From contig JAGMBO010000051.1 of NCBI GenBank assembly GCA_023129715.1, positions 1-64,000 on the forward strand: a DNA stretch of 64,000 nt, given 5' to 3'. Shown in pieces: positions 1-64,000 of this stretch. This DNA is from Candidatus Eiseniibacteriota bacterium. GTDB taxonomy: Bacteria; Eisenbacteria; RBG-16-71-46; CAIMUX01; WJJG01. Position numbers and translations under genes: made by a program. Numbering within the stretch: the stretch's first letter is position 1; the number at the start of each line of letters is the position of its first letter. Below the pieces are notes generated by a model that ran no database searches, was not told where the DNA came from, and saw only the letters and a program-made list of their open reading frames with translations.

Positions 1-3000
1 ATGGGGGCGCGATCGCCACCTGGCACCACCACGACAGGGGCACTGGGGCGACCGTGCTGTACGCACGCCGGCTCGCCCCGGAGGATCCGCTCTCCGGCTG
101 GGGCCCCCTCTCGTTCCCGGAATTCCAACTCGACGAAGACATCGACTCCCCCGGTCCCTTCTTCTTCGAGGAGTTCCCCGCCGCGGCCGAGGTCACGATG
201 CTGGTCGGCACCAACCCTGCCGGAGCGCCCCGGCAGCTTGCGGGAACCCAACTGAAGGTGTCCACCGGCGCCGCATACTGGTCGAGTAGCGCGATCAGCG
301 AACTCGGCGGCTACACGCCGCGCCTGCGCGCCGTCTCCGACAACCAGGGCGGCGCAGTCGTCGCCCGCGTCCTCGTTTCCGACCGGACGGAGCTGTGGGC
401 TCTCCAGGTCGACGGCGAAACCGGGGAGGTCGATGGATCCGCAATCCTCGCGGCCGCCCCGACCGGCATGCAGAACCTGATCGATCTCTGCAGCGCGGGC
501 GGCGGCGTCGCCTACGTCGCCGGCGGGGCAGGGGCTCGGGTCTTCGTCCAGCGCTTGGATACCCCCTTTCCTGATTGCCCGGCGGCGGCGACGCTCACCG
601 CAGGCAGCGTGGCGGTCTGTTCGGCACGCGATCTGACCCTCCTGCTCACCAACCCTTCGGCCGATCGGTCGATTCCACTCAGTCTGGCGCTCTATGAAGA
701 AACGGAAGCCTGGAACATCGTCACCGAGCCCCTGCCCCAGTCATTGGCACCCTTGGCAAGCGAGAGCATCGCCCTGCGGTTCGCCCCGTATGTGATTGGC
801 GTGCGCACCGACATCCTCCACGTCACCTATGGCTGCGAGGTCGTCTGCGAGGGCAGCGGTGTCTCTCCCGATTGCCACCTCTCCCCCAATACGATCTCCT
901 TCGGTACCGTCACCCGCGGTGAATCCGCCGCCCTGACCGATTCGTTCTACGTCCACAACTACTCCGCTGGAGTCTTGTCGGGCGATGTCTTCCTGGCGAG
1001 CGGCACCGAGGAGGGGTTCTTCGTCGCGGATGGGGCGGTGGCCTACGAGCTCGAGGCGGGCGGCGAGATCCCGATCGTGGTCGGCTTCCTCTACGACGGC
1101 GCTGCCAGCGTCGAGTGCGGCACGCGGTGGGGCCTCGTCGAGACCGGCAGCGATTGTGGATGTCCGCCGGGAACCCTCCAGGTGACAATCACCGACTTCG
1201 GTTCCCTGCGCGCGCCGCCGAGCACGATCGCCTTCGGCTCCCTGGGAATTGCTGCGGATCCGGCAAGCGCCCTGCCCGATTCGACGAGCTTGGTGCTCCT
1301 CAATCAGACCGATGCCGGCTGCGGCGCCTGGAACGGACACCTCACCCTGAGCGGGCTCCCCGACCCACCCGAGACCGGCGACCCGGCGATCTTCGCCACC
1401 GACCCGCTTCCGGGGCAAGCGATCTCGATTGCACCCCAGGAGAGCCTGATCGTCACGGTCTACTTCCGCCCCTATGGCGAAGAGACTTACGCGGCCGAGC
1501 TCGGCGTCGTCCATACCGAGGGAGATCTGGAGACGACGGCGATCGACTTCAGCGGAACCGGGACTTATGGGGAGGCCGTCTGTGCCTTCTGCACCCCGGG
1601 TGTCCCACCGGATGAACCGCTCGAGTTCGGCAACGTGGTCGTTGGGGATTCTGCGGTCGTCACGCTCTGCATCACCAACACGGGTGGCGGCCGGCTGGAC
1701 GGCAGCGCCCTGCTCGAGGGAAACGGGTGCAGTGCCTTCAGGCTGACCAACCCCAGTGACAGTCTCGGCCATCTCGAGACGGACACCGTGCGCATCGCCT
1801 TTCTCCCCCCGGCGGCCGCGTCGTATCAGTGCACCTTCGACTGGGCGGGCGACTGCACCGGATTGGGGGCGCGCACGCTCACCGGGACGGGACTCGCGGC
1901 CACCGCCTGCCGCCTCTCCCCATCGACCTTGGCGTTCGGCACGGTGCTCGCCGGAGAGACCGTCAGCCGCTCGACCTGGGTCCACAATGACGGCGCGAGA
2001 GAGATGACCGCCACGCTCGAGACCGCCGAGATCGCCGACCTCGGTCTGACGCCTCCAGCAGAGAGCGCCTGTGTCACCGAAATCGGGGAAGAACTCCAGA
2101 TCAGCGTCGCGGCGGGGGATTCCTGCAGCCTCACGTTCGCCTTCACGCCGCTCGAGACCGCCGGGGGCTGGACGATCGAGACGATCAACCAGGGACGGCT
2201 CTCCCTCGGCAGCGACTGCGACGGCCTGCAGCTTCAGATGACCGGAACCTCGATCAATCCTGGCATCTGTGGGACCAATGTCGATTACCCCAATGAGCCG
2301 CCCACGGGAACGGTCCAGACCATTGACTTCGGCACCCTCTTCGTCGGCACAACCGATTCGCTGAGCTTCGCGATCGAGAACGACGGCCTCTCACCCTGCC
2401 AGGAGATCAGTGGCGCGCTCACCGCCTGCACGCCATCGGGCCAGGGGTTCAGTGTCGTCGGCGGCGCGAGCTACGCGATCGCCTGCGGCGAGGTCCACAC
2501 GGTCGAGGTCGCTTTCAGCCCGCCCAGCGCAGGGGCCTTCGCCTGCACCCTCAGTTTCGGCTGCAGTGCCGATGTGATCTGCACCGGCAACGGAGAAGTC
2601 GCCACGGGTGGCTGTACGCTGACCCCCGCCGAGACGATCACTTTCGGTCCGATCGGTTTCGTCGAGGCGGATACCGTCGCCTCGCCCTACGCGGTCTACG
2701 AGACGGTCCAGATCGCCAACTCGGGTACGCTGCCGCTGAGTGGGACAATCGCCCTGACCGGCGACACGCTCGGGCTGGCCCTCCTGCCTCCGGAGCAGGT
2801 CCCCGACGGGTGGCCGCAGTTCTCGCTGCCCGCAACCGGTGACCAACTCGATTTCCAGCTCCGCTTCATCCCCCGTGACCGCTCCCTCCATGAAGCAACC
2901 CTGCTCACGGGAAGCACCGCCTGCGGATCGCTTCCCCTGACCGCTCAGGCCTTGCACCCGGGCGATCTCGGCGGCGACGGGCTGCTCTCGCTCGACGATT

Positions 3001-3905
3001 TCCAGAGCCTGCTCGCCCACTTGTTGCTGGTGACTCCCATCGAGGAGGATCTGATCTCCGCCGGCCTGGCCGACCTCAATCGCGATAGCCGCATCGATGT
3101 GGCCGATCTGGTCGGCCTCGGCTACGCCCTCGGAGAGGTTCTCGCCCGCGACGGCCTCGCCGCCCTGGAGGGCGGAGTCCCACCCGGGCCGCAGTCCCCC
3201 CGCCTGGCGCTCCGGCTCACTCCCCGCGCCTCGGCCCGGCCGGGAACGCGGGCCTGGGACCTCGCACTCGACCTGCCGGATGGGGAAACGGCGGTCCTCG
3301 CCCTCTTCCTCGGAAACCCGACCGCACCCGCCGGTGCGGATGTGGCGCTCGCGAGCCCGCCCGCAGTCACAGAGGCCCCTGCCAGTCCGTTCAGCTTCCA
3401 GGCGGACGAAGCCTGGATTGCCTGCGCCCGGCCGGAGGCCGCAGGGATCGCCCTGGTGCTGGCGCGCGCTCCTCAGGCCGGGGCGTGCTCGGCGATCGGG
3501 ACACTGGTTGCCCCGGCCGCCTGGCTGCCGGAGGCAAGCCCAGGCGAGCGTTGGGCGGGCATCTGCCTGGTCGATCGGGCCGGCCGCTTCGTGGTCGACC
3601 TCGAAGCCGCGACCGGCCTCCCCACGGCAGCGCCCGCCTTCGTGCGCATCGTCCCCAATCCGGCGACCGGGGAGCTGGGTCTCTTGCTGGCGGGCCCGCC
3701 CGATGAACACCTGCGGCTGGAAGTCTTCGATCTGCAGGGCCGTCGCGTCGCCAGGCTCTGGGAGGGACTGCTGGGCGCAAGCCAGCGGTGGATCTTCTGG
3801 AGTGGGCGGGATGGCGGGGGCCATCCGGTCCCCGCGGGGGTCTACTTCGCCCGGCTGCAGGGCGAAACCAGCAGGCGCATCCGCCGTGTCATGATCGTTC
3901 GTTAG
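1..3905 (+). CDS. Secreted choice-of-anchor-D repeat protein with dockerin-like module and C-terminal sorting domain (5' partial)
   Basis: The reading frame is open from the first bases, so the 5' end and any signal peptide lie outside the window; the GTG at 54 is only an internal candidate start. The visible part, over 1280 residues, is a chain of Ig-like choice-of-anchor-D (ASPM/SPD-2/Hydin-type) units. Each opens with C-x-L-x-P-x-x-x-x-F-G-x-V, for example near bases 872, 1910 and 2616. A dockerin/EF-hand-like pair follows at about 2960-3135 (D-L-G-G-D-G and D-L-N-R-D-S-R-I-D). The last 90 residues form the shared sorting module, with V-P-N-P-A, F-D-L-Q-G-R-R and P-A-G-V-Y-F. The role is probably extracellular or surface-attached and structural. 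The module resembles FlgD-Ig/T9SS-type C-terminal domains; the export route is inferred, not shown. The next gene on this strand starts 358 bases downstream. Confidence 0.8.
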   Translation, partial: GGAIATWHHHDRGTGATVLYARRLAPEDPLSGWGPLSFPEFQLDEDIDSPGPFFFEEFPAAAEVTMLVGTNPAGAPRQLAGTQLKVSTGAAYWSSSAISELGGYTPRLRAVSDNQGGAVVARVLVSDRTELWALQVDGETGEVDGSAILAAAPTGMQNLIDLCSAGGGVAYVAGGAGARVFVQRLDTPFPDCPAAATLTAGSVAVCSARDLTLLLTNPSADRSIPLSLALYEETEAWNIVTEPLPQSLAPLASESIALRFAPYVIGVRTDILHVTYGCEVVCEGSGVSPDCHLSPNTISFGTVTRGESAALTDSFYVHNYSAGVLSGDVFLASGTEEGFFVADGAVAYELEAGGEIPIVVGFLYDGAASVECGTRWGLVETGSDCGCPPGTLQVTITDFGSLRAPPSTIAFGSLGIAADPASALPDSTSLVLLNQTDAGCGAWNGHLTLSGLPDPPETGDPAIFATDPLPGQAISIAPQESLIVTVYFRPYGEETYAAELGVVHTEGDLETTAIDFSGTGTYGEAVCAFCTPGVPPDEPLEFGNVVVGDSAVVTLCITNTGGGRLDGSALLEGNGCSAFRLTNPSDSLGHLETDTVRIAFLPPAAASYQCTFDWAGDCTGLGARTLTGTGLAATACRLSPSTLAFGTVLAGETVSRSTWVHNDGAREMTATLETAEIADLGLTPPAESACVTEIGEELQISVAAGDSCSLTFAFTPLETAGGWTIETINQGRLSLGSDCDGLQLQMTGTSINPGICGTNVDYPNEPPTGTVQTIDFGTLFVGTTDSLSFAIENDGLSPCQEISGALTACTPSGQGFSVVGGASYAIACGEVHTVEVAFSPPSAGAFACTLSFGCSADVICTGNGEVATGGCTLTPAETITFGPIGFVEADTVASPYAVYETVQIANSGTLPLSGTIALTGDTLGLALLPPEQVPDGWPQFSLPATGDQLDFQLRFIPRDRSLHEATLLTGSTACGSLPLTAQALHPGDLGGDGLLSLDDFQSLLAHLLLVTPIEEDLISAGLADLNRDSRIDVADLVGLGYALGEVLARDGLAALEGGVPPGPQSPRLALRLTPRASARPGTRAWDLALDLPDGETAVLALFLGNPTAPAGADVALASPPAVTEAPASPFSFQADEAWIACARPEAAGIALVLARAPQAGACSAIGTLVAPAAWLPEASPGERWAGICLVDRAGRFVVDLEAATGLPTAAPAFVRIVPNPATGELGLLLAGPPDEHLRLEVFDLQGRRVARLWEGLLGASQRWIFWSGRDGGGHPVPAGVYFARLQGETSRRIRRVMIVR

Positions 3906-3924
3906 GCGCCGACAGCGGGGCAGG

Positions 3925-4030
3925 GCCGGCCTGCCCCCGGACCTGCCCCGGGCCTGCCCTGCGAACCTGCCCCCGGACCTGCCCCAAACCTGCCCCGCGG
4001 ACGCGCCCTCCGGGCCCGCCCGGGCCTGCC
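3925..4030. repeat. Degenerate C-rich tandem repeat (core CCTGCCCC)
   Basis: About eight imperfect copies of an 11-13-base unit with core CCTGCCC(C) and variable tails such as CGGA, GGG or AAA follow directly after the stop of the secreted-protein gene. The tract is nearly all G+C and lies between that stop and the injection-system operon. It codes for nothing recognisable. It may be slippage-prone DNA or part of a transcription end; no clear stem with a T-tract is visible. Confidence 0.6.
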
Positions 4031-4158
4031 CCAAGCGCCATCCCGGGGGCGTGCGGCGGGAGCGACCCAGGGGGGCAAGCCTCGAGATGCCATGAGGGGG
4101 ATCGGGGACGCGGCTCGGCCCTGCTCGCGAAGCCCGTAGACGCGAGTGGAGCTTTCCG

Positions 4159-4209
4159 TTGACACCCCTGAGAACCCGGGGTAAACCTCTGTAGATTGAA
4201 GGAAATCTA
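4159..4209 (+). promoter_or_regulatory. Candidate promoter and operator upstream of the injection-system operon
   Basis: A perfect TTGACA lies at 4159-4164. Possible -10 boxes are TAAACC (4182, 17-base spacer, poor match) and TAGATT (4192, better match, spacer too long). From 4192 to 4209 runs a perfect dyad, TAGATT-GAAGGA-AATCTA, which could be an operator. This is a rare AT-rich patch about 55 bases before the first ATG of the operon at 4264. The assignment rests on motif inspection only. Confidence 0.35.
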
Positions 4210-4263
4210 GTGTTCCTGGATGGGACGTGTTAGTCGGTCCCCACGTAGCGCCAGAGGAGAGCC

Positions 4264-6717
4264 ATGGATCGGACGAACCTCTCGGGCGAGCTCCAGGAGA
4301 TCCTTCGCCGGGCCGAGGCCATGGCCCGCCAGCAGCGCAGCGAGTTCGTTCTCCCCGAGCACCTCTTCTTCACCCTCGTCAATCTCGATCAGGGCATCCT
4401 CCCGACGGTCCTCGCCCATCTCAAGGTCAGTCCCAACAAGATCAAGGCGCTTCTCGAGGAGGACCTCAAGTACGCCCTGCCGACCTCGGTGCGGGCCGAG
4501 ACGCTTGCCCCGACGCCGAAGGCGGTCAAGGTGCTCGAGGCCGCCCAGTACTGGGCCCAGGAGCTGGCGAGCAACGACGAGGAGACCGAGGCGGGCGCCG
4601 AACACCTGCTGCTCGCCTTCGTCGACGACGAGAGCCCGATCAGCAAGAGCATCCTCGGCGAGACGGGGCTCAACTCGCGCCTGGTGCGCAAGGCGATCAA
4701 CGAGGTCCGCGCCTTGGGGCCGGCCGCGCGGCTGGTGCCGGGCGCCGCGGGCACGCCTGAGGAGGGCCGCCCCACGACCGGCGGGATCACCTCGGCGCCC
4801 GCCGAGGCACTGCTGAAGTTCTGCCTCGATCTGACCCAGCAGGCCGCCGATGGCAAGCTCTCCCCGGTCATCGGCCGCGAGACCGAGATCGAGGCGGTCA
4901 TCCGCACGCTCTCGTGCATGAAGAAGAGCAATCCGCTGATCATCGGCGAGCCCGGCGTCGGCAAGACCGCGCTCGTCGAGGGGCTCGCCCAGCGGATCGT
5001 CGCCGCCACAGTGCCGCAGTTCCTGCGCGAGAAGCGCCTGCTCTCGCTCGATGTCGGCTCGCTGATCGCCGGCGCCAGCTACCGCGGCGAGTTCGAGGAG
5101 CGCCTCAAGAACGTGATTACCGGGGTCACCGAGGCGGACGGCGGGATCATCCTCTTCATCGACGAGATGCACATGCTGATGGGCGCCGGCGCGCAGAAGG
5201 GCGGCGCCGATGCCGCCAACCTGCTCAAGCCCGCCCTGGCGCGCGGCGAGATGCAAGTAATCGGCGCCACGACGCGCGATGAGTATGCCAAGCACATCGA
5301 GAAGGATGCGGCTTTCGAGCGGCGCTTTGCGGTCATTACCGTCGAGGAGCCCTCTCAGGAGGAGACCGAGGAGATCCTCGCCCGAGTGATCGGGCGCTAC
5401 GAGAAACACCATGGCGTGACCTACGAGCCCAAGGCGCTCAAGGAGGCGGTGCGCCTTGCGGTGCGCTACCTGCGCCAACGCCGCCTGCCCGACAGCGCCT
5501 TCGACGTCGTCGACAATGCCGCCGCCGACACGCGCGTCTTCATGATGGCCGCGATCGAACAGCTCCGTGACAACGGGGAGCGGGTTCCCGAGGTTCTGAC
5601 CGAGCTGAGGAGCCGTTTTGGCTTCGACACGACCCTGACCGGGTTGCTGGAGGGGGTGCCCGAGAAGCCCGCTGCCGAGGCGGTTGCCGCGCTCGCCGGA
5701 CAGCTCGAATCCTGGACACCGATCGTCACCGAGGATACCGCCGCCAACTACGTCTCGCGCGCGACCGGTGTGCCCGTCTCGCGCGTCGCCGAGGGAGAGG
5801 CGCAGAAGCTGATTCGCATGGAGGAGTTGCTCGGCGAGTATGTCATCGGCCAGCAAGAGGCGGTCACCCTACTCGCCAAGGCGGTGCGCCGCTCGCGGGC
5901 CGGCTTCGGCGACCCCCAGCGCCCGATCGGCAGTTTTCTCTTCTTCGGCCCCACCGGGGTCGGCAAGACCTACATCGCCAAGATGCTCGCCCGTTTCCTC
6001 TTCGACGACGAGAAGAACGTCGTCCGGGTCGACATGTCGGAGCTGAAGAGCCAGCACGACGTCGCCCGACTCGTCGGCGCCGCCCCCGGCCTGGTCGGCT
6101 ATGAAGAGGGCGGGCGCCTGACCGAACCGGTGCGCAAGAAGCCCTATTCGGTCGTCCTCTTCGATGAGATCGAGAAGGCGCACCCCGGCATCTACGACCT
6201 CTTGCTTCAGGTGCTCGATGAGGGGCGGCTCGAAGACGGCCAGAACCGCCTGGCCAACTTCACCAACACGGTGATCATCTTGACGAGCAACGCCGGTGCC
6301 CAGGAAATCCTCGCCGCCCATCGCGAGGGCCGGCGCCTGACGCAAGAGGAGAAGCGCCAGATCGCCCTGCGCGTCTTCACGCCCGAGCAGATGAACCGCA
6401 TCGACGAACTCGTCGCCTTCTATCCCTACGAGAAAGAGGAGATCTTCTCGATCATCGACCTCGAATCGAAGCAGTTCGCCAAGCGCATGGCCGAGAAGGA
6501 GCTGGCCCTCGAGATGCACCCGGCGGCCAAGGAGTTGCTCTACGAACTCGGGCACAGCGATGAGTTCGGCATCCGCCCCTTGCGCAGTGAGATCAAGCGG
6601 CTGGTCATCGACCAAATCGCCGATATTGTCATCCGGCAAAACCCGGGCCCCGGCACCACCTTCGTCGTGGATGCCGACGGTGATGAGATGAAGGTCACCA
6701 CCCGGCCTTCGGAATGA
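4264..6717 (+). CDS. clpV: ClpV/TssH-like AAA+ sheath-disassembly ATPase
   Basis: This Clp/Hsp100 ATPase of 817 residues is the likely motor that unfolds contracted sheath and recycles TssB/TssC. Residues 1-150 are a Clp-N-type domain. The first AAA+ module has Walker A GEPGVGKT (228-235) and Walker B ending D300-E301. The second has Walker A GPTGVGKT (562-569) and Walker B D634-E635. A C-terminal D2-small domain contains G-I-R-P-L-R. At 817 residues it is shorter than typical proteobacterial ClpV or ClpB (about 860-880) and closer to ClpC, so the middle coiled-coil is short. The ATG has an AGAGGAGAG ribosome site. It is the first gene of the cluster, 15 bases before tssB; that context, more than sequence alone, makes ClpV/TssH the best call. 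A ClpB- or ClpC-type chaperone is the alternative. Confidence 0.82.
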
Positions 6718-6732
6718 TGAAAGGGAGGAGTC

Positions 6733-7185
6733 ATGGCAGGTAAGAAGAAATGGAAGTTCGCCGAATTCGAGGATCCGAAGCTGACGACCGTCGCACAGGC
6801 GCTGCAGATGAACCGGACGATGTACGTCGATCAGTTCAGCGAGGATCCCGACTTCGAGAACCAGTTGATCGAGGTCCGCGACACCAGCGAGCTGTTCGAG
6901 AAGGTTCCCGCCAAGGCTTCCGTGGAATTCGACAAGCTCGACGGTGACATGGAAGATGCAGAGCTGCACTTCAAACGCATCTCCGACTTCAACCGGGACA
7001 ACACCATTCTGATGCTCGATGCCTTGCGCGAGCAAGCCGAGACCGCCGATCTGCTCGAGCACTTCCTGAAGCTCTTCGGCAAGGGTGGGAAGTGGAAGCA
7101 GGTCTTCGAAGACGCCGCCACTCGCGAGGGTTTCAAGCAGCGTCTCGATGCGGTGCTGAACCTGCTCGAGAGCACCGAGAGCTGA
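6733..7185 (+). CDS. tssB: TssB-like contractile sheath small subunit
   Basis: This 150-residue protein should be the small sheath subunit (VipA/IglA/TssB family), which pairs with TssC to form the contractile tube. The C-terminal half has the family layout: a hydrophilic strand, then F-K-R-I-S-D-F-N-R-D (compare the usual F-x-x-L-x-D-F-x-P-E), then helices rich in L-L. It is slightly shorter than the usual 160-180 residues, and the N-terminal region is divergent. A strong AAAGGGAGGAG site precedes the ATG. It lies 15 bases after clpV and 71 bases before tssC, which is the standard order. The call rests partly on context, since small sheath subunits are poorly conserved. Confidence 0.75.
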   Translation: MAGKKKWKFAEFEDPKLTTVAQALQMNRTMYVDQFSEDPDFENQLIEVRDTSELFEKVPAKASVEFDKLDGDMEDAELHFKRISDFNRDNTILMLDALREQAETADLLEHFLKLFGKGGKWKQVFEDAATREGFKQRLDAVLNLLESTES

Positions 7186-7256
7186 TCCTCATGGAACGGC
7201 CGGTGAAGGGGATGATCGGGGTGCCGCCCGGCGCCTGGCACTAGAAGGAGAGCGAG

Positions 7257-8642
7257 ATGGCGGACGAGAAGGAAAAACAAGCCGCGGACGAGCAGGTCAA
7301 GGAGAAGGAAGCGCAGCGGGAGGCGGTCAAGGAGTTTGCCTGGAAGGACTTCAAGGCAATGCTCAGCGGCGCCAAGCTCTACGATGGGCGTAGTATTCCC
7401 GCGATGCGCTGGTATCTCGAGGATGACATCCCCGAGACCAAACGATTCCTGCAGGATCCCGATTTCGCCAGCGAGCGCTACACGCTCGGGCTGCGCTTGA
7501 AGCTGCTCAAGCAACTGCTCGCAGAGTCATCCTCGCACGAGGATGCCAAGATGAAGGCCGAGGAGTTGGCCAAGAAGGCGCGTGAGCTGCTCGAGAAGAA
7601 CCTGGGAGCGATCAGCGAGAAGACCCGCGATCTGGAGCGCAAGTACCGCACCTTCGCCCTTTTCGTCGACAACGCCCAGATGGACCCCAATGAGAAGCTC
7701 AACGTCACCTTGCTCAACGCCAATCAAGACGAGCTTTTCGAGCCCGACAGCGACGGAATGAAAGAGCTGGCGCGCGAGGTCGCCAACTACGGCGAGTATG
7801 CCGACTACAAGGACCGCGCCTATGGCATGCTGTTGATCCCCGGCCATCACTTCCGCAAGGATCACGTGGGCGCTCTCGGAGCGCTGCTGAAAAACAACCG
7901 GATGATGCTGCTCACCGACGCCTTCGGCGGCCAGAAGGGCTTCAACGAGGCCGAGGACTACCTTGAGCGCCTCCAGCTCGATCAGTTCAAGAGCATCCCC
8001 GACGCCAGCCATGAGAAACGCCACATGATCGTCACCGTCAATGAGCTGGTCGGGCGGGACAAGGAGAAGTACGAGAAGGAGGATGTCCATCTGCCATCCT
8101 CCGCCGCCCTCGCCGGACTGATCTACTACACCGACAACGAGGAAGGCCCGCATGTCACTCCCGCGGGAGAGATCAAGGGTGATGTCAAGGGCGCCGCGCG
8201 GCCGAAGGTGGTCTTCAACGCCAAGGACCATGGCACGATGAGCCGCGAGCTGAATCTGATTCCACTCGCCTTCCCGCGCGACACGCTGCGCTTCATGGGG
8301 GCCCGCTCACTGTGTAGTGGCGAGGAGTTCAAGTTCTTCGCCGTCTCGCGCGTCTACGACATGATCTGCAACGTCTTGAGCGACTTCTCGAAAGGGGTTG
8401 AGTTCCGCAACTGGGACGGGGCGACGCAGAACCGACTGGAGCACGGAATTCGCACCTTCCTCAATGCGCTGACCGGACCAGGCAAGCCCCTGAAGAGCTG
8501 GAGCAAGCTCGAGACCTACGAGGACACGTCTTCCGGCGAGGCGGGCGTGATCCGGGTAAAGTTGGAACTGCAGTTCAATATGCCCATCGAGAAGGTTCTC
8601 TTCGAGCTTCCGGTGAAGCTCGGCGAGGATACAGGTCAGTAG
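7257..8642 (+). CDS. tssC: TssC-like contractile sheath large subunit
   Basis: This 461-residue protein is the probable large sheath subunit. It begins with a charged, Lys/Glu-rich stretch (residues 1-30). The core has typical sheath features: a loop around Y-G-M-L-L-I-P-G-H-H-F, a region ending in S-R-V-Y-D-M-I-C-N-V-L-S-D-F, and a C-terminal beta-strand (V-K-L-E-L-Q-F-N-M-P) like the strand that laces neighbouring subunits together. Length fits TssC (about 450-500). The composition resembles sheath proteins of the Bacteroidota T6SS-iii subtype more than proteobacterial TssC, judged by eye. The start has AAGGAGAGCGAG before ATG. It sits directly after tssB and 33 bases before the first tube gene. 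Confidence 0.78.
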   Translation: MADEKEKQAADEQVKEKEAQREAVKEFAWKDFKAMLSGAKLYDGRSIPAMRWYLEDDIPETKRFLQDPDFASERYTLGLRLKLLKQLLAESSSHEDAKMKAEELAKKARELLEKNLGAISEKTRDLERKYRTFALFVDNAQMDPNEKLNVTLLNANQDELFEPDSDGMKELAREVANYGEYADYKDRAYGMLLIPGHHFRKDHVGALGALLKNNRMMLLTDAFGGQKGFNEAEDYLERLQLDQFKSIPDASHEKRHMIVTVNELVGRDKEKYEKEDVHLPSSAALAGLIYYTDNEEGPHVTPAGEIKGDVKGAARPKVVFNAKDHGTMSRELNLIPLAFPRDTLRFMGARSLCSGEEFKFFAVSRVYDMICNVLSDFSKGVEFRNWDGATQNRLEHGIRTFLNALTGPGKPLKSWSKLETYEDTSSGEAGVIRVKLELQFNMPIEKVLFELPVKLGEDTGQ

Positions 8643-8675
8643 GGGTGGTGAACCACACAGAAGGGGAGTACGTCT

Positions 8676-9092
8676 ATGGCGGCTGAAAGGAAGTATCAGA
8701 ACGAGGCGCGTGTCTACGTAGCCGGTCAAGAGATCAAAGACGTCTACGAATGCTTCTACACGATCCGTACCGAGAAGTCCCGCTCGGGACTGCCGACCAA
8801 GAACGCCCGGCCACACCGCATCCATGTCATCCGCCGCTCAGAGGCCGAGACCCCGGGGTTTTTCTGGTCCCGGGACAGCCAGCCGAAGAACTTCAAGAGC
8901 GGCAAGATCGAGTTCTACAACACGAAGGGCGAGATCATGAAGACCTTCGAGTGGGACAAGGGCTATGTGGCCAGGTACCGCGAGGGGGTGCCCGATCTCA
9001 CTGAATCCGAGCGCGCGACGATGCTCGAGGAGTACGAGATCTGCGCCGAGGAGTTCCGCTGTGGCGACGCCGAGGTGCACTGCCACTGGTAG
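8676..9092 (+). CDS. tssD: TssD/Hcp-like tube protein 1
   Basis: This 138-residue protein is the likely inner-tube protein expelled by sheath contraction. The pattern S-G-K-I-E-F-Y-N-T-K-G-E-I-M-K-T, followed by an aromatic strand W-D-K-G-Y-V and then Y-R-E-G-V, matches the short TssD tube family of Bacteroidota. It does not match the longer proteobacterial Hcp (about 160-170 residues). It contains several cysteines (residues 27, 122 and 128 by count, and one near the end). A GGGGAG site precedes the ATG. A second, diverged copy follows 136 bases downstream, so tube and terminator or adaptor roles may be split between them. Confidence 0.7.
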   Translation: MAAERKYQNEARVYVAGQEIKDVYECFYTIRTEKSRSGLPTKNARPHRIHVIRRSEAETPGFFWSRDSQPKNFKSGKIEFYNTKGEIMKTFEWDKGYVARYREGVPDLTESERATMLEEYEICAEEFRCGDAEVHCHW

Positions 9093-9228
9093 GCCGGCGC
9101 GCTCTGGGGATGCCCCGCCGGCCGGACCCCCGGCTGGGCGCGGCAGGTGCATCGAATCGGGCCGGAGTTCTTAGGAGCGTAATCGGACTTCTGCCGGCCC
9201 GCGTGCCAAGACAGGGAGGAGAAAAGGA

Positions 9229-9642
9229 ATGGCTCATCAAGCAAAGGTCTTTGTTGCCAGCAAGCCCTTCGCCGGTATCGTCAGTGTCCAGTACGAGCAG
9301 TTCACGCCGCCCGACGACAAGAACTACCGGCCTGCCGACCGCTCGCGCAATGGCCTGATCACGATCCGGCGGGCCAGCGACGAAGACTGCGACTGGTTCA
9401 GCTGGGCCTCTGAATCGACCGAGGACAAGTGGCGCTCGGGCAAGGTCGAGTTCCTCGACGAGAACGACGAGAAGCTGCGCGAGCTGGTCTGGGACCACGG
9501 CTTCGTCCACCAGTACAAGGAGGGCATGCCCGACCGGCGCGTCGAGGATGTCGCCCGCCGGATCTACGAGGAAATCCAGATCCAGGCGGAGATCATCGAG
9601 GTGGATGGCGAACGCCACGAGGACAACTGGCCCGAGGTCTAG
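9229..9642 (+). CDS. tssD: TssD/Hcp-like tube protein 2 (diverged paralogue)
   Basis: This 137-residue protein is a second tube-type protein. It shares the layout of its neighbour (W-R-S-G-K-V-E-F-L-D, then L-R-E-L-V-W-D-H-G-F-V, then Y-K-E-G-M), but most other positions differ and it lacks the cysteines. The ribosome site is AGGGAGGAG, 9 bases before the ATG. Tandem diverged tube genes are seen in contractile systems where one builds the tube and another caps it or joins it to the spike; which role applies here is not decided by sequence. It lies between tssD-1 and vgrG. Confidence 0.68.
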   Translation: MAHQAKVFVASKPFAGIVSVQYEQFTPPDDKNYRPADRSRNGLITIRRASDEDCDWFSWASESTEDKWRSGKVEFLDENDEKLRELVWDHGFVHQYKEGMPDRRVEDVARRIYEEIQIQAEIIEVDGERHEDNWPEV

Positions 9643-9777
9643 GCCGAGGGGGCCGGGAGCCGGCGCTCCCGGCTGCGTCTCTCGCATACCGCAACCCACC
9701 GCATGTACGGCCGGGTCCGGCCGTCCCCTCCCCCCTCGGAGCGGGAATGTGCCTGCCCGGTGGGAAGGGGCCGCCCC

Positions 9778-11748
9778 ATGAGACCCGTGCGCACAATCCT
9801 CTCTCTGGCGGAGAGCACGTTCCAGGCGAAGGTGCTCCATCTCGAGCTGACCGAAGAGGTCTTTGAGCATCAACGGCTGGTCGCGCTGACCAGCCATGTG
9901 CACAAGGCCGAGCAGGAGGGCTACGTGCCCGACTTCTCCGCCTTCGTCGGCCAGACGGTCACGATCGAGATCGAAGATCAGAGCGTCGCGCCCGAGGACT
10001 CTCCGGGACCGCAGACGATTTTCTCCGGCACTGTCGCCGAGGTGCGTCTGGTCTACGAGCCCAATGGCCTGAAGCTGGAGTTCCATGCCAGCAGCGGGTC
10101 GGCAGCGCTGGACGCTGTTCCCCGCGCGCGGATCTTCCAGGAGACGACGCTCGGGAGCCTGGTCGATGAGTTGCTGGCCGACCACCTCGGCAGCGGGATC
10201 GAGGCGGCCAACGTGCAACTCGGCGCATTGGCCAACAAGCAGATCTCGTTCGCTGCCCAGTGGAATGAAACCGACTGGCAGTTCCTGCTGCGCCTGTGCC
10301 GCAAGTTCGGGCTCCTGCTCGCCGCCCGCTCGGCAGACCTGCACATCCACGCCGTCAATCCCTTCTCCGCGCTCACCGGCCTGGAGAGCCCCATCGATCT
10401 GAAACTGGGCCACGACCTGTGGGATTTCTCGATCGGGCTGCGCCCGGCCAACCGCGACGTCCGGGCGAGCAGCTACCAGTACTTCGGTGAGCAGGGCCTC
10501 GATGCGGGCAGCGCCGATCAGGCCGAGGATGTGCGCACTTGGGCGGGCCCCTCGGAGGACAGCCCGCCGACCAGTACCCTGGCCCAGCAGGCCGCCGCCG
10601 CCGGGACGACCTCGGGCTCGGTCGTCGAGACCGACGACCACTTCTCGCAGCAGGAGTTCGACGCCATCGCTGGACGCTGGGGACAGGTGCGCGTTGCCCG
10701 GATGATCGCTGGAAGCGGACAATGCGATGCCATCGGGGTCGGGTTGGGTGCCCTGCTCCACATCGCCCCGGCAGCCACGCGCAGCTTCGATGCCCTCCAG
10801 GGCGAGCGCTTCTTCGTTACCCGTGCGCGCCACACCCTCCTCGACGGCGTCTACGCGATCGCCTTCGAAACGGCCGCCGAAGGCGCCCCCCCGCTGCTCG
10901 CCCCGGCGCTCACCGCCGGCGAGCCCGACACGCGCCTACTCGCCGCAACGGTAACCGATTCCTGTGACCCGAGCAATGTCGGGCGCGTCAAGGTGCGCCT
11001 GAATGCATTCGGCGATGATGCACTCACCGAAGAAATCCCCGCACGCTGTCTGACGGAAGCCTCCGGCGAGAGCCACGGCACCCTCAATCTGCCGGAGATC
11101 GGCGATGAGGTCCTCCTGGTGCTCGATCCGCGTGCGTTCGCCGCTCCGCCGGTCCTGGGGAGTCTCTACAATGGCGCGAGCAAGGCCCTGGTAGCGGATC
11201 TCCCCGAGCACACCGGCGTAGATGCGGGCGAACTGGCCAACAACAACATCAAGTACTACCTCTCCAAGAACACGACCTGCGTGATCCACGATGTCACCTC
11301 CGAGGGGGCCCGGTTGACACTCTCGACCCCGAGCATCTCGGTCGTGCTCTCCGAGCAGGCCGACACGAGCCTCGACATCCAGGTGCGCGACAGCGCAACG
11401 ATGTGCCAGATCCTGGGCACGAAGTCGGGGGACCTGACGATCAAGGCGAAGAACATCGCCATCGAGGCCGAGGAGGGCATCACGGTCAAGGCGGGACAGA
11501 ACATCGAGATCGAATCCGATCAGAAGACTTCGGCCAAGGCCAGCGAGATGGAGTTCGAGGCCCAGGGAAACATCAAGGCCGAGGCGAGCATGAACATGGA
11601 GCTCAAGGGGGGCATGGACTTCAAGGCCGAGGGGGGCATGAACTGCAATCTGAAGGGCATGATGCTCAAGGCCGAGGGCGCCACGACCGCCGAGGTGAGT
11701 GGGGGCGCGATGCTGACCCTCAAGGGCGGCATGGTGATGATCAACTAG
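9778..11748 (+). CDS. vgrG: VgrG/TssI spike protein
   Basis: The start was set at 9778 (GGAAGGGG seven bases upstream) rather than the ATG at 9703, which would add a low-complexity leader. The 656-residue product is the trimeric spike at the tip of the tube. Residues 1 to about 380 are the gp27-like base, with W-N-E-T-D-W-Q-F-L-L-R-L typical of phage late-control D/VgrG proteins. Residues about 385-468 are the gp5-type OB fold (starting T-V-T-D-S, with N-L-P-E-I-G-D-E-V-L). Residues about 553-656 are short repeats (M-E-L-K-G-G-M-D-F-K-A-E-G-G) of the needle beta-helix, ending in M-V-M-I-N. There is no C-terminal effector extension and no PAAR gene next to it. Confidence 0.92.
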   Translation: MRPVRTILSLAESTFQAKVLHLELTEEVFEHQRLVALTSHVHKAEQEGYVPDFSAFVGQTVTIEIEDQSVAPEDSPGPQTIFSGTVAEVRLVYEPNGLKLEFHASSGSAALDAVPRARIFQETTLGSLVDELLADHLGSGIEAANVQLGALANKQISFAAQWNETDWQFLLRLCRKFGLLLAARSADLHIHAVNPFSALTGLESPIDLKLGHDLWDFSIGLRPANRDVRASSYQYFGEQGLDAGSADQAEDVRTWAGPSEDSPPTSTLAQQAAAAGTTSGSVVETDDHFSQQEFDAIAGRWGQVRVARMIAGSGQCDAIGVGLGALLHIAPAATRSFDALQGERFFVTRARHTLLDGVYAIAFETAAEGAPPLLAPALTAGEPDTRLLAATVTDSCDPSNVGRVKVRLNAFGDDALTEEIPARCLTEASGESHGTLNLPEIGDEVLLVLDPRAFAAPPVLGSLYNGASKALVADLPEHTGVDAGELANNNIKYYLSKNTTCVIHDVTSEGARLTLSTPSISVVLSEQADTSLDIQVRDSATMCQILGTKSGDLTIKAKNIAIEAEEGITVKAGQNIEIESDQKTSAKASEMEFEAQGNIKAEASMNMELKGGMDFKAEGGMNCNLKGMMLKAEGATTAEVSGGAMLTLKGGMVMIN

Positions 11749-11780
11749 AGGGGCCTCAACGCACCTAGACAGGTTCCGCC

Positions 11781-12128
11781 ATGGACTTCCTCGACATTCC
11801 GTTGCGCTATCACCAGGGCGCCTTTCAGCGCGTCGCCCCCGAGGAGGCGTTGGGCCGATACGTGGCGCTCTTCTTCGCCTCGCGCAAGCACGAGGCGCTG
11901 CGCGCGCTCGACTTCGGTGTGGATCTCGACCGGCTCTCTTGGATCTCGGCCGAGGACTACATCCGCGAACTGATCAACGAGTTCAACCGCGTACACCGGG
12001 GAACGATGTCCCTGCGCATCGGCGCCACCGGGGCGCGCGGGGGCGTCCCCCACGTTGGCCTGCACCTGCGCTTCGGCCGCCACACCTATCAGATCTCGAT
12101 GTCCCTCGGTGAGGTGATGGACGCCTGA
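11781..12128 (+). CDS. tssE: TssE/gp25-like baseplate protein
   Basis: This 115-residue protein fits the gp25/TssE baseplate wedge family by size and layout: a central helical region (I-S-A-E-D-Y-I-R-E-L-I-N-E-F-N), then two beta-strands with R-I-G-A near the middle and a C-terminal amphipathic strand. The family is known to start sheath assembly on the baseplate. The characteristic E-P-R/E-x-R motif is not obvious, so the assignment leans on position between vgrG and tssF. The start ATG follows a weak CAGGTT site 33 bases after vgrG. tssF starts 20 bases after its stop. Confidence 0.62.
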   Translation: MDFLDIPLRYHQGAFQRVAPEEALGRYVALFFASRKHEALRALDFGVDLDRLSWISAEDYIRELINEFNRVHRGTMSLRIGATGARGGVPHVGLHLRFGRHTYQISMSLGEVMDA

Positions 12129-12148
12129 GCAAGAGGAGCACCGCAGCC

Positions 12149-13951
12149 ATGAGTCCGCCCCGCAGAGGCCGGAACTACGAGAAGATCAAGGCCGACTTGC
12201 TCGCCGAAGCCCAGGCGGTCGGCTTATATGCCAAGGGGGCCGCGCTCGACCCGACCCTCGAGCTGCTGGTCAATGGTTTCGCCCGCGAGCTCGAGTCGAT
12301 CTACGATCGTGTCGATCTGGCTCTCGAGCACAACCGGCGCACGCTGCTGCGCAACTACTTCGAGGAACCCTTCCTCGAGAGTCCCGCGCAGACGGTCGTT
12401 GGGCTACAAGTCAAGCAGCCCGCTCCCGTCGGGCCCGGAATGCGCATCGCCTGGCAACGCCCAAGCGGCGGGCTGACGCCCGAGTATGTCGTGCTGGGCG
12501 AGCGACCGATGGTGCCGCTCCAGCTGGCGGCAGCGCTCTACTGGGTCGGCGATGCGCTCTATCGCCTGCAGTGGAACGAAGCGCTCGAGATGACGACCTC
12601 CCGCCACCGCGCGCGCGAGGTAGCACCCCGGCCGCGGCTGCTCCTGGGGCTGACGACCTCCGAAGCGCAAATTGACAGTGAGCATCTCTCGCTGTTTCTG
12701 CAGCCGAACGACACCGGATTACCGGGGCTCTTCCCGGGCGCCGATCCCCAGCGGGGCTATGCCGCCTATCTCGATGCGGCCACCTGGACGGCGGCGACCC
12801 CCACCGGGGAGTTCACCGAGGCGGGTCTGCTGATCCCCGCCGGCGCCGAGCACGAGAGCGCCGCGGCCGACGGAACCAGCCGCTTTCCAACCGAGGCGAG
12901 TTTCTTCGCCCGCATGGCAGAGGAGCATCTCTACGCCCGCGTGCTGCGGCGTTTCGCCGCCGGGACGCCCCTGGCCCCCGGCGCCCTCCCCGCGCTGGTC
13001 GCGGCATCCGCCGGCGACGACGAGGCGCTCGCCGATCTCGCCGGCCTCGCGGGATCGGCGATCTGGTTACTCGTCCAGCTTCCCTATCCGGCGACGGATG
13101 ATCCCCGGGAGATCCTCAGTCTCATCGCGGCCAATGCCCGCCTGGCGATCGGCTATCACCGCGATCCCCGGGACCGGTTCAACTTCACCCGCAACGACTA
13201 CAACGTCGCCGGCGAGCTCTTCGAATTCGGTCTTGGCGACCGCCCGGGACAGTACTGCAAGACATTCGGTCGCTGGGTCGTCGCCTCCCTCGAGGACCAG
13301 ACGGGGCATCCATACCCCTATGTCTATGATGCCCTCTCGCGTGGCGAGGAGCGCTGGTTCACGCTCGAGGCGGGCGTCGATGACATCACCCTGATGGTGC
13401 ACGTCCCCCGCCGCCGGGTTCCCGATGTGGGCTACTTCGATCTGAATACGGGGCACATTCTGGGCGCCGCCGCCAACACCTCCCAACTCGACTGCCTTGC
13501 CCCGCGACCGGCCAATGCTCTCGACTATCCCGAGATCCAGCAGCTCCGCATGCTCGCCCCGGCACGGGGCGGAGGAGACGGCTATCTTCAGAGTGACGGA
13601 GCAACCGACAGTCTCGAGGGGGGCCGAGCGCGGATCCTCGACCGCCAGTTCGCCCACGCCGCCGTCTGGCTGCGCACGCGCGATCGATTGATCACCCTGC
13701 CGGACCTGCGCTCTTATCTGACGGCGATGGACTCGCGGATCGAGCGCGTCGCGGCCCGGCGCGCCTCCCTTCCCCGCGAGGGCCGTCTGGTCCCCGGGGT
13801 CGAGCTGCGCGTCGGCTTCAGCGCCGAGGCGCGCCTCGCCCCCGCCGAGCAGACGGCGATCTGCCGCATGGCGACCCGGCAGATCGAGAAGCGCGTGCCG
13901 ATCGGCATGTGGGTCGAGGTTGTCCCGCGGCCGGACGAGGAGGCCCTGTGA
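12149..13951 (+). CDS. tssF: TssF-like baseplate protein
   Basis: This 600-residue protein matches TssF, a wedge component of the baseplate. The N-terminus has a typical helical start (residues 6-70, with L-V-N-G-F-A-R-E-L-E-S-I-Y-D-R). A run of beta domains follows, then a C-terminal segment with R-V-P-I-G-M-W-V-E-V. Length agrees with the family (about 590-630). The AGAGGAG ribosome site is correctly placed. The stop codon overlaps the GTG start of tssG by four bases (GTGA), which suggests translational coupling and a TssF-TssG complex. Confidence 0.78.
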   Translation: MSPPRRGRNYEKIKADLLAEAQAVGLYAKGAALDPTLELLVNGFARELESIYDRVDLALEHNRRTLLRNYFEEPFLESPAQTVVGLQVKQPAPVGPGMRIAWQRPSGGLTPEYVVLGERPMVPLQLAAALYWVGDALYRLQWNEALEMTTSRHRAREVAPRPRLLLGLTTSEAQIDSEHLSLFLQPNDTGLPGLFPGADPQRGYAAYLDAATWTAATPTGEFTEAGLLIPAGAEHESAAADGTSRFPTEASFFARMAEEHLYARVLRRFAAGTPLAPGALPALVAASAGDDEALADLAGLAGSAIWLLVQLPYPATDDPREILSLIAANARLAIGYHRDPRDRFNFTRNDYNVAGELFEFGLGDRPGQYCKTFGRWVVASLEDQTGHPYPYVYDALSRGEERWFTLEAGVDDITLMVHVPRRRVPDVGYFDLNTGHILGAAANTSQLDCLAPRPANALDYPEIQQLRMLAPARGGGDGYLQSDGATDSLEGGRARILDRQFAHAAVWLRTRDRLITLPDLRSYLTAMDSRIERVAARRASLPREGRLVPGVELRVGFSAEARLAPAEQTAICRMATRQIEKRVPIGMWVEVVPRPDEEAL

Positions 13952-15129
13952 GCGCCGCAGGCCGAGCAGACACCGCCGACGTGACGGGCGGGGCCGGAAT
14001 GGACGAGTCCGCTCCCCGGCTGCCGCGCTTCGCGCGCACCGATCGCTTCGCGACCAGCTGCAGCGCGCTGAGTGCCCTGTGCCAACTCGAACAGCTCGGG
14101 GTCAAGCTCAGCGATATCCGTCTCGTGCTCGAAGACTGCCGGCGGCGCCCTCGGCCGCAGGTGCTCGCCCAGGAGCCGGCCCCGGGCGAGAGCATCCGGC
14201 ATGGCCGCGAGGTGCGTCTCTGGCTTGCCCGCCGCGGGATCGCCGATCTCTTCCCCGAGGGACTCTTCGTCTCGCTGCCCGGCCAGGAGGGACGCGACCA
14301 GCTCACCGCAGCCCGGCGGCTCTTCTCGCCCTTCGACCGCGAACACCTGCTGGCGCTGTCCCACCTGCGCTACTGGAATGCGGTCTTCTCGGGCGGACAT
14401 CGCAGCGAGGGATTCGATGCCTTTCTCTTCCGCGTCCTCGGCCTCGGCGAGGATGCGATCCGCCGCGCTCGGCGGGTCTTCGATCCCGAGTCCCTGCGCG
14501 CCTGGACGCGTATGCTTCCCCTGCTGCCGCGCCTCGTCGGCGATCCCTCCCGGGTGGCGGCGGTCATCGGGCGTCTTCTCAACGAACGGGTGGCCATCGA
14601 GGATGGGCGCTCCCAGTCACGGGCGACCCCGGCCGGACAACGCCTGCGCCTCGCCCGCGCCGGGCGCGCGGCACGCCGGGGCGGTTTCGTCGCCGGGCTC
14701 GGCCAGGCGGTCGCCGGTAGGGAGGAACAACCGGCAGGTAGTGCCGTGCGCGTGCGCATCGGTCCGCTGACCCCCGAGCGCGCCCTACCCTTCCGCGGCC
14801 TGTCCTTCGACGCGGGCGGTCCGGTCGAGGGAGGCGCGGTCATCAATCTCGGCCCGGTCTGCGAGTTCGAGCGCTACTGGCAACGATGGGAGCAGACGAC
14901 GAGCGGGGAGGTCGAGGAGCCGATCTACGCCACGCGCTGGCCGCGCCTGGTCTACTTGCTCGAGCACCTGATGCCCGCGCCCGTTGCGATCGAGGTGCAT
15001 CTGCTCCCCAAGCGCGAGCCGTGGCGGCTGGGGGCGCGGCAGACGGCGCCATCGGCGGCGGGGGCCTACCAGGCATCGACGCTCGGCGCCTACACCGCGC
15101 TGAGCACTAGGTCCGCCTCCACGGGCTGA
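13948..15129 (+). CDS. tssG: TssG-like baseplate protein
   Basis: The 393-residue product begins at the GTG at 13948, which overlaps the tssF stop. It has a TssG-like core: R-F-A-R-T-D near residue 30, a segment L-L-A-L-S-H-L-R-Y-W-N-A-V-F-S-G-G and a long helical middle, then two beta modules that include F-R-G-L-S-F and R-W-P-R-L-V-Y-L-L-E-H. TssG pairs with TssF2 in the wedge. It is the last gene of the cluster on this strand. No tssK, tssL, tssM, tssJ or tssA follows before the opposite-strand operon that ends at 15213. Confidence 0.7.
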   Translation: MSAAGRADTADVTGGAGMDESAPRLPRFARTDRFATSCSALSALCQLEQLGVKLSDIRLVLEDCRRRPRPQVLAQEPAPGESIRHGREVRLWLARRGIADLFPEGLFVSLPGQEGRDQLTAARRLFSPFDREHLLALSHLRYWNAVFSGGHRSEGFDAFLFRVLGLGEDAIRRARRVFDPESLRAWTRMLPLLPRLVGDPSRVAAVIGRLLNERVAIEDGRSQSRATPAGQRLRLARAGRAARRGGFVAGLGQAVAGREEQPAGSAVRVRIGPLTPERALPFRGLSFDAGGPVEGGAVINLGPVCEFERYWQRWEQTTSGEVEEPIYATRWPRLVYLLEHLMPAPVAIEVHLLPKREPWRLGARQTAPSAAGAYQASTLGAYTALSTRSASTG

Positions 15130-15150
15130 ATCACTCCACGCGATTCGGCA

Positions 15151-15164
15151 CCCCCAAAAGGGGG
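15151..15164. other. Small CCCCC-AAAA-GGGGG hairpin between converging operons
   Basis: A five-base stem with an AAAA loop lies 21 bases after the tssG stop and about 50 bases before the stop of the opposite-strand lipoprotein gene. There is no T-tract on either side. It could slow or end transcription from both directions, but the stem is short. Confidence 0.3.
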
Positions 15165-15212
15165 CGAGCGGACCGGATGGAATCTCCACGCTCGCAATCC
15201 GTGCAAAGCCAT

Positions 15213-16490
15213 TCAGCGCGTGCAGCCGCCGGTGATCCGGGGGGCCCCGGCCACCTGGAACCCCTCCCAAGTCCCGCCACTCTGCGGCCTGAGCGTCAGC
15301 CCCTTGCCTTCCTCGTAGCGGGGGATGGTGAAGAAGACCCGCTCCGCACCAGTCGAGATCCGGAGGCGATACCAGCTCGCCCCGCCCGATCCGGGATCCC
15401 ACGGGTTCCAGGATTCCTCGGAGGCGCCTTCGCGGTGGCAATGGACGGCAACGCAGTAGCTCACTCCGGGTTGCAGCAGCACATCATAGTAGGCCTTCCA
15501 CTGCGTGCTTGCCGCGGACGCCGACACCGGCTGGCGCTCATCGTTGATCAGGACGCGGGGCCACGCGGTCCCCTCAGCGCCGCAGGTCAGCGGATAGCCA
15601 TGGTTCTCGAAGCGCACCCAGGCCAGCCCGGCGGCGGAATCCTCGGATCCCGCATCAGCGCCGCTCTGTCCACCCGGCACAGGATCCGCGCCGGAGCCTC
15701 CGACATCCGTTGCCGCTCCACCGACATCCCCGCCGGCGTCGGTCGCCACGGCGGTCAGGGGGGCATCGACGAAGACCGTCTCACCGGCCGGCGGCAGGGG
15801 CGCCTGGCGCGCGAAGGCCGCAAAGCCCGGCTTGCGGACGACGACGTCCATCGACGCTGCGAAACACGCCTCGGAGTCCCCGGGACAGAACTCGCGCAGC
15901 AGGCGTCCGTTTTCCGGCACGCGGCCGACGAAGCGGCCATTGACCTCGACCTCCGCTCCCGCAGGACCCGTCAGATCGAGCGTGCGCCGGAGGATCTGCT
16001 GTACCTCGGCAGAGGATGCATCGAGCGGGACGCTGCCGGCGCCGGCGCGCTGGAGTTCGATGCGCCGTCCGGGCCAGTTCTTGCCCGGCAGATCGCGGTC
16101 GAGATCGGGACTGCGCACGAGCCCGTCGCGAGCGCGAAAGGTGTAGCCCCCCGCCGTCGAGAGCGCCAGCAGCGCGCAGCGGCTGGGATCGAAGACCTGC
16201 CGGCTCCCGCCGCCGCCCCCGGACGACGAGAACCGGTAGCTGCGCGGGGTCGCCAGGTGCTTCCCGGTCACCAGGAGACTGCCCTCCGCGTTGGTGCGTC
16301 CGACCGTGTCGCGGCTGCCGTCGGACGTCTCGTAGTAGATGAGGACGCCCTCCAGCGGACGGTCCTCCTCGTCGGTGACGAGGAACTCGAACCGGCTCTG
16401 GCCGCACCCGATGACTAGGATGGTCAGCAGCGTGGTGACGATCATCGCCGTCCGGCCGGTTCGGGGAGCGGAATTTGGCGACACGGACAT
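15213..16490 (-). CDS. Lipoprotein with Ig-like and PEGA-like domains, function unknown
   Basis: The ATG at 16490 gives a 425-residue product whose N-terminus has Arg residues, a hydrophobic stretch and a lipobox ending I-G-C (Cys at residue 29). It should therefore be lipid-anchored in the envelope. After the Cys comes a carboxypeptidase-regulatory-like strand pattern (F-L-V-T-D-E-E-D-R-P-L-E-G-V). Next is a PEGA-like stretch (G-A-E-V-E-V-N-G-R-F-V-G), a Gly/Ala/Asp-rich linker (about residues 255-290), and a C-terminal beta-rich domain with several Cys. The start lies 8 bases after the ABC transporter stop, so it is the third gene of a minus-strand operon. A link to the neighbouring injection system (a TssJ-like role) is possible but unsupported by sequence. 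Confidence 0.7.
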   Translation of the reverse strand: MSVSPNSAPRTGRTAMIVTTLLTILVIGCGQSRFEFLVTDEEDRPLEGVLIYYETSDGSRDTVGRTNAEGSLLVTGKHLATPRSYRFSSSGGGGGSRQVFDPSRCALLALSTAGGYTFRARDGLVRSPDLDRDLPGKNWPGRRIELQRAGAGSVPLDASSAEVQQILRRTLDLTGPAGAEVEVNGRFVGRVPENGRLLREFCPGDSEACFAASMDVVVRKPGFAAFARQAPLPPAGETVFVDAPLTAVATDAGGDVGGAATDVGGSGADPVPGGQSGADAGSEDSAAGLAWVRFENHGYPLTCGAEGTAWPRVLINDERQPVSASAASTQWKAYYDVLLQPGVSYCVAVHCHREGASEESWNPWDPGSGGASWYRLRISTGAERVFFTIPRYEEGKGLTLRPQSGGTWEGFQVAGAPRITGGCTR

Positions 16491-16497
16491 CCCCCTT

Positions 16498-18360
16498 TCA
16501 GACCGAGAACTGCAGATCATAGAAATGCCGGTAGCGCTTCGAACGCTCGAGCAGGTCGGCATGCGTGCCCGCGTCGATGACCCGCCCTTCCTCGATGACC
16601 AGGATCTTGTCTGCCTTGATCACCGATGAAAGCCGGTGAGCGATCATCAGAACAGTCCGCTGCTGCAGCAGATTGGCAATCGCATCTTGGATCAGACGTT
16701 CCGACTCGGAGTCGAGCGATGAGGTCGCCTCGTCGAGGATCAGGATCGGCGGGTCCTTGAGCAGCGCTCGCGCGATCGAGATGCGCTGGCGTTCGCCGCC
16801 GGAGAGACGCAGACCCTTCTCCCCCACGACCGTCTGGTAGCCGTCGGGCAGTTCCTGGATGAAGTCGTGCGCGTGTGCCAGGCGCGCGACCTCTTCGATC
16901 TGCTCCCTCGGCTGGCCCTCCTGCCCGTAGGCGATGTTGCTGGCAATCGTATCGTTGAAGAGCAGGACTTCCTGACTGACGATCCCGATCATCCCCCGCA
17001 GCGCGGAGAGCCGCATCTCCCGGATGTCCACGCCGTCGATCAGGATCCGCCCCTCATCGATATCGTAGAAGCGCGGCAGGAGATTGGCGATCGTCGTCTT
17101 CCCGGCGCCGCTGCTCCCGACCAACGCGACCTTCTCGGACTGCTCGATGGCAAAGGTCACACCCTGTAGCGCGGGGTTCCCGTCCGGATCGTAGCGGAAG
17201 GAAACACCCTCGTACTCGATGCGCCGCTCGACCGAACGCTTTTCGACCGGGTCGGCAATCTCCCGGATCTGCCAGGGATGATCGATGATCTCGAAGACCC
17301 GTATTCCGGAAGCGAGCGCGATCTGGATGTTGTTGTTCAGCTCGGCGAGGCTCTTCAGCGGCTGCAGGATCGCGAATAGGACGATCAGGAAACGCACGAA
17401 GTCTTCCGCGCTCAGTTGCCCCGGCCCGAGAACTCCGTGCCCGCCGTACCAGAGCACCGCCACCATGATGCCGACCCCGAGCGTCTCGGAGAGCGGCGAG
17501 GAGAGCCGGTGCATGCGCACCTGGCGCAGGATCGCCTCGAAATGCCGCTGGGTCATGTGCCGGAAGCGCCCCGCCTCGGCCTGCTCCTGGGAGAAGGCCT
17601 TGACTACCCGGATGCTTGATAGCGTATCCTGCAGTCGCACCGTCACTTCCGCGATCCTCTCCTGCGCCCGGAGCGACTTGCGTTTCAGACTCTGGCCGAT
17701 CTTGTGGATCACGAACCCGCTGATCGGGATCACCAGGATCGCCAGCAACGTCAGACGCCAGTTGATCGAGAAGAGGATCAGCAGGAAGGTCAGGATCAGC
17801 AGCGGATCCCGGATGAGCTTGGTGAAACTGCGATTGACCGCCACATTGAGCGCGGTGATGTCATTGGTGATCCGGGAGATCAAGTTACCCGTCTCGAAGC
17901 GGTCGAAGAACCGCAGCGGCTTGTAGAGCAGGCGTTCGTAGAGCTCGTCGCGCAGACGCTTGATCACGCCCTGCTCGACGTAGCTGACCAGGTAGGCCTC
18001 GCTGTATTGAAAGACATTCTTGAACAAGAAAGTGAAGAAGATTATGACACAGATGATCTCAAGCGCGTCGACCGGATCGGGACGCGCGACCCACCGCAGA
18101 TAGTACTGCTTCATCCAGGCATTGAGATTGAAGATGCTCGTCGGCTCTGCCAGGGCCCCCGCTTCGGGAACACTCGCCGCCTCGCCGGGAGAGAAGAGGG
18201 CCGTCAGGAAGGGGGCGATCATCCAAATCGAGACGGTGTTGAAGGCAATGAAACCGAAGTTGAAGAAGAAAACAAAGATCAGATGGCGCACGTAGGGCAG
18301 CATGTAGGAAAGGATCCGCAGGTAGAGGCGGATGCTGCTCTGTCCCGTGCGCTCAGCCAC
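16498..18360 (-). CDS. MsbA-like ABC exporter (fused permease-ATPase)
   Basis: This 620-residue half-transporter has six predicted membrane helices (residues about 15-310) followed by a nucleotide-binding domain. Walker A GSSGAGKT lies at 415-422, the signature LSGGE at 519-523, Walker B I-L-I-L-D-E-A-T near 541, and the H-loop in I-A-H-R-L-S-S. It would export a lipid-linked substrate as a homodimer; lipid A-core or another lipid is the usual cargo of this family. The GTG at 18360 overlaps the end of the O-antigen-ligase-like gene by eight bases. An upstream alternative would extend further into that gene. Its neighbours support a role in surface glycolipid assembly. The exact substrate is not shown. 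Confidence 0.88.
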   Translation of the reverse strand: MAERTGQSSIRLYLRILSYMLPYVRHLIFVFFFNFGFIAFNTVSIWMIAPFLTALFSPGEAASVPEAGALAEPTSIFNLNAWMKQYYLRWVARPDPVDALEIICVIIFFTFLFKNVFQYSEAYLVSYVEQGVIKRLRDELYERLLYKPLRFFDRFETGNLISRITNDITALNVAVNRSFTKLIRDPLLILTFLLILFSINWRLTLLAILVIPISGFVIHKIGQSLKRKSLRAQERIAEVTVRLQDTLSSIRVVKAFSQEQAEAGRFRHMTQRHFEAILRQVRMHRLSSPLSETLGVGIMVAVLWYGGHGVLGPGQLSAEDFVRFLIVLFAILQPLKSLAELNNNIQIALASGIRVFEIIDHPWQIREIADPVEKRSVERRIEYEGVSFRYDPDGNPALQGVTFAIEQSEKVALVGSSGAGKTTIANLLPRFYDIDEGRILIDGVDIREMRLSALRGMIGIVSQEVLLFNDTIASNIAYGQEGQPREQIEEVARLAHAHDFIQELPDGYQTVVGEKGLRLSGGERQRISIARALLKDPPILILDEATSSLDSESERLIQDAIANLLQQRTVLMIAHRLSSVIKADKILVIEEGRVIDAGTHADLLERSKRYRHFYDLQFSV

Positions 18361-19678
18361 CCGGCTGCTCCCTGTTGCCGGCCGCTTCCATCGATGGCTT
18401 GCCGACCATCCCAATCGGCCCGTGGCCGGCGCCGCCGGTCGGCTGCTCGCCGCGGCGCACCCCACGACAGAGATGCAGGGCGCCGGCGGCTACAAAGTAC
18501 CAGACTTGCGCCACCTTCTCATCCGTGCTGAAGCACTGCCCCAACCCCGCAACCAGCAGGGCCGCCACGCCGGCACGCAGCGCATCGGGCAGCCAGGGGC
18601 GCCCGGGATGGCCCCCGGGGTGCGCGAAGCGCGGGCGGGTCTCCCAGAAGAAAGCCACCCAAATGGCGACCCAGGCCACTCCTCCGGGAATGCCGGTCTC
18701 GACGAGCACGTTGAGCAGATCGCTGTGGGGATGCGCCGTGGACATGTACTCCCCCGGCACGCGGTATTGGGCAAAGAGCGCCTTGAAGCTGCCCAACCCA
18801 CCCCCGATCCAGGGATGGTCGCCGACGATGTGCAGCGAGGTCAACCAGAGCCGGGTGCGCGGGATCTCGCCGATCGTCATCAGCGAGAGGAGCCGCCTGC
18901 CAATCGCCGGCTCGACGATCATCGCCAAGCCCGCCAGGACCACGAGGCTGACGGCGATCACCGCCAACGCCCGCCGTCCCCGGCAGAGTCCCAGTACGAG
19001 GAGTCCCGCGGCAAGCCCCACCCAGGCGGTGCGCGCATAGCTGAAGCCCAGGCCGCCGAGCATGCAGGCCGCCGCGGCCCACCAGAGCCAGGATCGCCGT
19101 CGATCGAGCGCCAGACCGAGCGCGAGGAAGAAGAGGGGCAGCAACACACCGGCGTAGCTCAGGTGGTGACCGAGGCTGCCGACGGCGATGTAGCCACCAC
19201 CGCCGATCAGCGCCTCGAGTTCATGCCCTTTGACCCAGTTGCGGCCCAAGAAGTGCTGGATCAACCCGTAGAGCCCGGCGAGCCCGCCGCTCGCCGCCAG
19301 GACGCGCAGAGCCCATTTGCGGTAACGCGCCTCGGCGAGCAGGAGCCAGAAGAGGAAGGGAAACAGGAGCACCCACGATCCGGCCAGGCTGCGGAGCGAG
19401 TGGGCGGGATGGATGCCGAGGGGAATCGAGAGAACCTGAATGCCGAGGAAGAGCAGCATGAGCCACACGGTCACGGGGGGGCGCGGCGGAGTGCCGGCGA
19501 GACGTCTGCGCGCCAGGAGAATGCCCGCCAAGACGAACAGCGCACCCAGGACGACCGCCGCCTGCGCCGCCGCGATCGACCAGGGCGCGGCGACGGCGAA
19601 GAGCAGGAGCACCCAGAGGTGGGATTGCCCCCAAGCCCTACCTGCGGTAAGAGATGCGGCTGGAGATGATGTCGGCAC
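18353..19678 (-). CDS. O-antigen ligase-like (Wzy_C) polytopic membrane protein
   Basis: This 441-residue protein has about 10-12 hydrophobic segments and a large periplasmic loop with the O-antigen ligase pattern: R-T-R-L-W near residue 285, then G-G-G-L-G-S-F and H-P-H-S-D-L-L-N-V-L-V-E-T-G-I. These residues match the WaaL/Wzy_C family, which transfers or polymerises undecaprenyl-linked glycans on the periplasmic face. The family includes both ligases and polymerases, so the reaction is not fixed. The start is a GTG with a poor ribosome site and could be a little downstream. It is the first gene of the operon with the ABC exporter and lipoprotein, and is divergent from the GT39 gene. Confidence 0.8.
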   Translation of the reverse strand: MPTSSPAASLTAGRAWGQSHLWVLLLFAVAAPWSIAAAQAAVVLGALFVLAGILLARRRLAGTPPRPPVTVWLMLLFLGIQVLSIPLGIHPAHSLRSLAGSWVLLFPFLFWLLLAEARYRKWALRVLAASGGLAGLYGLIQHFLGRNWVKGHELEALIGGGGYIAVGSLGHHLSYAGVLLPLFFLALGLALDRRRSWLWWAAAACMLGGLGFSYARTAWVGLAAGLLVLGLCRGRRALAVIAVSLVVLAGLAMIVEPAIGRRLLSLMTIGEIPRTRLWLTSLHIVGDHPWIGGGLGSFKALFAQYRVPGEYMSTAHPHSDLLNVLVETGIPGGVAWVAIWVAFFWETRPRFAHPGGHPGRPWLPDALRAGVAALLVAGLGQCFSTDEKVAQVWYFVAAGALHLCRGVRRGEQPTGGAGHGPIGMVGKPSMEAAGNREQPGG

Positions 19679-19943
19679 TCGCGATGCACCCTCTCGCGCC
19701 CGTGTGGCGGCGCACGTGGCCCCGCCCGCGCGTCTGACTTCCCCCGCGGCGCGCGGCCGCAGCCTGGGTTGACCGGCCCCGCAGTATAGGGAGCGGCATC
19801 TGCGGGAGCAAGCGGGAGAGGAGCAAGCGGGAGGAGCAAGCGGGAGGGGTGTGTGGGAGGGCTGTCCGCCTGAGGCCTCCGGGCGGTAGAATCGTCGGGC
19901 GACCAGTCGGGCGGACGGTGGGGGCGGGAGGGGGCTCCTTCAG
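19679..19943. other. Divergent intergenic region with internal short repeats
   Basis: The 265 bases separate the two divergent envelope operons and should hold both promoters. A short unit, GGGAG(A/G)GAGCAAGC, recurs three times around 19808-19850. No convincing -35/-10 pair could be picked. Confidence 0.4.
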
Positions 19944-21866
19944 ATGAGCGAGGAGGCGCAAGGCTTGGCGGCCGATCAGCACGTGGAAACATCGGCAACA
20001 CCGCAAGGAACGCAGGCCGGAGAGGACTCGTCTCCGAACGCCCGGCAGGGCTTCCTCTTCGGCACGCTGGCGCTGCTGCTCGCGGGCGCCGGCCTGCGTG
20101 CCTGGAGCGTGGCAACCCTCGCCTCGAACCTGCGCATCCAGGATCCGATCCTCGACAGCCGCCACTACTTCACCCTCGCCCTGCGGGTCGCCGCCGGCGA
20201 AGGTTGGCCGGCCGAGCCGTTCTTCTTCGGTCCCCTCTATCCAGCCTTTCTTGCCGCGCTCTTTCGCATCGCGCCGCCGACACCCCTTTCCGCACAGATC
20301 GCCCAGTCCCTGCTGGGACTGCTCGCCCTGCTCTGTCTGATCCTCGCCGTCCGGCGTTGGTTCGGCGAGGAAGTCGCGCTGGTGGCGGGGCTGCTCTTCA
20401 TTCTCTGGGGCCCGATTCTCGCGATCGAGAGCCAGATCCTGATGGCCCCGTTGTTGCTCACGGCAAGCTGCCTGCTTTTGTGGCTCTGGCCGGCTCGGGA
20501 TTCCTCCCCCTGGCGCTACCTGCTCTTCGGAATCCTCGGTGGCATCCTGGCAGTCGGGCGTGCCGGTTTCCTGCTCATCCCCTTGCTTGCGCTGCTCCTG
20601 ATCCTATTCGGAAAGCCGGCCGGGCCAGGGGGCAGGCCGAGCCGGTCGCGACCCGTCCCATCCTCGGGAAGAGCCCGGCCGCCCCACCCGCGTCTCATCC
20701 CGGCCCTGCTCTTGATCGCCGGCCTGCTCCTGCCGCTGATTCCGCAGGCGATCCACCAGACCCGCGCCGTCGGACACCTGCAGATCCTGACCCTCAACGG
20801 CGGGATGAATCTCTTCGTCGGCAACAACCCGGCCGCGCGCGGCATCTTTAGCCAGCCCCCCGCGCTCGATCTCGACGAGGATGTCACCGGAACCCGCTCG
20901 GCGGCACGCCTTGCGGGAAGACCATTGACGATCGAAGAGGGATCCCGCTTCTGGATGCACCGGGCGCTCACCTTCATGCGTGAGCAACCCGGCCGCCTGC
21001 TCGCCCTGTGGGGCCGCAAGGCGCTGCTCTTTCTCTCCCCCGATGAGATCCCCCAGATCAACGACTTCCAGATCCTGGCGGAGCAGGCCCTGCCGCTGAG
21101 AGTCGCGTTTCTGCGCTTCGGAATGATCCTGCCCTTCGTTCTGCTGGGAGTCTGGCGCGGGTGGCGACAGCATCGGAATCTAGCCCCCTGGCTGACTCTG
21201 ATCGCCAGCGGATGGATCGTCACGATCCTCTTTTTCGCCGCGGCGCGCTATCGCATCCCGCTGATGCCGGCATTCATCGCGCTGGCCGCCTACGGTCTTG
21301 TGCAATCCATCCGCGCGGTCCGTGGGGGGCACCTACTGCCGCTCATCGGCGCTCTCAGCACCGCGATCGTGCTACAGCTTCTGCCCGCTTCCTACTCGAC
21401 CGCGGAGGCGCGCGCCTTCGATGCCTTCCAGCTGGGTCTGCGCTACACCCGGGCGGGACGCATCCCCGCGGCCCTGCAAGCCTACGAGCAGGCCGTCGCG
21501 GCGGCACCGGAATCGGGCGAGGCGTGGCACGGTCGCGGAACCGCCCTCTACCGACTGGGGCGTCATGCCGAGGCGGTGGCCGCTTACCGCAAGGCTCTCC
21601 GATGCATGCCCCATTCGGCGGTCACCTGCTATGCGCTGGGGCTCGCCTATCTGCAGATGGGGGAGCCGGGAGAGGCAGCCCGGGCCTTCGAGTTCGCCGT
21701 GCAGCTCAACGCCAACAAGCCGAGCTACCGCCTGGCGCTCGGGGACGCGCTCGCGCTGGCCGGCCGGCGCGAGGAGGCCGTGGCCGCTTGGCAAGAGGTT
21801 CTCGAACTGGATGCGGACAATCCGGAAGCGCGGGTGCGGCTGCAGGAGGCAGGGGTGAATCCTTGA
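19944..21866 (+). CDS. GT39-type membrane glycosyltransferase fused to TPR repeats
   Basis: The 640-residue protein starts with a hydrophilic leader, then about ten membrane helices (residues 35-460). An early acidic motif, Q-D-P-I-L-D-S-R-H-Y, lies in the first periplasmic loop, in the position of the catalytic D/E of dolichyl-phosphate-mannose/ArnT-type (GT39/GT83, C-fold) transferases. Such enzymes move sugars from polyprenyl phosphate to proteins or lipids. Residues about 490-640 form at least four TPR units (A-L-Q-A-Y-E-Q-A-V, A-V-A-A-Y-R-K-A-L, A-A-R-A-F-E-F-A-V, A-V-A-A-W-Q-E-V-L). GGGAGGGGG precedes the ATG. The fused periplasmic TPR tail probably binds an acceptor or partner. Confidence 0.78.
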   Translation: MSEEAQGLAADQHVETSATPQGTQAGEDSSPNARQGFLFGTLALLLAGAGLRAWSVATLASNLRIQDPILDSRHYFTLALRVAAGEGWPAEPFFFGPLYPAFLAALFRIAPPTPLSAQIAQSLLGLLALLCLILAVRRWFGEEVALVAGLLFILWGPILAIESQILMAPLLLTASCLLLWLWPARDSSPWRYLLFGILGGILAVGRAGFLLIPLLALLLILFGKPAGPGGRPSRSRPVPSSGRARPPHPRLIPALLLIAGLLLPLIPQAIHQTRAVGHLQILTLNGGMNLFVGNNPAARGIFSQPPALDLDEDVTGTRSAARLAGRPLTIEEGSRFWMHRALTFMREQPGRLLALWGRKALLFLSPDEIPQINDFQILAEQALPLRVAFLRFGMILPFVLLGVWRGWRQHRNLAPWLTLIASGWIVTILFFAAARYRIPLMPAFIALAAYGLVQSIRAVRGGHLLPLIGALSTAIVLQLLPASYSTAEARAFDAFQLGLRYTRAGRIPAALQAYEQAVAAAPESGEAWHGRGTALYRLGRHAEAVAAYRKALRCMPHSAVTCYALGLAYLQMGEPGEAARAFEFAVQLNANKPSYRLALGDALALAGRREEAVAAWQEVLELDADNPEARVRLQEAGVNP

Positions 21867-22019
21867 CGCAGCAACGAATCGGTTCGCAGCCACGACACTG
21901 CGCCCCGCCGGCTCCCCTGCCATCCCTGCCGCTCGGTGCCGTAGGCTCCCGGTCAGCGCGCGGCTGTGCTTCTCACACCCAAGCGCCATCGTCCGGGGAA
22001 TGCTACCTGTAGGAAACGC

Positions 22020-22436
22020 CTATTTCGCGCGCAGCGTGCGGGCCGCCAGACGATAGTCCTTCGGCTTCACCCAGAGCATCATGCCATAGCGTCCCTTGCC
22101 GGCGCTGACTGCATTGGCGGCCGTGATGTTGATGCCCGCATCCTGCAGCTTGCGCACATGACGGTGAACCGCGCCGGTCTGATCCTTGCCGGTGATCAGA
22201 AAGCCCTTCTTCGGCTTGCTGACCCGCCAACCTTTCGCCCGCGCGATGCGGCGAATCGGGGCCATCCGTTCGGTCACCAAGTCGAGTTGCGCCTTCCCGC
22301 GCTTGGCAGGAAAGCCGGTCATGCCCAAGAGGTCGACGTCGGCGTCGCGGAGCTCGCCGAGAACCTCCACCCCCCTGCCGGTGCGATGCGGCACGGTCAG
22401 GTAGCAGTAGTTCACCTTGCGGACTCGGTCTGGCAT
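22020..22436 (-). CDS. Small ACT-domain-like protein
   Basis: The ATG at 22436 has an excellent AAAGGAGG site and gives 138 residues. Two beta-alpha-beta units are visible: V-N-Y-C-Y-L-T-V-P-H-R-T-G-R-G-V-E-V-L with D-V-D-L-L-G-M-T-G-F, and later G-A-V-H-R-H-V-R-K-L-Q-D-A-G-I-N-I-T-A-A-N-A-V. The motif G-I-N-I-T is typical of ACT domains, which bind small ligands such as amino acids. There is no catalytic domain, so it may be a stand-alone sensor. It converges with the GT39 gene. The ligand is unknown. Confidence 0.65.
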   Translation of the reverse strand: MPDRVRKVNYCYLTVPHRTGRGVEVLGELRDADVDLLGMTGFPAKRGKAQLDLVTERMAPIRRIARAKGWRVSKPKKGFLITGKDQTGAVHRHVRKLQDAGINITAANAVSAGKGRYGMMLWVKPKDYRLAARTLRAK

Positions 22437-22687
22437 CAAATCCTCCTTTTGCAATGGGGATGCAACCGATGAGGCGCACGGGAAGACAGTTACTGAACAT
22501 CCCCTCCATTGGGATCGCGTCCGTAAGCGCCACGGTACCCCCACTTGGCAGCGCGGGCAACGCCAAACGCTGTCCGCGTTGCAGCGAGCGCTCCGCGGAA
22601 CGCCCGCAATTACTAGTCATTACACGCATTAGGCCATGCAGTCCCTTGAATGTGTCACCCATCATCCCTACCCATTTGCTCCACAGG

Positions 22688-23134
22688 ATGAGGTGGATTC
22701 GCAGTGTACACGCGAGCAACAAACTGATCGGCAGCGTGATCTTCCTGCGGGACTGGAATAGCACGGGCACGCCGGATGTGACCTACTCCCGCGGGTTCAT
22801 CGACAACCTTCCCGACTACTTGCGCATCGGCTGGTCCGGAGATGTTTCGGGAACCCTGAGGATCCTGCGTTGGCGCGAGGTCGTCAGCATATATTCCATC
22901 CCCGGAGATGGCCACGTGAGCTTCGAGCTCATCGGCCTCGACGGACGTCGTCTGACCCTGCTCGACGAGGGATACCGCACGGCTGGAAGTCATCCGGCCA
23001 CTTCCACGCCGCCGGACTGCCCCGTCGGCGTGCATTTCCTGCGCTTGCGCTGGGGCGAGCGCCCGCCCCGACCCTTGGTTGCATTCGCGTGCGGCATTCT
23101 GGACACACGTGCCGACGGGTGGTACGGTTTGTAA
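22688..23134 (+). pseudogene. Degenerate remnant of a secreted protein with C-terminal sorting module
   Basis: The frame from 22688 encodes about 148 residues. Its end reads like a decayed sorting module: F-E-L-I-G-L-D-G-R-R-L-T-L-L-D-E-G, then A-G-S-H, then P-V-G-V-H-F-L-R-L-R-W-G-E. The usual ending after the last strand is replaced by about 30 unrelated residues. No signal peptide or ribosome site is clear. It is read here as a gene fragment; a live small protein cannot be excluded. Confidence 0.4.
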
Positions 23135-23175
23135 GTAAATCCCCCTATTCATCTGGGAACTCGGAGATTATCGCT

Positions 23176-25077
23176 ATGGCTTCCAATGCTCGCACCAACG
23201 TCCCGGTCTGCTCCCTTCTCGCCGGACTCCTGCTCTCCACCACGTTCGCCGCCTACGCGGTCGATCCGGCCGGAGGATTCGGCGGTGGCCCGATCTCCGG
23301 CACCCTCAGCGTCGTGGTCGTCGATGAGTGGACCGGCGCCTCCCTCGAGGAAGCGTTCGTCCAGGTCGGTCTCGCCCCGGCTCTTCCCTTCCCCGGAAAC
23401 TACGGGTGGACCGACTCGGCCGGAGCGATCTCCTTCGCCGATGTGGCGCTCTCCGGGCCTCAGACGGTCACGGTCGGGAAGATGGACTACTCGTTCTCGA
23501 CGATCTTCGAGGTCGATGCCGCGACGGTCATCCTCCCGATCCGGCCCCGCACGGCTCCGATCAGCCGACCGACGTACACCGGAGACATTTCCGGTTTCGA
23601 TGTCGTTTGGAACGACGGCCAGTTCGACGCGGCGGTCGTCTGGCACACGCTGCCGATCCGGGACATCCTTCCGATGATCGAGGATCTGACGAGCGGCCGC
23701 ACCGGACGACTCTCCCCGCAGGTCGTCGAATCGTTCCCCCTGATCGGTGACCATGACCTGCCGGGCGCCATTTACTTTCCCTTCCAGATCGAGCTACTGC
23801 TCTATCCGGTCGAGCGGACGCCGTACGTCATCTACGTTGAGGACGAGACGACCACCGATCTGTGGGCGATCTACGGGCGGATCCCCGTCCTCACCGTTCT
23901 CGCCGAGCTGATCAAGCCGTTCCCCGATCTCTTCAATCTGATCCTCGCCTTCGATATCCGCCGCTACGGCCTCGAAGAAGGAGTCGTGGTGGATGGTTCC
24001 GGGACCCGTGACTTCACCTTGACGATCGAGCGGGGAGCAGAGGTCTACATCCCGATCGCCGACACCGAGCCGGGGTTGAATGTGCTTGCCGCCGGGGTCG
24101 CGGACTTAGACGGGCTCTCCGGCGCGGGGCGGCTCTTCCCGAGCGGCTTTACCGCCGTGCCCGGCGACAGCAGCACGATCCTCGGCGTTCCCACCCTCGG
24201 CACGGGCATACCCGGGACCCCGGACTACATCTTCGGCGTGGTCCAGACGGACACGACCGAAGTCCTCGGCACCAGCGCCGTTCTCGCGCGGGCCGGGCTC
24301 GCGCCGGGCGATACGGCCGCCCCCTTCTCCTTCCTCGAGTTCACCTCCCTGACAGTATCCGAGACGCTCTTCGCCTGGACCTCGATGGCCAAACCCGCCG
24401 CGGGGCTCTTTCCCCACGCGCACGAGGCGACGATTAGCTGGGTGCGCTCCGAGCCTGACACCAACTCGTGGGCCGAGCCGGGTGACTCGCTGGAGGTTTC
24501 CGAGCAGCTCTGGGCTTTCCATTTGAACGGCGAGACGACCGAGTTCTCCCTGCCGCTCCTCGCCATGGCCGCCCCCGACCCGCTTCTCGATCCCGACACG
24601 ACTTCCGCACTGGATTGGCTCGAGGGTGAGGTGACCGGGTTTCTCATGGGCGCGGCGCCGAGCGCATTCGACTACGACGAGTGGGATCTGGCCGATCGCA
24701 GCGCCCATGGGACGCACTTCTGCAGCAACATGGTCGATTCGATTCCCCCGCCCATCTCTCCGGCGGCATCCGTTGAAGATGGTGAGGGCGCGGCCGGGCG
24801 CGTACCCCGGCTCTCTCCCCCCCACCCGAATCCGTTCCGCGCCGAGACGGCCGCTCGATTCCTGCTCCCCGCCGCGAGAGAAGCAGCGAGCCTCATCGTC
24901 TACGACATCACTGGCCGCCGCCTCCGCGACCTCTCCACCCAACTCGCGGCCGGCCGGAACGCTGTTGTCTGGGACGGCCTGAACGACACCGGCCGCCCGG
25001 TCCCCTCGGGGATCTACCTGATCCGGTTGGAGACGGATGTGGAGATGGTGACGCGGACGGTGGTGCGGATCAGGTAG
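23176..25077 (+). CDS. Secreted protein with carboxypeptidase-regulatory-like domain and C-terminal sorting module
   Basis: The ATG at 23176 is followed by a signal peptide (hydrophobic L-L-A-G-L-L-L-S-T-T-F-A-A-Y-A, cleavage near A-V-D); earlier in-frame starts would add an Arg-rich stretch that masks it. Residues about 30-115 (T-L-S-V-V-V-V-D-E-W-T-G-A-S-L-E-E-A) are a carboxypeptidase-regulatory-like beta sandwich. A long beta-rich region of unknown type follows. The last 90 residues are the shared module: P-P-H-P-N-P-F, V-Y-D-I-T-G-R-R-L and V-P-S-G-I-Y-L-I-R-L. The product is probably exported and cell-surface. Function is unknown. Confidence 0.78.
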   Translation: MASNARTNVPVCSLLAGLLLSTTFAAYAVDPAGGFGGGPISGTLSVVVVDEWTGASLEEAFVQVGLAPALPFPGNYGWTDSAGAISFADVALSGPQTVTVGKMDYSFSTIFEVDAATVILPIRPRTAPISRPTYTGDISGFDVVWNDGQFDAAVVWHTLPIRDILPMIEDLTSGRTGRLSPQVVESFPLIGDHDLPGAIYFPFQIELLLYPVERTPYVIYVEDETTTDLWAIYGRIPVLTVLAELIKPFPDLFNLILAFDIRRYGLEEGVVVDGSGTRDFTLTIERGAEVYIPIADTEPGLNVLAAGVADLDGLSGAGRLFPSGFTAVPGDSSTILGVPTLGTGIPGTPDYIFGVVQTDTTEVLGTSAVLARAGLAPGDTAAPFSFLEFTSLTVSETLFAWTSMAKPAAGLFPHAHEATISWVRSEPDTNSWAEPGDSLEVSEQLWAFHLNGETTEFSLPLLAMAAPDPLLDPDTTSALDWLEGEVTGFLMGAAPSAFDYDEWDLADRSAHGTHFCSNMVDSIPPPISPAASVEDGEGAAGRVPRLSPPHPNPFRAETAARFLLPAAREAASLIVYDITGRRLRDLSTQLAAGRNAVVWDGLNDTGRPVPSGIYLIRLETDVEMVTRTVVRIR

Positions 25078-25538
25078 GGAATCAGCCTGGGGAAGCGAAG
25101 GCAGAGAATTCGGACCGCGGAGTTCAACGGGCTGCTTGCCGGTTGTTGTCCCCGCCCGGAGTTCGCCCCCCCTCATCTCCCCCCCCGAGACGGACGAGGG
25201 TGACGCCGAGCGCTTCCGGAGGACTGGGAATCAGGGAACTCAGGCCGCCGAAACCAAGCCGGTCAGGTGACTTGTCGCTCCACGACTCCCTCGGCCCGGT
25301 CGGCCAAGCTACCAGGAGTGCCGCGGATGACGTTTCCGGGGCGGGCCTCAGATTCCCTCAAGGTGAACGCGTGGACTGATCTCAGGCCCGACAGCGCCCT
25401 CGCAGGCTGCAGTGCTATCATCTACATGAGGCAGACGGATGAGAAGCGGCATCGTCGACCTTCAGCGCGATTGAGTCACTCGTTGCTCTCAATACCCCGA
25501 CGTTCCACGCAACGAAGGCTCGTGAAGGGAGGAGAACC
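25078..25538. other. Intergenic region with a C-loop hairpin
   Basis: No gene is supported here. At 25176-25190 lies TCTCCCCCCCCGAGA, a four-base stem around a run of C, related to 15-base copies at 34908 and 37117. The rest shows no clear promoter; the AGGGAGGAG before 25539 is the ribosome site of the next gene. Confidence 0.45.
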
Positions 25539-26369
25539 ATGAACTCACACATTGCTAGAACAAGCGTGCTACTCGGTGTCGGTCTTGTGCTGATCCTGGC
25601 AAGCGTCGCCCATGCGGAGATTCTCTTGACCGCGGGTGACTTCCATACGCCCCGCCCCGATCTGATGACACGCGGTTACCGCGGGATCCTGTTCACACTG
25701 GGTGAATCCTGGGAACCCTCAGCGACGACAATCCCGTTTCCCGACGAGCTGCGCGGCGTCCCTGAGATCAGGATCACGGTCTACTTCATCCCGGAAGACC
25801 CGCATCTAGTGGGCGATGTCTGCCTCTGCGCCCGCATTAGCTCGGATAGTCCCGGCGAAGAGGCTTTCGTGGGAGAGGATTACTGCTCGAATCCCCAGCA
25901 AGTGGATCCAGAATGGGGTGATGACCAGCTGGGCAGTTCCGAGATCATCACTCCAGGCTACCTGCGCTCCGAGGGCGAGCTTCTGCATATCGCCATCTAC
26001 CGGGACATCAACGAATCCTTTCAGGACACCTATCCAGGTGCGATCTGGTTCTCCGCCATAAAGGTGGAAGCAGGAACCCCGAGTGGTGCGGGTGAAGCGA
26101 TGCTGGAACCTCGCCCGAGGCTCACCACGCGCCCGACACCCTTCGGAACCGACACGGAAATCCAGTACACACTGCCGGGCGCAGCCAATGTCTCGGTGCA
26201 CATCTTCGACCTTCAGGGGCGCTTGGTCGAGCAGATCGATCCTGGATTCCAGGTAGGTGGCCGGCATACGCTTAGTTGGGGCGCGCGGGGCTGTGATGCA
26301 GGTGTCTACCTGGTCAAGCTCCTCGTCAATGGAACACCTTCTGTCGCCAAGACAGTCAAGATCGACTAG
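25539..26369 (+). CDS. Small secreted protein with C-terminal sorting module
   Basis: The 276-residue product has a signal peptide (residues 1-26, ending S-V-A-H-A). A beta-rich domain of about 160 residues follows, with no family I recognise, including I-R-I-T-V-Y-F-I and a pair Cys-L-Cys near residue 90. The shared C-terminal module comes last (R-P-T-P-F-G, I-F-D-L-Q-G-R-L-V, D-A-G-V-Y-L-V-K-L). The start is set by a strong GGGAGGAG. It lies between two other exported-protein genes. A dispersed repeat begins 100 bases after the stop. Confidence 0.75.
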   Translation: MNSHIARTSVLLGVGLVLILASVAHAEILLTAGDFHTPRPDLMTRGYRGILFTLGESWEPSATTIPFPDELRGVPEIRITVYFIPEDPHLVGDVCLCARISSDSPGEEAFVGEDYCSNPQQVDPEWGDDQLGSSEIITPGYLRSEGELLHIAIYRDINESFQDTYPGAIWFSAIKVEAGTPSGAGEAMLEPRPRLTTRPTPFGTDTEIQYTLPGAANVSVHIFDLQGRLVEQIDPGFQVGGRHTLSWGARGCDAGVYLVKLLVNGTPSVAKTVKID

Positions 26370-26469
26370 TTGATCGACAAGCTCCTATCCTACCCGAGAG
26401 CCGCAGGGGCCGGCGGGTCTGAGCCGACCCCGACCACTGAGTGTACCGCCCCGGTTCGCAATCTATCCG

Positions 26470-26663
26470 TCTCGCCCCCCCCCGAGGCAGGGAAGACTGT
26501 CAACCACTCGGGCCTTAAGAACGGAGACGGGAGAGAACTTGGCCCGGTCTGGCGAGGGACCGGCGGCCTAGCGGCGCAGGCTGGGAATCGAGGGCCACGA
26601 GCAGAGAGCACCCCCCCCACCCTCGCAAATGTCTACCCCCGTGCGGGATATGCGCGGGCTCGG
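26470..26663. repeat. Dispersed intergenic repeat, copy A
   Basis: This segment aligns along its whole length with 34908-35103. Both begin with a TCTCG/C-run/CGAG hairpin, share ACTCGGGCCTTAAGAAC, then GAGAACTTGG, GGGACCGGCGG and a final palindromic G/C block ending in CGG. Identity judged by eye is roughly 65-70% with small gaps. No reading frame is conserved between the copies, so a structured non-coding element or a mobile remnant is likelier than a gene. Confidence 0.65.
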
Positions 26664-26833
26664 AAGACGCCGCGATGGACTTCTCGCGGAGTACGAGACG
26701 AGAGCGACGGAGAGAACCGGCTGCCCGGGGATCCTCGCGCGCATCTTCACGGCATGGGCCGCGAAGTTCCGGACCACGCAAGGGATCCTGCGCACCGGAC
26801 CCGCGCGGCCCTCGAGGACGACCTCCGGGTCCC

Positions 26834-28657
26834 TCACCGAGCCAGAACCCGGATGGGAACGTCGATCGTGACCGTGACGCCGGCCACGCCGGGCACGCCG
26901 GTCGCCGTGGCGGTCGCGGTCAGCGTCCCCGTTCCACCGGGGTTGTTCGCGAGGAAGTACCCGTACGCCATGCCGTACGAGCTTCCGGGAATCGACGGAT
27001 CGGTCGGGTCGCCGGGCCCGCCGGGCGACCAGGTGGAGTCCGGATCCACCGGGTGCGGGCCATCGAACGGGACGAAGACGCCGGCGTTCCCCTCGTAGGA
27101 CCATAGGATCTGGGCGCTCCAGTCGACATCGTTCCACGTGTTCAAGGCCACGGCTTCGACGAGGAGCGAGTCGCCGAGGGTTGCCTCGATCGGGTTCGGC
27201 CGTACTTGGATGCGGTCGAGAACCGGTGCGGGCGCCACGCGCACAATCGCGGTCCTCTCGATCGACGCGCCCGTGAGCGAGTCGGTCACGACGCAGCCAA
27301 CCGTCCCCTCACCTTCCTCCGTGGCGCGCAAGACCACCCCACCCCTCCAGTCCGGAGACGGCCGCCCGTCGGCCGGATCGTTGGGACCCATCCACGGCCC
27401 CTCCATCTCTTCGATCGTGCCGAGTGATGCGGGTTCGACCGACCACGCGTACGCCAGACCACCGATGGGGCGGTCCCACTCGTTCAGGCCGTACGCGAAG
27501 AAGAAGGCCTCGCTTCCAAGCGCGAGCCCGACCTCTTCCGGATGGAGATATACGGTGGTCAGCGTTCCGCGCGCGAGGACGGAGACACCGACGGTCTCGG
27601 CCCAGCTCGCCCCCTCGACGCCCACCTTGATCTCGCCGCGCGCCTCTCCCTGAACCCCCATCTCCGCGGTGAACCGGACAATGCTTATGTCTGAAAGATC
27701 GACGTCCGGGGGAAGCGGATCCGGAGGCCTGGTGCCGCCGCTGTCCCCGGGCACCGTGATCGTGTCGTCGTCGGTCGGTCCGCCCCATCCGTCGTCCATC
27801 CCGTACCAGAGCCGCGCGAGGATCTCCGCCCGCTCCTCGGGCGTGAGGTCGGTGGCCGGCTCGATCGTCCCGAGCGTCGCGGGGTCGACGCTCCACATGA
27901 GCGAAACACCGCTCGCGACGTCGCCGGCGCCATTGATCGCGTACGCCGCGAGATAGCGCGACTCGCCCGCGAGCACTTCCACCATGTACGGCGGGTGCAC
28001 GATGATCCGCGCGACATCGCCGTCGGCGACGACCTCGATCTCGGCGATCGCGTTCACGCTCGCGCTCAAAGACGCGACGACCTGTCCACTTCCGACCGCG
28101 GTGCCGATGAAGATCCCCTCGCGCGAGAGGACGCCGATCGCGTGCTCGGAGCGGATCGACCAGGTCGGGCGGTACGGGACGCCGTCCTGCCCGCCGCCCT
28201 CGATCCCGATCCAGCCGCCAGCGCCACCGATGTAGAACTGCACGCTCTCCAGCACGCCGACGCGCGCCGACTGCGGATAGATCGCGATCGGCCCGGGAGC
28301 CGCGCTGTCCGGAAGGACGGTGCAATCCACGGCCACGGTGCCGCCGGGGTGGACGCTGATCTCGATCCGGTTCGATTGGTAGGGCGCACCGTCGGGCGGC
28401 TCGACCACGACGGTGAAATCGCCGCCGGGGAGGTCCGTGAACTCGAAGGAGCCGTCCGCGGCCGTCACTGCGGTCTGATCCGTCCCCTCGAGACGGACCA
28501 CCACACCACCAAGGGCGTCCTCCCCGGACGAATCGACCACGCGCCCCATCAGGACGCCATTTTCGTCGCCCGGTTCCATCGGGTCGTCGTTCTTGGAGCA
28601 AGCGAAGGGAAGGAGAACAACAAGAATAAGGAGAGCGACAAGACGCCATGAACGCAT
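26834..28657 (-). CDS. Lipoprotein with carboxypeptidase-regulatory-like and Ig-like (Big-type) domains
   Basis: The ATG at 28657 has GAGGAGG upstream and gives 607 residues. A signal with lipobox L-P-F-A-C (Cys at 20) predicts lipid anchoring. Residues about 35-110 are a carboxypeptidase-regulatory-like domain (L-M-G-R-V-V-D-S-S-G-E-D-A-L-G-G-V-V-V-R-L). Three or four bacterial Ig-like repeats follow, each with patterns like S-V-D-P-A-T-L-G-T-I-E and S-V-E-P-A-S-L-G-T-I-E. It has no sorting module, consistent with lipid anchoring instead. A surface structural or adhesive role is likely; no enzyme motif is seen. Confidence 0.75.
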   Translation of the reverse strand: MRSWRLVALLILVVLLPFACSKNDDPMEPGDENGVLMGRVVDSSGEDALGGVVVRLEGTDQTAVTAADGSFEFTDLPGGDFTVVVEPPDGAPYQSNRIEISVHPGGTVAVDCTVLPDSAAPGPIAIYPQSARVGVLESVQFYIGGAGGWIGIEGGGQDGVPYRPTWSIRSEHAIGVLSREGIFIGTAVGSGQVVASLSASVNAIAEIEVVADGDVARIIVHPPYMVEVLAGESRYLAAYAINGAGDVASGVSLMWSVDPATLGTIEPATDLTPEERAEILARLWYGMDDGWGGPTDDDTITVPGDSGGTRPPDPLPPDVDLSDISIVRFTAEMGVQGEARGEIKVGVEGASWAETVGVSVLARGTLTTVYLHPEEVGLALGSEAFFFAYGLNEWDRPIGGLAYAWSVEPASLGTIEEMEGPWMGPNDPADGRPSPDWRGGVVLRATEEGEGTVGCVVTDSLTGASIERTAIVRVAPAPVLDRIQVRPNPIEATLGDSLLVEAVALNTWNDVDWSAQILWSYEGNAGVFVPFDGPHPVDPDSTWSPGGPGDPTDPSIPGSSYGMAYGYFLANNPGGTGTLTATATATGVPGVAGVTVTIDVPIRVLAR

Positions 28658-28765
28658 GACCGATCCTCCTCTAGGTTTCACGACTCCTAAAGTACCGCGT
28701 GCGTGAAGGACCGTCAACTGCTGACTGGGCACAGAAGTTGGCACCGTACTCCGCAAAGAGGCCGG

Positions 28766-28965
28766 GTGTTCTGGGTCGCCCTCCGCAGGCTCTGGTCTGA
28801 CTGGACTCGTCCTCTCGTCATCGTCAAACCCGAGACCGTGATCAGGTGGTCCCGCGTCGGGAACGCCCCGCGGAGATCAGACGTGGCGGACGTCCATTCG
28901 CAACCACGGCAAGGAGCTGTGGGCTTGCGACTTCCTCACTCAGTGCACTGCCCTATCCCTACGGC
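28766..28965 (+). pseudogene. Remnant of an integrase-core transposase
   Basis: Two fragments in different frames match the common rve-type transposase. The first is F-W-V-A-L-R-R-L-W-S-D-W with V-I-V-K-P-E-T-V-I-R-W (28766-28862). The second is R-N-H-G-K-E-L-W-A-C-D-F-L-T-Q (about 28896-28945). In an intact gene these are separated by roughly 100 residues, so an internal deletion and frameshift have occurred. No terminal inverted repeats were found. Confidence 0.6.
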
Positions 28966-29175
28966 GCGGCCGTCGCAGGCGATCCATGGGATCCCCGATC
29001 CGTATCCGGAACTGAAGCAGCCTCCGCCGCAGGAGGGCAAACTCGCCGCTCTGCCCGTTCTCGGCGGCGTTCAGCACGACTACCGGCTTGTTGCCTGAGC
29101 CAATGTCCGCCCGCCAGCCCGACATCCTGGTCCGGAAGGGCGTTGTGGCGCAACGATGGCTCCTGCATCCGTCCT

Positions 29176-29301
29176 CGACCCGAGTACCGGGACCACCTCT
29201 GGTCATACGACTTCGTGCATGACCGAACGCATGCTGGCCGACCGCTGAGGATGCTGACGATCTTGGACCGGTACACACTGATGGGCATCGACCTCAAAGA
29301 C
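29176..29301 (+). pseudogene. Remnant of an IS3-family transposase (OrfB)
   Basis: A single frame reads R-P-E-Y-R-D-H-L-W-S-Y-D-F-V-H-D-R-T, then G-R-P-L-R-M-L-T-I-L-D-R-Y-T. This is the start of the DDE catalytic domain of IS3-family OrfB (the first catalytic Asp is in Y-D-F). Nothing before or after keeps the family pattern, so it is a short fossil. It sits next to a remnant of a different transposase, marking old insertions here. Confidence 0.6.
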
Positions 29302-29455
29302 AAGATCGACCTGCTCTGTTGGCTCGAGGAGTCTGCGCCTCACCCGAACGGGCTATGCCTCCCCCGCCCGTTCCCGTGGCCCTGGCGACGTCGGGACGAG
29401 CCTGGTACGAAGAGTGGAGTCACGTCAATCACCGGAAATCTCGGGCTCCCTGGTC

Positions 29456-32400
29456 TCACTCGGCCTGATTCTGCCTTGTCTCTCCTCCCTTGGTGTCAAG
29501 CGTTGGGCAGACCTCATCGAGATAGAGACCGCCTTCGTAGTCGAACCCGATCTCTCCCCAAATCTGCACGAAGATCCTTCTCAGGTGCCAATTCTCCGGC
29601 AAGTCCGCGTCATTGAACGACACGCTATACGACTGCCAGGTGTCGATGGCCATTGCCGTGCCAAACACATCGGGCCACGACCGCTCAGTCTCCAGATCCT
29701 CGTCCCATATCGTGTAGTGAAGACTGAAGTAACAGTCCCTTGGCCCTGCCCATGACAGGTGATCAAGGGCGCGCGCACTGTAACCGGTGGCCTCCTGCCA
29801 CCCGGCATAATCGTCCAGATCCGGTGACTGCAGGTGCACCAGCCACCAAGTGTCTCCCGGCGGTACGGTGACGATAATCGGGTTGCCATCCACAATCGTG
29901 TCGAGCCAGTAGGACCCTTGGGAATCACCACTCGGATCACTCCCGTAGGCATTGGGGTAGTTCACAACATCCGACCAGGAATCCTGGAAGTTCGTACTGG
30001 CGCCGACATCGTGGAACTCGGTGAGCGATGCCCATGTCAAGACATAGTCGACATACCAGCCCTCCAACGAGGCGTCGTCGAAGTCGAAACACAGGACCGC
30101 CGCTCCGATACCGGTGCAGTGCACCGCCTCACAGCCGGCTTCTGCGCCGGCCTGAACGGCGCAGGCGGCCGCCCCATCCCCTGTCGGTGTGAAGGTCACC
30201 GTTACCAGGTGGTTCTGACCATTGGCCAGGCTGTAGGGCGCCGCTCCCCCCGTAATGGCGAATTCCGGGCAATCCTCGGTGACGGCACCTTCGAGCAGTC
30301 CGCCACCTGTGTTTGTAATTGTGAATTGGAGGTCGGCGAAGTTGTCTACCTCCACGACCCCGAAATCCAGCTCGCTGACTGATACGAGGCACTGAGGCGC
30401 GAGCTCGCCCTCCCCGGTGGCGTTCACGTTTGCGCATTCGGCACCGGTCTGCACCTCGCAAACGTGCGTCCCGCTGGAAGATGGAGCGTAGCGCACGGTG
30501 ACGTTTCGGATCTCGCCTTCGTTCAGGCTGTAGCTCCCAAGCCCGCTGGTGATCGAGTAATGGGAGCAGCTCTCGCTAACAGAGCCCGTCAGAGTGCCCG
30601 TGCCCGTATTCTGGATTGAGAAGCCTTGCTCAGCGTATTCTCCGATGACCACCGTGCCGAAGGTGAGACTGGTAGGGGACACGTCGCACACTGGCTGGAC
30701 CCCCGTGCCTTCGCAGAGCACTTCTGAGCAGTCCTCGTTCCCCATACCGACAAGACAACTCCCGGGTCCGACACCGGACGGGGAAAACTCCACCGTCACC
30801 TCCACGAACTGCCCCGCAGACAGCGCATAGGCGCCCCCACCAGACGCAATCCCGAAGTCGTCGCAGCCACCCGACAGGCCGACCTCGCCCTCGAGTAGCC
30901 CGGTGCCCGTGTTGGTGATCGTCAATGTCTGGATCGCCGAATCGTCGACACGAACTTCCCCGAAGGCCAGTGTCTCGGGCTCCACCTCGCATTGCGGTTG
31001 GAGACCGGTGCCGGTCACGGTGATCTCGGTGCACCCTTCTCCGACCAGGATCGTGCATTCATACTCTGCCCCTGCCACAGGAAGGAACGTGACATCCACA
31101 TTCACTGACTGCAGCGCCTCGAGCTCATAGTCGAATGGATCACTTGGCAGCGAGAAGACCTCACAGCCCGTTCCTAAGTTGATGGTGCCAGTGAGTGTTC
31201 CCGTGCCCGTGTTGGTGATCGTGAATGTCTGGACCGCTGAGCCATCCACAGGGATGTCCCCAAATGCAAGCACCGTCGGTTCGACCTCGCAATGCGGCTG
31301 GAGGCCGGTGCCCGTCGCCGTGACCTCCGCGCAGCCTTCGCCGGTCTCGATCGCGCACTGATAGTCCTCCGCCGCCAAGGGCAGGAAGGTGACGTCCACG
31401 CTCACCGACTGTTCCGCCTCGAGTTCGTAGGCGAATGGATCGCTCGGCAGGGAGAAGACCCCACAGCCATCTCCCAGACGGACGGCGCCACTCAAGGTCC
31501 CAGTGCCCGTGTTGGTGATCGTGAGCGCCCGCACCACCGAGCTGTCCGCAAGGATCTCGCCAAATGCCAGCACTGCCGGTTCCACCTCACACTGCGGCTG
31601 GAGACCCGTGCCGGTCGCGGTAACATCCGCGCAGCCATCCCCGGTTTCGATCGTGCATTGGTATTCCTGCCCGGCCAAGGGCACGAAGGTGACATCCAAG
31701 CTCACCGACTGCTCCGCAGCGAGCTCGTAGACGACCGGATCCACGGGCAGCGCGAAGGCCTCGCAGCCCGCCCCCAAGCTGATCGCACCACTGAGCGTCC
31801 CCGTTCCCACGTTCGTGATCGTGAGCCCCAGGACCGCGCTGCCGCCCACGTCTAGTTCTCCGAAGACCAGCGCTGCCGGCCCCACATCGCATCCCGGCTG
31901 GATGCCGGTAGCCGTCGCCGTGACCTCGCTGCACTGCTCTCCGGTCAGAATCGTGCACGCGTAGACACCCTCCGCCTCGGGCGCGAAGGTAACCTCCAGC
32001 ATCACAGACTCCCCGGCCCCAAGATCATACTCGAACGGCTCCGTCTCCAGCCCGAATGCCGTACAACCCGGATCCAAACTGACCGCACCGCCGAGCCTCC
32101 CCGTACCGGCATTCGACAACGTGAACTCCAGGATCGCGGACTCCCCGACGAGAACCTCGCCGAATTCCAGCGACTGCGGCTCTACCTCGCACAGCGGTTC
32201 CACGCCGGTGCCACTCGCCGTCACATCGAGGCACCCGCCGCCCGTCTCGAGGGTGCATTGGAAGTTCCCTTCCCCAGGTGGGGAGAACCTCACCTCAACG
32301 ATTGCCGACTCTCCCGCCCCGAGCTCGTAAGGCAAGGGGTCGCTCGCCAGCTCGAACGCCTCGCAACCCCCACCCAAACTGACCACCCCAGTCAGAACCG

Positions 32401-34660
32401 CCAGACCAGTGTTCGTGATTGAGAAGGACTGCGTCGCCAGACTATCGACGGGTACGTCACCGAAGGCGAGCGTGGCCGCGCTAACCGTACACTGCGCTTG
32501 TACCCCCGAACCTTCCGCCGTGACATCCGAGCATGACGTCCCCGTAATGATCGTGCATTGGTAATCCTCATCCGCCGTGGGTGCAAATCCCACCTCGACC
32601 ATCACTGACTGTCCGGCCTCCAGGTCGTATCCGAACGGCTCTGCCGGCAGCGCGAAGCTCCCGCAGCCCTCGCCCAAACTGACTGTGCCACTCAGCGTCT
32701 CTGACCCGTCGTTCGTGATCGAGAAGGACTGCGTCGCCAACGTACCCACAGGAACATCACCAAAGGCGAGCGTTGGTGTGCTGATCGTACAGGCTGCCTG
32801 GGTGCCCGTAGCGACGACTGTAACATCCGAACATGATGTCCCTGTGAGAATCGTACATTCATGATCGCCAGCAGTGGCCGGCCTGAAGGTGATCTCCACG
32901 GTAGCCGATTCGCCGCCCTGGAGGTCGTAACTGAACGGATCTGTCGCAAGCGTGAAGCCGTCGCAGGACTCACCTAGGGTGACCGTGCCACTCAGCACTC
33001 CAGTGCCCGTATTGGCAATTGTGATCGACCGGATTGCGGACTCGCCAACACTGACCTGACCGAAGTCGAGGGCCTCCGGATCGACTGAACAGACTGGCTG
33101 AATGCCTACGCCGCTAGCGATGACATCCGCGCAGCCTCCAGTGCCCGCAGTGATCGTGCAGCTTACCTCACCTGTCACCGAGGGCGCATACGCAACCGAG
33201 ACCTGATGCGATGAGCCCGACGGCAGGGCATATGCCCCTCCCCCCGACTGGAGCGCGAAGTCGTCGCTGCAGCCGCTCAAGGCCACCTCGCCGCTCAGCG
33301 GTTCCGCACCTTCGTTGATGATCGCAAACGACTGCAGCGACCTCTCGCCGATCAGAACCTCTCCGAAATCCAGGACCGTCGGGCTGACCGTGCACGGCAT
33401 CGCCTGGATCGTGATCTGCGCGCTGGCCCGATTCGATGCATTGCCGTCGACATCGAGGACTGTGTACGTGAATTGATCCTGGCCGACGTACCCTTGCGCA
33501 GGGCGATAGGTCACTGAGCCAGCATCGATTGCGACGATCGCTCCGTTGGGAGGATCCAACTCGATGGTCACGGACGCCGGATCAAGCAACCCATCGAAAT
33601 CGATGTCGTTCTCGAGCAAGTCGTGGGTGACCTCACCATCCTCTAGGCATGTGAATTCGTCGTCTCGAGCTCGAGGGGCCCAGGTGCATTCTGTCGCAGG
33701 CGCATCGAAGTCCGGCTCCACCTGAAACTCGCCCTCCGCATCGAGGAAGGATGCGTGACCTGGTAGCAGGCACAAGTGCGGCTCCGTTGTCGGCCCGTAG
33801 GCGACGACGTAGAAGAGGATATCGGTTCCTGGACCTATCGCTGGCGACTCTCCAGAATCACCTTCCACGTCGATTCGTAGCTGGTATACGGGCTCCTCCG
33901 GGACGGTTGCATCCAACAGCGCGGAGTCGATGCGAATAGCATCCCGATCTGCCGAGTCATAGAATCGACTCCCTGGATCGAGCATCACATTCAGGTCAGT
34001 AACTTCCTCCATCCCGGCGATCATGAACACCAAGTCTAATCCACCAATCGCGGCGAGGTTCTCCACGGCTACCGGGATGAGCGTCGCTGCACCACGGCCT
34101 CGACCTGGATGATCGCCAGTGGTCGCCGAGAGCGCGTCGGCGTAGACCCCGTCATAGACAGTGAGTCGGTCGATTCCGGAAGCGTGCGGTGGCAGGACGA
34201 CAATGACAAAGCGCTCGATATCGTGCGGCTCGATCGGGAACGTCGTCTGGCCTATCAGCGAGGCGGATTCGACAAACACCCGCCACCATGTCTCCTCGGT
34301 GACGGCGCTGATCTCGAGGACCAGAGGGCTCTCCCCATCACTGCTGGCCGCGGCAGCCCACCCCGGGTCGCCGCAAGCGGGTCGCTGTGAGTATGGGGAC
34401 GAGGAATCGAAGCCGAGCTGATAGAGATACGCATGCATCAGACCACTGGCCGAGTCCCCCTGTGCCCCGTCGTAGGATTCCTCATCCGGTGGGTGCACGA
34501 GCGCAAGGCTGATGCCCCCGGCTCCCGAGTGATGGGTCTGCGCCGGGTCGCGCAGATCACAGCCCTCGATGTTGGCCAGGAGACAGATCAACGCTGCTAC
34601 GCCGAAAGATGTGGCGATACAGCGACGCACCAAGACACCGAAATCGCAGCTGCCCATCAC
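29456..34660 (-). CDS. Giant secreted protein with 11 choice-of-anchor-D repeats
   Basis: The 1734-residue product begins (GTG, weak ribosome site) with a hydrophobic signal ending A-N-I-E-G-C; a lipobox is possible but the -2 Glu is unusual. Residues about 40-310 are a beta domain of unknown type. About 320-415 is a cadherin-like tandem Ig domain (D-L-L-E-N-D-I-D-F-D-G, G-Y-V-G-Q-D-Q-F-T-Y). Eleven choice-of-anchor-D units follow (C-x-V-x-P-x-x-L-x-F-G-x-V), each about 100 residues. The last 200 residues resemble a jelly-roll carbohydrate-binding domain (C-F-D-F-D-D-A-S-L-E-G-W). It lacks the shared sorting module. It is probably a long surface or matrix fibre. Confidence 0.78.
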   Translation of the reverse strand: MMGSCDFGVLVRRCIATSFGVAALICLLANIEGCDLRDPAQTHHSGAGGISLALVHPPDEESYDGAQGDSASGLMHAYLYQLGFDSSSPYSQRPACGDPGWAAAASSDGESPLVLEISAVTEETWWRVFVESASLIGQTTFPIEPHDIERFVIVVLPPHASGIDRLTVYDGVYADALSATTGDHPGRGRGAATLIPVAVENLAAIGGLDLVFMIAGMEEVTDLNVMLDPGSRFYDSADRDAIRIDSALLDATVPEEPVYQLRIDVEGDSGESPAIGPGTDILFYVVAYGPTTEPHLCLLPGHASFLDAEGEFQVEPDFDAPATECTWAPRARDDEFTCLEDGEVTHDLLENDIDFDGLLDPASVTIELDPPNGAIVAIDAGSVTYRPAQGYVGQDQFTYTVLDVDGNASNRASAQITIQAMPCTVSPTVLDFGEVLIGERSLQSFAIINEGAEPLSGEVALSGCSDDFALQSGGGAYALPSGSSHQVSVAYAPSVTGEVSCTITAGTGGCADVIASGVGIQPVCSVDPEALDFGQVSVGESAIRSITIANTGTGVLSGTVTLGESCDGFTLATDPFSYDLQGGESATVEITFRPATAGDHECTILTGTSCSDVTVVATGTQAACTISTPTLAFGDVPVGTLATQSFSITNDGSETLSGTVSLGEGCGSFALPAEPFGYDLEAGQSVMVEVGFAPTADEDYQCTIITGTSCSDVTAEGSGVQAQCTVSAATLAFGDVPVDSLATQSFSITNTGLAVLTGVVSLGGGCEAFELASDPLPYELGAGESAIVEVRFSPPGEGNFQCTLETGGGCLDVTASGTGVEPLCEVEPQSLEFGEVLVGESAILEFTLSNAGTGRLGGAVSLDPGCTAFGLETEPFEYDLGAGESVMLEVTFAPEAEGVYACTILTGEQCSEVTATATGIQPGCDVGPAALVFGELDVGGSAVLGLTITNVGTGTLSGAISLGAGCEAFALPVDPVVYELAAEQSVSLDVTFVPLAGQEYQCTIETGDGCADVTATGTGLQPQCEVEPAVLAFGEILADSSVVRALTITNTGTGTLSGAVRLGDGCGVFSLPSDPFAYELEAEQSVSVDVTFLPLAAEDYQCAIETGEGCAEVTATGTGLQPHCEVEPTVLAFGDIPVDGSAVQTFTITNTGTGTLTGTINLGTGCEVFSLPSDPFDYELEALQSVNVDVTFLPVAGAEYECTILVGEGCTEITVTGTGLQPQCEVEPETLAFGEVRVDDSAIQTLTITNTGTGLLEGEVGLSGGCDDFGIASGGGAYALSAGQFVEVTVEFSPSGVGPGSCLVGMGNEDCSEVLCEGTGVQPVCDVSPTSLTFGTVVIGEYAEQGFSIQNTGTGTLTGSVSESCSHYSITSGLGSYSLNEGEIRNVTVRYAPSSSGTHVCEVQTGAECANVNATGEGELAPQCLVSVSELDFGVVEVDNFADLQFTITNTGGGLLEGAVTEDCPEFAITGGAAPYSLANGQNHLVTVTFTPTGDGAAACAVQAGAEAGCEAVHCTGIGAAVLCFDFDDASLEGWYVDYVLTWASLTEFHDVGASTNFQDSWSDVVNYPNAYGSDPSGDSQGSYWLDTIVDGNPIIVTVPPGDTWWLVHLQSPDLDDYAGWQEATGYSARALDHLSWAGPRDCYFSLHYTIWDEDLETERSWPDVFGTAMAIDTWQSYSVSFNDADLPENWHLRRIFVQIWGEIGFDYEGGLYLDEVCPTLDTKGGETRQNQAE
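30290..33420 (-). repeat. Eleven tandem 300-bp coding repeats
   Basis: Within the giant gene, the block related to CCCGTGTTGGTGATCGT recurs at about 30303, 30600, 30903, 31203, 31503, 31803, 32103, 32403, 32703, 33003 and 33303. The period is 300 bases with one three-base shift. The central copies (30.9-31.8 kb) are the most alike. Each copy encodes one choice-of-anchor-D unit. Such even spacing points to expansion by unequal crossing-over with selection on unit length. Confidence 0.8.
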
Positions 34661-34907
34661 CGAACCATCCCGTCAGCTTGAGGGTAAAGTCGGCTCACGA
34701 CTCGGTCGCCTGTCGATCAGCGGTTGCAGAGTACCAACATCATGCCGTGGCCTACCACTCCGTTCGGTATGCAAGAAGCAATCCTGGGGCCGTGAGGAGC
34801 TCTCGGATCGGCAGGTCACACCAGCTTGACTGTGGGCCTTGACAACCCCATCCGGTAGACCTCACTGCAGTTGGGAAGCGCATGGCGGCCAGTTCACCCT
34901 CCCCCCC

Positions 34908-35103
34908 TCTCGCCCCCCGAGACGGGAAAGTGCGCTAAGCACTCGGGCCTTAAGAACAGAGAGCGCGGAGAACTTGGGGCGGTTTGGCGGGGGACCGGCG
35001 GTTTGCGAGTACCGACCGGCCGTCGAGCGCCGCGCGCAAAGGCCCGGTCGGGCCCACGCCCTCCCAACTGTCTGCCCCCGCCCGGGACATGCCCGGGGCC
35101 CGG
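34908..35103. repeat. Dispersed intergenic repeat, copy B
   Basis: This copy pairs with 26470-26663. It starts with TCTCGCCCCCCGAGA, a five-base stem with C loop, and contains CACTCGGGCCTTAAGAAC. It ends in an imperfect palindrome around GCCCGGGACATGCCCGGG. It lies 98 bases beyond the stop of the Cys-rich protein gene and is non-coding as far as I can see. The rest of the 34661-35201 gap shows nothing recognisable. Confidence 0.65.
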
Positions 35104-35201
35104 CAGCCACTACTACCGGCCTCTCCGTCCCCCACAGGCCGTGCCGACAACCCGGCCACCTCGTCTCCCGTAGACAAGGCGCTATTGATCGCGCGTCCCA
35201 T

Positions 35202-36311
35202 TCATTGACAGGTCGTGTTGCCAACCACGGTCAGCGTGTAGTCGCCACAGGCGCTGCCCGATTCATGGTAAACCTCGATGTACACCATCTTGCCATCGGC
35301 CTGACCCCAAAGGTCAGTCCATCCATACTCTATGCAATCCTCTACACCGCCGGTCGCCCACTGCTCATCGGACTCGCAGGCTCCAAGATACGTTCTCAAG
35401 TCATAGTCCGCCCCATCTGGTGAAGACAGGACAATCGCAACCGAGAGATCCACAGTTCCCAAGCCGTTGCATTCTTCAACTTCCACCGTGTACCACTTGG
35501 AGCCCCTGCCGGCCTGCGTCTGGAAATCCATCCCCTCGTCGCCGCAGACACTCCCCATGTCGATCGCAGTGAAGCAGTCGTTTTCGGTATTCGTGACATC
35601 GCCCAGACATGACTCACAGCCGTCGACGTGATTTGCGTTGCAGTCGGCGTAATGGGCGTCGCAGGTGGAGACTTGGCACTCCCCTAGAACGCAGTCGTGG
35701 GCTGAGGTGTGCGGGAGATCACAGACATGGCCGCAGGTCCCGCAATTGTTCTCGTCGCTGGAGAGGTCCCTCTCGCAGCCGTTGGTGGGATCATCGTCGC
35801 AGTCTCCCCACCCGGCGTCGCAGGTGGAGATCTGGCATATGCCATATTCGCAGAAGGTGGTCGCGGCGCGGGGCAAAACAGTACAGTTATGACCGCAGGT
35901 ACCGCAGTTGTACACGTCAGTTAGGAGGTCTGCCTCGCAACCGTCCTCGTCGATCCCGTTGCAGTTTCCGTACCCGGTGTCGCAGGTGGAGACGAGGCAT
36001 TCCCCCTGTGAGCAAATGTGGATTAAGGTGTGCGGGAGATCGCAGATATGGCCGCAGGCCCCGCAGTTGTTCAGATCGGTGTCGAGGTGTGTCTCGCACC
36101 CGGTTGCGGTGTCCCCGTCGCAGTTCCCGTACCCGGGGTCGCAGATGAGCGTGTCTATCGCATGAAATGTCAGGCTGTCGATCTCCGCCAGGAAGTGCTC
36201 CTCGGTAATTGGCCCTTTGTGGATCGTCATCTTCCACATTTCTTCGCCCTGACTCCCTGCCCCTCCAAGGGTCATCGCCAGAACCAACACCGCCAAGATC
36301 CGTCGAGTCAT
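35202..36311 (-). CDS. Secreted Cys-rich repeat protein
   Basis: The 369-residue protein has a signal peptide (residues 1-20), then a segment W-K-M-T-I-H-K-G ... F-L-A-E-I-D-S-L-T-F, a recurring N-terminal block in sorted proteins of this kind of bacterium. Residues about 55-235 hold four Cys-rich units of the form C-D-x-G-Y-G-N-C-D-G ... G-C-E-x-x-L-x-x-D-x-N-N-C-G-x-C-G-x-x-C, well known from myxobacterial secreted proteins. A C-terminal beta domain (residues 240-369) with several Cys may be a binding module. The disulfide-rich design fits an extracellular location. There is no sorting module at the end. The ribosome site is AAGGGGAG. Confidence 0.75.
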   Translation of the reverse strand: MTRRILAVLVLAMTLGGAGSQGEEMWKMTIHKGPITEEHFLAEIDSLTFHAIDTLICDPGYGNCDGDTATGCETHLDTDLNNCGACGHICDLPHTLIHICSQGECLVSTCDTGYGNCNGIDEDGCEADLLTDVYNCGTCGHNCTVLPRAATTFCEYGICQISTCDAGWGDCDDDPTNGCERDLSSDENNCGTCGHVCDLPHTSAHDCVLGECQVSTCDAHYADCNANHVDGCESCLGDVTNTENDCFTAIDMGSVCGDEGMDFQTQAGRGSKWYTVEVEECNGLGTVDLSVAIVLSSPDGADYDLRTYLGACESDEQWATGGVEDCIEYGWTDLWGQADGKMVYIEVYHESGSACGDYTLTVVGNTTCQ

Positions 36312-36379
36312 CGTTCTGTCTCCCCTTCTCTATTGCCTATCTCGTGTCTCAATGTTTCTTTGGCCCTTGCTCGCAACAC

Positions 36380-36958
36380 TCATGGCAGCAGGATCATCTG
36401 GCGGCTCTGCTTGGTGCCTGGAGCTGTCAGATTGTAGAAATACACTCCGCCGGGGACCTTCTGCCCCGAATCATCCCGTCTGTCCCAGCGGACACTGTGG
36501 GCACCGGCGGCGCGTTCCTCATCCACCAGGGCGCGGATCCGGCGTCCGTCGACGCTGTAGATCTCCAGCTCCACTTGCCCCGCCTGGGGAAGCTCGAAGT
36601 CGATCCGCGTCTCGGGAGAGAAGGGATTGGGGCGATTCTGAAAGAGACGAACTGCACGAACAGCCGCAGCGATCTCCTCAGGGCTCTCGACGCCCGAGAA
36701 GCCCCAGAGAAACTCGATCTTCTCGATCTCATCACTCGAGAAGCGGTCGGTCCCGTATGACGACACCACAACGAGGCTGTCTCCCTCGAAGGCAAGGCGG
36801 GTGACCTCAACTACGGGATAGACGGAGCTCTCCCCTCCAAGCTGGCGCACGGCGAGCATGGGATCATCGGCCTCTGCTATACCTGGCACGAGCAGCAAAG
36901 CAAGCAGAGGAGCGGCAATCAGCAATGGGCACAGGGATTGCCCTCTTTCGCGTGGCAT
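36380..36958 (-). CDS. Small secreted protein with I-D-S-L-T-F-like segment and sorting module
   Basis: The start at 36958 (or the GTG three bases upstream) follows AAGGAGG. The 192-residue product has a signal peptide (hydrophobic residues 11-27). A short domain with F-S-S-D-E-I-E-K-I-E-F follows, related to the I-D-S-L-T-F block. Then comes the complete sorting module: F-Q-N-R-P-N-P-F, I-Y-S-V-D-G-R-R-I and V-P-G-G-V-Y-F-Y. It is nearly the minimum cargo for this signal, so it is useful for defining the module. It lies 69 bases after the Cys-rich protein's start on the same strand. Confidence 0.72.
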   Translation of the reverse strand: MPRERGQSLCPLLIAAPLLALLLVPGIAEADDPMLAVRQLGGESSVYPVVEVTRLAFEGDSLVVVSSYGTDRFSSDEIEKIEFLWGFSGVESPEEIAAAVRAVRLFQNRPNPFSPETRIDFELPQAGQVELEIYSVDGRRIRALVDEERAAGAHSVRWDRRDDSGQKVPGGVYFYNLTAPGTKQSRQMILLP

Positions 36959-37109
36959 CACAGTCAACCTCCTTCCGACAAGGCACTGCCTTAACTCGTA
37001 GTTGTGAAGGCGATTATAGCAGATTCGGGACACGCCGTGGCGGGGCGTCTGCCGAAGACTCCAGTAGGCTTATCCCACAGTATTTCACATACGGCCCAGC
37101 TATTCGCAT

Positions 37110-37139
37110 TCCCTCCTCTCGCCCCCCGAGACGAGGAGG
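37110..37139. repeat. C-loop hairpin, identical 15-base core to copy B
   Basis: TCTCGCCCCCCGAGA at 37117-37131 is identical to 34908-34922. Here the stem can extend on both sides with CCTCC/GGAGG and a three-base bulge. It lies in the 36959-37335 gap, which otherwise shows no gene. It might be a transcription end or a piece of the dispersed element. Confidence 0.5.
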
Positions 37140-37335
37140 TACGTCTCCCCGCCTCCTCACAGCCTCCTGGATGTCGCGCTCCATACTCCAGGCGCATCTG
37201 CCAATGACGCCACCATGGAAACGAGGACCCGGGGAACGATGTTGTAGGCCAAGGAGCACCACGGGATCACGGCCGGGCAGCAGGGGATGACGCTCCTCCC
37301 GTCCCGTCCGGACGACGGCGCGGCTGAAACGCCAT

Positions 37336-40300
37336 TCACTTCACCAGGACCACGCGCCCGATGTCCCCCTGTCCGACCCCGCACACTCCGCACGCGTAAA
37401 CCCCCGAAGCCAGTTCCCGCGCCGCGTCGTCCCGGCCATCCCACGCCACGGCGTGCACTCCGCCCCGCCGCCACTCGGCGTCGATGAGCGTGCGCACGCA
37501 CCGTCCGGACACGTCGAAAACCTTCACGGTCACGACGCCAGCGCGCTGCAACGTGAAGGCGATCTGCGCCCGGGCATTGAATGGATTCGGTGCCGCGGAA
37601 AGCAGGCGGACTAGGCCGGCGTCGGGTCGGCCGTCGCGACTCGCGCCGCTGGTAACACTGTAGTCCGCCCCGGCCGACGGTTCCGGCATCCAGATCTCGC
37701 GCTCCGGCCAATCGCTGACCGTCACCTCAGAGAAGACCTGCAGTTCGCTCAAACCCAGCCCGCAGCCCGAGAGCGGCTCGCAACAGAAGCGCACGAACCG
37801 CGCGGTGGCCGGCGTGTCCAACACCAGCCAGAACGGGAACGACAGGCGGCCTCCGGCAGGCAAGGCGGCGAGGTCGGACGAGCGGTCGGATTCCCAGCCC
37901 AGCCAATCGCCGAGTGGGCACCAGAGGTCGTCGTGGGTGATCTCGCCCAGGGGTGTGAAATCGACGCCGTCATCGGAGCCGAGGACGCCGATGCGGCCGG
38001 CGTGACCGTAGTCGCCGTCGGGCTGGTGAGAGGTGACGCGCACCGCCTGGAAGGTCCGCCGCTGTCCCAGGTCGACATCGACGATCACCGGCTCGTCGCC
38101 CGTCCACAGGGCGCTCTGTTCCTGGACGTGGTTGGAGTACTTCCCGAGCTCGGTCGGCGGCACGAGGCAACCGTTGGTCAACTCGCCACCGTCGTCGGGA
38201 TTGGCGGGGTCGCCCGCGCGGGAGACAGTATACGGCGCCGCGTAGGCCAGATTGTCCAACCACGCGAAGCCGATGCGTCGCTTGTCGTAGCCGCCGGTCG
38301 AGCCGACGTCTTCCCCGTCGCTGTAGCCATACTGGACGGCTCCGCCCTCGGGACCGTAACCCTCGAGGTTCACGCGCACCCAGTTCATCGTTGGCTCGCG
38401 CATACCGCCGACGTTGATCTGCCAAACCTCGTCGGCCGCCATCGCCAGAAAGGTGTGCGTGCGCTCGACGTTGCCATCGACGCGGTGTTCGGTCCAGCAG
38501 TAGGTGACCTCCACCGGTTGCGTGACGGCGTCACGCGGCTCGTACTCGACAGTCATCAGCGCGTCCTGCACGCCGGTGCTGGCGTAGCTCGAGTCGTGGC
38601 ACGACTGGAAGCGGTACCGCAACCACACCTCGCCCGCGCCAGACGGCAGCTCAGTCACCTCGGCATAGAGCCGGCCATCCCAGGTGGGGCTTGTCGCGTG
38701 GTCGAAGAAACCGCCAACGGTGAAGGTCTCCCCATCGAAAGCGTGCGAGAGGTCGACGAAATCTTCAACGGTGCTCGCGCGCGCCAGGAAGCTGCCGCCG
38801 TACTCCAAGCGCGTGATGTCGGTGGGCGTGGTGAGATGCCAGGTGACGTGGGCCGACAGGCCCCCCTGAAGGGGACGCAGGACCGCCTGCAAGAAGGCGT
38901 CGGCCTCCTCGTGCGCGGAAACATTGTCCCAGGAGTCGGCGGTCTCCTGGTACCGGGGCACCGGTCCGTCCTGGTGAAGCGCCGGCCACAGAACAACCGA
39001 CTCGGCCTGCTCGCCGCGGTAGAGGCGCACGCGGTTCGCGCCGCGCTGCAGGCCCGGCAGCGCTAGACGGTTGACCTGCGTGACCGTCTCGATAGTCACC
39101 GCCTCCAGCCCGCAGTCGCGGCCGTCGCTCGCCGCCGTCATGTCGAAACGCACGAGGTACTCCCAGGCGCCCCCCAGCAATTCGGCCCCCAGCGCCACCT
39201 CGGCACACACAGTTCCGATGCCGTCGGCCGCCCACACCTCTTGCCACTGCAGGCCTGCGTCCCGCGAGACGCTCAGCCGCAAGTCGTCGGCCACAGAGGA
39301 CCGCACGCCCTCCAGCGTTACTCGCCCGCTGGTAATCACGTTGGCGCCGTAGACCTTGAAGGTCAGCGACGCCTCCTCGCCCGCCACGGCCGGGTGCACG
39401 CCGGGCCCGCCGCCGCCGTCCTCGCTGCGATGGAGCGTCCCCTGCTCATCGTACATCGACAGGCGGTAAGCCACCGACTGCAGGCCTGGCGTGAAGACCC
39501 AGTGCCCGTTGCCCCGCATGTCGCCGGCGGGGGTCATGTCGTCTGGGTCGATGTCGTACGTCGATGGCCGGTAGTAGTCAATGGTCTCGCCCAGGTGTTG
39601 CCAGTGACGCGTGTAGTGCTCCCCGCGGCGTAGGTGCAGCCGGTAGCGCCACCCATGCCGCACGTGCGTGTAGTACGTCTCCACCGCAAAGCCGTCGACA
39701 TACGCCTCCGCCCCTCTGCGCAGAGTGCGCGTGTTCAGCACCGGGTTATCTGCCGCGACGCGGTAGCCCCAGGGATAGTTCGATTCCGGCTGGTCGGGGT
39801 TGACTGGGTTGCTACCACACTCCGGTGCGAAGTTGTACATGTAGTGGTGCCCCGCCACTGGCCCGGTCTCGCCCAGAAACTCCGCCAGCGGACTGGTGTG
39901 CGGCGCGGCCACGTCGGCTGCCGACGCCACGACGCCCGTGCTGTCGAAGCAGAAGATGTTCATGGAGGCGTCGAACAGGTGCCAGGTTGCGCCAGCATCC
40001 CAACTTACCTCGTAGACGCTGTGGCCACCCAGTTCCAGGTAGCGGGCGCGCCAGTCGCCGCCGATGCCGTCGATCAGCGACTGCTGATACCCCGCGACGT
40101 AACCGCAGAACGTGTTGGCGTAACTGTTGAAGAACAGGATCGGATCCCAGATGCCGCGCCCATCCTCGCGCGTGGCGTGGGTTTGCCGCCGATTGCGCAC
40201 CCCCCAGCGCCACAGGGCGATCGCTTGGTCCTGCGGATTGTCCCACAGCGGCAGCACCGTCTGCAGGTAGGACTCGCGGGTTGTGTAGTCGGGGTTGCTG

Positions 40301-40425
40301 TCGCTGTAGAGGTGAAGGTTGTAAACCGCGGCGGGCGCCGGCCGGGGGGCCAGGAAGGCGGCGAACATGATCGCGAGCAACGGGACAATTGCGCAACGGC
40401 CGAGGTGTTGCATACAACTATACAT
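37336..40425 (-). CDS. Secreted transglutaminase-like protein with discoidin-like domain and sorting module
   Basis: The 1029-residue protein has a signal peptide (residues 1-32, ending A-P-A-A). Residues about 60-165 look like a papain-fold transglutaminase core: F-C-G-Y-V-A (candidate Cys), G-G-H-S-V-Y-E-V (His) and W-H-L-F-D (Asp). That would allow peptide cross-linking or cleavage, but the match is by motif only. A long beta region follows. Residues about 780-900 resemble an F5/8 discoidin domain (L-G-Q-R-R-T-F-Q-A-V-R-V-T-S-H). The final module has A-A-P-N-P-F-N-A-R, F-D-V-S-G-R-C-V and A-S-G-V-Y-A. The ribosome site before the ATG is weak. Confidence 0.75.
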   Translation of the reverse strand: MYSCMQHLGRCAIVPLLAIMFAAFLAPRPAPAAVYNLHLYSDSNPDYTTRESYLQTVLPLWDNPQDQAIALWRWGVRNRRQTHATREDGRGIWDPILFFNSYANTFCGYVAGYQQSLIDGIGGDWRARYLELGGHSVYEVSWDAGATWHLFDASMNIFCFDSTGVVASAADVAAPHTSPLAEFLGETGPVAGHHYMYNFAPECGSNPVNPDQPESNYPWGYRVAADNPVLNTRTLRRGAEAYVDGFAVETYYTHVRHGWRYRLHLRRGEHYTRHWQHLGETIDYYRPSTYDIDPDDMTPAGDMRGNGHWVFTPGLQSVAYRLSMYDEQGTLHRSEDGGGGPGVHPAVAGEEASLTFKVYGANVITSGRVTLEGVRSSVADDLRLSVSRDAGLQWQEVWAADGIGTVCAEVALGAELLGGAWEYLVRFDMTAASDGRDCGLEAVTIETVTQVNRLALPGLQRGANRVRLYRGEQAESVVLWPALHQDGPVPRYQETADSWDNVSAHEEADAFLQAVLRPLQGGLSAHVTWHLTTPTDITRLEYGGSFLARASTVEDFVDLSHAFDGETFTVGGFFDHATSPTWDGRLYAEVTELPSGAGEVWLRYRFQSCHDSSYASTGVQDALMTVEYEPRDAVTQPVEVTYCWTEHRVDGNVERTHTFLAMAADEVWQINVGGMREPTMNWVRVNLEGYGPEGGAVQYGYSDGEDVGSTGGYDKRRIGFAWLDNLAYAAPYTVSRAGDPANPDDGGELTNGCLVPPTELGKYSNHVQEQSALWTGDEPVIVDVDLGQRRTFQAVRVTSHQPDGDYGHAGRIGVLGSDDGVDFTPLGEITHDDLWCPLGDWLGWESDRSSDLAALPAGGRLSFPFWLVLDTPATARFVRFCCEPLSGCGLGLSELQVFSEVTVSDWPEREIWMPEPSAGADYSVTSGASRDGRPDAGLVRLLSAAPNPFNARAQIAFTLQRAGVVTVKVFDVSGRCVRTLIDAEWRRGGVHAVAWDGRDDAARELASGVYACGVCGVGQGDIGRVVLVK

Positions 40426-40978
40426 ATCATAGATGGGGACATGCTGGGCATGGAACTTCCAGCAAGCCTCAGTCTGCTAACGGCGGTGGTCTCGGTGGTG
40501 AGGGGCTCTGAGTCCCGAGAGCTTCAGCGTCCCTCAACTGCTGGAGTTGCTCGGGCCAGAAGGCCGGCTGGATCGAAGCGCCGACCTGCACTGGACAGGC
40601 TCGCTCAGTGTTGCAGCCGCGCAGCAATGCCGGGAACTTGTCCGTCTGAGTGGAAGGAATGAAGGGCCGCACAGCCCGCCGTGGAGATTCCCGTCCATGG
40701 GACACCTGACAATCTCTTGTGTTCCTCTCCCCGGACCAGAGCCAGCAGCACAAACGGGCTGGCGGTTTGGATCTTAGCACAAGTGACGCCGAGCGCAGCG
40801 AAGGATGTTTTGCGGGATAGTGGGAATGCGCATCTTCCTGGAAGCCATAGGATTGTGCGTCCCGAGGTTCGAATCGGTAGACCCGATTGCAGTTGGAATG
40901 AGCATGGGCGGCTCCCGGTTGCACTGGAGATGTGCCAAGAGGTCGAAAAGACCTTCGGGACCCACAGGCGGTCAGACA
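40426..40978. other. Intergenic region without a supported gene
   Basis: The 553 bases separate two same-strand secreted-protein genes. A plus-strand frame at about 40490-40770 reads without stops, with helical-looking text (V-P-Q-L-L-E-L-L-G-P-E-G). It has no start context and matches no family I know. It may be an old gene fragment. Confidence 0.35.
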
Positions 40979-41902
40979 CTAGCGCACGAAGACAATCCGG
41001 TGCGCCTCGCTGTAGCTTCCTGCCTCGAGTCGATAGAAGTACGCCCCCGAGACAAGAGGCCGCCCCGCGTCATCCCTGCCGTCCCAGGACACTTCGTGCA
41101 ACCCCGGGGCCATCGGCCGGCTGAGCAGCGTTGTGACCGGGGTCCCGTCCACTGCGAAGATCATCAGTCTCACCGGAACGGACCTGACCAAGTCGAACCG
41201 GATACTCATGGCAGGATTGCATGGATTCGGCCAGCTCTGCACCAGTCTGACGCAGGACGCGGGATCGGAGACCAAGAACTCCTCGTCATCAGTCGCCATC
41301 GCGCAATCCACTTGGCGGTAGATGACGTGGACGACCCAATCCCCAGTCACGCCCAGGGCGCAGGCGTCGTACCATCCACCGGGAATAGCGAAAACGACGT
41401 TCTTGCCCGCCTGACATCCGTTGCCGTCGTGGACCATACTCGAAGCGTAGGGATCGCCCGCATTGCTGACGAGGAACTCGAGCGTGACGGTGAATGGGCC
41501 GGAATCGATGATGACCGCCCCGGGCAGCGGCTCGAAGTCGAACTCGTTGATGAAGCCATCGGAGAATAGGGGGCCGGGAAAGGAAAAGATCGGAGTGCCC
41601 GGATCCGGAAGTCCGCTGTCGTACACATGGATGGCTTCTGCGAGCTGCTGGGGGTTCGATTGGTACAGCGATCCCCAGCCGATGCCGACTCGCAGGATCT
41701 CGATCGGGTAGTGATCACTGACGGCCTCGAAAACCGATCCCCCCTCTTCGCCAGCCACAAAGCAGGGGCACACGACGCTGCCCCCACCGGTGTAGTGCTG
41801 AAGTGGAGGTTCCTCTGGACATTCCTGGGCCGTAACTGGAGACCCGGTCAAGACCAGCGCCGGAAGGCAAGCGACGACGAATACCCATTTCGCTCTTCTC
41901 AT
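40979..41902 (-). CDS. Secreted protein with sorting module
   Basis: The 307-residue product starts at an ATG with GGGAGGG five bases upstream and has a signal peptide ending V-T-A-Q (residue 25). The middle 170 residues are beta-rich, with paired Cys (V-V-C-P-C-F) and a repeated G-I-G-W-G motif. I do not recognise the family. The C-terminal module is clear: S-W-P-N-P-C-N-P, F-A-V-D-G-T-P-V and V-S-G-A-Y-F-Y-R-L. It is the last exported-protein gene before the integration hotspot. Confidence 0.75.
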   Translation of the reverse strand: MRRAKWVFVVACLPALVLTGSPVTAQECPEEPPLQHYTGGGSVVCPCFVAGEEGGSVFEAVSDHYPIEILRVGIGWGSLYQSNPQQLAEAIHVYDSGLPDPGTPIFSFPGPLFSDGFINEFDFEPLPGAVIIDSGPFTVTLEFLVSNAGDPYASSMVHDGNGCQAGKNVVFAIPGGWYDACALGVTGDWVVHVIYRQVDCAMATDDEEFLVSDPASCVRLVQSWPNPCNPAMSIRFDLVRSVPVRLMIFAVDGTPVTTLLSRPMAPGLHEVSWDGRDDAGRPLVSGAYFYRLEAGSYSEAHRIVFVR

Positions 41903-42271
41903 GGCTTCCCTCCCAAAGTCCGTGTCCTCAGTCGGACACGTAGATCACATCCCATGGAGGACCAGCGACTACACTCCGCTTTTATCATACCACGATCTGG
42001 GATTCGGCCGGAGCAGGAAGCCGCCGTCTTGGCCCCCGAGGGGAACGAGGGGCAATTGCCGTGCTCTGCGGGGAAACGGGAAACCATCGGACCTCAAGCC
42101 GCTGAATCTGGGCCCATCAGGTCACATGCCGCCTGACGACTTCCTCGACCTGGCCGGGCAAGGCGCAATGATGGCGGCGGATGCGGGTCTCGAGATGCAC
42201 AGCCAACTCAGCGAAATCTCGGACGGCCCTACTACCTTGCGCGCACCGCCATTGATACTTTGGCGTTCATG

Positions 42272-42309
42272 GAACTGCCCTTCGAGCGCGAGAGCTCGGA
42301 GGGCAGTTC
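42272..42309. terminator. Long hairpin beside the leftmost att repeat
   Basis: GAACTGCCCTTCGAGC pairs with GCTCGGAGGGCAGTTC across a six-base loop (GCGAGA), with only one mismatch in 16 pairs. It lies 13 bases left of the ssrA-like repeat at 42323, where the native terminator of a minus-strand ssrA gene would be. There is no T-run after the stem. A terminator is the likeliest reading; a recombination-site structure is the alternative. Confidence 0.45.
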
Positions 42310-42322
42310 GAGTTCACTGCGA

Positions 42323-42348
42323 CTGTGGAGGCGGCGGGAATCGAACCC
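42323..42348 (-). repeat. att repeat 1: 3' end of ssrA (tmRNA)-like gene
   Basis: On the minus strand this reads as a T-arm plus acceptor 3' strand (GGTTCGATTCCCGCC followed by GCCTCCA). That is the usual 3' end of tmRNA, whose acceptor pairs with GGGGGCG. All 26 bases recur at 57217, and 23 of them at 45483. No upstream part of a tmRNA follows, so this is only the identity segment left by integration. A serine-type tRNA end is a weaker alternative. Confidence 0.75.
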
Positions 42349-42746
42349 AATTTGGGCAGAAACTCTAACCGGCAATTGGCGTGCGACTTCCAGCGTTACT
42401 GGGTTTGACTCCAGGAGTTACAGCTGCACAATGAGTGCTCCTGAGTCTACGTGAGTGAACAGGAATCGACCCCAGTCGTGGAGACATCTTGGAGACGACT
42501 GGGTCCACACTAGTCTCGCGCACTCGGCAAAGCACATTCATGAGGCAAGTTAGGTAGTCCGACGGTCCTGCAGAGAGCCCTACCAATACCCAGTCTACGA
42601 GCAGGAGGAGCCCCCGGATCGTAAGCCTCTGCTGATTGAGGACCGTACCTAAGGACGTCGAGTTCAATCGGCAATCCAGCAGGTGACACTCCAGCAGGGA
42701 ATCTCTAGACTGGTGTCAAGTGCGGTCTCAATCGGCCGGGGGCGTC

Positions 42747-45290
42747 ATGATCGGCGAGACCATTTCCCACTATCGGATCCTCAAGAAGATCGGCGAGGGA
42801 GGCATGGGCGAAGTCTATGCCGCCGAGGACACCGACCTTGAACGCAGGATCGCGCTCAAGGTGCTTCCGGCCTCCATTCGTGCTGACCCAGACATGCTGG
42901 ATCGGTTTCGCAAAGAAGCCAAGGCCATCGCAGCCTTAGACCACCCAAACATCGTGACGATCCACTCCGTGGAGGAATCTGACGGTGTGTGTTTCTTCAC
43001 CATGGAACTCCTGGAGGGCAACACCCTGGGCGAGTGGATTCCATCCAGCGGCTTGCCACTCGAGGAGTTCTTCGAGCTGGCCATTCCCTTGGTTGACGCC
43101 GTGCGTGCTGCTCATGAGCGCGGCGTGACGCATCGCGATCTGAAGCCTGGAAACATCATGGTGACGCGCGATGGGCGAGTGAAGGTGCTCGATTTCGGGC
43201 TGGCGAAGACCGTCGCGCCAAGCGCCATGATCGATGCCCCGCATGCACCCACTGAATTCCTGACCGAACCCGGGATCATCGCGGGGACGGTCCCTTACAT
43301 GTCTCCCGAGCAACTCCAAGGCAAGCCCCTTGATTCGCGGTCCGACATATTCTCGTTGGGGATCATCCTCTTTGAAATGGCAACGAGCCGGCGACCATTC
43401 CGCGCGGGATCACCGGCGGAAACCGTGTCATCGATCCTTCGGGATGTGCCGGACGCGGTTCGCGATCTCAGATCCGAGCTTGCCCCCCAGCTCGGCAGAA
43501 TCATTGATCGCTGTCTGGAAAAGGATCCGAAGGGCCGCTTTCAGACCGCGCACGATCTTGGATGCGCCCTCGAGGATCTGCGCGATGAAACGGCGAAGGG
43601 ATCTCGCCCGGGGACGGCCATGTCCTCGCGCAGCGTAGCGCGAACGGCCGGTCGGCAGATGATCGTGGTCCTGCCTTTCGAGAACCTGGGTGAGCCGGAA
43701 GACAGATACTTGGCAGATGGAATCAGCGAGGAGATCACGAGTCGACTCGCAGCGATCAGTGGACTCGGCGTGATCTCGCGGACGAGCGCCTTTCAGTACG
43801 AGACAAAGGGCAAGACGGTCAAAGAGATCGGGAGAGGACTCGGGGTCGACTTCCTCCTGGAGGGAACGGTCCGCTGGGATCGACAAGATGGCGGCCTGAT
43901 TCGAGTTCGTATTACGCCACAGCTCATCCGTGTGGCCGATGACATCCACCTTTGGTCCGACCGATACGATCGCGTGCTGGAGGACGTCTTCGCCGTCCAA
44001 ACGGAAATCGCCAAGGAGGTCATCGAGAGACTCGGAGCCACTATCCTCGAGTCCGAGAAGGAAGGTTTGCAGGCGAAACCGACCGAGAACATGGTTGCCT
44101 ATCAAGCCTATGTTCGGGGTCGGGAGTGGTTGAACAGGGCGGACCTAGCCGCCGAGCAATACAAGCAGGCCGTGCTGATGCTAGAGCAGGCCGTGGGGTT
44201 GGATTCATCTTTCGCCCTGGCTTATGTAGATCTCGCTGAGGCCCACCTATGCCTGTATTTCTATGGTTTTGATCGCTCTGACGCTCGGTTGCGCGAGGCC
44301 AAGGAGGCGGTGGATCGCGCCCTGGCGCTCCAACCCGACCTCCCAGCGGCCCATCTCGTTCTGGGCTATTACCACTACCGAGGTCATCTAGACTACGACC
44401 GCGCACTGAAGGAGTTCTCCGTGGCCTCCCAGGGTCTGCCGAATGACCCTACGTTGCTCGCCAATGTCGCGTACATATGGCGTCGCCAGGGACTCATGGA
44501 GCAGGCTCAGGTGAATCTCGAACAGGCAGCCGAGCTGAGCCCGCAGGATTTCCAACTCCTGTGTCAGCTCGGCATGACGTACACGGACATGCGGAGGTTC
44601 TCTGAGGCCATTGAGCGGTTTGAACGATCGATCTCCGTCCAGCCGGATCAGCAGCCTGCCTACCTCTATGAAGCGGCGGCCCACTGGGGCGCCGGCAATG
44701 CGGCTGCGGCGCGATCGACTCTGGAGCGGGTGCCCGACCGACAGACACCCTCTCTCGTCTGGTTCTGGTACATGCAGGAAATGATAGAACGAAACTACCA
44801 GGAGGCAGTGGCCAGACTATCGGAGCATCCTCGAAAGATCATAGAGCTGCAGTACTGGTTCCACCCCAAGGATCTCCTGGCCGGGATTGCCTATCGGCAC
44901 ATGGACGAGCTGGAGCGTGCCCGGCGACACTTCGAGCGGGCGCTGCCCTTGATGGAGAGGGCCGCCGCAGAGCACCCGGACGATCCACGGGTCCGCAGCT
45001 CCTACGGCCGAACGCTGGCCGAGCTCGGCCGCAAGGAAGCGGCAATCCGGGAAGCGAAAGAGGCTAGCGAGATCTGTCCCGTTTCCCGGGATGCAATCAT
45101 GGGTCCAAACTGGATTGTGGAGCTTGCGAGGTCTTATGTAGCCATCGGCGAATCCGAGGCTGCCCTAGATCAAATCGAATATGTGCTCTCAATCCCATGC
45201 TGGCTTTCCGTGCCATTTCTCAAGCTAGATCCAGACTGGGATCCACTCCGCGGACACCCGCGCTACGAGCGCATTATTGCGTCGTCCTGA
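42747..45290 (+). CDS. Ser/Thr protein kinase with TolB-like and TPR domains
   Basis: The start at 42747 follows a GGGGG stretch and gives 847 residues. Residues 8-275 are a Hanks-type kinase: glycine loop G-E-G-G-M-G-E-V, A-L-K-V, H-R-D-L-K-P-G-N, D-F-G-L-A and S-P-E-Q. Residues about 310-430 are a TolB/FlgO-like domain (V-V-L-P-F-E-N-L-G, then L-L-E-G-T-V-R, then I-H-L-W-S-D-R-Y-D-R). The rest is about eight TPR units. No membrane segment is seen, so it is probably cytosolic and scaffolds a signalling complex. This architecture is common in metagenomic phyla related to this one. It is the only gene between att repeats 1 and 2. Confidence 0.88.
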   Translation: MIGETISHYRILKKIGEGGMGEVYAAEDTDLERRIALKVLPASIRADPDMLDRFRKEAKAIAALDHPNIVTIHSVEESDGVCFFTMELLEGNTLGEWIPSSGLPLEEFFELAIPLVDAVRAAHERGVTHRDLKPGNIMVTRDGRVKVLDFGLAKTVAPSAMIDAPHAPTEFLTEPGIIAGTVPYMSPEQLQGKPLDSRSDIFSLGIILFEMATSRRPFRAGSPAETVSSILRDVPDAVRDLRSELAPQLGRIIDRCLEKDPKGRFQTAHDLGCALEDLRDETAKGSRPGTAMSSRSVARTAGRQMIVVLPFENLGEPEDRYLADGISEEITSRLAAISGLGVISRTSAFQYETKGKTVKEIGRGLGVDFLLEGTVRWDRQDGGLIRVRITPQLIRVADDIHLWSDRYDRVLEDVFAVQTEIAKEVIERLGATILESEKEGLQAKPTENMVAYQAYVRGREWLNRADLAAEQYKQAVLMLEQAVGLDSSFALAYVDLAEAHLCLYFYGFDRSDARLREAKEAVDRALALQPDLPAAHLVLGYYHYRGHLDYDRALKEFSVASQGLPNDPTLLANVAYIWRRQGLMEQAQVNLEQAAELSPQDFQLLCQLGMTYTDMRRFSEAIERFERSISVQPDQQPAYLYEAAAHWGAGNAAAARSTLERVPDRQTPSLVWFWYMQEMIERNYQEAVARLSEHPRKIIELQYWFHPKDLLAGIAYRHMDELERARRHFERALPLMERAAAEHPDDPRVRSSYGRTLAELGRKEAAIREAKEASEICPVSRDAIMGPNWIVELARSYVAIGESEAALDQIEYVLSIPCWLSVPFLKLDPDWDPLRGHPRYERIIASS

Positions 45291-45482
45291 GATCATCAAG
45301 TCTCAACTCAGACGGCCGGAGTCCGCGCCCCGATGAGCCGTGCGGCCGGTGGTTCTTGTGGTCCAGCCTAGAAGGAGGCGGCGATGGAGCTTCTGGAACA
45401 CTCAGGGGCCCGCAGCCAACGAGGCAGCATTGGCATCGGCAAAGAGGTACTTCCCCAACTCATTGAGGAGTAATCGGCTAAC

Positions 45483-45505
45483 CTGTGGAGGCGGCGGGAA
45501 TCGAA
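45483..45505 (-). repeat. att repeat 2: 3' end of ssrA-like gene
   Basis: Twenty-three bases are identical to the repeats at 42323 and 57217 and then diverge (AATCTG instead of AACCC). The flank to its right is unlike the right flanks of repeats 1 and 3. The 45291-45482 stretch before it has no gene. Confidence 0.7.
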
Positions 45506-45692
45506 TCTGCAACCTACAAGAAAACAAGGGGTTACAGAACCAGAACACTTCCGGTACAGGTCCCGAACAGAAACGGACAGAAGTCGACACCGGGCCCGAA
45601 GATACCCCCCCCGACTCTGCGCAAACACTAACAGAATCCGGACAGAAGCGACGCTCTCTCGAACACCAACGGTGTGCCGAATGCGTGCCAGG

Positions 45693-45813
45693 CAATCTCC
45701 TGCCTGCTGACGTCCCGCCGGCCGTCGCTTCCGCCCTCCGCCACTGGCGCGATCTTCCCCGCCATATCCGTTCTGCCGTCGAGACCCTGCTGACGGGCGA
45801 CACGCCGGAATAG
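45693..45813 (+). pseudogene. Fragment duplicated beside the recombinase: integrase-tail and L-P-R-H-I-R peptide
   Basis: The frame through att repeat 2 contains C-A-E-C-V-P, found in the tail of the recombinase near 57130, then P-P-A-V-A-S-A-L-R-H-W and L-P-R-H-I-R-S-A-V-E-T-L-L-T-G-D. The second part recurs at 55455-55560 with roughly 75% base identity. It looks like a leftover end of an older integrated element. Confidence 0.5.
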
Positions 45814-46243
45814 GCGTCACACTGTCGGCGATCCAAGGACCGATGAGATCGGGCCCTGATCGACAGTGAACTCCTCGCGGCGAGCCGGACAGCCATGTCG
45901 CCCACGAGCGAGTCCAGTTCAAACCTCGACGAGATGCACAGGTGGGGGATTCTGACGGTTGGCTGCGCAAGGGTCGCAGATGATCGGAAGTCGCCCCGAG
46001 CGCGGACCACACGCCACTGTGGCCGGGCGACGACGGGCACCGTCGTCTTCAGCCTAGGGCGGTGTCCGCTGCGACCACGGGTTGACGGTCTTGGCGGCGC
46101 GGAGTGCGGCGTGATAGCCGTTGCCGGTCGGATGCGAGGCGAGTGCAGCGAGCACCGCGAGAAGCATCAGGAGAACGGGAAGCGGCAAGGGAGGCAAGTG
46201 AGTGTTCGCAAGGCACCTCCCGGAGGAGGAGTTGGGCAAGGGG
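45814..46243. other. Intergenic region, nothing recognised
   Basis: The 430 bases lie between the fragment after att repeat 2 and the stop of the first kinase-FGE gene. A minus-strand frame (about 46075-46190) encodes a hydrophobic stretch (L-L-M-L-L-A-V-L-A-A-L-A), too short and too poorly started to call. Confidence 0.35.
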
Positions 46244-49200
46244 TCACCCCGCCGTCCTCGCCAAGCGCACACCGACCAAGTGGGAGCAGACGCCCGGCTT
46301 GTGGGCTCGGCGATTCGCCGAGCGACAGTCGCTGTGGAGGCGGTAATAGCACCCGCCGCGCAGTACCCGCTGTGAGCCCGTCGTTGGTCCCAGTGGATCC
46401 TGCCTTGGTGAAGAAGCATAGTAATCGTTGTCAAACCAGTCCTGGCACCATTCACTGACATTGCCGTGCATGTCATACAAACCCCACGCATTCGGTCGCT
46501 TCTTGCCAACTGCATGCGTATCAGATCCTGAGTTGCCTTTGAACCAAGCGTACTCACCAAGAACTGATCGATCCTCCCCGAACGAGAAGGGCGTCTGACT
46601 GCCAGCGCGGCATGCGTACTCCCACTCTGCTTCCGTGGGTAGACGGTAGATCCTGCGTCCCGCGGCTTGATTCAGTCTTCCGATGAACTCCACGCAATCC
46701 GTCCACGAGACCCACTCGGCGGGAAGTCCTCCGCCGGCAAAGGACGAGGGGCTGGTGCCCATTACTCCTTGCCACTGGCTCTGGGTGATCTCGTACTTGC
46801 CTAACCAAAACCCCTCTGTGATTTCGACTTCGTGTACTGGGCTCTCATCCGTGTCACGCTCTCGCTCGTCTCTAGGCGATCCCATCCCAAACCGCCCCGC
46901 CGGGATCCACACGAACTCAATCCTGACACCAGGGGAGAGCTCCACCGCTGCCTGCTGGCCGGCTTGCGCTCCCTCGGGGAGCAGGTGGTGCCGTGCTGCC
47001 CGAACGCCTCTCTCCAGTTCGATGATTCGCTCCTCTGTTGGATCCAATTCCTTCAGGTCTTCCAGAACTTCCTCGGCTTGCGCTAAGGATGCTATCGTAC
47101 CCCGCCCGATATCTGATTCAACTCCTGCAATCAAGTATGCCACGCGCTGCTGTCTTCTCCTCTCACCCTCTCTTCTCCTCTCCAACTCATCGCGCATTGT
47201 GGCGATCCGCTTCCCGAATCCCGCGACCTCGGCTCCCATCGCATCCAGTCGCATCAGTTCCACGAACGCTTCCTCAGCGGCCTGAAGAGATGGCTCCGTA
47301 CCCTCGGCAATGCCCGCACGAATCGAGCCGGTCAGGGAAGTGATCGTGGCGATGCGCTGGGCCCGCTTCTGGATCTCCCCCACCCTGGTCTCCACCCCCA
47401 CCGTCTCCTCGGAACGAACTGCCACGATCTTCCGCAGCATGGCCACCGCATCATCGAAGCGGCCGGCCTGTTCTAGCCTCGCGCTCTCCCCCCGCAGTCT
47501 CTCGATCTCCCGATCCGCCAGCTCCTTCAGGGCTGCGGTGCGCACCGCGGCCTCGGTTGCCGGCGTGCCCCCGAGTCTTCTCGCCTCCGAGTATCGCCTA
47601 CGAGCAGCATCCCACTGTTCGACCTGAAGGAGACTGTCGCCCTGCGAAAGCAGGAGTCCTCCAATCGACTCCGCTGTCGACCGCCTAGCTTCCTCCGAAA
47701 CGCCCAACCCATGGGCCTGATTCAGCTCCCGGTGGGCCAGCTCCGAGTCCCCGACGGCAAGCGCCTGCTTAGCCAGAGACAGATGCCCCCGATTGTCCTG
47801 GATCGTGAAGACCACCGCGACGATGGCGGCGACAGCTGCAACCGCACCCACAGTGATCCCGACGCGGATTGCGTGCCGCCGGGCGGCCGCGCGGTGCGCG
47901 GCGTGCAGTCGTCCCTGGAACTCGTGCGCTCGCGTCTCTTGGGGCCAGATCCCAAGAACCTCCTTGATCCGGCCTTGCGCCTTCGAGAGATCTCCCTGGG
48001 CAAGGGCTTGCTCCGCCCGTTCCAGTGCGTGCACGATCCTCTGTTGCTCGTTCTTTGCCTCCTCTTGGAGTTGTACGGCTCGTACATTTTCCGGACACTC
48101 GGCCACGAGCTCATCCAGCAGGCTCAGCGTCTCTGTGTAGCGGTGTTCGCGCCGAAGGGTGCGGGCCTTATTCATCCTCTCCCGGAACTGCTCGTGCCTT
48201 GATTCGGCCTCCTCGCGAAGTCGGGGCAGTTCCTCGTCCTCAGGTAGGTATTCCAGCAGCTTCCCGGCAAGGCGGGCGGTATCCTTGTACTGGTGCTTCT
48301 CCCAGGCCGCATTCAGCTCCCGTTTCAGCCCCTCGACTTCTTGCGTCCGTCGCTCCAACTCGGCCTGTTTCGCGGGAATGATCTCATCGCGGGGATGCTC
48401 CCGGCGGACCTGCGAGAGCAACTCGCCAGCTTCCCGGAGGTAGCCCCTTCCGATCCTCGCCTCGATGTCCGAAATCGTCCGCTTCAGATCGGCCAGCCGC
48501 TCACTCGCTTCGCCCTTGAGTTGCTCGGCGCGGGCACGGGTTGTCTGAACCAGGGATCCTTCTTCCCACTCCTCCTCCCCGGCTAGCTCGATAATCTCTC
48601 CCGCCTGGGAAAGCACTGCCGCCCAGTGCTTGCCCGCAAGGGACTCCTCGAGTTGCCCTGCCGTGCGTGCTACTCCCCACTCCGTCCGGCGGCGGGGGAA
48701 CGTGCGGAGATGCTCTAGAAGGTCCTCATCCTGCGGAGCCAATTCCAAGGCAGATCGGATGTGCTTTTCAGCCGCATCGAAGGCACCTTCATCGGAGCTC
48801 CTCTGCATCTGCTGCTTGAGCTCCTCCACGCACTTGGCCTTCTCTCGCGCCTCCCGGATCAGTCCCTGCGCCTTGCTGTCGTCTGCTCGCCGCTTGAGTG
48901 CTAGCCGGGCCTCTTTCTCCGATCGACCATACTGCTTCTGCTGCAGCAGCTTCTCCGCATGGGTGATGTGCTCCTGGTAGGCGGCCTCGTCTTCGATGTT
49001 GGTGCCGCAGTATCGACAGAACTCGAGTCCTATCCGTAACTCCTTGCCGCAGAAAGGATTGGGACAGATCCGGAATAGACCCGAGCCGCATCCCTCGCAA
49101 AACCGAGCATCTTCTGTGTTCAGGAGCCCGCATTCGGAGCACTTGCCGGGCTCCGGTTCTGCCTGCTCGCGATCCGGCTTCCCGGCCCTCGGCTGCGTGA

Positions 49201-50107
49201 CTCCTTCCTCTATGCCCCGCTGGAACTCGTCCACCGAAAACCAACGGTCGGCGGGGGTCGGCTTCAGCGCCTTCATCACCGCCGAACGAATGCCCGCCGG
49301 GAGTGCATCCGGGTCGACAGGATCCGGCACCTCGCCCGTCAGAATATGATAGACCGTCTTGCCCAGCGCATAGATGTCACTGCGGTGATCCGCTCGCTTC
49401 GCGTCCCGCCGCTGCTCCGGTGGCATGTAGGCTAGCGTCCCTAGGCCATAGCCTGTCTTCGAGAGCTCCGACTCCGTCGCCATCCGGGCAAGTCCGAAGT
49501 CGACGATCTTGACCAATCCTTCATGGGTCATCAGGATGTTCGAGGGCTTCAGATCCCGGTGGATCACGCCATGACGGTGGGCGTAACTGACGGCTTGGAA
49601 GACCTGCCGGAATAGGGGATAGGCCCGTTCGAGATCCCAGGCGCCCCCCTCTTCCAAGATCTGCCCTAGATCCTTACCCTCGTTCCACTCCATCACGATG
49701 AAGTGGCGGCCCTGCTCCTCCCCCACATCCAGCACTTGGACGATCGACTGGTGATTCAGCCCTGCGACGGTCTCCGCCTCCCGGAGGAAGCGCTCGATCC
49801 CTTCCTGGCTTCCCTCAAGCTGTTCGCTCAGGATCTTGATCGCGACCGTGCGGGTGCGAAGCTTCGCGTCCCGTGCGCGAAAGACAACTCCCATACCGCC
49901 TCGGCCGCGTTCTTCCTCGAGCTGCCAGCGGCCGGCGAGGAGTTGGCCAGGAGGAAGAGGACTCTCGAGGGTGGGGGGAACATAGACCGTCGAGCCACCG
50001 GGAGGCTTGCCACGCGTCTGCCCCGGGATCTCGGAGATGCGCGTGCCGCACTTCCCGCAGTACTCCCAGCCTTCGGGGATTTCAGTGCGGCATTTGGGAC
50101 AGCGCAT
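46244..50107 (-). CDS. Zinc-ribbon/Ser-Thr kinase/coiled-coil/membrane/FGE-fold fusion protein
   Basis: This is a 1287-residue fusion. Residues 1-21 are a zinc ribbon (C-P-K-C ... C-G-K-C). About 58-315 is a Hanks kinase (G-R-G-G-M-G-V-V, H-R-D-L-K-P-S-N, D-F-G-L-A). About 335-400 holds two more ribbons (C-S-E-C ... C-E-G-C; C-R-Y-C). About 400-740 is a helical/TPR-like stalk. About 760-785 is one membrane segment (I-T-V-G-A-V-A-A-V-A-A-I-V-A-V-V-F). A second coiled-coil follows, and about 1075-1287 is an FGE/SUMF1 fold (F-V-W-I-P-A-G-R-F-G-M-G-S, R-L-P-T-E-A-E-W-E-Y-A-C-R). The paired active-site Cys of true formylglycine enzymes are not both aligned, so that domain may bind rather than catalyse. 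The kinase should be inside and the FGE domain outside. The ribosome site is GGAGC. Confidence 0.88.
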   Translation of the reverse strand: MRCPKCRTEIPEGWEYCGKCGTRISEIPGQTRGKPPGGSTVYVPPTLESPLPPGQLLAGRWQLEEERGRGGMGVVFRARDAKLRTRTVAIKILSEQLEGSQEGIERFLREAETVAGLNHQSIVQVLDVGEEQGRHFIVMEWNEGKDLGQILEEGGAWDLERAYPLFRQVFQAVSYAHRHGVIHRDLKPSNILMTHEGLVKIVDFGLARMATESELSKTGYGLGTLAYMPPEQRRDAKRADHRSDIYALGKTVYHILTGEVPDPVDPDALPAGIRSAVMKALKPTPADRWFSVDEFQRGIEEGVTQPRAGKPDREQAEPEPGKCSECGLLNTEDARFCEGCGSGLFRICPNPFCGKELRIGLEFCRYCGTNIEDEAAYQEHITHAEKLLQQKQYGRSEKEARLALKRRADDSKAQGLIREAREKAKCVEELKQQMQRSSDEGAFDAAEKHIRSALELAPQDEDLLEHLRTFPRRRTEWGVARTAGQLEESLAGKHWAAVLSQAGEIIELAGEEEWEEGSLVQTTRARAEQLKGEASERLADLKRTISDIEARIGRGYLREAGELLSQVRREHPRDEIIPAKQAELERRTQEVEGLKRELNAAWEKHQYKDTARLAGKLLEYLPEDEELPRLREEAESRHEQFRERMNKARTLRREHRYTETLSLLDELVAECPENVRAVQLQEEAKNEQQRIVHALERAEQALAQGDLSKAQGRIKEVLGIWPQETRAHEFQGRLHAAHRAAARRHAIRVGITVGAVAAVAAIVAVVFTIQDNRGHLSLAKQALAVGDSELAHRELNQAHGLGVSEEARRSTAESIGGLLLSQGDSLLQVEQWDAARRRYSEARRLGGTPATEAAVRTAALKELADREIERLRGESARLEQAGRFDDAVAMLRKIVAVRSEETVGVETRVGEIQKRAQRIATITSLTGSIRAGIAEGTEPSLQAAEEAFVELMRLDAMGAEVAGFGKRIATMRDELERRREGERRRQQRVAYLIAGVESDIGRGTIASLAQAEEVLEDLKELDPTEERIIELERGVRAARHHLLPEGAQAGQQAAVELSPGVRIEFVWIPAGRFGMGSPRDERERDTDESPVHEVEITEGFWLGKYEITQSQWQGVMGTSPSSFAGGGLPAEWVSWTDCVEFIGRLNQAAGRRIYRLPTEAEWEYACRAGSQTPFSFGEDRSVLGEYAWFKGNSGSDTHAVGKKRPNAWGLYDMHGNVSEWCQDWFDNDYYASSPRQDPLGPTTGSQRVLRGGCYYRLHSDCRSANRRAHKPGVCSHLVGVRLARTAG

Positions 50108-50347
50108 TGGTCAGCTCCAGGAGTTCCCATCAACTGCAATCGATGCGGCTGACATTGGGGCATTCTGCATGGCCATGCTTCCACCCCACCTCACAACTCC
50201 GTGTCCGGCCCACTCGGTCGGCGATACGCCTAGCTCATCGCTCCGCGCATGGCCTGCGGTCCGCGCTCACACCTGCCTCCCGAGCAGGCCCTCCGCGGAC
50301 CTCGCGGTCCGCAAGAGCAGATCGCAAGATGGCAAGAGTGCAAAGGG

Positions 50348-52429
50348 TCATGAAGCCGTCCTCGCCAAGCGCAAACCGCCCGTGCCCTTCGTGGCGCCGA
50401 TCCGACGCGCGGACCGGATGTGGCGGGCTTCGTTGTAATAGCACCCGCCTCGCATCACGCGGCCCGAACCCGTGCCTGGCCCCCGCGGGTCCTGGCCGGG
50501 TGAAACGGCATAGTAGTCGCTGCCATACCAGTCCTGGCACCATTCCCAGACGTTCCCGATCATGTCGAAAAGTCCCCAGGCGTTCGCCTTGAACTCCCCC
50601 ACTGGCGCGGTCTCCGCGTAGCCGTCATTGCACTCGTGGATCATCGAGCGGGAGTGCCTCCCTCTCTCCCATGCCAGATCGGCCAAATTAGCATAGCGGC
50701 AGGCGTTCTCCAGTCCATCGCCCCAGTATCGCGCTGTCCTAGTACCTGCCCGGCAGGCGTATTCCCACTCGGCCTCCGTCGGCAGGCGGTAGATCTCCTC
50801 TCCTGCTGACTGGTTCAACTTCTTAGTGAATGCCTGGCAGTCTTCCCAGGAGGCCTTGACGACAAGACGCCGCGTGTCCCCTTTGAAGCTCGAAGGATCG
50901 TCCTCCACGACGACAAGACGCCGCGTGTCCCCTTTGAAGCTCGAAGGATTGCCCTCCATCACTGCCTGCCATTGGGCCTGAGTTACCTCGTACTTGCCCA
51001 ACCAGAATCCTTGTGTGATTTCGACATCGTGAACGGGTCCCTCATCGTTGTAACGCTCCGGCTCACCATTCGGCGACCCCATCCGGAATCGACCCGCCGG
51101 GATCCAGACAAAGTCCATCTCCACTACAGGATAGATGGTAAAGGTGTGGGATTCCCCGGCGGATGGAACGCCAGTCGGCGGCGCACTACCCGACAGAGAG
51201 CGTGACACCCCCTGGTCGGCGGTTGCGGCAGGCTCGCCCTCGGACACCGCCCCGGGCCGATCCGCTCCCTCAGCAGGCGCCGTCTCTGCCGGCGGGCGTT
51301 CCGTTTCCATCGGATCGGGCCCGTGCTCGCGGGGCGATACTTGCCCGGTTGGGGCATTCCACTGATTGCCACCTCTGCCCCACAGTGATGGGAGGTAGAC
51401 CACAGCCAGCACGATCCCAACGACGGCAGTCAGCGTCACGGCCATCGCCCATGCCCACCGCCGCCGCCGCGTTGGTTGCGGCCTCGGTCTCCGGTCGGGC
51501 TCCCGATCAACGGGCTTGCTCACCGCCCCTTCCAGCGCCTCCCGGAACTCGCGGATACTGAAGTACCGATCTTCGGGTTTCGTACGCAGTGCGCGGAGTA
51601 GGATATCCCGCATCTCATTCGGCAGGAGCTGCAGATCCACCGTGCCCGGGTGTTCGCCGGTCAGCATCTGATAGAAGATCTTGGCGAGCGCGAAGATGTC
51701 GGCACGATGGTCCGCGTGCTTCGCATCGCCAACTTGCTCGGGGGCCATGTAGGCCAGCGTGCCCACCGACTCCCCGGACAACGTGAGATCTTCTGTCGTC
51801 ACGATTCGGGCCAGCCCGAAGTCGGCGACCTTCGGTACGCCGTCTGCCGTGAGTAGAATGTTGGCGGGTTTCAGATCCCGGTGGACGACCCCCTTACGGT
51901 GAGCGTAGTCCAGCGCCTCGAGAATCGGACGGATGAGGGCGAGGGTCTCCCCGGGACTCAGCTTGCCCCGCTGTTTGAGTAACGACCGAAGATCCTGGCC
52001 CTCAATCCACTCCATCGCGATGAAGGGACCTTGGCCATCTTCACCGAACTGGTAGATCTGAACAATGTGAGGGTGGGCCAGGGCCGCAATCGCACGTGCC
52101 TCCGCCAGGAAGCGCTGGATCCCCGCCTGGCTCCCCAGTAGTCGGGGAGACAGCCGCTTCAAGGCGACTTCGCGGCCCAGCAGGCCGTCGCGGGCGTGGT
52201 AGACGACGCCCATGCCCCCGTGGCCGACTTCTTTTACGATCTCGAACTGGCTGGCAGCGGAACTGAGCTGGCCGTCACCCGGACCGATGGTGACATCAGG
52301 ATCGTCCGAAGACCCGCCCCCAGCGTGTGTGGCCTCAGACGCTGCCGACGGACCCAGGGCAGCCCCGCACCGCGAGCAGAAGCCCGCGCTTGGATCAATC
52401 GGATGGCCGCATTCCTGACAAGTCGTCAT
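50348..52429 (-). CDS. Zinc-ribbon/Ser-Thr kinase/membrane/FGE-fold fusion protein
   Basis: This 693-residue protein is a compact paralogue of its neighbour. It has an N-terminal zinc ribbon (C-Q-E-C ... C-S-R-C, residues 4-21) and a Hanks kinase (about 62-310; G-H-G-G-M-G-V-V, H-R-D-L-K-P-A-N, D-F-G-L-A). An Arg-rich stop-transfer and one membrane helix follow (about 328-350), then a Pro/Glu linker. The FGE/SUMF1 fold (about 435-693) has F-V-W-I-P-A-G-R-F-R-M-G-S, N-A-W-G-L-F-D-M-I-G-N-V-W-E-W and a final R-G-G-C-Y-Y. Only one Cys lies in the catalytic zone. A 51-base tandem duplication adds 17 residues within the FGE fold. The start is three bases from an AGGAG. It lies 240 bases after the start of the preceding kinase gene on the same strand. 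Confidence 0.88.
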   Translation of the reverse strand: MTTCQECGHPIDPSAGFCSRCGAALGPSAASEATHAGGGSSDDPDVTIGPGDGQLSSAASQFEIVKEVGHGGMGVVYHARDGLLGREVALKRLSPRLLGSQAGIQRFLAEARAIAALAHPHIVQIYQFGEDGQGPFIAMEWIEGQDLRSLLKQRGKLSPGETLALIRPILEALDYAHRKGVVHRDLKPANILLTADGVPKVADFGLARIVTTEDLTLSGESVGTLAYMAPEQVGDAKHADHRADIFALAKIFYQMLTGEHPGTVDLQLLPNEMRDILLRALRTKPEDRYFSIREFREALEGAVSKPVDREPDRRPRPQPTRRRRWAWAMAVTLTAVVGIVLAVVYLPSLWGRGGNQWNAPTGQVSPREHGPDPMETERPPAETAPAEGADRPGAVSEGEPAATADQGVSRSLSGSAPPTGVPSAGESHTFTIYPVVEMDFVWIPAGRFRMGSPNGEPERYNDEGPVHDVEITQGFWLGKYEVTQAQWQAVMEGNPSSFKGDTRRLVVVEDDPSSFKGDTRRLVVKASWEDCQAFTKKLNQSAGEEIYRLPTEAEWEYACRAGTRTARYWGDGLENACRYANLADLAWERGRHSRSMIHECNDGYAETAPVGEFKANAWGLFDMIGNVWEWCQDWYGSDYYAVSPGQDPRGPGTGSGRVMRGGCYYNEARHIRSARRIGATKGTGGLRLARTAS
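50858..50959. repeat. 51-bp in-frame tandem duplication in the FGE-fold domain
   Basis: Two adjacent 51-base units, starting GACGACAAGACGCCGCGTGT at 50858 and again at 50909, are nearly identical and encode P-S-S-F-K-G-D-T-R-R-L-V-V twice. The other two kinase-FGE proteins have a single copy at the matching place (S-P-S-S-F-A-G-G and D-P-D-F-E-K-D-T-R). The near identity indicates a recent event. Confidence 0.85.
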
Positions 52430-52597
52430 AGTCTCCTACGGCCCTGGAAGGACATCAGCAAATGCCATTCCCCGAGCACATCCTGCGCCCCCCGCGGCCA
52501 GCCGGCCCGGTCGGCGTTGCTCCTCCCTCCCGAGCGGGTCAGGTGGGTCGTCGGGTCCGCAAAGAAGCAGACCGGAAGATAGTAGGATCGCAAGGCG

Positions 52598-54634
52598 TCA
52601 TTGAGTCGTCCTCACCAAGCGAAAGCCGTTACACGGATTGTCTTCGCCGTCGGGACTCCAGCAACTGCGGGAAGCGCAGCGGCATTCCCTTTGGGGGAGC
52701 CACGCGTCACTGCCACGCACTACGCGATAAGTGCCCGACTTTGGTCCCAACGGGTCCTGCCGGGGTGACCTGGCGTAGTAATTCGCTCCAAACCAATCCT
52801 GACACCACTCATTCACGTTTCCATGCATATCATACAGGCCCCAAGCATTCGGCCGTTTCTGTCCGACTGGTTGCGCATCTCCACCAGCGGTGTCATCGTA
52901 CCAAGCGTAGTTGCGCAGATCTGACTCGTCATCTCCGAAGCAGTATGCCGCCCGACTCCCCGCACGACAGGCATACTCCCATTCCGCTTCGGTGGGCAGG
53001 CGGTATACCTCTTGCCCAATTGCATTGTTCAGTTCCTCTGCAAATGCTTGACACGCTTCCCAGGAAACGTCGTCAACAGGGCACCTCGTATCTTTCTCGA
53101 AGTCGGGATCGCTGTCGAACACGCCCTGCCATTGGGCACGAGTAACCTGATACTTCCCCAACCAGAAGCCCCGCGTGATCTCGACCTCGTGAACAGGTGA
53201 TTCTTTCTCATACTCCTCCGGCTCGACGCTTGAGGAGCCCGTATGCAGCTTCCACTGGTCCTTTGGGGCCCCCATGGGGAAACTCCCCGGCGGAATCCAA
53301 ACGAAGCCCATCTGCACACCCGGGAAGATCTCTATCGTCCGCTCCTCGCCCGCGCGTTCCCCCTTCCCCATCTCGGGCTCTCGTGCTTCCACATCCTCTG
53401 TCTCAACTGCCGCGACTGTAGCCTCGTCTAGCTCCTTCCCCAGGCACTCAACCAACTCCAGGGCGCTCTCGGGCCGTTCCGAAGGCCTCCTCGACAGACA
53501 CGCCATCGCGAGTCGCACCAAACGCTCAGGACCAGGGGGCGGTTGGATTTCGACCGCCAGGTCCTTCTTCTTCTCAATGATCTCCCTTGCATTGCCCGAA
53601 TAGGGCAATTCTCCATCTAGGATCTCATACAGGATCATTCCCAATCCGTAGATGTCTGCCGCCGGCCCCACATCCTTCCACCGGGCGGCCCTGATCTGTT
53701 CTGGGGCCATGTAGGCCGGGGTGCCGATCCCGTCTGCAGCCAAGCCAGCGCGAACGTCTCGCGAGCCTCCAATCGCTCGGGCCAGACCGAAGTCTCCCAC
53801 TTTCACTCGCCACCGCGTGCCGCGGGGCTCTTCTCCGCCATCACCTTCTCTGGTTGCTGCCTCGCTGTCATGAATGTGTTCCAAGAGCAGCACGTTCTCC
53901 GGCTTGATATCCAGGTGCACGAGGCCGGCATCGTGGATCGCGGCCACACCTCGGCAAGCCTGACAGAACAGCTCCAGTCCCTCCCCCTGGCGCCCTCCCA
54001 CGCCGTCTCGCCTCTCATCCAGCCACTCACGCAGGCTCTGCTTGGCAAGCTCCATTGGAAGGAGAAGCAAGCTTGCCTCGCCGCGCTGGCAGATCCGGGG
54101 CTCGGAGACCGTCAGGATGTGCTCTCGATCACGGATTCCCCGCTGGGCACGATACTCATCGGCCACCATTCGATGCAGGGCGTCTGTGTCTCCGCGAGCT
54201 GGGATGACCTTGATCGCAGTCGACTCTCTCAAGATCCTATCCTCGGCACGGTAGACTTCACCAAAGCCGCCCCGCCCCAAGAACTCCCGGATCTCGAACT
54301 GGTCCGCGAGAGTGTCTCCCGAAGACAGCATTCCGGCGGCAGTCGGGTCCTTTGGAGTAGGCCTCGCCACTTCAGTTGGGGAGAGCGCCTCTGCGGGACC
54401 GGCTGTATATCCCGGGTCAACTGGCGACACCGTCTCCGAACGCAAGTCCTGCCCGGAGCCCGTCTGCCCCGAGTCCCCGGCCTCGGCGGCCGGCGCCCCG
54501 ACGGCGAAGCCGTCGGGGAAGATCAGAAACATGGCATTGCACGACGCACACCGGCAGCGCGTGCCCCCCGGAGTGATCAGATGCTCAGAGATCTCCGGCC
54601 CGGGCCTATCGCAAGCGGGGCACCTAACGCGCAT
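52598..54634 (-). CDS. Zinc-finger/kinase-like/FGE-fold fusion protein (HLD kinase)
   Basis: The ATG at 54634 follows GAGGAAGAG; a longer frame upstream adds only a low-complexity Arg-rich stretch. The 678-residue product starts with an MJ0042-like zinc finger (C-P-A-C ... C-R-C-A-S-C, residues 4-31). A linker follows, then a kinase (about 112-395; G-R-G-G-F-G-E-V, A-I-K-V) whose catalytic loop is H-L-D-I-K-P-E-N rather than H-R-D, with intact D-F-G-L-A. An FGE/SUMF1 fold ends the protein (about 440-678; F-V-W-I-P-P-G-S-F-P-M-G-A). Unlike its two neighbours it shows no membrane helix, so all of it may be cytosolic. The C-terminal R-G-G motif is R-G-S-D-A-W. Confidence 0.85.
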   Translation of the reverse strand: MRVRCPACDRPGPEISEHLITPGGTRCRCASCNAMFLIFPDGFAVGAPAAEAGDSGQTGSGQDLRSETVSPVDPGYTAGPAEALSPTEVARPTPKDPTAAGMLSSGDTLADQFEIREFLGRGGFGEVYRAEDRILRESTAIKVIPARGDTDALHRMVADEYRAQRGIRDREHILTVSEPRICQRGEASLLLLPMELAKQSLREWLDERRDGVGGRQGEGLELFCQACRGVAAIHDAGLVHLDIKPENVLLLEHIHDSEAATREGDGGEEPRGTRWRVKVGDFGLARAIGGSRDVRAGLAADGIGTPAYMAPEQIRAARWKDVGPAADIYGLGMILYEILDGELPYSGNAREIIEKKKDLAVEIQPPPGPERLVRLAMACLSRRPSERPESALELVECLGKELDEATVAAVETEDVEAREPEMGKGERAGEERTIEIFPGVQMGFVWIPPGSFPMGAPKDQWKLHTGSSSVEPEEYEKESPVHEVEITRGFWLGKYQVTRAQWQGVFDSDPDFEKDTRCPVDDVSWEACQAFAEELNNAIGQEVYRLPTEAEWEYACRAGSRAAYCFGDDESDLRNYAWYDDTAGGDAQPVGQKRPNAWGLYDMHGNVNEWCQDWFGANYYARSPRQDPLGPKSGTYRVVRGSDAWLPQRECRCASRSCWSPDGEDNPCNGFRLVRTTQ

Positions 54635-55454
54635 GGATCTCTTCCTCTTCACGCATTCTTGCAGGATGCTACCCAATCCGGTCGCTTGCGGGCGTGGGCT
54701 CAGCCTCGAATCTCCCCGCGCGGACCGGCACGTGCGGCTCCCGGCTTGGCCCGTAAAAGATCTCACCCGTCTCCAGGGCTGTCGCTTCGCCATCCGCTGA
54801 CTTCAGGCACAGGGTGAGCTGTCAGTGAGCAGGATACCAGCACTGTGGCCTACTGTGCCACCCTGCCCGGCGCCTGTGCAGCCGAAGGGCTCCACCCGGG
54901 CGACTCTGGGGCACCCAGGGTGAATCAGAAAGCGGTTCGCACCTGATCCCTGTTACCTCGCCGAGACGAACAGGAGTCCATCATCTTCCTATGCTGGAAG
55001 ATACGCCCTGGCGACATCCGTGACTTGGCCTGGAGGGGCGCGATGCAGCCCGCAGATGAGATTGCGGGACTGATGGCTGACAGGGCAATGGAATGGGAGG
55101 ATAGTCGGCGCGACCGCGCGGTTCTCTCGGTTGCCGACCGCCAGCACTGGAGGCCATTAGGCCCGTCCCTGTCGCCCTGGCCGGGCGAGGATGAGCGTGG
55201 TACGAAGAGCGTGATTAGATCACGCGAGTATTGCATCCCCTGGCGTCACACGCCTGGATTGGACGGCTTCCAAACCGCACGCTCAGGAACCGGAAGAGAC
55301 AAGTCACTCGCCTCTGAATCAAGATGCCGCGACAGCGGCCACCCCGTCATCCCTCCCTGGCGACTTGCCCAGGTCAATCCGCTAACGAGATCAGTCGATG
55401 AAGTCGTCGGGATTGATGGGCCCGGTTTGAGGCAAGTCTGACGCTGTGGTGATC
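54635..55454. other. Intergenic region with no supported gene
   Basis: The 820 bases lie between the start of the third kinase-FGE gene and the duplicated fragment before the excisionase. A plus-strand open frame at 55025-55441 has no family match, no clear ribosome site and an erratic composition. No promoter is convincing. Confidence 0.35.
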
Positions 55455-55560
55455 GCCTGCCTCCTGACCTCCCGCCAGCCGTCGTGTCGGCCCTTCGCAA
55501 CTGGCGGAAGCTTCCCCGTCATATCCGCACGGCTGTGGAAGCTCTGCTGACCGGCGACGC
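55455..55560 (+). pseudogene. Second copy of the L-P-R-H-I-R fragment
   Basis: It encodes P-P-D-L-P-P-A-V-V-S-A-L-R-N-W then L-P-R-H-I-R-T-A-V-E-A-L-L-T-G-D, parallel to 45693-45813. It runs directly into the truncated excisionase, so an old element end seems to be fused to a newer element here. No ssrA-like repeat accompanies this copy. Confidence 0.5.
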
Positions 55561-55568
55561 CCGGGTGC

Positions 55569-55757
55569 ATGCTGGGATGCCATCAGGTGACTGTGAAGCG
55601 GGCCGTGAAGCGCGGGGAACTGCCGCCGCCCGTGCGAGTGATGGGCAAACCGACCTGGACAGTGGGGCTAATTCGCACGCACATGGAGAAACGTCTCGAG
55701 GACGTAGCAAGAGACGCCCTGCGAACAGAGCAACGAATCCGTCAGCTCGACCCTTGA
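55569..55757 (+). CDS. Excisionase-like helix-turn-helix protein (N-terminally short)
   Basis: The 62 residues (M-L-G-C-H-Q-V-T-V-K-R-A-V-K-R-G-E-L-P-P-P) match a MerR/excisionase-type winged helix, including the wing V-M-G-K-P-T-W-T. Usual relatives have about 15 more residues before this point, so the N-terminus may have been lost where the upstream fragment joins, or this may be a minimal version. It would direct recombination and regulate the recombinase. It is 31 bases before the next gene, within the control region of the small RHH protein. Confidence 0.6.
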   Translation: MLGCHQVTVKRAVKRGELPPPVRVMGKPTWTVGLIRTHMEKRLEDVARDALRTEQRIRQLDP

Positions 55758-55758
55758 C

Positions 55759-55775
55759 TTTCGCAGATTGCGAAA
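55759..55775. promoter_or_regulatory. Operator-like palindrome upstream of the RHH gene
   Basis: TTTCGCA-GAT-TGCGAAA is a perfect seven-base inverted repeat. A TTGACT (-35-like) overlaps its left edge at 55754, and the RHH start lies 13 bases to its right. Ribbon-helix-helix proteins often repress their own promoters at such dyads, so this is a candidate autoregulatory site for the RHH-recombinase pair. Confidence 0.45.
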
Positions 55776-55788
55776 ATAGGATGTGAGC

Positions 55789-55989
55789 ATGGCAAGACGA
55801 ACCAGAGCGCAACTCGCTGCGGACAAGCTTCGCACGGGGCGTCCTCCGAAGCATCCATCGGAGAGGCATAGCGAGCAGGTCATGGTGTACTTGACGAGAG
55901 CCGAGCGGCGACGCTTGGGGGCTTTGGCCCGCAAGAGAGGTGTTTCGCTCGCATCGCTCATCATGTCGCCCTGGCGCAAGGAGCAATGA
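55789..55989 (+). CDS. Small ribbon-helix-helix-like DNA-binding protein
   Basis: The 66-residue basic protein has an Arg/Lys-rich N-terminus, then a beta-strand and two helices (V-M-V-Y-L-T-R-A-E-R-R-R-L-G-A-L-A-R-K-R-G-V-S-L-A-S-L-I). This is the CopG/RHH pattern, in which a strand dimer enters the DNA groove. Its stop lies one base before the recombinase start, so the two genes are probably co-translated. A role in recombinase control or relaxosome-like binding is inferred. Confidence 0.6.
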   Translation: MARRTRAQLAADKLRTGRPPKHPSERHSEQVMVYLTRAERRRLGALARKRGVSLASLIMSPWRKEQ

Positions 55990-55990
55990 G

Positions 55991-57262
55991 ATGGCTGGCG
56001 TGCGCAAGAAACCTGGTGGCAACGGGAAGTTTCAGGCGTGGTTCAAGGATCACTCGGGACGCCGGAAGTTCTTCTGGGGGACGCGCAACCGGAGCGAGAC
56101 CCTGCGCACCGCCCGGCGCCTGGAAGACGAGCATCGTCAGGTCGCCCTCGGCTATCGTCCCGCCCCCACGGAGGCGGACAAGGCGAAGCGACAGCAATTC
56201 GATGACGTCCGAGAGGGATATCTGAACTGGGGAGCAATTCAGGGAGGTCGCGGGGGACGCCCCTGGAGCGCAGTCCATGCACGAATGCGCCGGAACTTCC
56301 TGGCGTACTGGAAGGAGTGGCTCCACCTAGAGACGATGGCGGATCTTCAGGGTTGCCTGCCGCGTGTAGAAGAGGCGGTGCAGGATCTCCTCGCCCGTGG
56401 CAAGAGCACCAAGACGGCATGGAGCTATGCGGACGGACTTCAAGCGTTCTGTAACTGGTGCGTCCGCCGAGGCTATTTGAGCGAGAACCCTGTTGTGCGC
56501 CTGCCAAAGCTGGACACGTCACCCCGGATCAAGCGTCGGGCAATGACATCCGAGGAGATCCACCGATTGCTCAGCGCATGCCCGACCCACCGCCGTCTGC
56601 TCTACGAGACGGCCTTTTTGTCGGGCCTCCGTGCGGGGGAACTCAGAGCGCTGGAAATCCAGCATCTCGACGCTGGTGCGGGTGGAGTCTGGCTTGATGC
56701 AGCGTGGACCAAGAACCGACAACCCGGATTCCAGCCGCTCTCTGCCGAATTGGTGCGGCGCCTACAGGCCTTCGCGGCTGAGGGGGAAGCCGCGAAGCTC
56801 TACTCCAGATTCACTCGGAACAGCGACCGGGAGCCGCCGTGCAGCCCGTTGCTTTACGTTCCAACCCACATGGCGAGGGCCATGGACGAAGACCTAGGCA
56901 ACGCCGGGATTCCAAAATGGACGCCAGAAGGCAAGTTGGATTTCCATGCCGCGCGCACTGCATACTCCACGATGCTCGTCGAGTCCGGGGCAACTTTCAA
57001 GGAAGCCCAGGTTATGGCCCGCCACTCCACGCCGACCGTGTTCGCAAACACGTATGCTCGCACCCGGCGTGAGCGGTTGGCAGAGGTGGCGGAGCGGGTC
57101 GGAAAGATTGTTCTAGGCGACGAGAATTGTGCCGAATGCGTGCCACACGGAGCTACTGGGGCCGAAGGCGAAACCGGCAACATCCCATCTACAGAGAAGT
57201 TGCCGGTCAAGACCATCTGTGGAGGCGGCGGGAATCGAACCCGCTACGCGCGTTTCTCATAA
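55991..57262 (+). CDS. int: Tyrosine recombinase (integrase)
   Basis: The ATG at 55991 (AAGGAG upstream) gives 423 residues. There is a short basic N-terminal arm domain, a SAM-like core-binding domain (about 75-190), and the catalytic domain with R214 (S-G-L-R-A-G-E-L), H319-x-x-R322 (F-H-A-A-R), H345 (A-R-H-S) and nucleophile Y355 (N-T-Y-A-R). All catalytic residues are present, so the enzyme may be active. The C-terminal tail runs through att repeat 3: its G-G-G-G-N-R-T is the translation of the ssrA-like segment. This is typical when an integrase abuts its own attachment site. Confidence 0.93.
   Translation: MAGVRKKPGGNGKFQAWFKDHSGRRKFFWGTRNRSETLRTARRLEDEHRQVALGYRPAPTEADKAKRQQFDDVREGYLNWGAIQGGRGGRPWSAVHARMRRNFLAYWKEWLHLETMADLQGCLPRVEEAVQDLLARGKSTKTAWSYADGLQAFCNWCVRRGYLSENPVVRLPKLDTSPRIKRRAMTSEEIHRLLSACPTHRRLLYETAFLSGLRAGELRALEIQHLDAGAGGVWLDAAWTKNRQPGFQPLSAELVRRLQAFAAEGEAAKLYSRFTRNSDREPPCSPLLYVPTHMARAMDEDLGNAGIPKWTPEGKLDFHAARTAYSTMLVESGATFKEAQVMARHSTPTVFANTYARTRRERLAEVAERVGKIVLGDENCAECVPHGATGAEGETGNIPSTEKLPVKTICGGGGNRTRYARFS
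57217..57242 (-). repeat. att repeat 3: 3' end of ssrA-like gene, inside the recombinase 3' end
   Basis: All 26 bases match repeat 1 at 42323. On the minus strand they read as T-arm plus acceptor. The region to the right shares weaker similarity with the right flank of repeat 1 (aligned TAACC and TGGCG blocks), as expected if both are left ends of related elements. The rest of a tmRNA is not to the right, so another element is inserted here. Confidence 0.78.
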
Positions 57263-57281
57263 CCCATTGATGGCGCGTAGC
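57243..57281. repeat. Inverted repeat next to att repeat 3
   Basis: GCTACGCGC (57243-57251) and GCGCGTAGC (57273-57281) form a perfect nine-base inverted repeat with a 21-base spacer, starting exactly where the ssrA-like segment ends. It could be a recombinase arm- or core-binding pair or an RNA hairpin. The gap to 57508 shows no gene. Confidence 0.5.
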
Positions 57282-57508
57282 TTTCGCGCAAGTTCTTTGG
57301 GATCGAAGCTGCTACGGATCGCGTTTCCTTCCTCACCGTTCCTCCCCATTTCCCACCATTCCGCCAAGCGCGGGGAGACGGCGGGGAGACGACGGGGCCA
57401 ATTCGGGTCTCTCGGCTCCTGTGGCTCCCATGTCATTGCCGACGCAGGCGCGGCGATTCCGCTTCAGAGCGTGGCGGCCCTCCAGGCGATCCACGGGGGG
57501 GCTGCCGT

Positions 57509-59116
57509 ATGAACCGCCCCCAATCTGCCACCGAGCTGGCCTACCGCCTCGAGAATCCAGCCGAACTCCCCGCGCCGGTACGCAAAGCGCTGGGCCGGCT
57601 CGCCCAGGAAGGCGTGCCGGCGGAGGCCCTCGAGGGCACGCTGCGCCGATACGCGCCCTTCCTGCGCTCCGGCCTTTGCCGGGACCCGTACCGCTTCCTG
57701 AGAAACCGTCTCGATCTGGATCGCCCCAACGACTTCGCTTCCGTCGCCTCGATCGCAGGCGCTATGCCGAAAAAGGCGCCTGCGGAAGCCCCAATCCTGC
57801 ACGAAACCCCGGCCCCTCGCGCTGAATCTGACGTTACGCAAGCGGCCGAACCGGGCCCGCAGGAGCAGGCCCCGCAGGATCCCGCCGGCGGTGCGTGCGA
57901 GTTGCCTGCCTTGGGAGAGCTGCTGAAGCTCGCGCGGGCGAACGGGGCGCGCTGCTCGCTGCGGCCGGGGGAGCTGTTCATTCTCGGGACGGTCGATCGG
58001 GTTCTGATCCGTCGGCAAGGGTGGGGTCCCGCAGATCGGGACGCGAAGACCCGGGCCGCGCTGCGGATCTCCACCCATCGCATCGCCGCCACCCGGGCGC
58101 GCGGGATGCGACGCAAGGACCCCAGCGCCAGCGGCCCCTCGGTCCGGTCGGTGCAGCGCGATCTCCGCCGACTGCTTGACTGCGGCTTGCTCGCCGAGGC
58201 GGGCCGGTCCCCTCGAGGCGCGCCCCTCGTCTTCGCCCCTTGGGTTCGATCGACCGTTGCCGAGACGGTCCAGGCGCTCGGTCGGGCAATGGACCTGCTC
58301 GCCCGGATCCACCCCCTGCGCGCCGAAAGTGCCCCCGAGGTGTCGGGCATGGTGTCGCGGGAGGTGTCGCCCAATTTGTCGCCCATGGTGTCGCCCTGGA
58401 ATTCGGCGCAATCGCAAGCGCCACCTGAGGTTAAACCCTGTTCGCCAGCGGAAGGACTTAAAGGACCCCAAGAAGAGAAAGAGAAAGACAGGGGGGGGCA
58501 AGGCCCCCCCTCTGAGGCGCGCGCGCCGCTGAATGGTTCGATCTCGGGCGAATCGCGGACCCCGAAAGACAAGCCGAAGAGGACTCGCCAATGGGTCGAG
58601 GTCACCGGCGACCGTGAGATTGACGGAGAGATCGATCGCGAGTGCCGCGCCATCTACAAACTCACCACCGGCGACGCCTACGCCGCCTTGAGCCCCGACG
58701 ACCGATGCATTGCCCCCCGTCTGCAGGCGGAGGCGAAGCACTACAAGGCCACGGCCTCCGAGATCCTGAAGATCGCCACCGAAGCCCGGGAGATCATCGA
58801 ACGGGGAGACATGCACAAGACGCCCCGGGCGCTCGTGTCGCATCTGTTCCGGGAGCAATTTGCCGAGGTCGAGGCGCAGAAGGCGGCCGACGCCGCCGAG
58901 GTCGCATGCCGGCGACGGGAGCGCGAGCAGCAGATCAGGCGCCGCGACGATGCCGCCAAAGAGGCCGCCGAGAACGCACACACCGACCGCGCGCGCCAGT
59001 GGGTTGCCGAGAACGGACCCGATGCCGAACCGCCCCCGGAGCTGGCCGACGCGGTGGCGACGAAGAGGAAAGCCGACGCCGCCCGGACAGAGTGTCGCCG
59101 GACGTTGAGGAGCTAG
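57509..59116 (+). CDS. Phage-type replication-like protein with internal iterons
   Basis: The 535-residue protein has an N-terminal helical part and a central winged-helix-like region (about 160-250; T-R-A-A-L-R-I-S-T-H-R-I, V-R-S-V-Q-R-D-L-R-R-L). A low-complexity linker follows, with the repeats V-S-x-x (residues about 278-297) and a charged E-E-K-E-K-D stretch. The C-terminal helical part ends in a long Ala/Arg/Glu coiled-coil. The layout (DNA-binding half, repeat-bearing middle, charged C-half) recalls phage initiators such as lambda O, which carry the origin inside their own gene. I cannot name the family. It is the first gene of the phage-like segment, 267 bases after att repeat 3. Confidence 0.5.
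   Translation: MNRPQSATELAYRLENPAELPAPVRKALGRLAQEGVPAEALEGTLRRYAPFLRSGLCRDPYRFLRNRLDLDRPNDFASVASIAGAMPKKAPAEAPILHETPAPRAESDVTQAAEPGPQEQAPQDPAGGACELPALGELLKLARANGARCSLRPGELFILGTVDRVLIRRQGWGPADRDAKTRAALRISTHRIAATRARGMRRKDPSASGPSVRSVQRDLRRLLDCGLLAEAGRSPRGAPLVFAPWVRSTVAETVQALGRAMDLLARIHPLRAESAPEVSGMVSREVSPNLSPMVSPWNSAQSQAPPEVKPCSPAEGLKGPQEEKEKDRGGQGPPSEARAPLNGSISGESRTPKDKPKRTRQWVEVTGDREIDGEIDRECRAIYKLTTGDAYAALSPDDRCIAPRLQAEAKHYKATASEILKIATEAREIIERGDMHKTPRALVSHLFREQFAEVEAQKAADAAEVACRRREREQQIRRRDDAAKEAAENAHTDRARQWVAENGPDAEPPPELADAVATKRKADAARTECRRTLRS
58340..58399 (+). repeat. Five 12-bp iterons inside the replication-like gene (candidate origin)
   Basis: Five contiguous 12-base units of consensus GTGTCGCCCATG (58340, 58352, 58364, 58376, 58388) lie in frame. 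They are followed by a purine-rich stretch (58450-58490), AT-richer than its surroundings, and then a G8/C7 hairpin. Iterons followed by an easily melted tract are typical of lambda-like origins. Confidence 0.6.
58491..58510. other. G-tract/C-tract hairpin
   Basis: Seven G of an eight-G run pair with seven C across a six-base loop (GCAAGG). It lies in the coding region of the replication-like protein, just after the purine-rich tract. It may mark the end of the origin, or a pause site; homopolymer slippage in sequencing or replication is also likely here. Confidence 0.5.
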
Positions 59117-59118
59117 CC

Positions 59119-59600
59119 ATGTGCGAGCCGCGAGAGGACAGCACGGACAGCCTGACATTGCCTGCAGGCACAACGCCGCGGGAGAGCGAGACGGCTTGCC
59201 GAATTCTTTCGGCGATCACCGCCCGCCTCACCGCCGGCGAGGCCCGGGCCTTCCTGCCGACTGTGCAGGAATGCATTGACGCCCACGCGCCCTTGGCAGA
59301 TGTGCTGGCGATCCTGAAAAGTCAGGGACCCGGCCCGGACCCCAGCGGGGCCTTGCGAGATGCCTGCCGCCTGGCCCTCGAGGCTGGACTCTTGCGACCC
59401 CGCCCCAGGCCCCGTCGCAGGCGGGCTCCGGCTGGCGTCTCCTCGCTATCGCTCACTCGATCGGGGCGGAGGCAGAAGCGCACCTGGGAAGGGCAGTCAC
59501 GGCGCAGGAGTACGTTGCCCTGCTACTCGAGCACGCCGCGCTGCGAGAAGTGGGAGCGGAAGGCGAAGGGAAGGCGAAGAGGGGAGGCGACGGGAGATGA
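59119..59600 (+). CDS. Phage-region protein, probably frameshifted
   Basis: The start at 59119 has GAGGAG six bases upstream and is two bases after the previous stop. Residues 1 to about 93 look natural (L-T-A-G-E-A-R-A-F-L-P-T-V-Q-E-C-I-D-A-H). After about 59400 the same frame becomes an Arg/Ser-rich run to 59610. The frame shifted by -1 instead reads W-R-L-L-A-I-A-H-S-I-G-A-E-A-E-A-H-L-G-R and A-Q-E-Y-V-A-L-L-L-E-H-A-A-L-R-E to a stop at 59600, with normal codon use. A true or sequencing frameshift in the C-rich stretch at 59395-59420 is the simplest explanation; a programmed slip is the rarer one. The family is unknown. Confidence 0.5.
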
Positions 59601-59726
59601 GGGGGGATAGGGGCGTCTTGAGACCCACAGCCTACAACAAGAGACCGATGAGAGTCCACAGGGCGAGCGCGGCAGTAAAACTGGAACCTTGGCTTTCCGA
59701 GGCATTGAAAGGCGAGTGAGGACGAC

Positions 59727-60101
59727 ATGTCAGAGGCACAGAGCGAACACAGAGGCCCCGTGCCTGAGCCGCCCAAGCACCTGAGAGAGCGATCGCGGGC
59801 CCTTTGGAGGGCAATGGTCGGGCGGCAGGTGCGAAGCCCCCAGCGGCTCGCTCTCTTCCAGACCGCCCTCGAGGCGCTCGACCGAGCCGATCAAGCCCGC
59901 GAGGAAGTGGCAGCAGGCCACATGACCACCACCACGCCAGCGACGGGTGCCGTTCACCTGCACCCGTTGCTTCGGGTCGAGCGTGAGGGAAGAACTCTCT
60001 TCGCCAAGCTGTGGGGCGATTTATCTCTTCGCTGGGATCCCGACGTTGACCCTGACCCCGCGCCGGCGATCCGGCCTTGGAATCCCGAGCCCCGGGACTA
60101 G
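59727..60101 (+). CDS. terS: P27-family small terminase subunit
   Basis: The 124-residue protein has the P27 pattern: P-P-K-H-L-R-E-R-S-R-A-L-W-R-A-M-V at the start, a helical middle (A-L-E-A-L-D-R-A-D-Q-A-R-E-E), then G-A-V-H-L-H-P-L-L-R-V-E-R and a final L-W-G-D-L-S-L-R-W-D-P. Small terminases recognise phage DNA for packaging and hand it to the large ATPase. No large terminase follows. A 23-residue frame at 59648-59719 precedes it but is not called. Confidence 0.8.
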   Translation: MSEAQSEHRGPVPEPPKHLRERSRALWRAMVGRQVRSPQRLALFQTALEALDRADQAREEVAAGHMTTTTPATGAVHLHPLLRVEREGRTLFAKLWGDLSLRWDPDVDPDPAPAIRPWNPEPRD

Positions 60102-60130
60102 GGCGACATCTCGGCAGGAAGGCGGAACCG

Positions 60131-60427
60131 ATGAGTGAAAGGCAAGAGGCGCGCTTGGCGATCAGAATGATACGCCCTGCGCCGCCCTCAATCGGCACCT
60201 GGACGGAAGGCAACAAGCTCGAAGTTCCCGAGAAGGTCGGCCGGACACTGATCGAGCAGGGATACGCTGAGCCGGCCACGGCTCCCGATCGGAGCCCAAC
60301 GAAGGCACGGCGGCCGCGGAAGATATCGACAGAAAAGGCCCTCGCCGACACCAAGCCAGAAGCACAAGGGGCGATTCCGCCCCCTAATCCGATGGCGGCC
60401 TGGAAGAGCGAGGGAGAGAGCGATTGA
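60131..60427 (+). CDS. Small phage-type protein, function unknown
   Basis: The 98-residue product starts at 60131, with AGGAAGG eight bases upstream. The first 45 residues (I-R-P-A-P-P-S-I-G-T-W-T-E-G-N-K-L-E-V-P, then L-I-E-Q-G-Y-A-E-P) resemble short beta proteins found near capsid genes in phages. The rest is charged and probably disordered. It is located between the small terminase and capsid genes. Confidence 0.55.
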   Translation: MSERQEARLAIRMIRPAPPSIGTWTEGNKLEVPEKVGRTLIEQGYAEPATAPDRSPTKARRPRKISTEKALADTKPEAQGAIPPPNPMAAWKSEGESD

Positions 60428-60600
60428 CCCGCGCCGCGGCTCCTGGGCCATGCGCCTGGGAGAGCGGAGTGGATCGGCCAGGGATCTCGACGCCATGTGC
60501 GCCCGAGTCCCGACACCTCGCCTGCGCCGCGGCATGTCCCGGCAATGGTGGGCAAGACAACCCGACAGATTCTGAGATTCCGACGAGTAAGGAGATACCC

Positions 60601-61881
60601 ATGTCTGAATTGTTGTTGCGGAAGCTCGAGAAGTGGATAGCGGGCAAGCGGCCCGAGGCGACGCCGGAGCTCCAACGGCTGATAGACGAAGCCGATGGCA
60701 TCATGGCGCGCGGGAAGGAAAAGGGATTCACGGTCGAGGATGACAAGCGACTGGATGAGATTTGCACGCAGGTCGAGAACGACAGGCACATTCTCCAGCC
60801 CCGACTTACACAGATGGACCCCGGCGACGGGATCCCGGGCGGCGGCTGGGCCTTCGAGGTCGGAGCCGTGCGAGCACTCACCCCCGCGCAGCGCATGGTC
60901 GATCATGTCAAGCGCAGCGGCCTGGATGGAATCGAGCCTGGGGAACTCTCGCTGGGCAGAATGCTGCGCGGTTCCGTGCTCGGCGACTGGAAGGGTGCAG
61001 AGGCGGAAAAAAGAGCGATCGGAGAGTCAACCGGGGCGTTGGGAGGCTTCCTGATTCCGGACTCCCTCAGCGCGACTATTATCGACCTCGCCCGCAACAA
61101 ATCGCGCTGTATCACGGCTGGCGCTCAGACGCTCCCCATGGCGACTGCGGAAGTTCACTTGGCCCGAGTGACCGGCGACGCGTCGGCTTTCTGGCGCCAG
61201 GAGCACGGCGCAATAACCGAGAGCGACCCGGCCTTCGAACGGATTATTCTCAAGGCAATGGCGCTCGGGATACTCGTCCGTGGCTCGGTCGAGCTTTTGG
61301 AGGACAGTCCCGCCATGGCGGAGATGATCGAGACACTGATCGCGGAGAAGCTCGCTCTCTCGCTGGATGCCGCGGGGCTCATGGGAACGGGAGTCGGTGC
61401 GCCTCGAGGTTTATTCTACACCGAGAACGTCGGCGAGTATTCGATGGGAACCAACGGGGCCGCCCCAACTTCATACGATTCCTTCTCGCAAGCGATGCAG
61501 ACGTGTATGGAAGCCAACGAGGAACCCAACGCGATCATCATGGCCCCTCGCACGTTCGGAACACTTGACCGCCTGAAGGAAGCGACGACTGGCGCCCCGC
61601 TTGGCGCGCCTACGAGCTATGCGGAGATCAAGAAGTTCACCACCAACCAAGTGCCGACAGACCAGACACAAGGCACCTCGAGCGTGGCGTCCTGTGCGTT
61701 TGTCGGCGATTTCCGGCAACTGCTTTTCGGGATGAGGACGTCACTACTTTTGGAAGCGACTCGCACCGGCGGGACCAATACCTTCGCCAAGATGGAGGTT
61801 TTGATCCGCGGCTATCTGAGGGCGGATGTGGCCGTGCTGCGGCCCGCGGCATTCACGATCATCAACGGAATCACTGAGTAA
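60601..61881 (+). CDS. HK97-fold major capsid protein
   Basis: The ATG at 60601 (AAGGAG, five-base spacer) gives 426 residues; an upstream in-frame start would add a Cys/Pro-rich leader. The N-terminal 110 residues are helical and charged, like a scaffolding delta-domain (E-A-D-G-I-M-A-R-G-K-E-K-G-F). The HK97 core follows: G-G-F-L-I-P-D (about 153), R-G-S-V-E-L-L-E-D-S (E-loop/P-domain border), L-M-G-T-G-V-G-A-P-R-G-L (about 265), and F-V-G-D-F-R-Q-L-L-F-G-M-R near the end. These are standard landmarks of phage capsid family proteins. No portal or maturation protease gene precedes it. Confidence 0.88.
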   Translation: MSELLLRKLEKWIAGKRPEATPELQRLIDEADGIMARGKEKGFTVEDDKRLDEICTQVENDRHILQPRLTQMDPGDGIPGGGWAFEVGAVRALTPAQRMVDHVKRSGLDGIEPGELSLGRMLRGSVLGDWKGAEAEKRAIGESTGALGGFLIPDSLSATIIDLARNKSRCITAGAQTLPMATAEVHLARVTGDASAFWRQEHGAITESDPAFERIILKAMALGILVRGSVELLEDSPAMAEMIETLIAEKLALSLDAAGLMGTGVGAPRGLFYTENVGEYSMGTNGAAPTSYDSFSQAMQTCMEANEEPNAIIMAPRTFGTLDRLKEATTGAPLGAPTSYAEIKKFTTNQVPTDQTQGTSSVASCAFVGDFRQLLFGMRTSLLLEATRTGGTNTFAKMEVLIRGYLRADVAVLRPAAFTIINGITE

Positions 61882-61936
61882 CCGAGGGGCCCCCGGGCCT
61901 GCGCTGGGGGGCGCCTTACTACTTGTGGAGGATCAC

Positions 61937-62656
61937 ATGTTCCGAATCACGGAAGGTTTGAAGGTAGACGTGGGGCTGATCTCTCAGGCCCTGAACAACA
62001 CCAACGCAACCGGCGAGTACCACCCGATGAATGACTACCGGCGAGCCGCCGTGGTCCTTAGCGGGGGAGCGATGGCGAAGACCAAGACGACCAAAATTGA
62101 GTTCCTTCAGGCAATTGATCAAGCGGGCACTTCGGCCAAGGCGATTTCAACTGCTGAAGCAACGATAACGGCTAACGCCTTGGTCACGGAGCTGACGATC
62201 ACTTGCGCGACTGTCCTCAACACCGAGACGGTAACCATTAACACTCTGGTGTTCACGGCTCATACAGACACGACAACGCTCGCCAGTCGGCAGTTCTCGA
62301 TCGCCGGCAACGACACCGCAGACGCCGCGCAACTGGTTCTCTGTATCAATGACGCAACTTATGGCGTGCCTGGAGTGACGGCAACGAGCGCTCTGGGAGT
62401 CGTAACTCTGAAGGCCGATCCGAGAGGTGAGGCAACAATCACTGCGGCGAGCACGGATGCAACCTTCACCGTGGCTACAACGGCCGCCCAAGCCTACGTC
62501 GAACTCAACGGCGGCGACTTGGACCACGCCAACTCCTTCGACCACATCGCCGTCAAGGTAACGACGACCGCCAACAGCAACGTGGCCGCGGTGCTCCTGA
62601 GGTCGCCAAGAGAAATGCCCGCCGGGCAGGAGGTCGGTGCATCGGCGGTTATCTGA
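61937..62656 (+). CDS. Phage structural-type protein, Thr/Ala-rich
   Basis: The 239-residue product starts after GGAGG (five-base spacer), 55 bases after the capsid gene. After a short N-terminal domain, residues 75-230 are Thr/Ala/Val-rich beta-strands (T-I-T-A-N-A-L-V-T-E-L-T-I-T, F-T-A-H-T-D-T-T). This resembles decoration, fibre or tail-tube-like phage proteins. The position suggests head decoration or stabilisation. The exact family is not recognised. Confidence 0.55.
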   Translation: MFRITEGLKVDVGLISQALNNTNATGEYHPMNDYRRAAVVLSGGAMAKTKTTKIEFLQAIDQAGTSAKAISTAEATITANALVTELTITCATVLNTETVTINTLVFTAHTDTTTLASRQFSIAGNDTADAAQLVLCINDATYGVPGVTATSALGVVTLKADPRGEATITAASTDATFTVATTAAQAYVELNGGDLDHANSFDHIAVKVTTTANSNVAAVLLRSPREMPAGQEVGASAVI

Positions 62657-62840
62657 CCCGAGCTGAACGCGGGAGCTGTTTCTTGTTTCGCAGCCCCCGC
62701 GTGGTGCCGGCCGGGCCGGAGGTGGTGCGCTAGCGCGGTGCTGTAGAGCCATGCAGGACCGCCTGGCGGATAGCATCCCACCTCGGAAGTGTCTGGCTGG
62801 CGATGCAAGGCGCTCGACTCCTCCTTCATGCGAGCGCCTC

Positions 62841-62875
62841 GAGAGCCCCCGGTGCGCATGGCATCGGGGGCTCTC
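62841..62875. terminator. Strong hairpin after the phage-like genes
   Basis: GAGAGCCCCCG (62841-62851) pairs perfectly with CGGGGGCTCTC (62865-62875) over a 13-base loop. It lies between the converging structural gene (stop 62656) and the secreted-protein gene (stop 63045). No T-tract follows on either strand, so it would be a bidirectional, imperfect terminator. The rest of this 388-base gap has no gene. Confidence 0.5.
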
Positions 62876-63044
62876 TGTGCCTGGAGATCGGGCGCGGCAA
62901 TGGGGGGCGATCGGGATCTCGCGCTATTGGAATATCGCGATACCAGGGGCAACGCATCTCGCTATCCGAATGGTTGTGCTTCTTCTAGGAGATGGTTTTC
63001 AGCGGCTCCCAGGAGTCTGTAGGGCCGCACTAAGGGAGGTGTGA

Positions 63045-63674
63045 CTATCGGTCAGCTTCTGTGTCGGGCGGCGGGAGGGCGGCTTCCCTGAGAAGCCAAT
63101 CATACTTCCTCCAATCCGCCTCCAAGTGCTGCGTATCGAACAAGGCGACGATCTGTTCGCACTGGGACTTCAAATTCTCGCCGTGGTTGAGGAAAACCAG
63201 GTGATCGACGAGCATTCCTCTTGCACCAGGTCCTGCCATATTTTCTGCCGTTCTGCTGACGAATCTCACGAACTCCGGGCACCCGTGTTTGTCTCCATTC
63301 GTGGCAAGGATATCGTACAAGGCGCTGAGATCGTAGATGGGAAGGGGGCGGGTGATGACGACACTCACGACGCGAAGGTCGCTGGCGATGCCCCCCCTCA
63401 TCTGCGGAGACATCGCTAGGACCCGGATGTGGTACTGGTACTCGCGGAGATCCCGCACTTCACGGGCGAGGTCGACGAGTTCGACACTGACGTCTGGAAT
63501 CTCCCGCAACTCACGGGTCAAGAAGCTCGTCACTTGAGCCTTCGTAGCCTCATCGTCACATTGGACCTCTACGAGGACGCGGAACCTTCTGGGAGACGAA
63601 TCCTCTTCTTGGGCGAGGCATGGGGATCCACCGGTGAAAGCCAGGAGAACGGCTAGCGCGATCAGGAATCGCAT
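63045..63674 (-). CDS. Small secreted protein of unknown function
   Basis: The ATG at 63674 follows AAAGGAG and gives 209 residues with a signal peptide (residues 1-22, ending C-L-A-Q). The mature protein has alternating strand-helix text (F-R-V-L-V-E-V-Q-C-D-D-E-A-T-K, F-L-T-R-E-L-R-E-I-P-D-V, Y-Q-Y-H-I-R-V-L-A-M) and an L-Y-D-I-L-A segment. I do not recognise the family. It faces the phage-like genes and could be cargo of the outermost element or host DNA. Confidence 0.7.
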   Translation of the reverse strand: MRFLIALAVLLAFTGGSPCLAQEEDSSPRRFRVLVEVQCDDEATKAQVTSFLTRELREIPDVSVELVDLAREVRDLREYQYHIRVLAMSPQMRGGIASDLRVVSVVITRPLPIYDLSALYDILATNGDKHGCPEFVRFVSRTAENMAGPGARGMLVDHLVFLNHGENLKSQCEQIVALFDTQHLEADWRKYDWLLREAALPPPDTEADR

Positions 63675-64000
63675 GGTCTCGGCTCCTTTCCAGAGCATCC
63701 CGCCCAAGAGCTGTTCGGGAGGCATGGATCGTTCCCTGAAGGCTTCGCTCCCGCGTCTGGCCGCAGCGGTCCTCTGGATCTCCTTTCGGCCCGTTGCTCG
63801 GGTTTCGGGAGGATTGGTCCTCTAGCCGGGAATCCGAGGCCCTAGGATGCTCACAGAGAGCCGGTCAGCTCCTTGCGGGGGACAAGCTATGACGTACCCG
63901 CCTAACCTCGCTCAGCCAAGCATTCGCCCTGCCAGGTCACCTAACCATCTGCCTATGTGACGGTTAGCACCAGTAAACGAAAATGAAAGAAAATGCTTGC
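63675..64000. other. Right edge of window, no gene seen
   Basis: Besides the ribosome site of the preceding minus-strand gene, a weak stem (CTAACC at 63940 with GGTTAG at 63961) is seen. The last bases turn AT-rich (AAACGAAAATGAAAGAAAATGC), which may be a promoter region of a gene beyond the edge. No fourth ssrA-like repeat is present. Confidence 0.35.

Follow-up and report, generated by a model that had tools for sequence, protein, structure and literature searches.

Tandem repeats of an ssrA 3' end delimit three probably stacked units in an Eisenbacteria genome, one of them integrase-less with a recurrent left-end module

Three units appear to be stacked at the 3' end of one ssrA (tmRNA) gene in the genome of a Candidatus Eiseniibacteriota bacterium. 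Two of them, elements A and B, carry tyrosine integrases of their own (IntA and IntB), and the third, unit C, is read as an integrase-less cassette that would be moved in trans by an IntA-like integrase; a probability of about 0.8 is assigned to this reading as a whole. The arrangement itself is not new, since tandem ssrA islands are known from Dehalococcoides; stacking at ssrA is thus a known phenomenon, and what is new is the left-end module of unit C and its recurrence on integrase-less units at ssrA and tRNA-Met genes of other genomes.

The window, i.e., the whole stretch of DNA that was analysed, comprises 64 kb, and the contig from which it was taken (C134, 66,197 nt) shares its coordinates. 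The sequence CTGTGGAGGCGGCGGGAATCGAA is present at 42323, 45483 and 57217 as exact 23-nt repeats in one orientation, with an identity of 26 nt between copies 1 and 3 and of 23 nt for copy 2. Only 0.05 core matches (up to three mismatches) are expected in the dinucleotide-shuffled window, none of 100 such shuffles reached three matches, and the 4.83-Mb genome holds exactly four copies at the same tolerance, all beside ssrA. No tRNA, tmRNA or Rfam gene was found inside the window. On the extended contig, an intact ssrA was identified at 65782-66128 on the minus strand, 1.8 kb beyond the window edge (ARAGORN tag ADYEPALAAA; Infernal 182.8 bits), and its 3' end is itself the fourth identical core, from 65780. 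The original prediction, made from the window alone, had reported the three repeats, derived them from a tmRNA 3' end, seen no intact ssrA, and placed the gene to the right of position 64000 on the minus strand together with another att junction and perhaps a second integrase; all of this was confirmed, the integrase being IntA, and the outcome that it had named as refuting, an intact gene elsewhere with no att copy nearby, did not occur. The contig stops 69 nt past the ssrA 5' end, so that sequence further upstream is unreadable.

The four cores delimit three segments (Table 1): A (57217-65780, 8.56 kb), B (45483-57217, 11.73 kb) and C (42323-45483, 3.16 kb). The repeat breaks off at an identical T-arm position in every copy, and the sequences to the right of the cores differ among C, B and A, giving three left ends. 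GC content showed no clear separation of the segments, and a search for a conserved gene downstream of ssrA that could anchor the left flank of 42323 returned only FlgD-tail-type similarity. The locus has the general form of tandem tRNA/tmRNA islands, namely an intact ssrA with same-orientation direct repeats of its 3' end downstream. An integrase gene beside a core is found twice (IntA at the ssrA core and IntB across att copy 3), and unit C taken alone has none.

Table 1. Features of the three segments and their borders (contig coordinates)
Feature	Position	Strand	Remarks
att copy 1 (distal; left border of unit C)	42323..42348	+	26 nt = ssrA 3' end
C-type module: TAACC box, GAGTC-like repeats, terminal TGGAGAC pair (42479-42496)	42349..42498	+	96.5 bits
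Ser/Thr kinase-TPR protein, 856 aa, sole gene of unit C	42720..45290	+	Pkinase 8.4e-48, TPR
att copy 2 (C/B border)	45483..45505	+	core match
Element B left end, repeated ACAGAA / CGGACAGAAG motifs, candidate arm sites (putative function)	45566..45648	+	
18-nt repeat TGTGCCGAATGCGTGCCA near element B left end	45673..45690	+	exact second copy at 57128
Kinase-FGE protein, 1287 aa, element B	46244..50107	-	Pkinase, FGE-sulfatase
Kinase-FGE protein, 693 aa, element B	50348..52429	-	Pkinase, FGE-sulfatase
Kinase-FGE protein, 731 aa, element B	52598..54793	-	Pkinase, FGE-sulfatase
IntB tyrosine integrase, likely start 55994	55940..57262	+	PF00589 3.6e-12; phrog_1 2e-34
Second 18-nt repeat copy, inside intB 3' end, candidate P-arm site	57128..57145	+	
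att copy 3 (B/A border)	57217..57242	+	core match
Element A left end: TAACC box and GGGGAGAC pair (57373-57390), offset as in unit C	57243..57390	+	33.3 bits
535-aa ORF, element A	57509..59116	+	without family match
Terminase small subunit-like protein, element A	59727..60101	+	phrog_1496 1.6e-5
HK97-type major capsid protein, element A	60604..61881	+	Phage_capsid 5.7e-35; TIGR01554 2e-38
Excisionase-like HTH_17 protein, element A	64353-64631	+	
IntA tyrosine integrase, 374 aa	64635-65759	+	PF00589; ends ~20 nt short of ssrA core
Element A right-end GGGGAGAC pair	65717-65734		inside intA 3' end
att copy 4	from 65780		ssrA 3' end

Element A is flanked on both sides by GGGGAGAC/GGAGAC pairs. Only 0.02 chance matches to the pair pattern are expected in the window, where it was found solely at the left ends of unit C and element A. 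Element A encodes a capsid protein and a small-terminase-like protein, and the ORFs scanned include none for a large terminase, a portal or a tail protein; it is therefore probably satellite-like or a reduced prophage rather than a full one. No relatives of the capsid protein were found in viral contigs, and no close relative of IntA was present among all loci retrieved here. At 8.6 kb, the element resembles a capsid-encoding phage satellite in Eisenbacteria.

Element B contains three kinase-FGE genes and intB. The two copies of its 18-nt repeat lie ~190 nt to the right of the left core start and 89 nt to the left of the right core; the longest repeat in shuffled sequence is 12 nt. IntB is unrelated to IntA, and its reading frame passes through att copy 3, so that the C-terminus of the protein depends on sequence beyond the core. 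Relatives of IntB were identified in G006 (60%), where the gene abuts ssrA, and in G012 (51%), where it lies at the end of a contig that terminates in a core. The genome of the window also contains a partial IntB paralogue (L253, G000:C144), which spans a tRNA-Ser(TGA) gene. The middle kinase-FGE gene contains a 51-nt tandem duplication in its FGE domain (50858-50958, 96% identical). PADLOC matches to the kinases (PD-T4-6) were set aside as evidence of defence, as they are generic kinase matches.

Unit C comprises a single gene and no integrase. It has att cores on both sides and neither integration nor transfer genes, as CIMEs do. Its left end is formed by a module of ~175 nt that consists of the T-arm core, a TAACC box and a GGAGAC repeat pair at a fixed distance, and the TGGAGAC pair is located at the same distance from the core as the left pair of element A. 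A profile derived from 21 copies of other genomes, covering the 150 nt that follow the core and leaving the core out, matched the 66-kb contig only once, at 42353-42497 (E=3e-19). The original prediction had distinguished a phage-like right segment and a kinase-FGE segment with its own recombinase, both of which were recovered (the former with a terminase-small-like protein, an HK97 capsid and IntA), and had explained the whole by repeated insertion at one site. The stacking is supported, but not all three segments are autonomous: segment C is without a recombinase, and its left end is common to integrase-less units and resembles the att site of element A.

The comparison of empty sites in related genomes, which had also been proposed, revealed that most of the 59 genomes searched have a single core, at ssrA, and that stacking is present in G005 (same order; four cores) and G009 (two cores). 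The segments in G005 contain AbiEi/AbiEii and XPB-type helicases (8.0 kb) and, in two cases, an AAA/DUF4143 ATPase (1.5 kb each); that in G009 (8.1 kb) contains an HTH-M78 protein, a TOTE primase-helicase and an AAA ATPase. No recombinase was found in the segments of either genome. An empty and an occupied site could be compared directly in G002 (C264, L073) and a contig of G065 (C835, L215), which are identical over 248 nt up to the core end; after the core, G002 continues into ssrA and the G065 contig into a module. This pair places the insertion precisely at the core; it covers one C-type end, not those of A, B and C. Three further contigs, G012:C13, G012:C214 (L077/L078) and G062:C23 (L214), end exactly at the att core, indicating that the assembly graph branches there, and such branching may reflect mixed integrated and empty states.

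Unit C, the segments of G005 and G009 and a G003 contig (Candidatus Eisenbacteria) have left ends that align with each other. By using a pattern scan of ~85,000 species genomes followed by a sequence model, module matches were detected in MAGs labelled Krumholzibacteriia (~14 strong matches), Latescibacterota (one closed chromosome) and Deltaproteobacteria, and single module-bearing contigs were found in other bins of the scan too. Nearly all comparison sequences are MAG contigs, and bin labels are unreliable for short contigs (G064, G065). A spread to Planctomycetota was dropped, as the G065 contig, 248/248 identical to the Eisenbacteria relative up to the core, is probably mis-binned; the module contig of G064 (Acidobacteria), only 3.6 kb long, was not relied on. 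The module is 87% conserved between the Krumholzibacteriia and Latescibacterota copies. In most copies, the distance between the core start and the terminal GGAGAC-like pair is 153-156 nt (~154); in several, it is ~10 or 20 nt shorter, differences that approximate full turns of the helix and look like the loss of entire repeats. Phage records yielded no module, and in plasmids the only match spans 26 nt and covers the core; no published description of the conserved module was found in the open-access literature searched.

The target of the module is the tmRNA 3' end in most genomes, tRNA-Met in G012 and other tRNA-like T-arms in G009. In G012, the module adjoins two displaced tRNA-Met(CAT) 3' ends, an intact tRNA-Met ends the array, and the two stacked units measure 1.3 and 3.5 kb. 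As the module follows its target, the left half of the core belongs to the target and the right part to the element, as for T-arm integration. A simple ssrA array does not account for some modules in G059, G062 and G063 that are solo or have hybrid cores, nor for some of those in the Krumholzibacteriia MAG and the closed Latescibacterota chromosome that are without a second core. Solo copies without a second core are exemplified by L179 and L180 in G063, a closed chromosome. Two inverted copies with identical left flanks are ~22 kb apart on G062:C1 (L177/L178), one of them near an IS110-like transposase ORF. The Krumholzibacteriia MAG G059 yielded no complete ssrA; a truncated 3' end of the gene (~50 nt) lies next to a tRNA-Lys gene there (G059:C394, L170, 2635).

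Seventeen units (539-8089 nt, median 2482) have two bounding cores and a module at the start, one of the modules being weak. Neither of the recombinase families examined was detected within them: PF00589, surveyed in 17 genomes, had 0 matches in the 17 bounded units, and PF00239, surveyed in 11, had 0 matches in the bounded units of the genomes searched (G012 left out). Several bounded C-type units hold a single gene, and the right-hand (P) arm pair is absent from most integrase-less units. Their cargo includes DUF4143 ATPases, AbiE, TOTE helicase, TPR signalling proteins, a Fic C-terminal domain, gamma-glutamyltranspeptidase and FlgD-tail proteins. No integrase with exact C-type arm repeats was found adjoining a C-type unit, and a search of viral contigs via IntA and arm/core patterns revealed no C-type integrase; two arm/core-pattern matches in these contigs were chance occurrences in phage coding DNA. 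Integron integrases (TIGR02249 above cut-off) were identified in G000, G005, G063 and G065, the one in the genome of the window being G000:C8:253-1836 (L229). An integron integrase as the partner of C-type units was set aside. None was seen adjoining a module, and the tyrosine recombinases of G060 and G062 showed no apparent TIGR02249-type candidate. The attC consensus (RYYYAAC / GTTRRRY) was not seen by eye in the aligned modules.

According to the proposed mechanism, the T-arm and 3' end of ssrA would serve as the attachment site for several unrelated tyrosine integrases, and each insertion would have rebuilt ssrA and left the displaced 3' end at the far border. Judged from the distance to ssrA, the units may have been inserted in the order C, B, A, provided that each insertion used ssrA itself and not a distal copy. 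IntA would bind the paired GGAGAC arm repeats on either side of the core and recombine T-arm cores, and the IntB element is marked by the 18-nt repeat at both of its ends and by a gene that passes through the core. Element A would represent the self-sufficient form at the locus. Unit C consists of a core, an IntA-like P' arm (TAACC box, and GGAGAC pair at ~154 nt) and a single cargo gene; its movement most likely occurred in trans, by the IntA-like integrase of a resident element. Protein binding, insertion order, excision, transfer and trans mobility are predicted here from sequence. More tentatively, unit C could be a member of a widespread integron-like cassette system, whose small recombinase-free units (one or a few genes, a tRNA/tmRNA T-arm core and arm repeats on one side) would be arrayed at ssrA and tRNA genes by a trans-acting IntA-type integrase and exchanged between several phyla, which is possible but on balance doubtful.

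A serious rival, given nearly an even chance, takes unit C and the other integrase-less units for CIMEs, once-autonomous islands in which the integrase and the P arm were deleted and the att sites kept; the units would then be immobile or limited to movement in cis, through accretion with an adjacent element, and the stacking would be unchanged. Possible CIMEs are the published explanation for 15 ssrA-GIs without an integration module in the tandem islands of Dehalococcoides (PMC3146451), CIMEs are also described in ICE/IME tandems (PMC5704250), and the lack of a right-hand arm pair in most C-type units means that these could be decayed remnants. On the other hand, the detection of a recombinase in 0/17 bounded units, several of them single-gene, and the conservation of the P' module (87%) fit less easily, as independent decay each time would be less economical, though the spread of already decayed copies could mimic this pattern.

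The stacking itself could have arisen elsewhere, prior to transfer into this lineage, the three segments forming one composite island that arrived and moves as a block. The cores share one orientation and are near-identical, so that recombination between the outermost two could remove all 23 kb at once, and transfers of CIME-ICE tandems have been published (PMC5704250); nevertheless, separate elements are indicated by the three different left ends and by two integrases that are unrelated, and relatives differ, with IntB alone at ssrA in G006 and three integrase-less units in G005, which makes the composite origin unlikely. It is far less probable still that the repeats are duplicated tmRNA gene fragments or chance matches instead of att sites. 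Short tRNA-like fragments do occur in genomes, the truncated ssrA 3' fragment in G059 (C394) being one, but this reading has to contend with the identical T-arm stop, the integrases that end at two cores, the site pair that diverges after the core and the expectation of only 0.05 matches.

Stacked units of the kind preferred here have several known counterparts. In Dehalococcoides, tandem islands are located downstream of ssrA, with 20-bp repeats of the ssrA 3' end and insertion at the T-loop (PMC3146451); both systems share tandem units, ssrA 3'-end repeats and some units without an integration module. The Dehalococcoides module consists of the serine recombinases DsiA/DsiB (PMC3146451), whereas two unrelated tyrosine integrases (PF00589) are found here and PF00239 had no match on contig C134; further differences lie in the cargo, which is phage-like or consists of kinase genes, and in the attachment module conserved between phyla. 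As in CIMEs and ICE-IME accretion (PMC5704250), an att-flanked integrase-less unit stands in tandem with integrase-bearing elements at a tRNA or tmRNA 3' end; in contrast to these systems, no ICE/IME transfer genes were seen here, and many units, some single-gene, share one conserved end. The fGI-2 of Methylophilaceae, an additive flexible genomic island at a tRNA gene (PMC10872708), likewise shows a repeated tRNA 3' end (20 nt of tRNA-Lys) with variable genes in between; the portion of that report considered here describes no arm-repeat module, which is defined in the present units, also at tRNA-Met. Integron cassettes also form arrays of small units of one or a few genes with a recombination site and no recombinase of their own, but the site here is a tRNA/tmRNA core with arm repeats instead of attC, and gene orientation is mixed.

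Recombinase-free units at tmRNA and tRNA genes thus have a ~175-nt module in common, which suggests a way in which single genes (those for DUF4143 ATPases, AbiE, TOTE-type helicase and kinase-TPR proteins) could be gathered and exchanged with no need for an integrase on each unit. The fixed arm spacing and the presence of the integrase-bearing element A at the same locus make the idea of trans mobility directly testable, and the module may be used as a search tool for element borders in poorly known phyla. Elsewhere in the window, a 1734-aa protein of HYDIN/ASH-type Ig repeats (PF22544, eight stretches) is encoded at 29456-34660.
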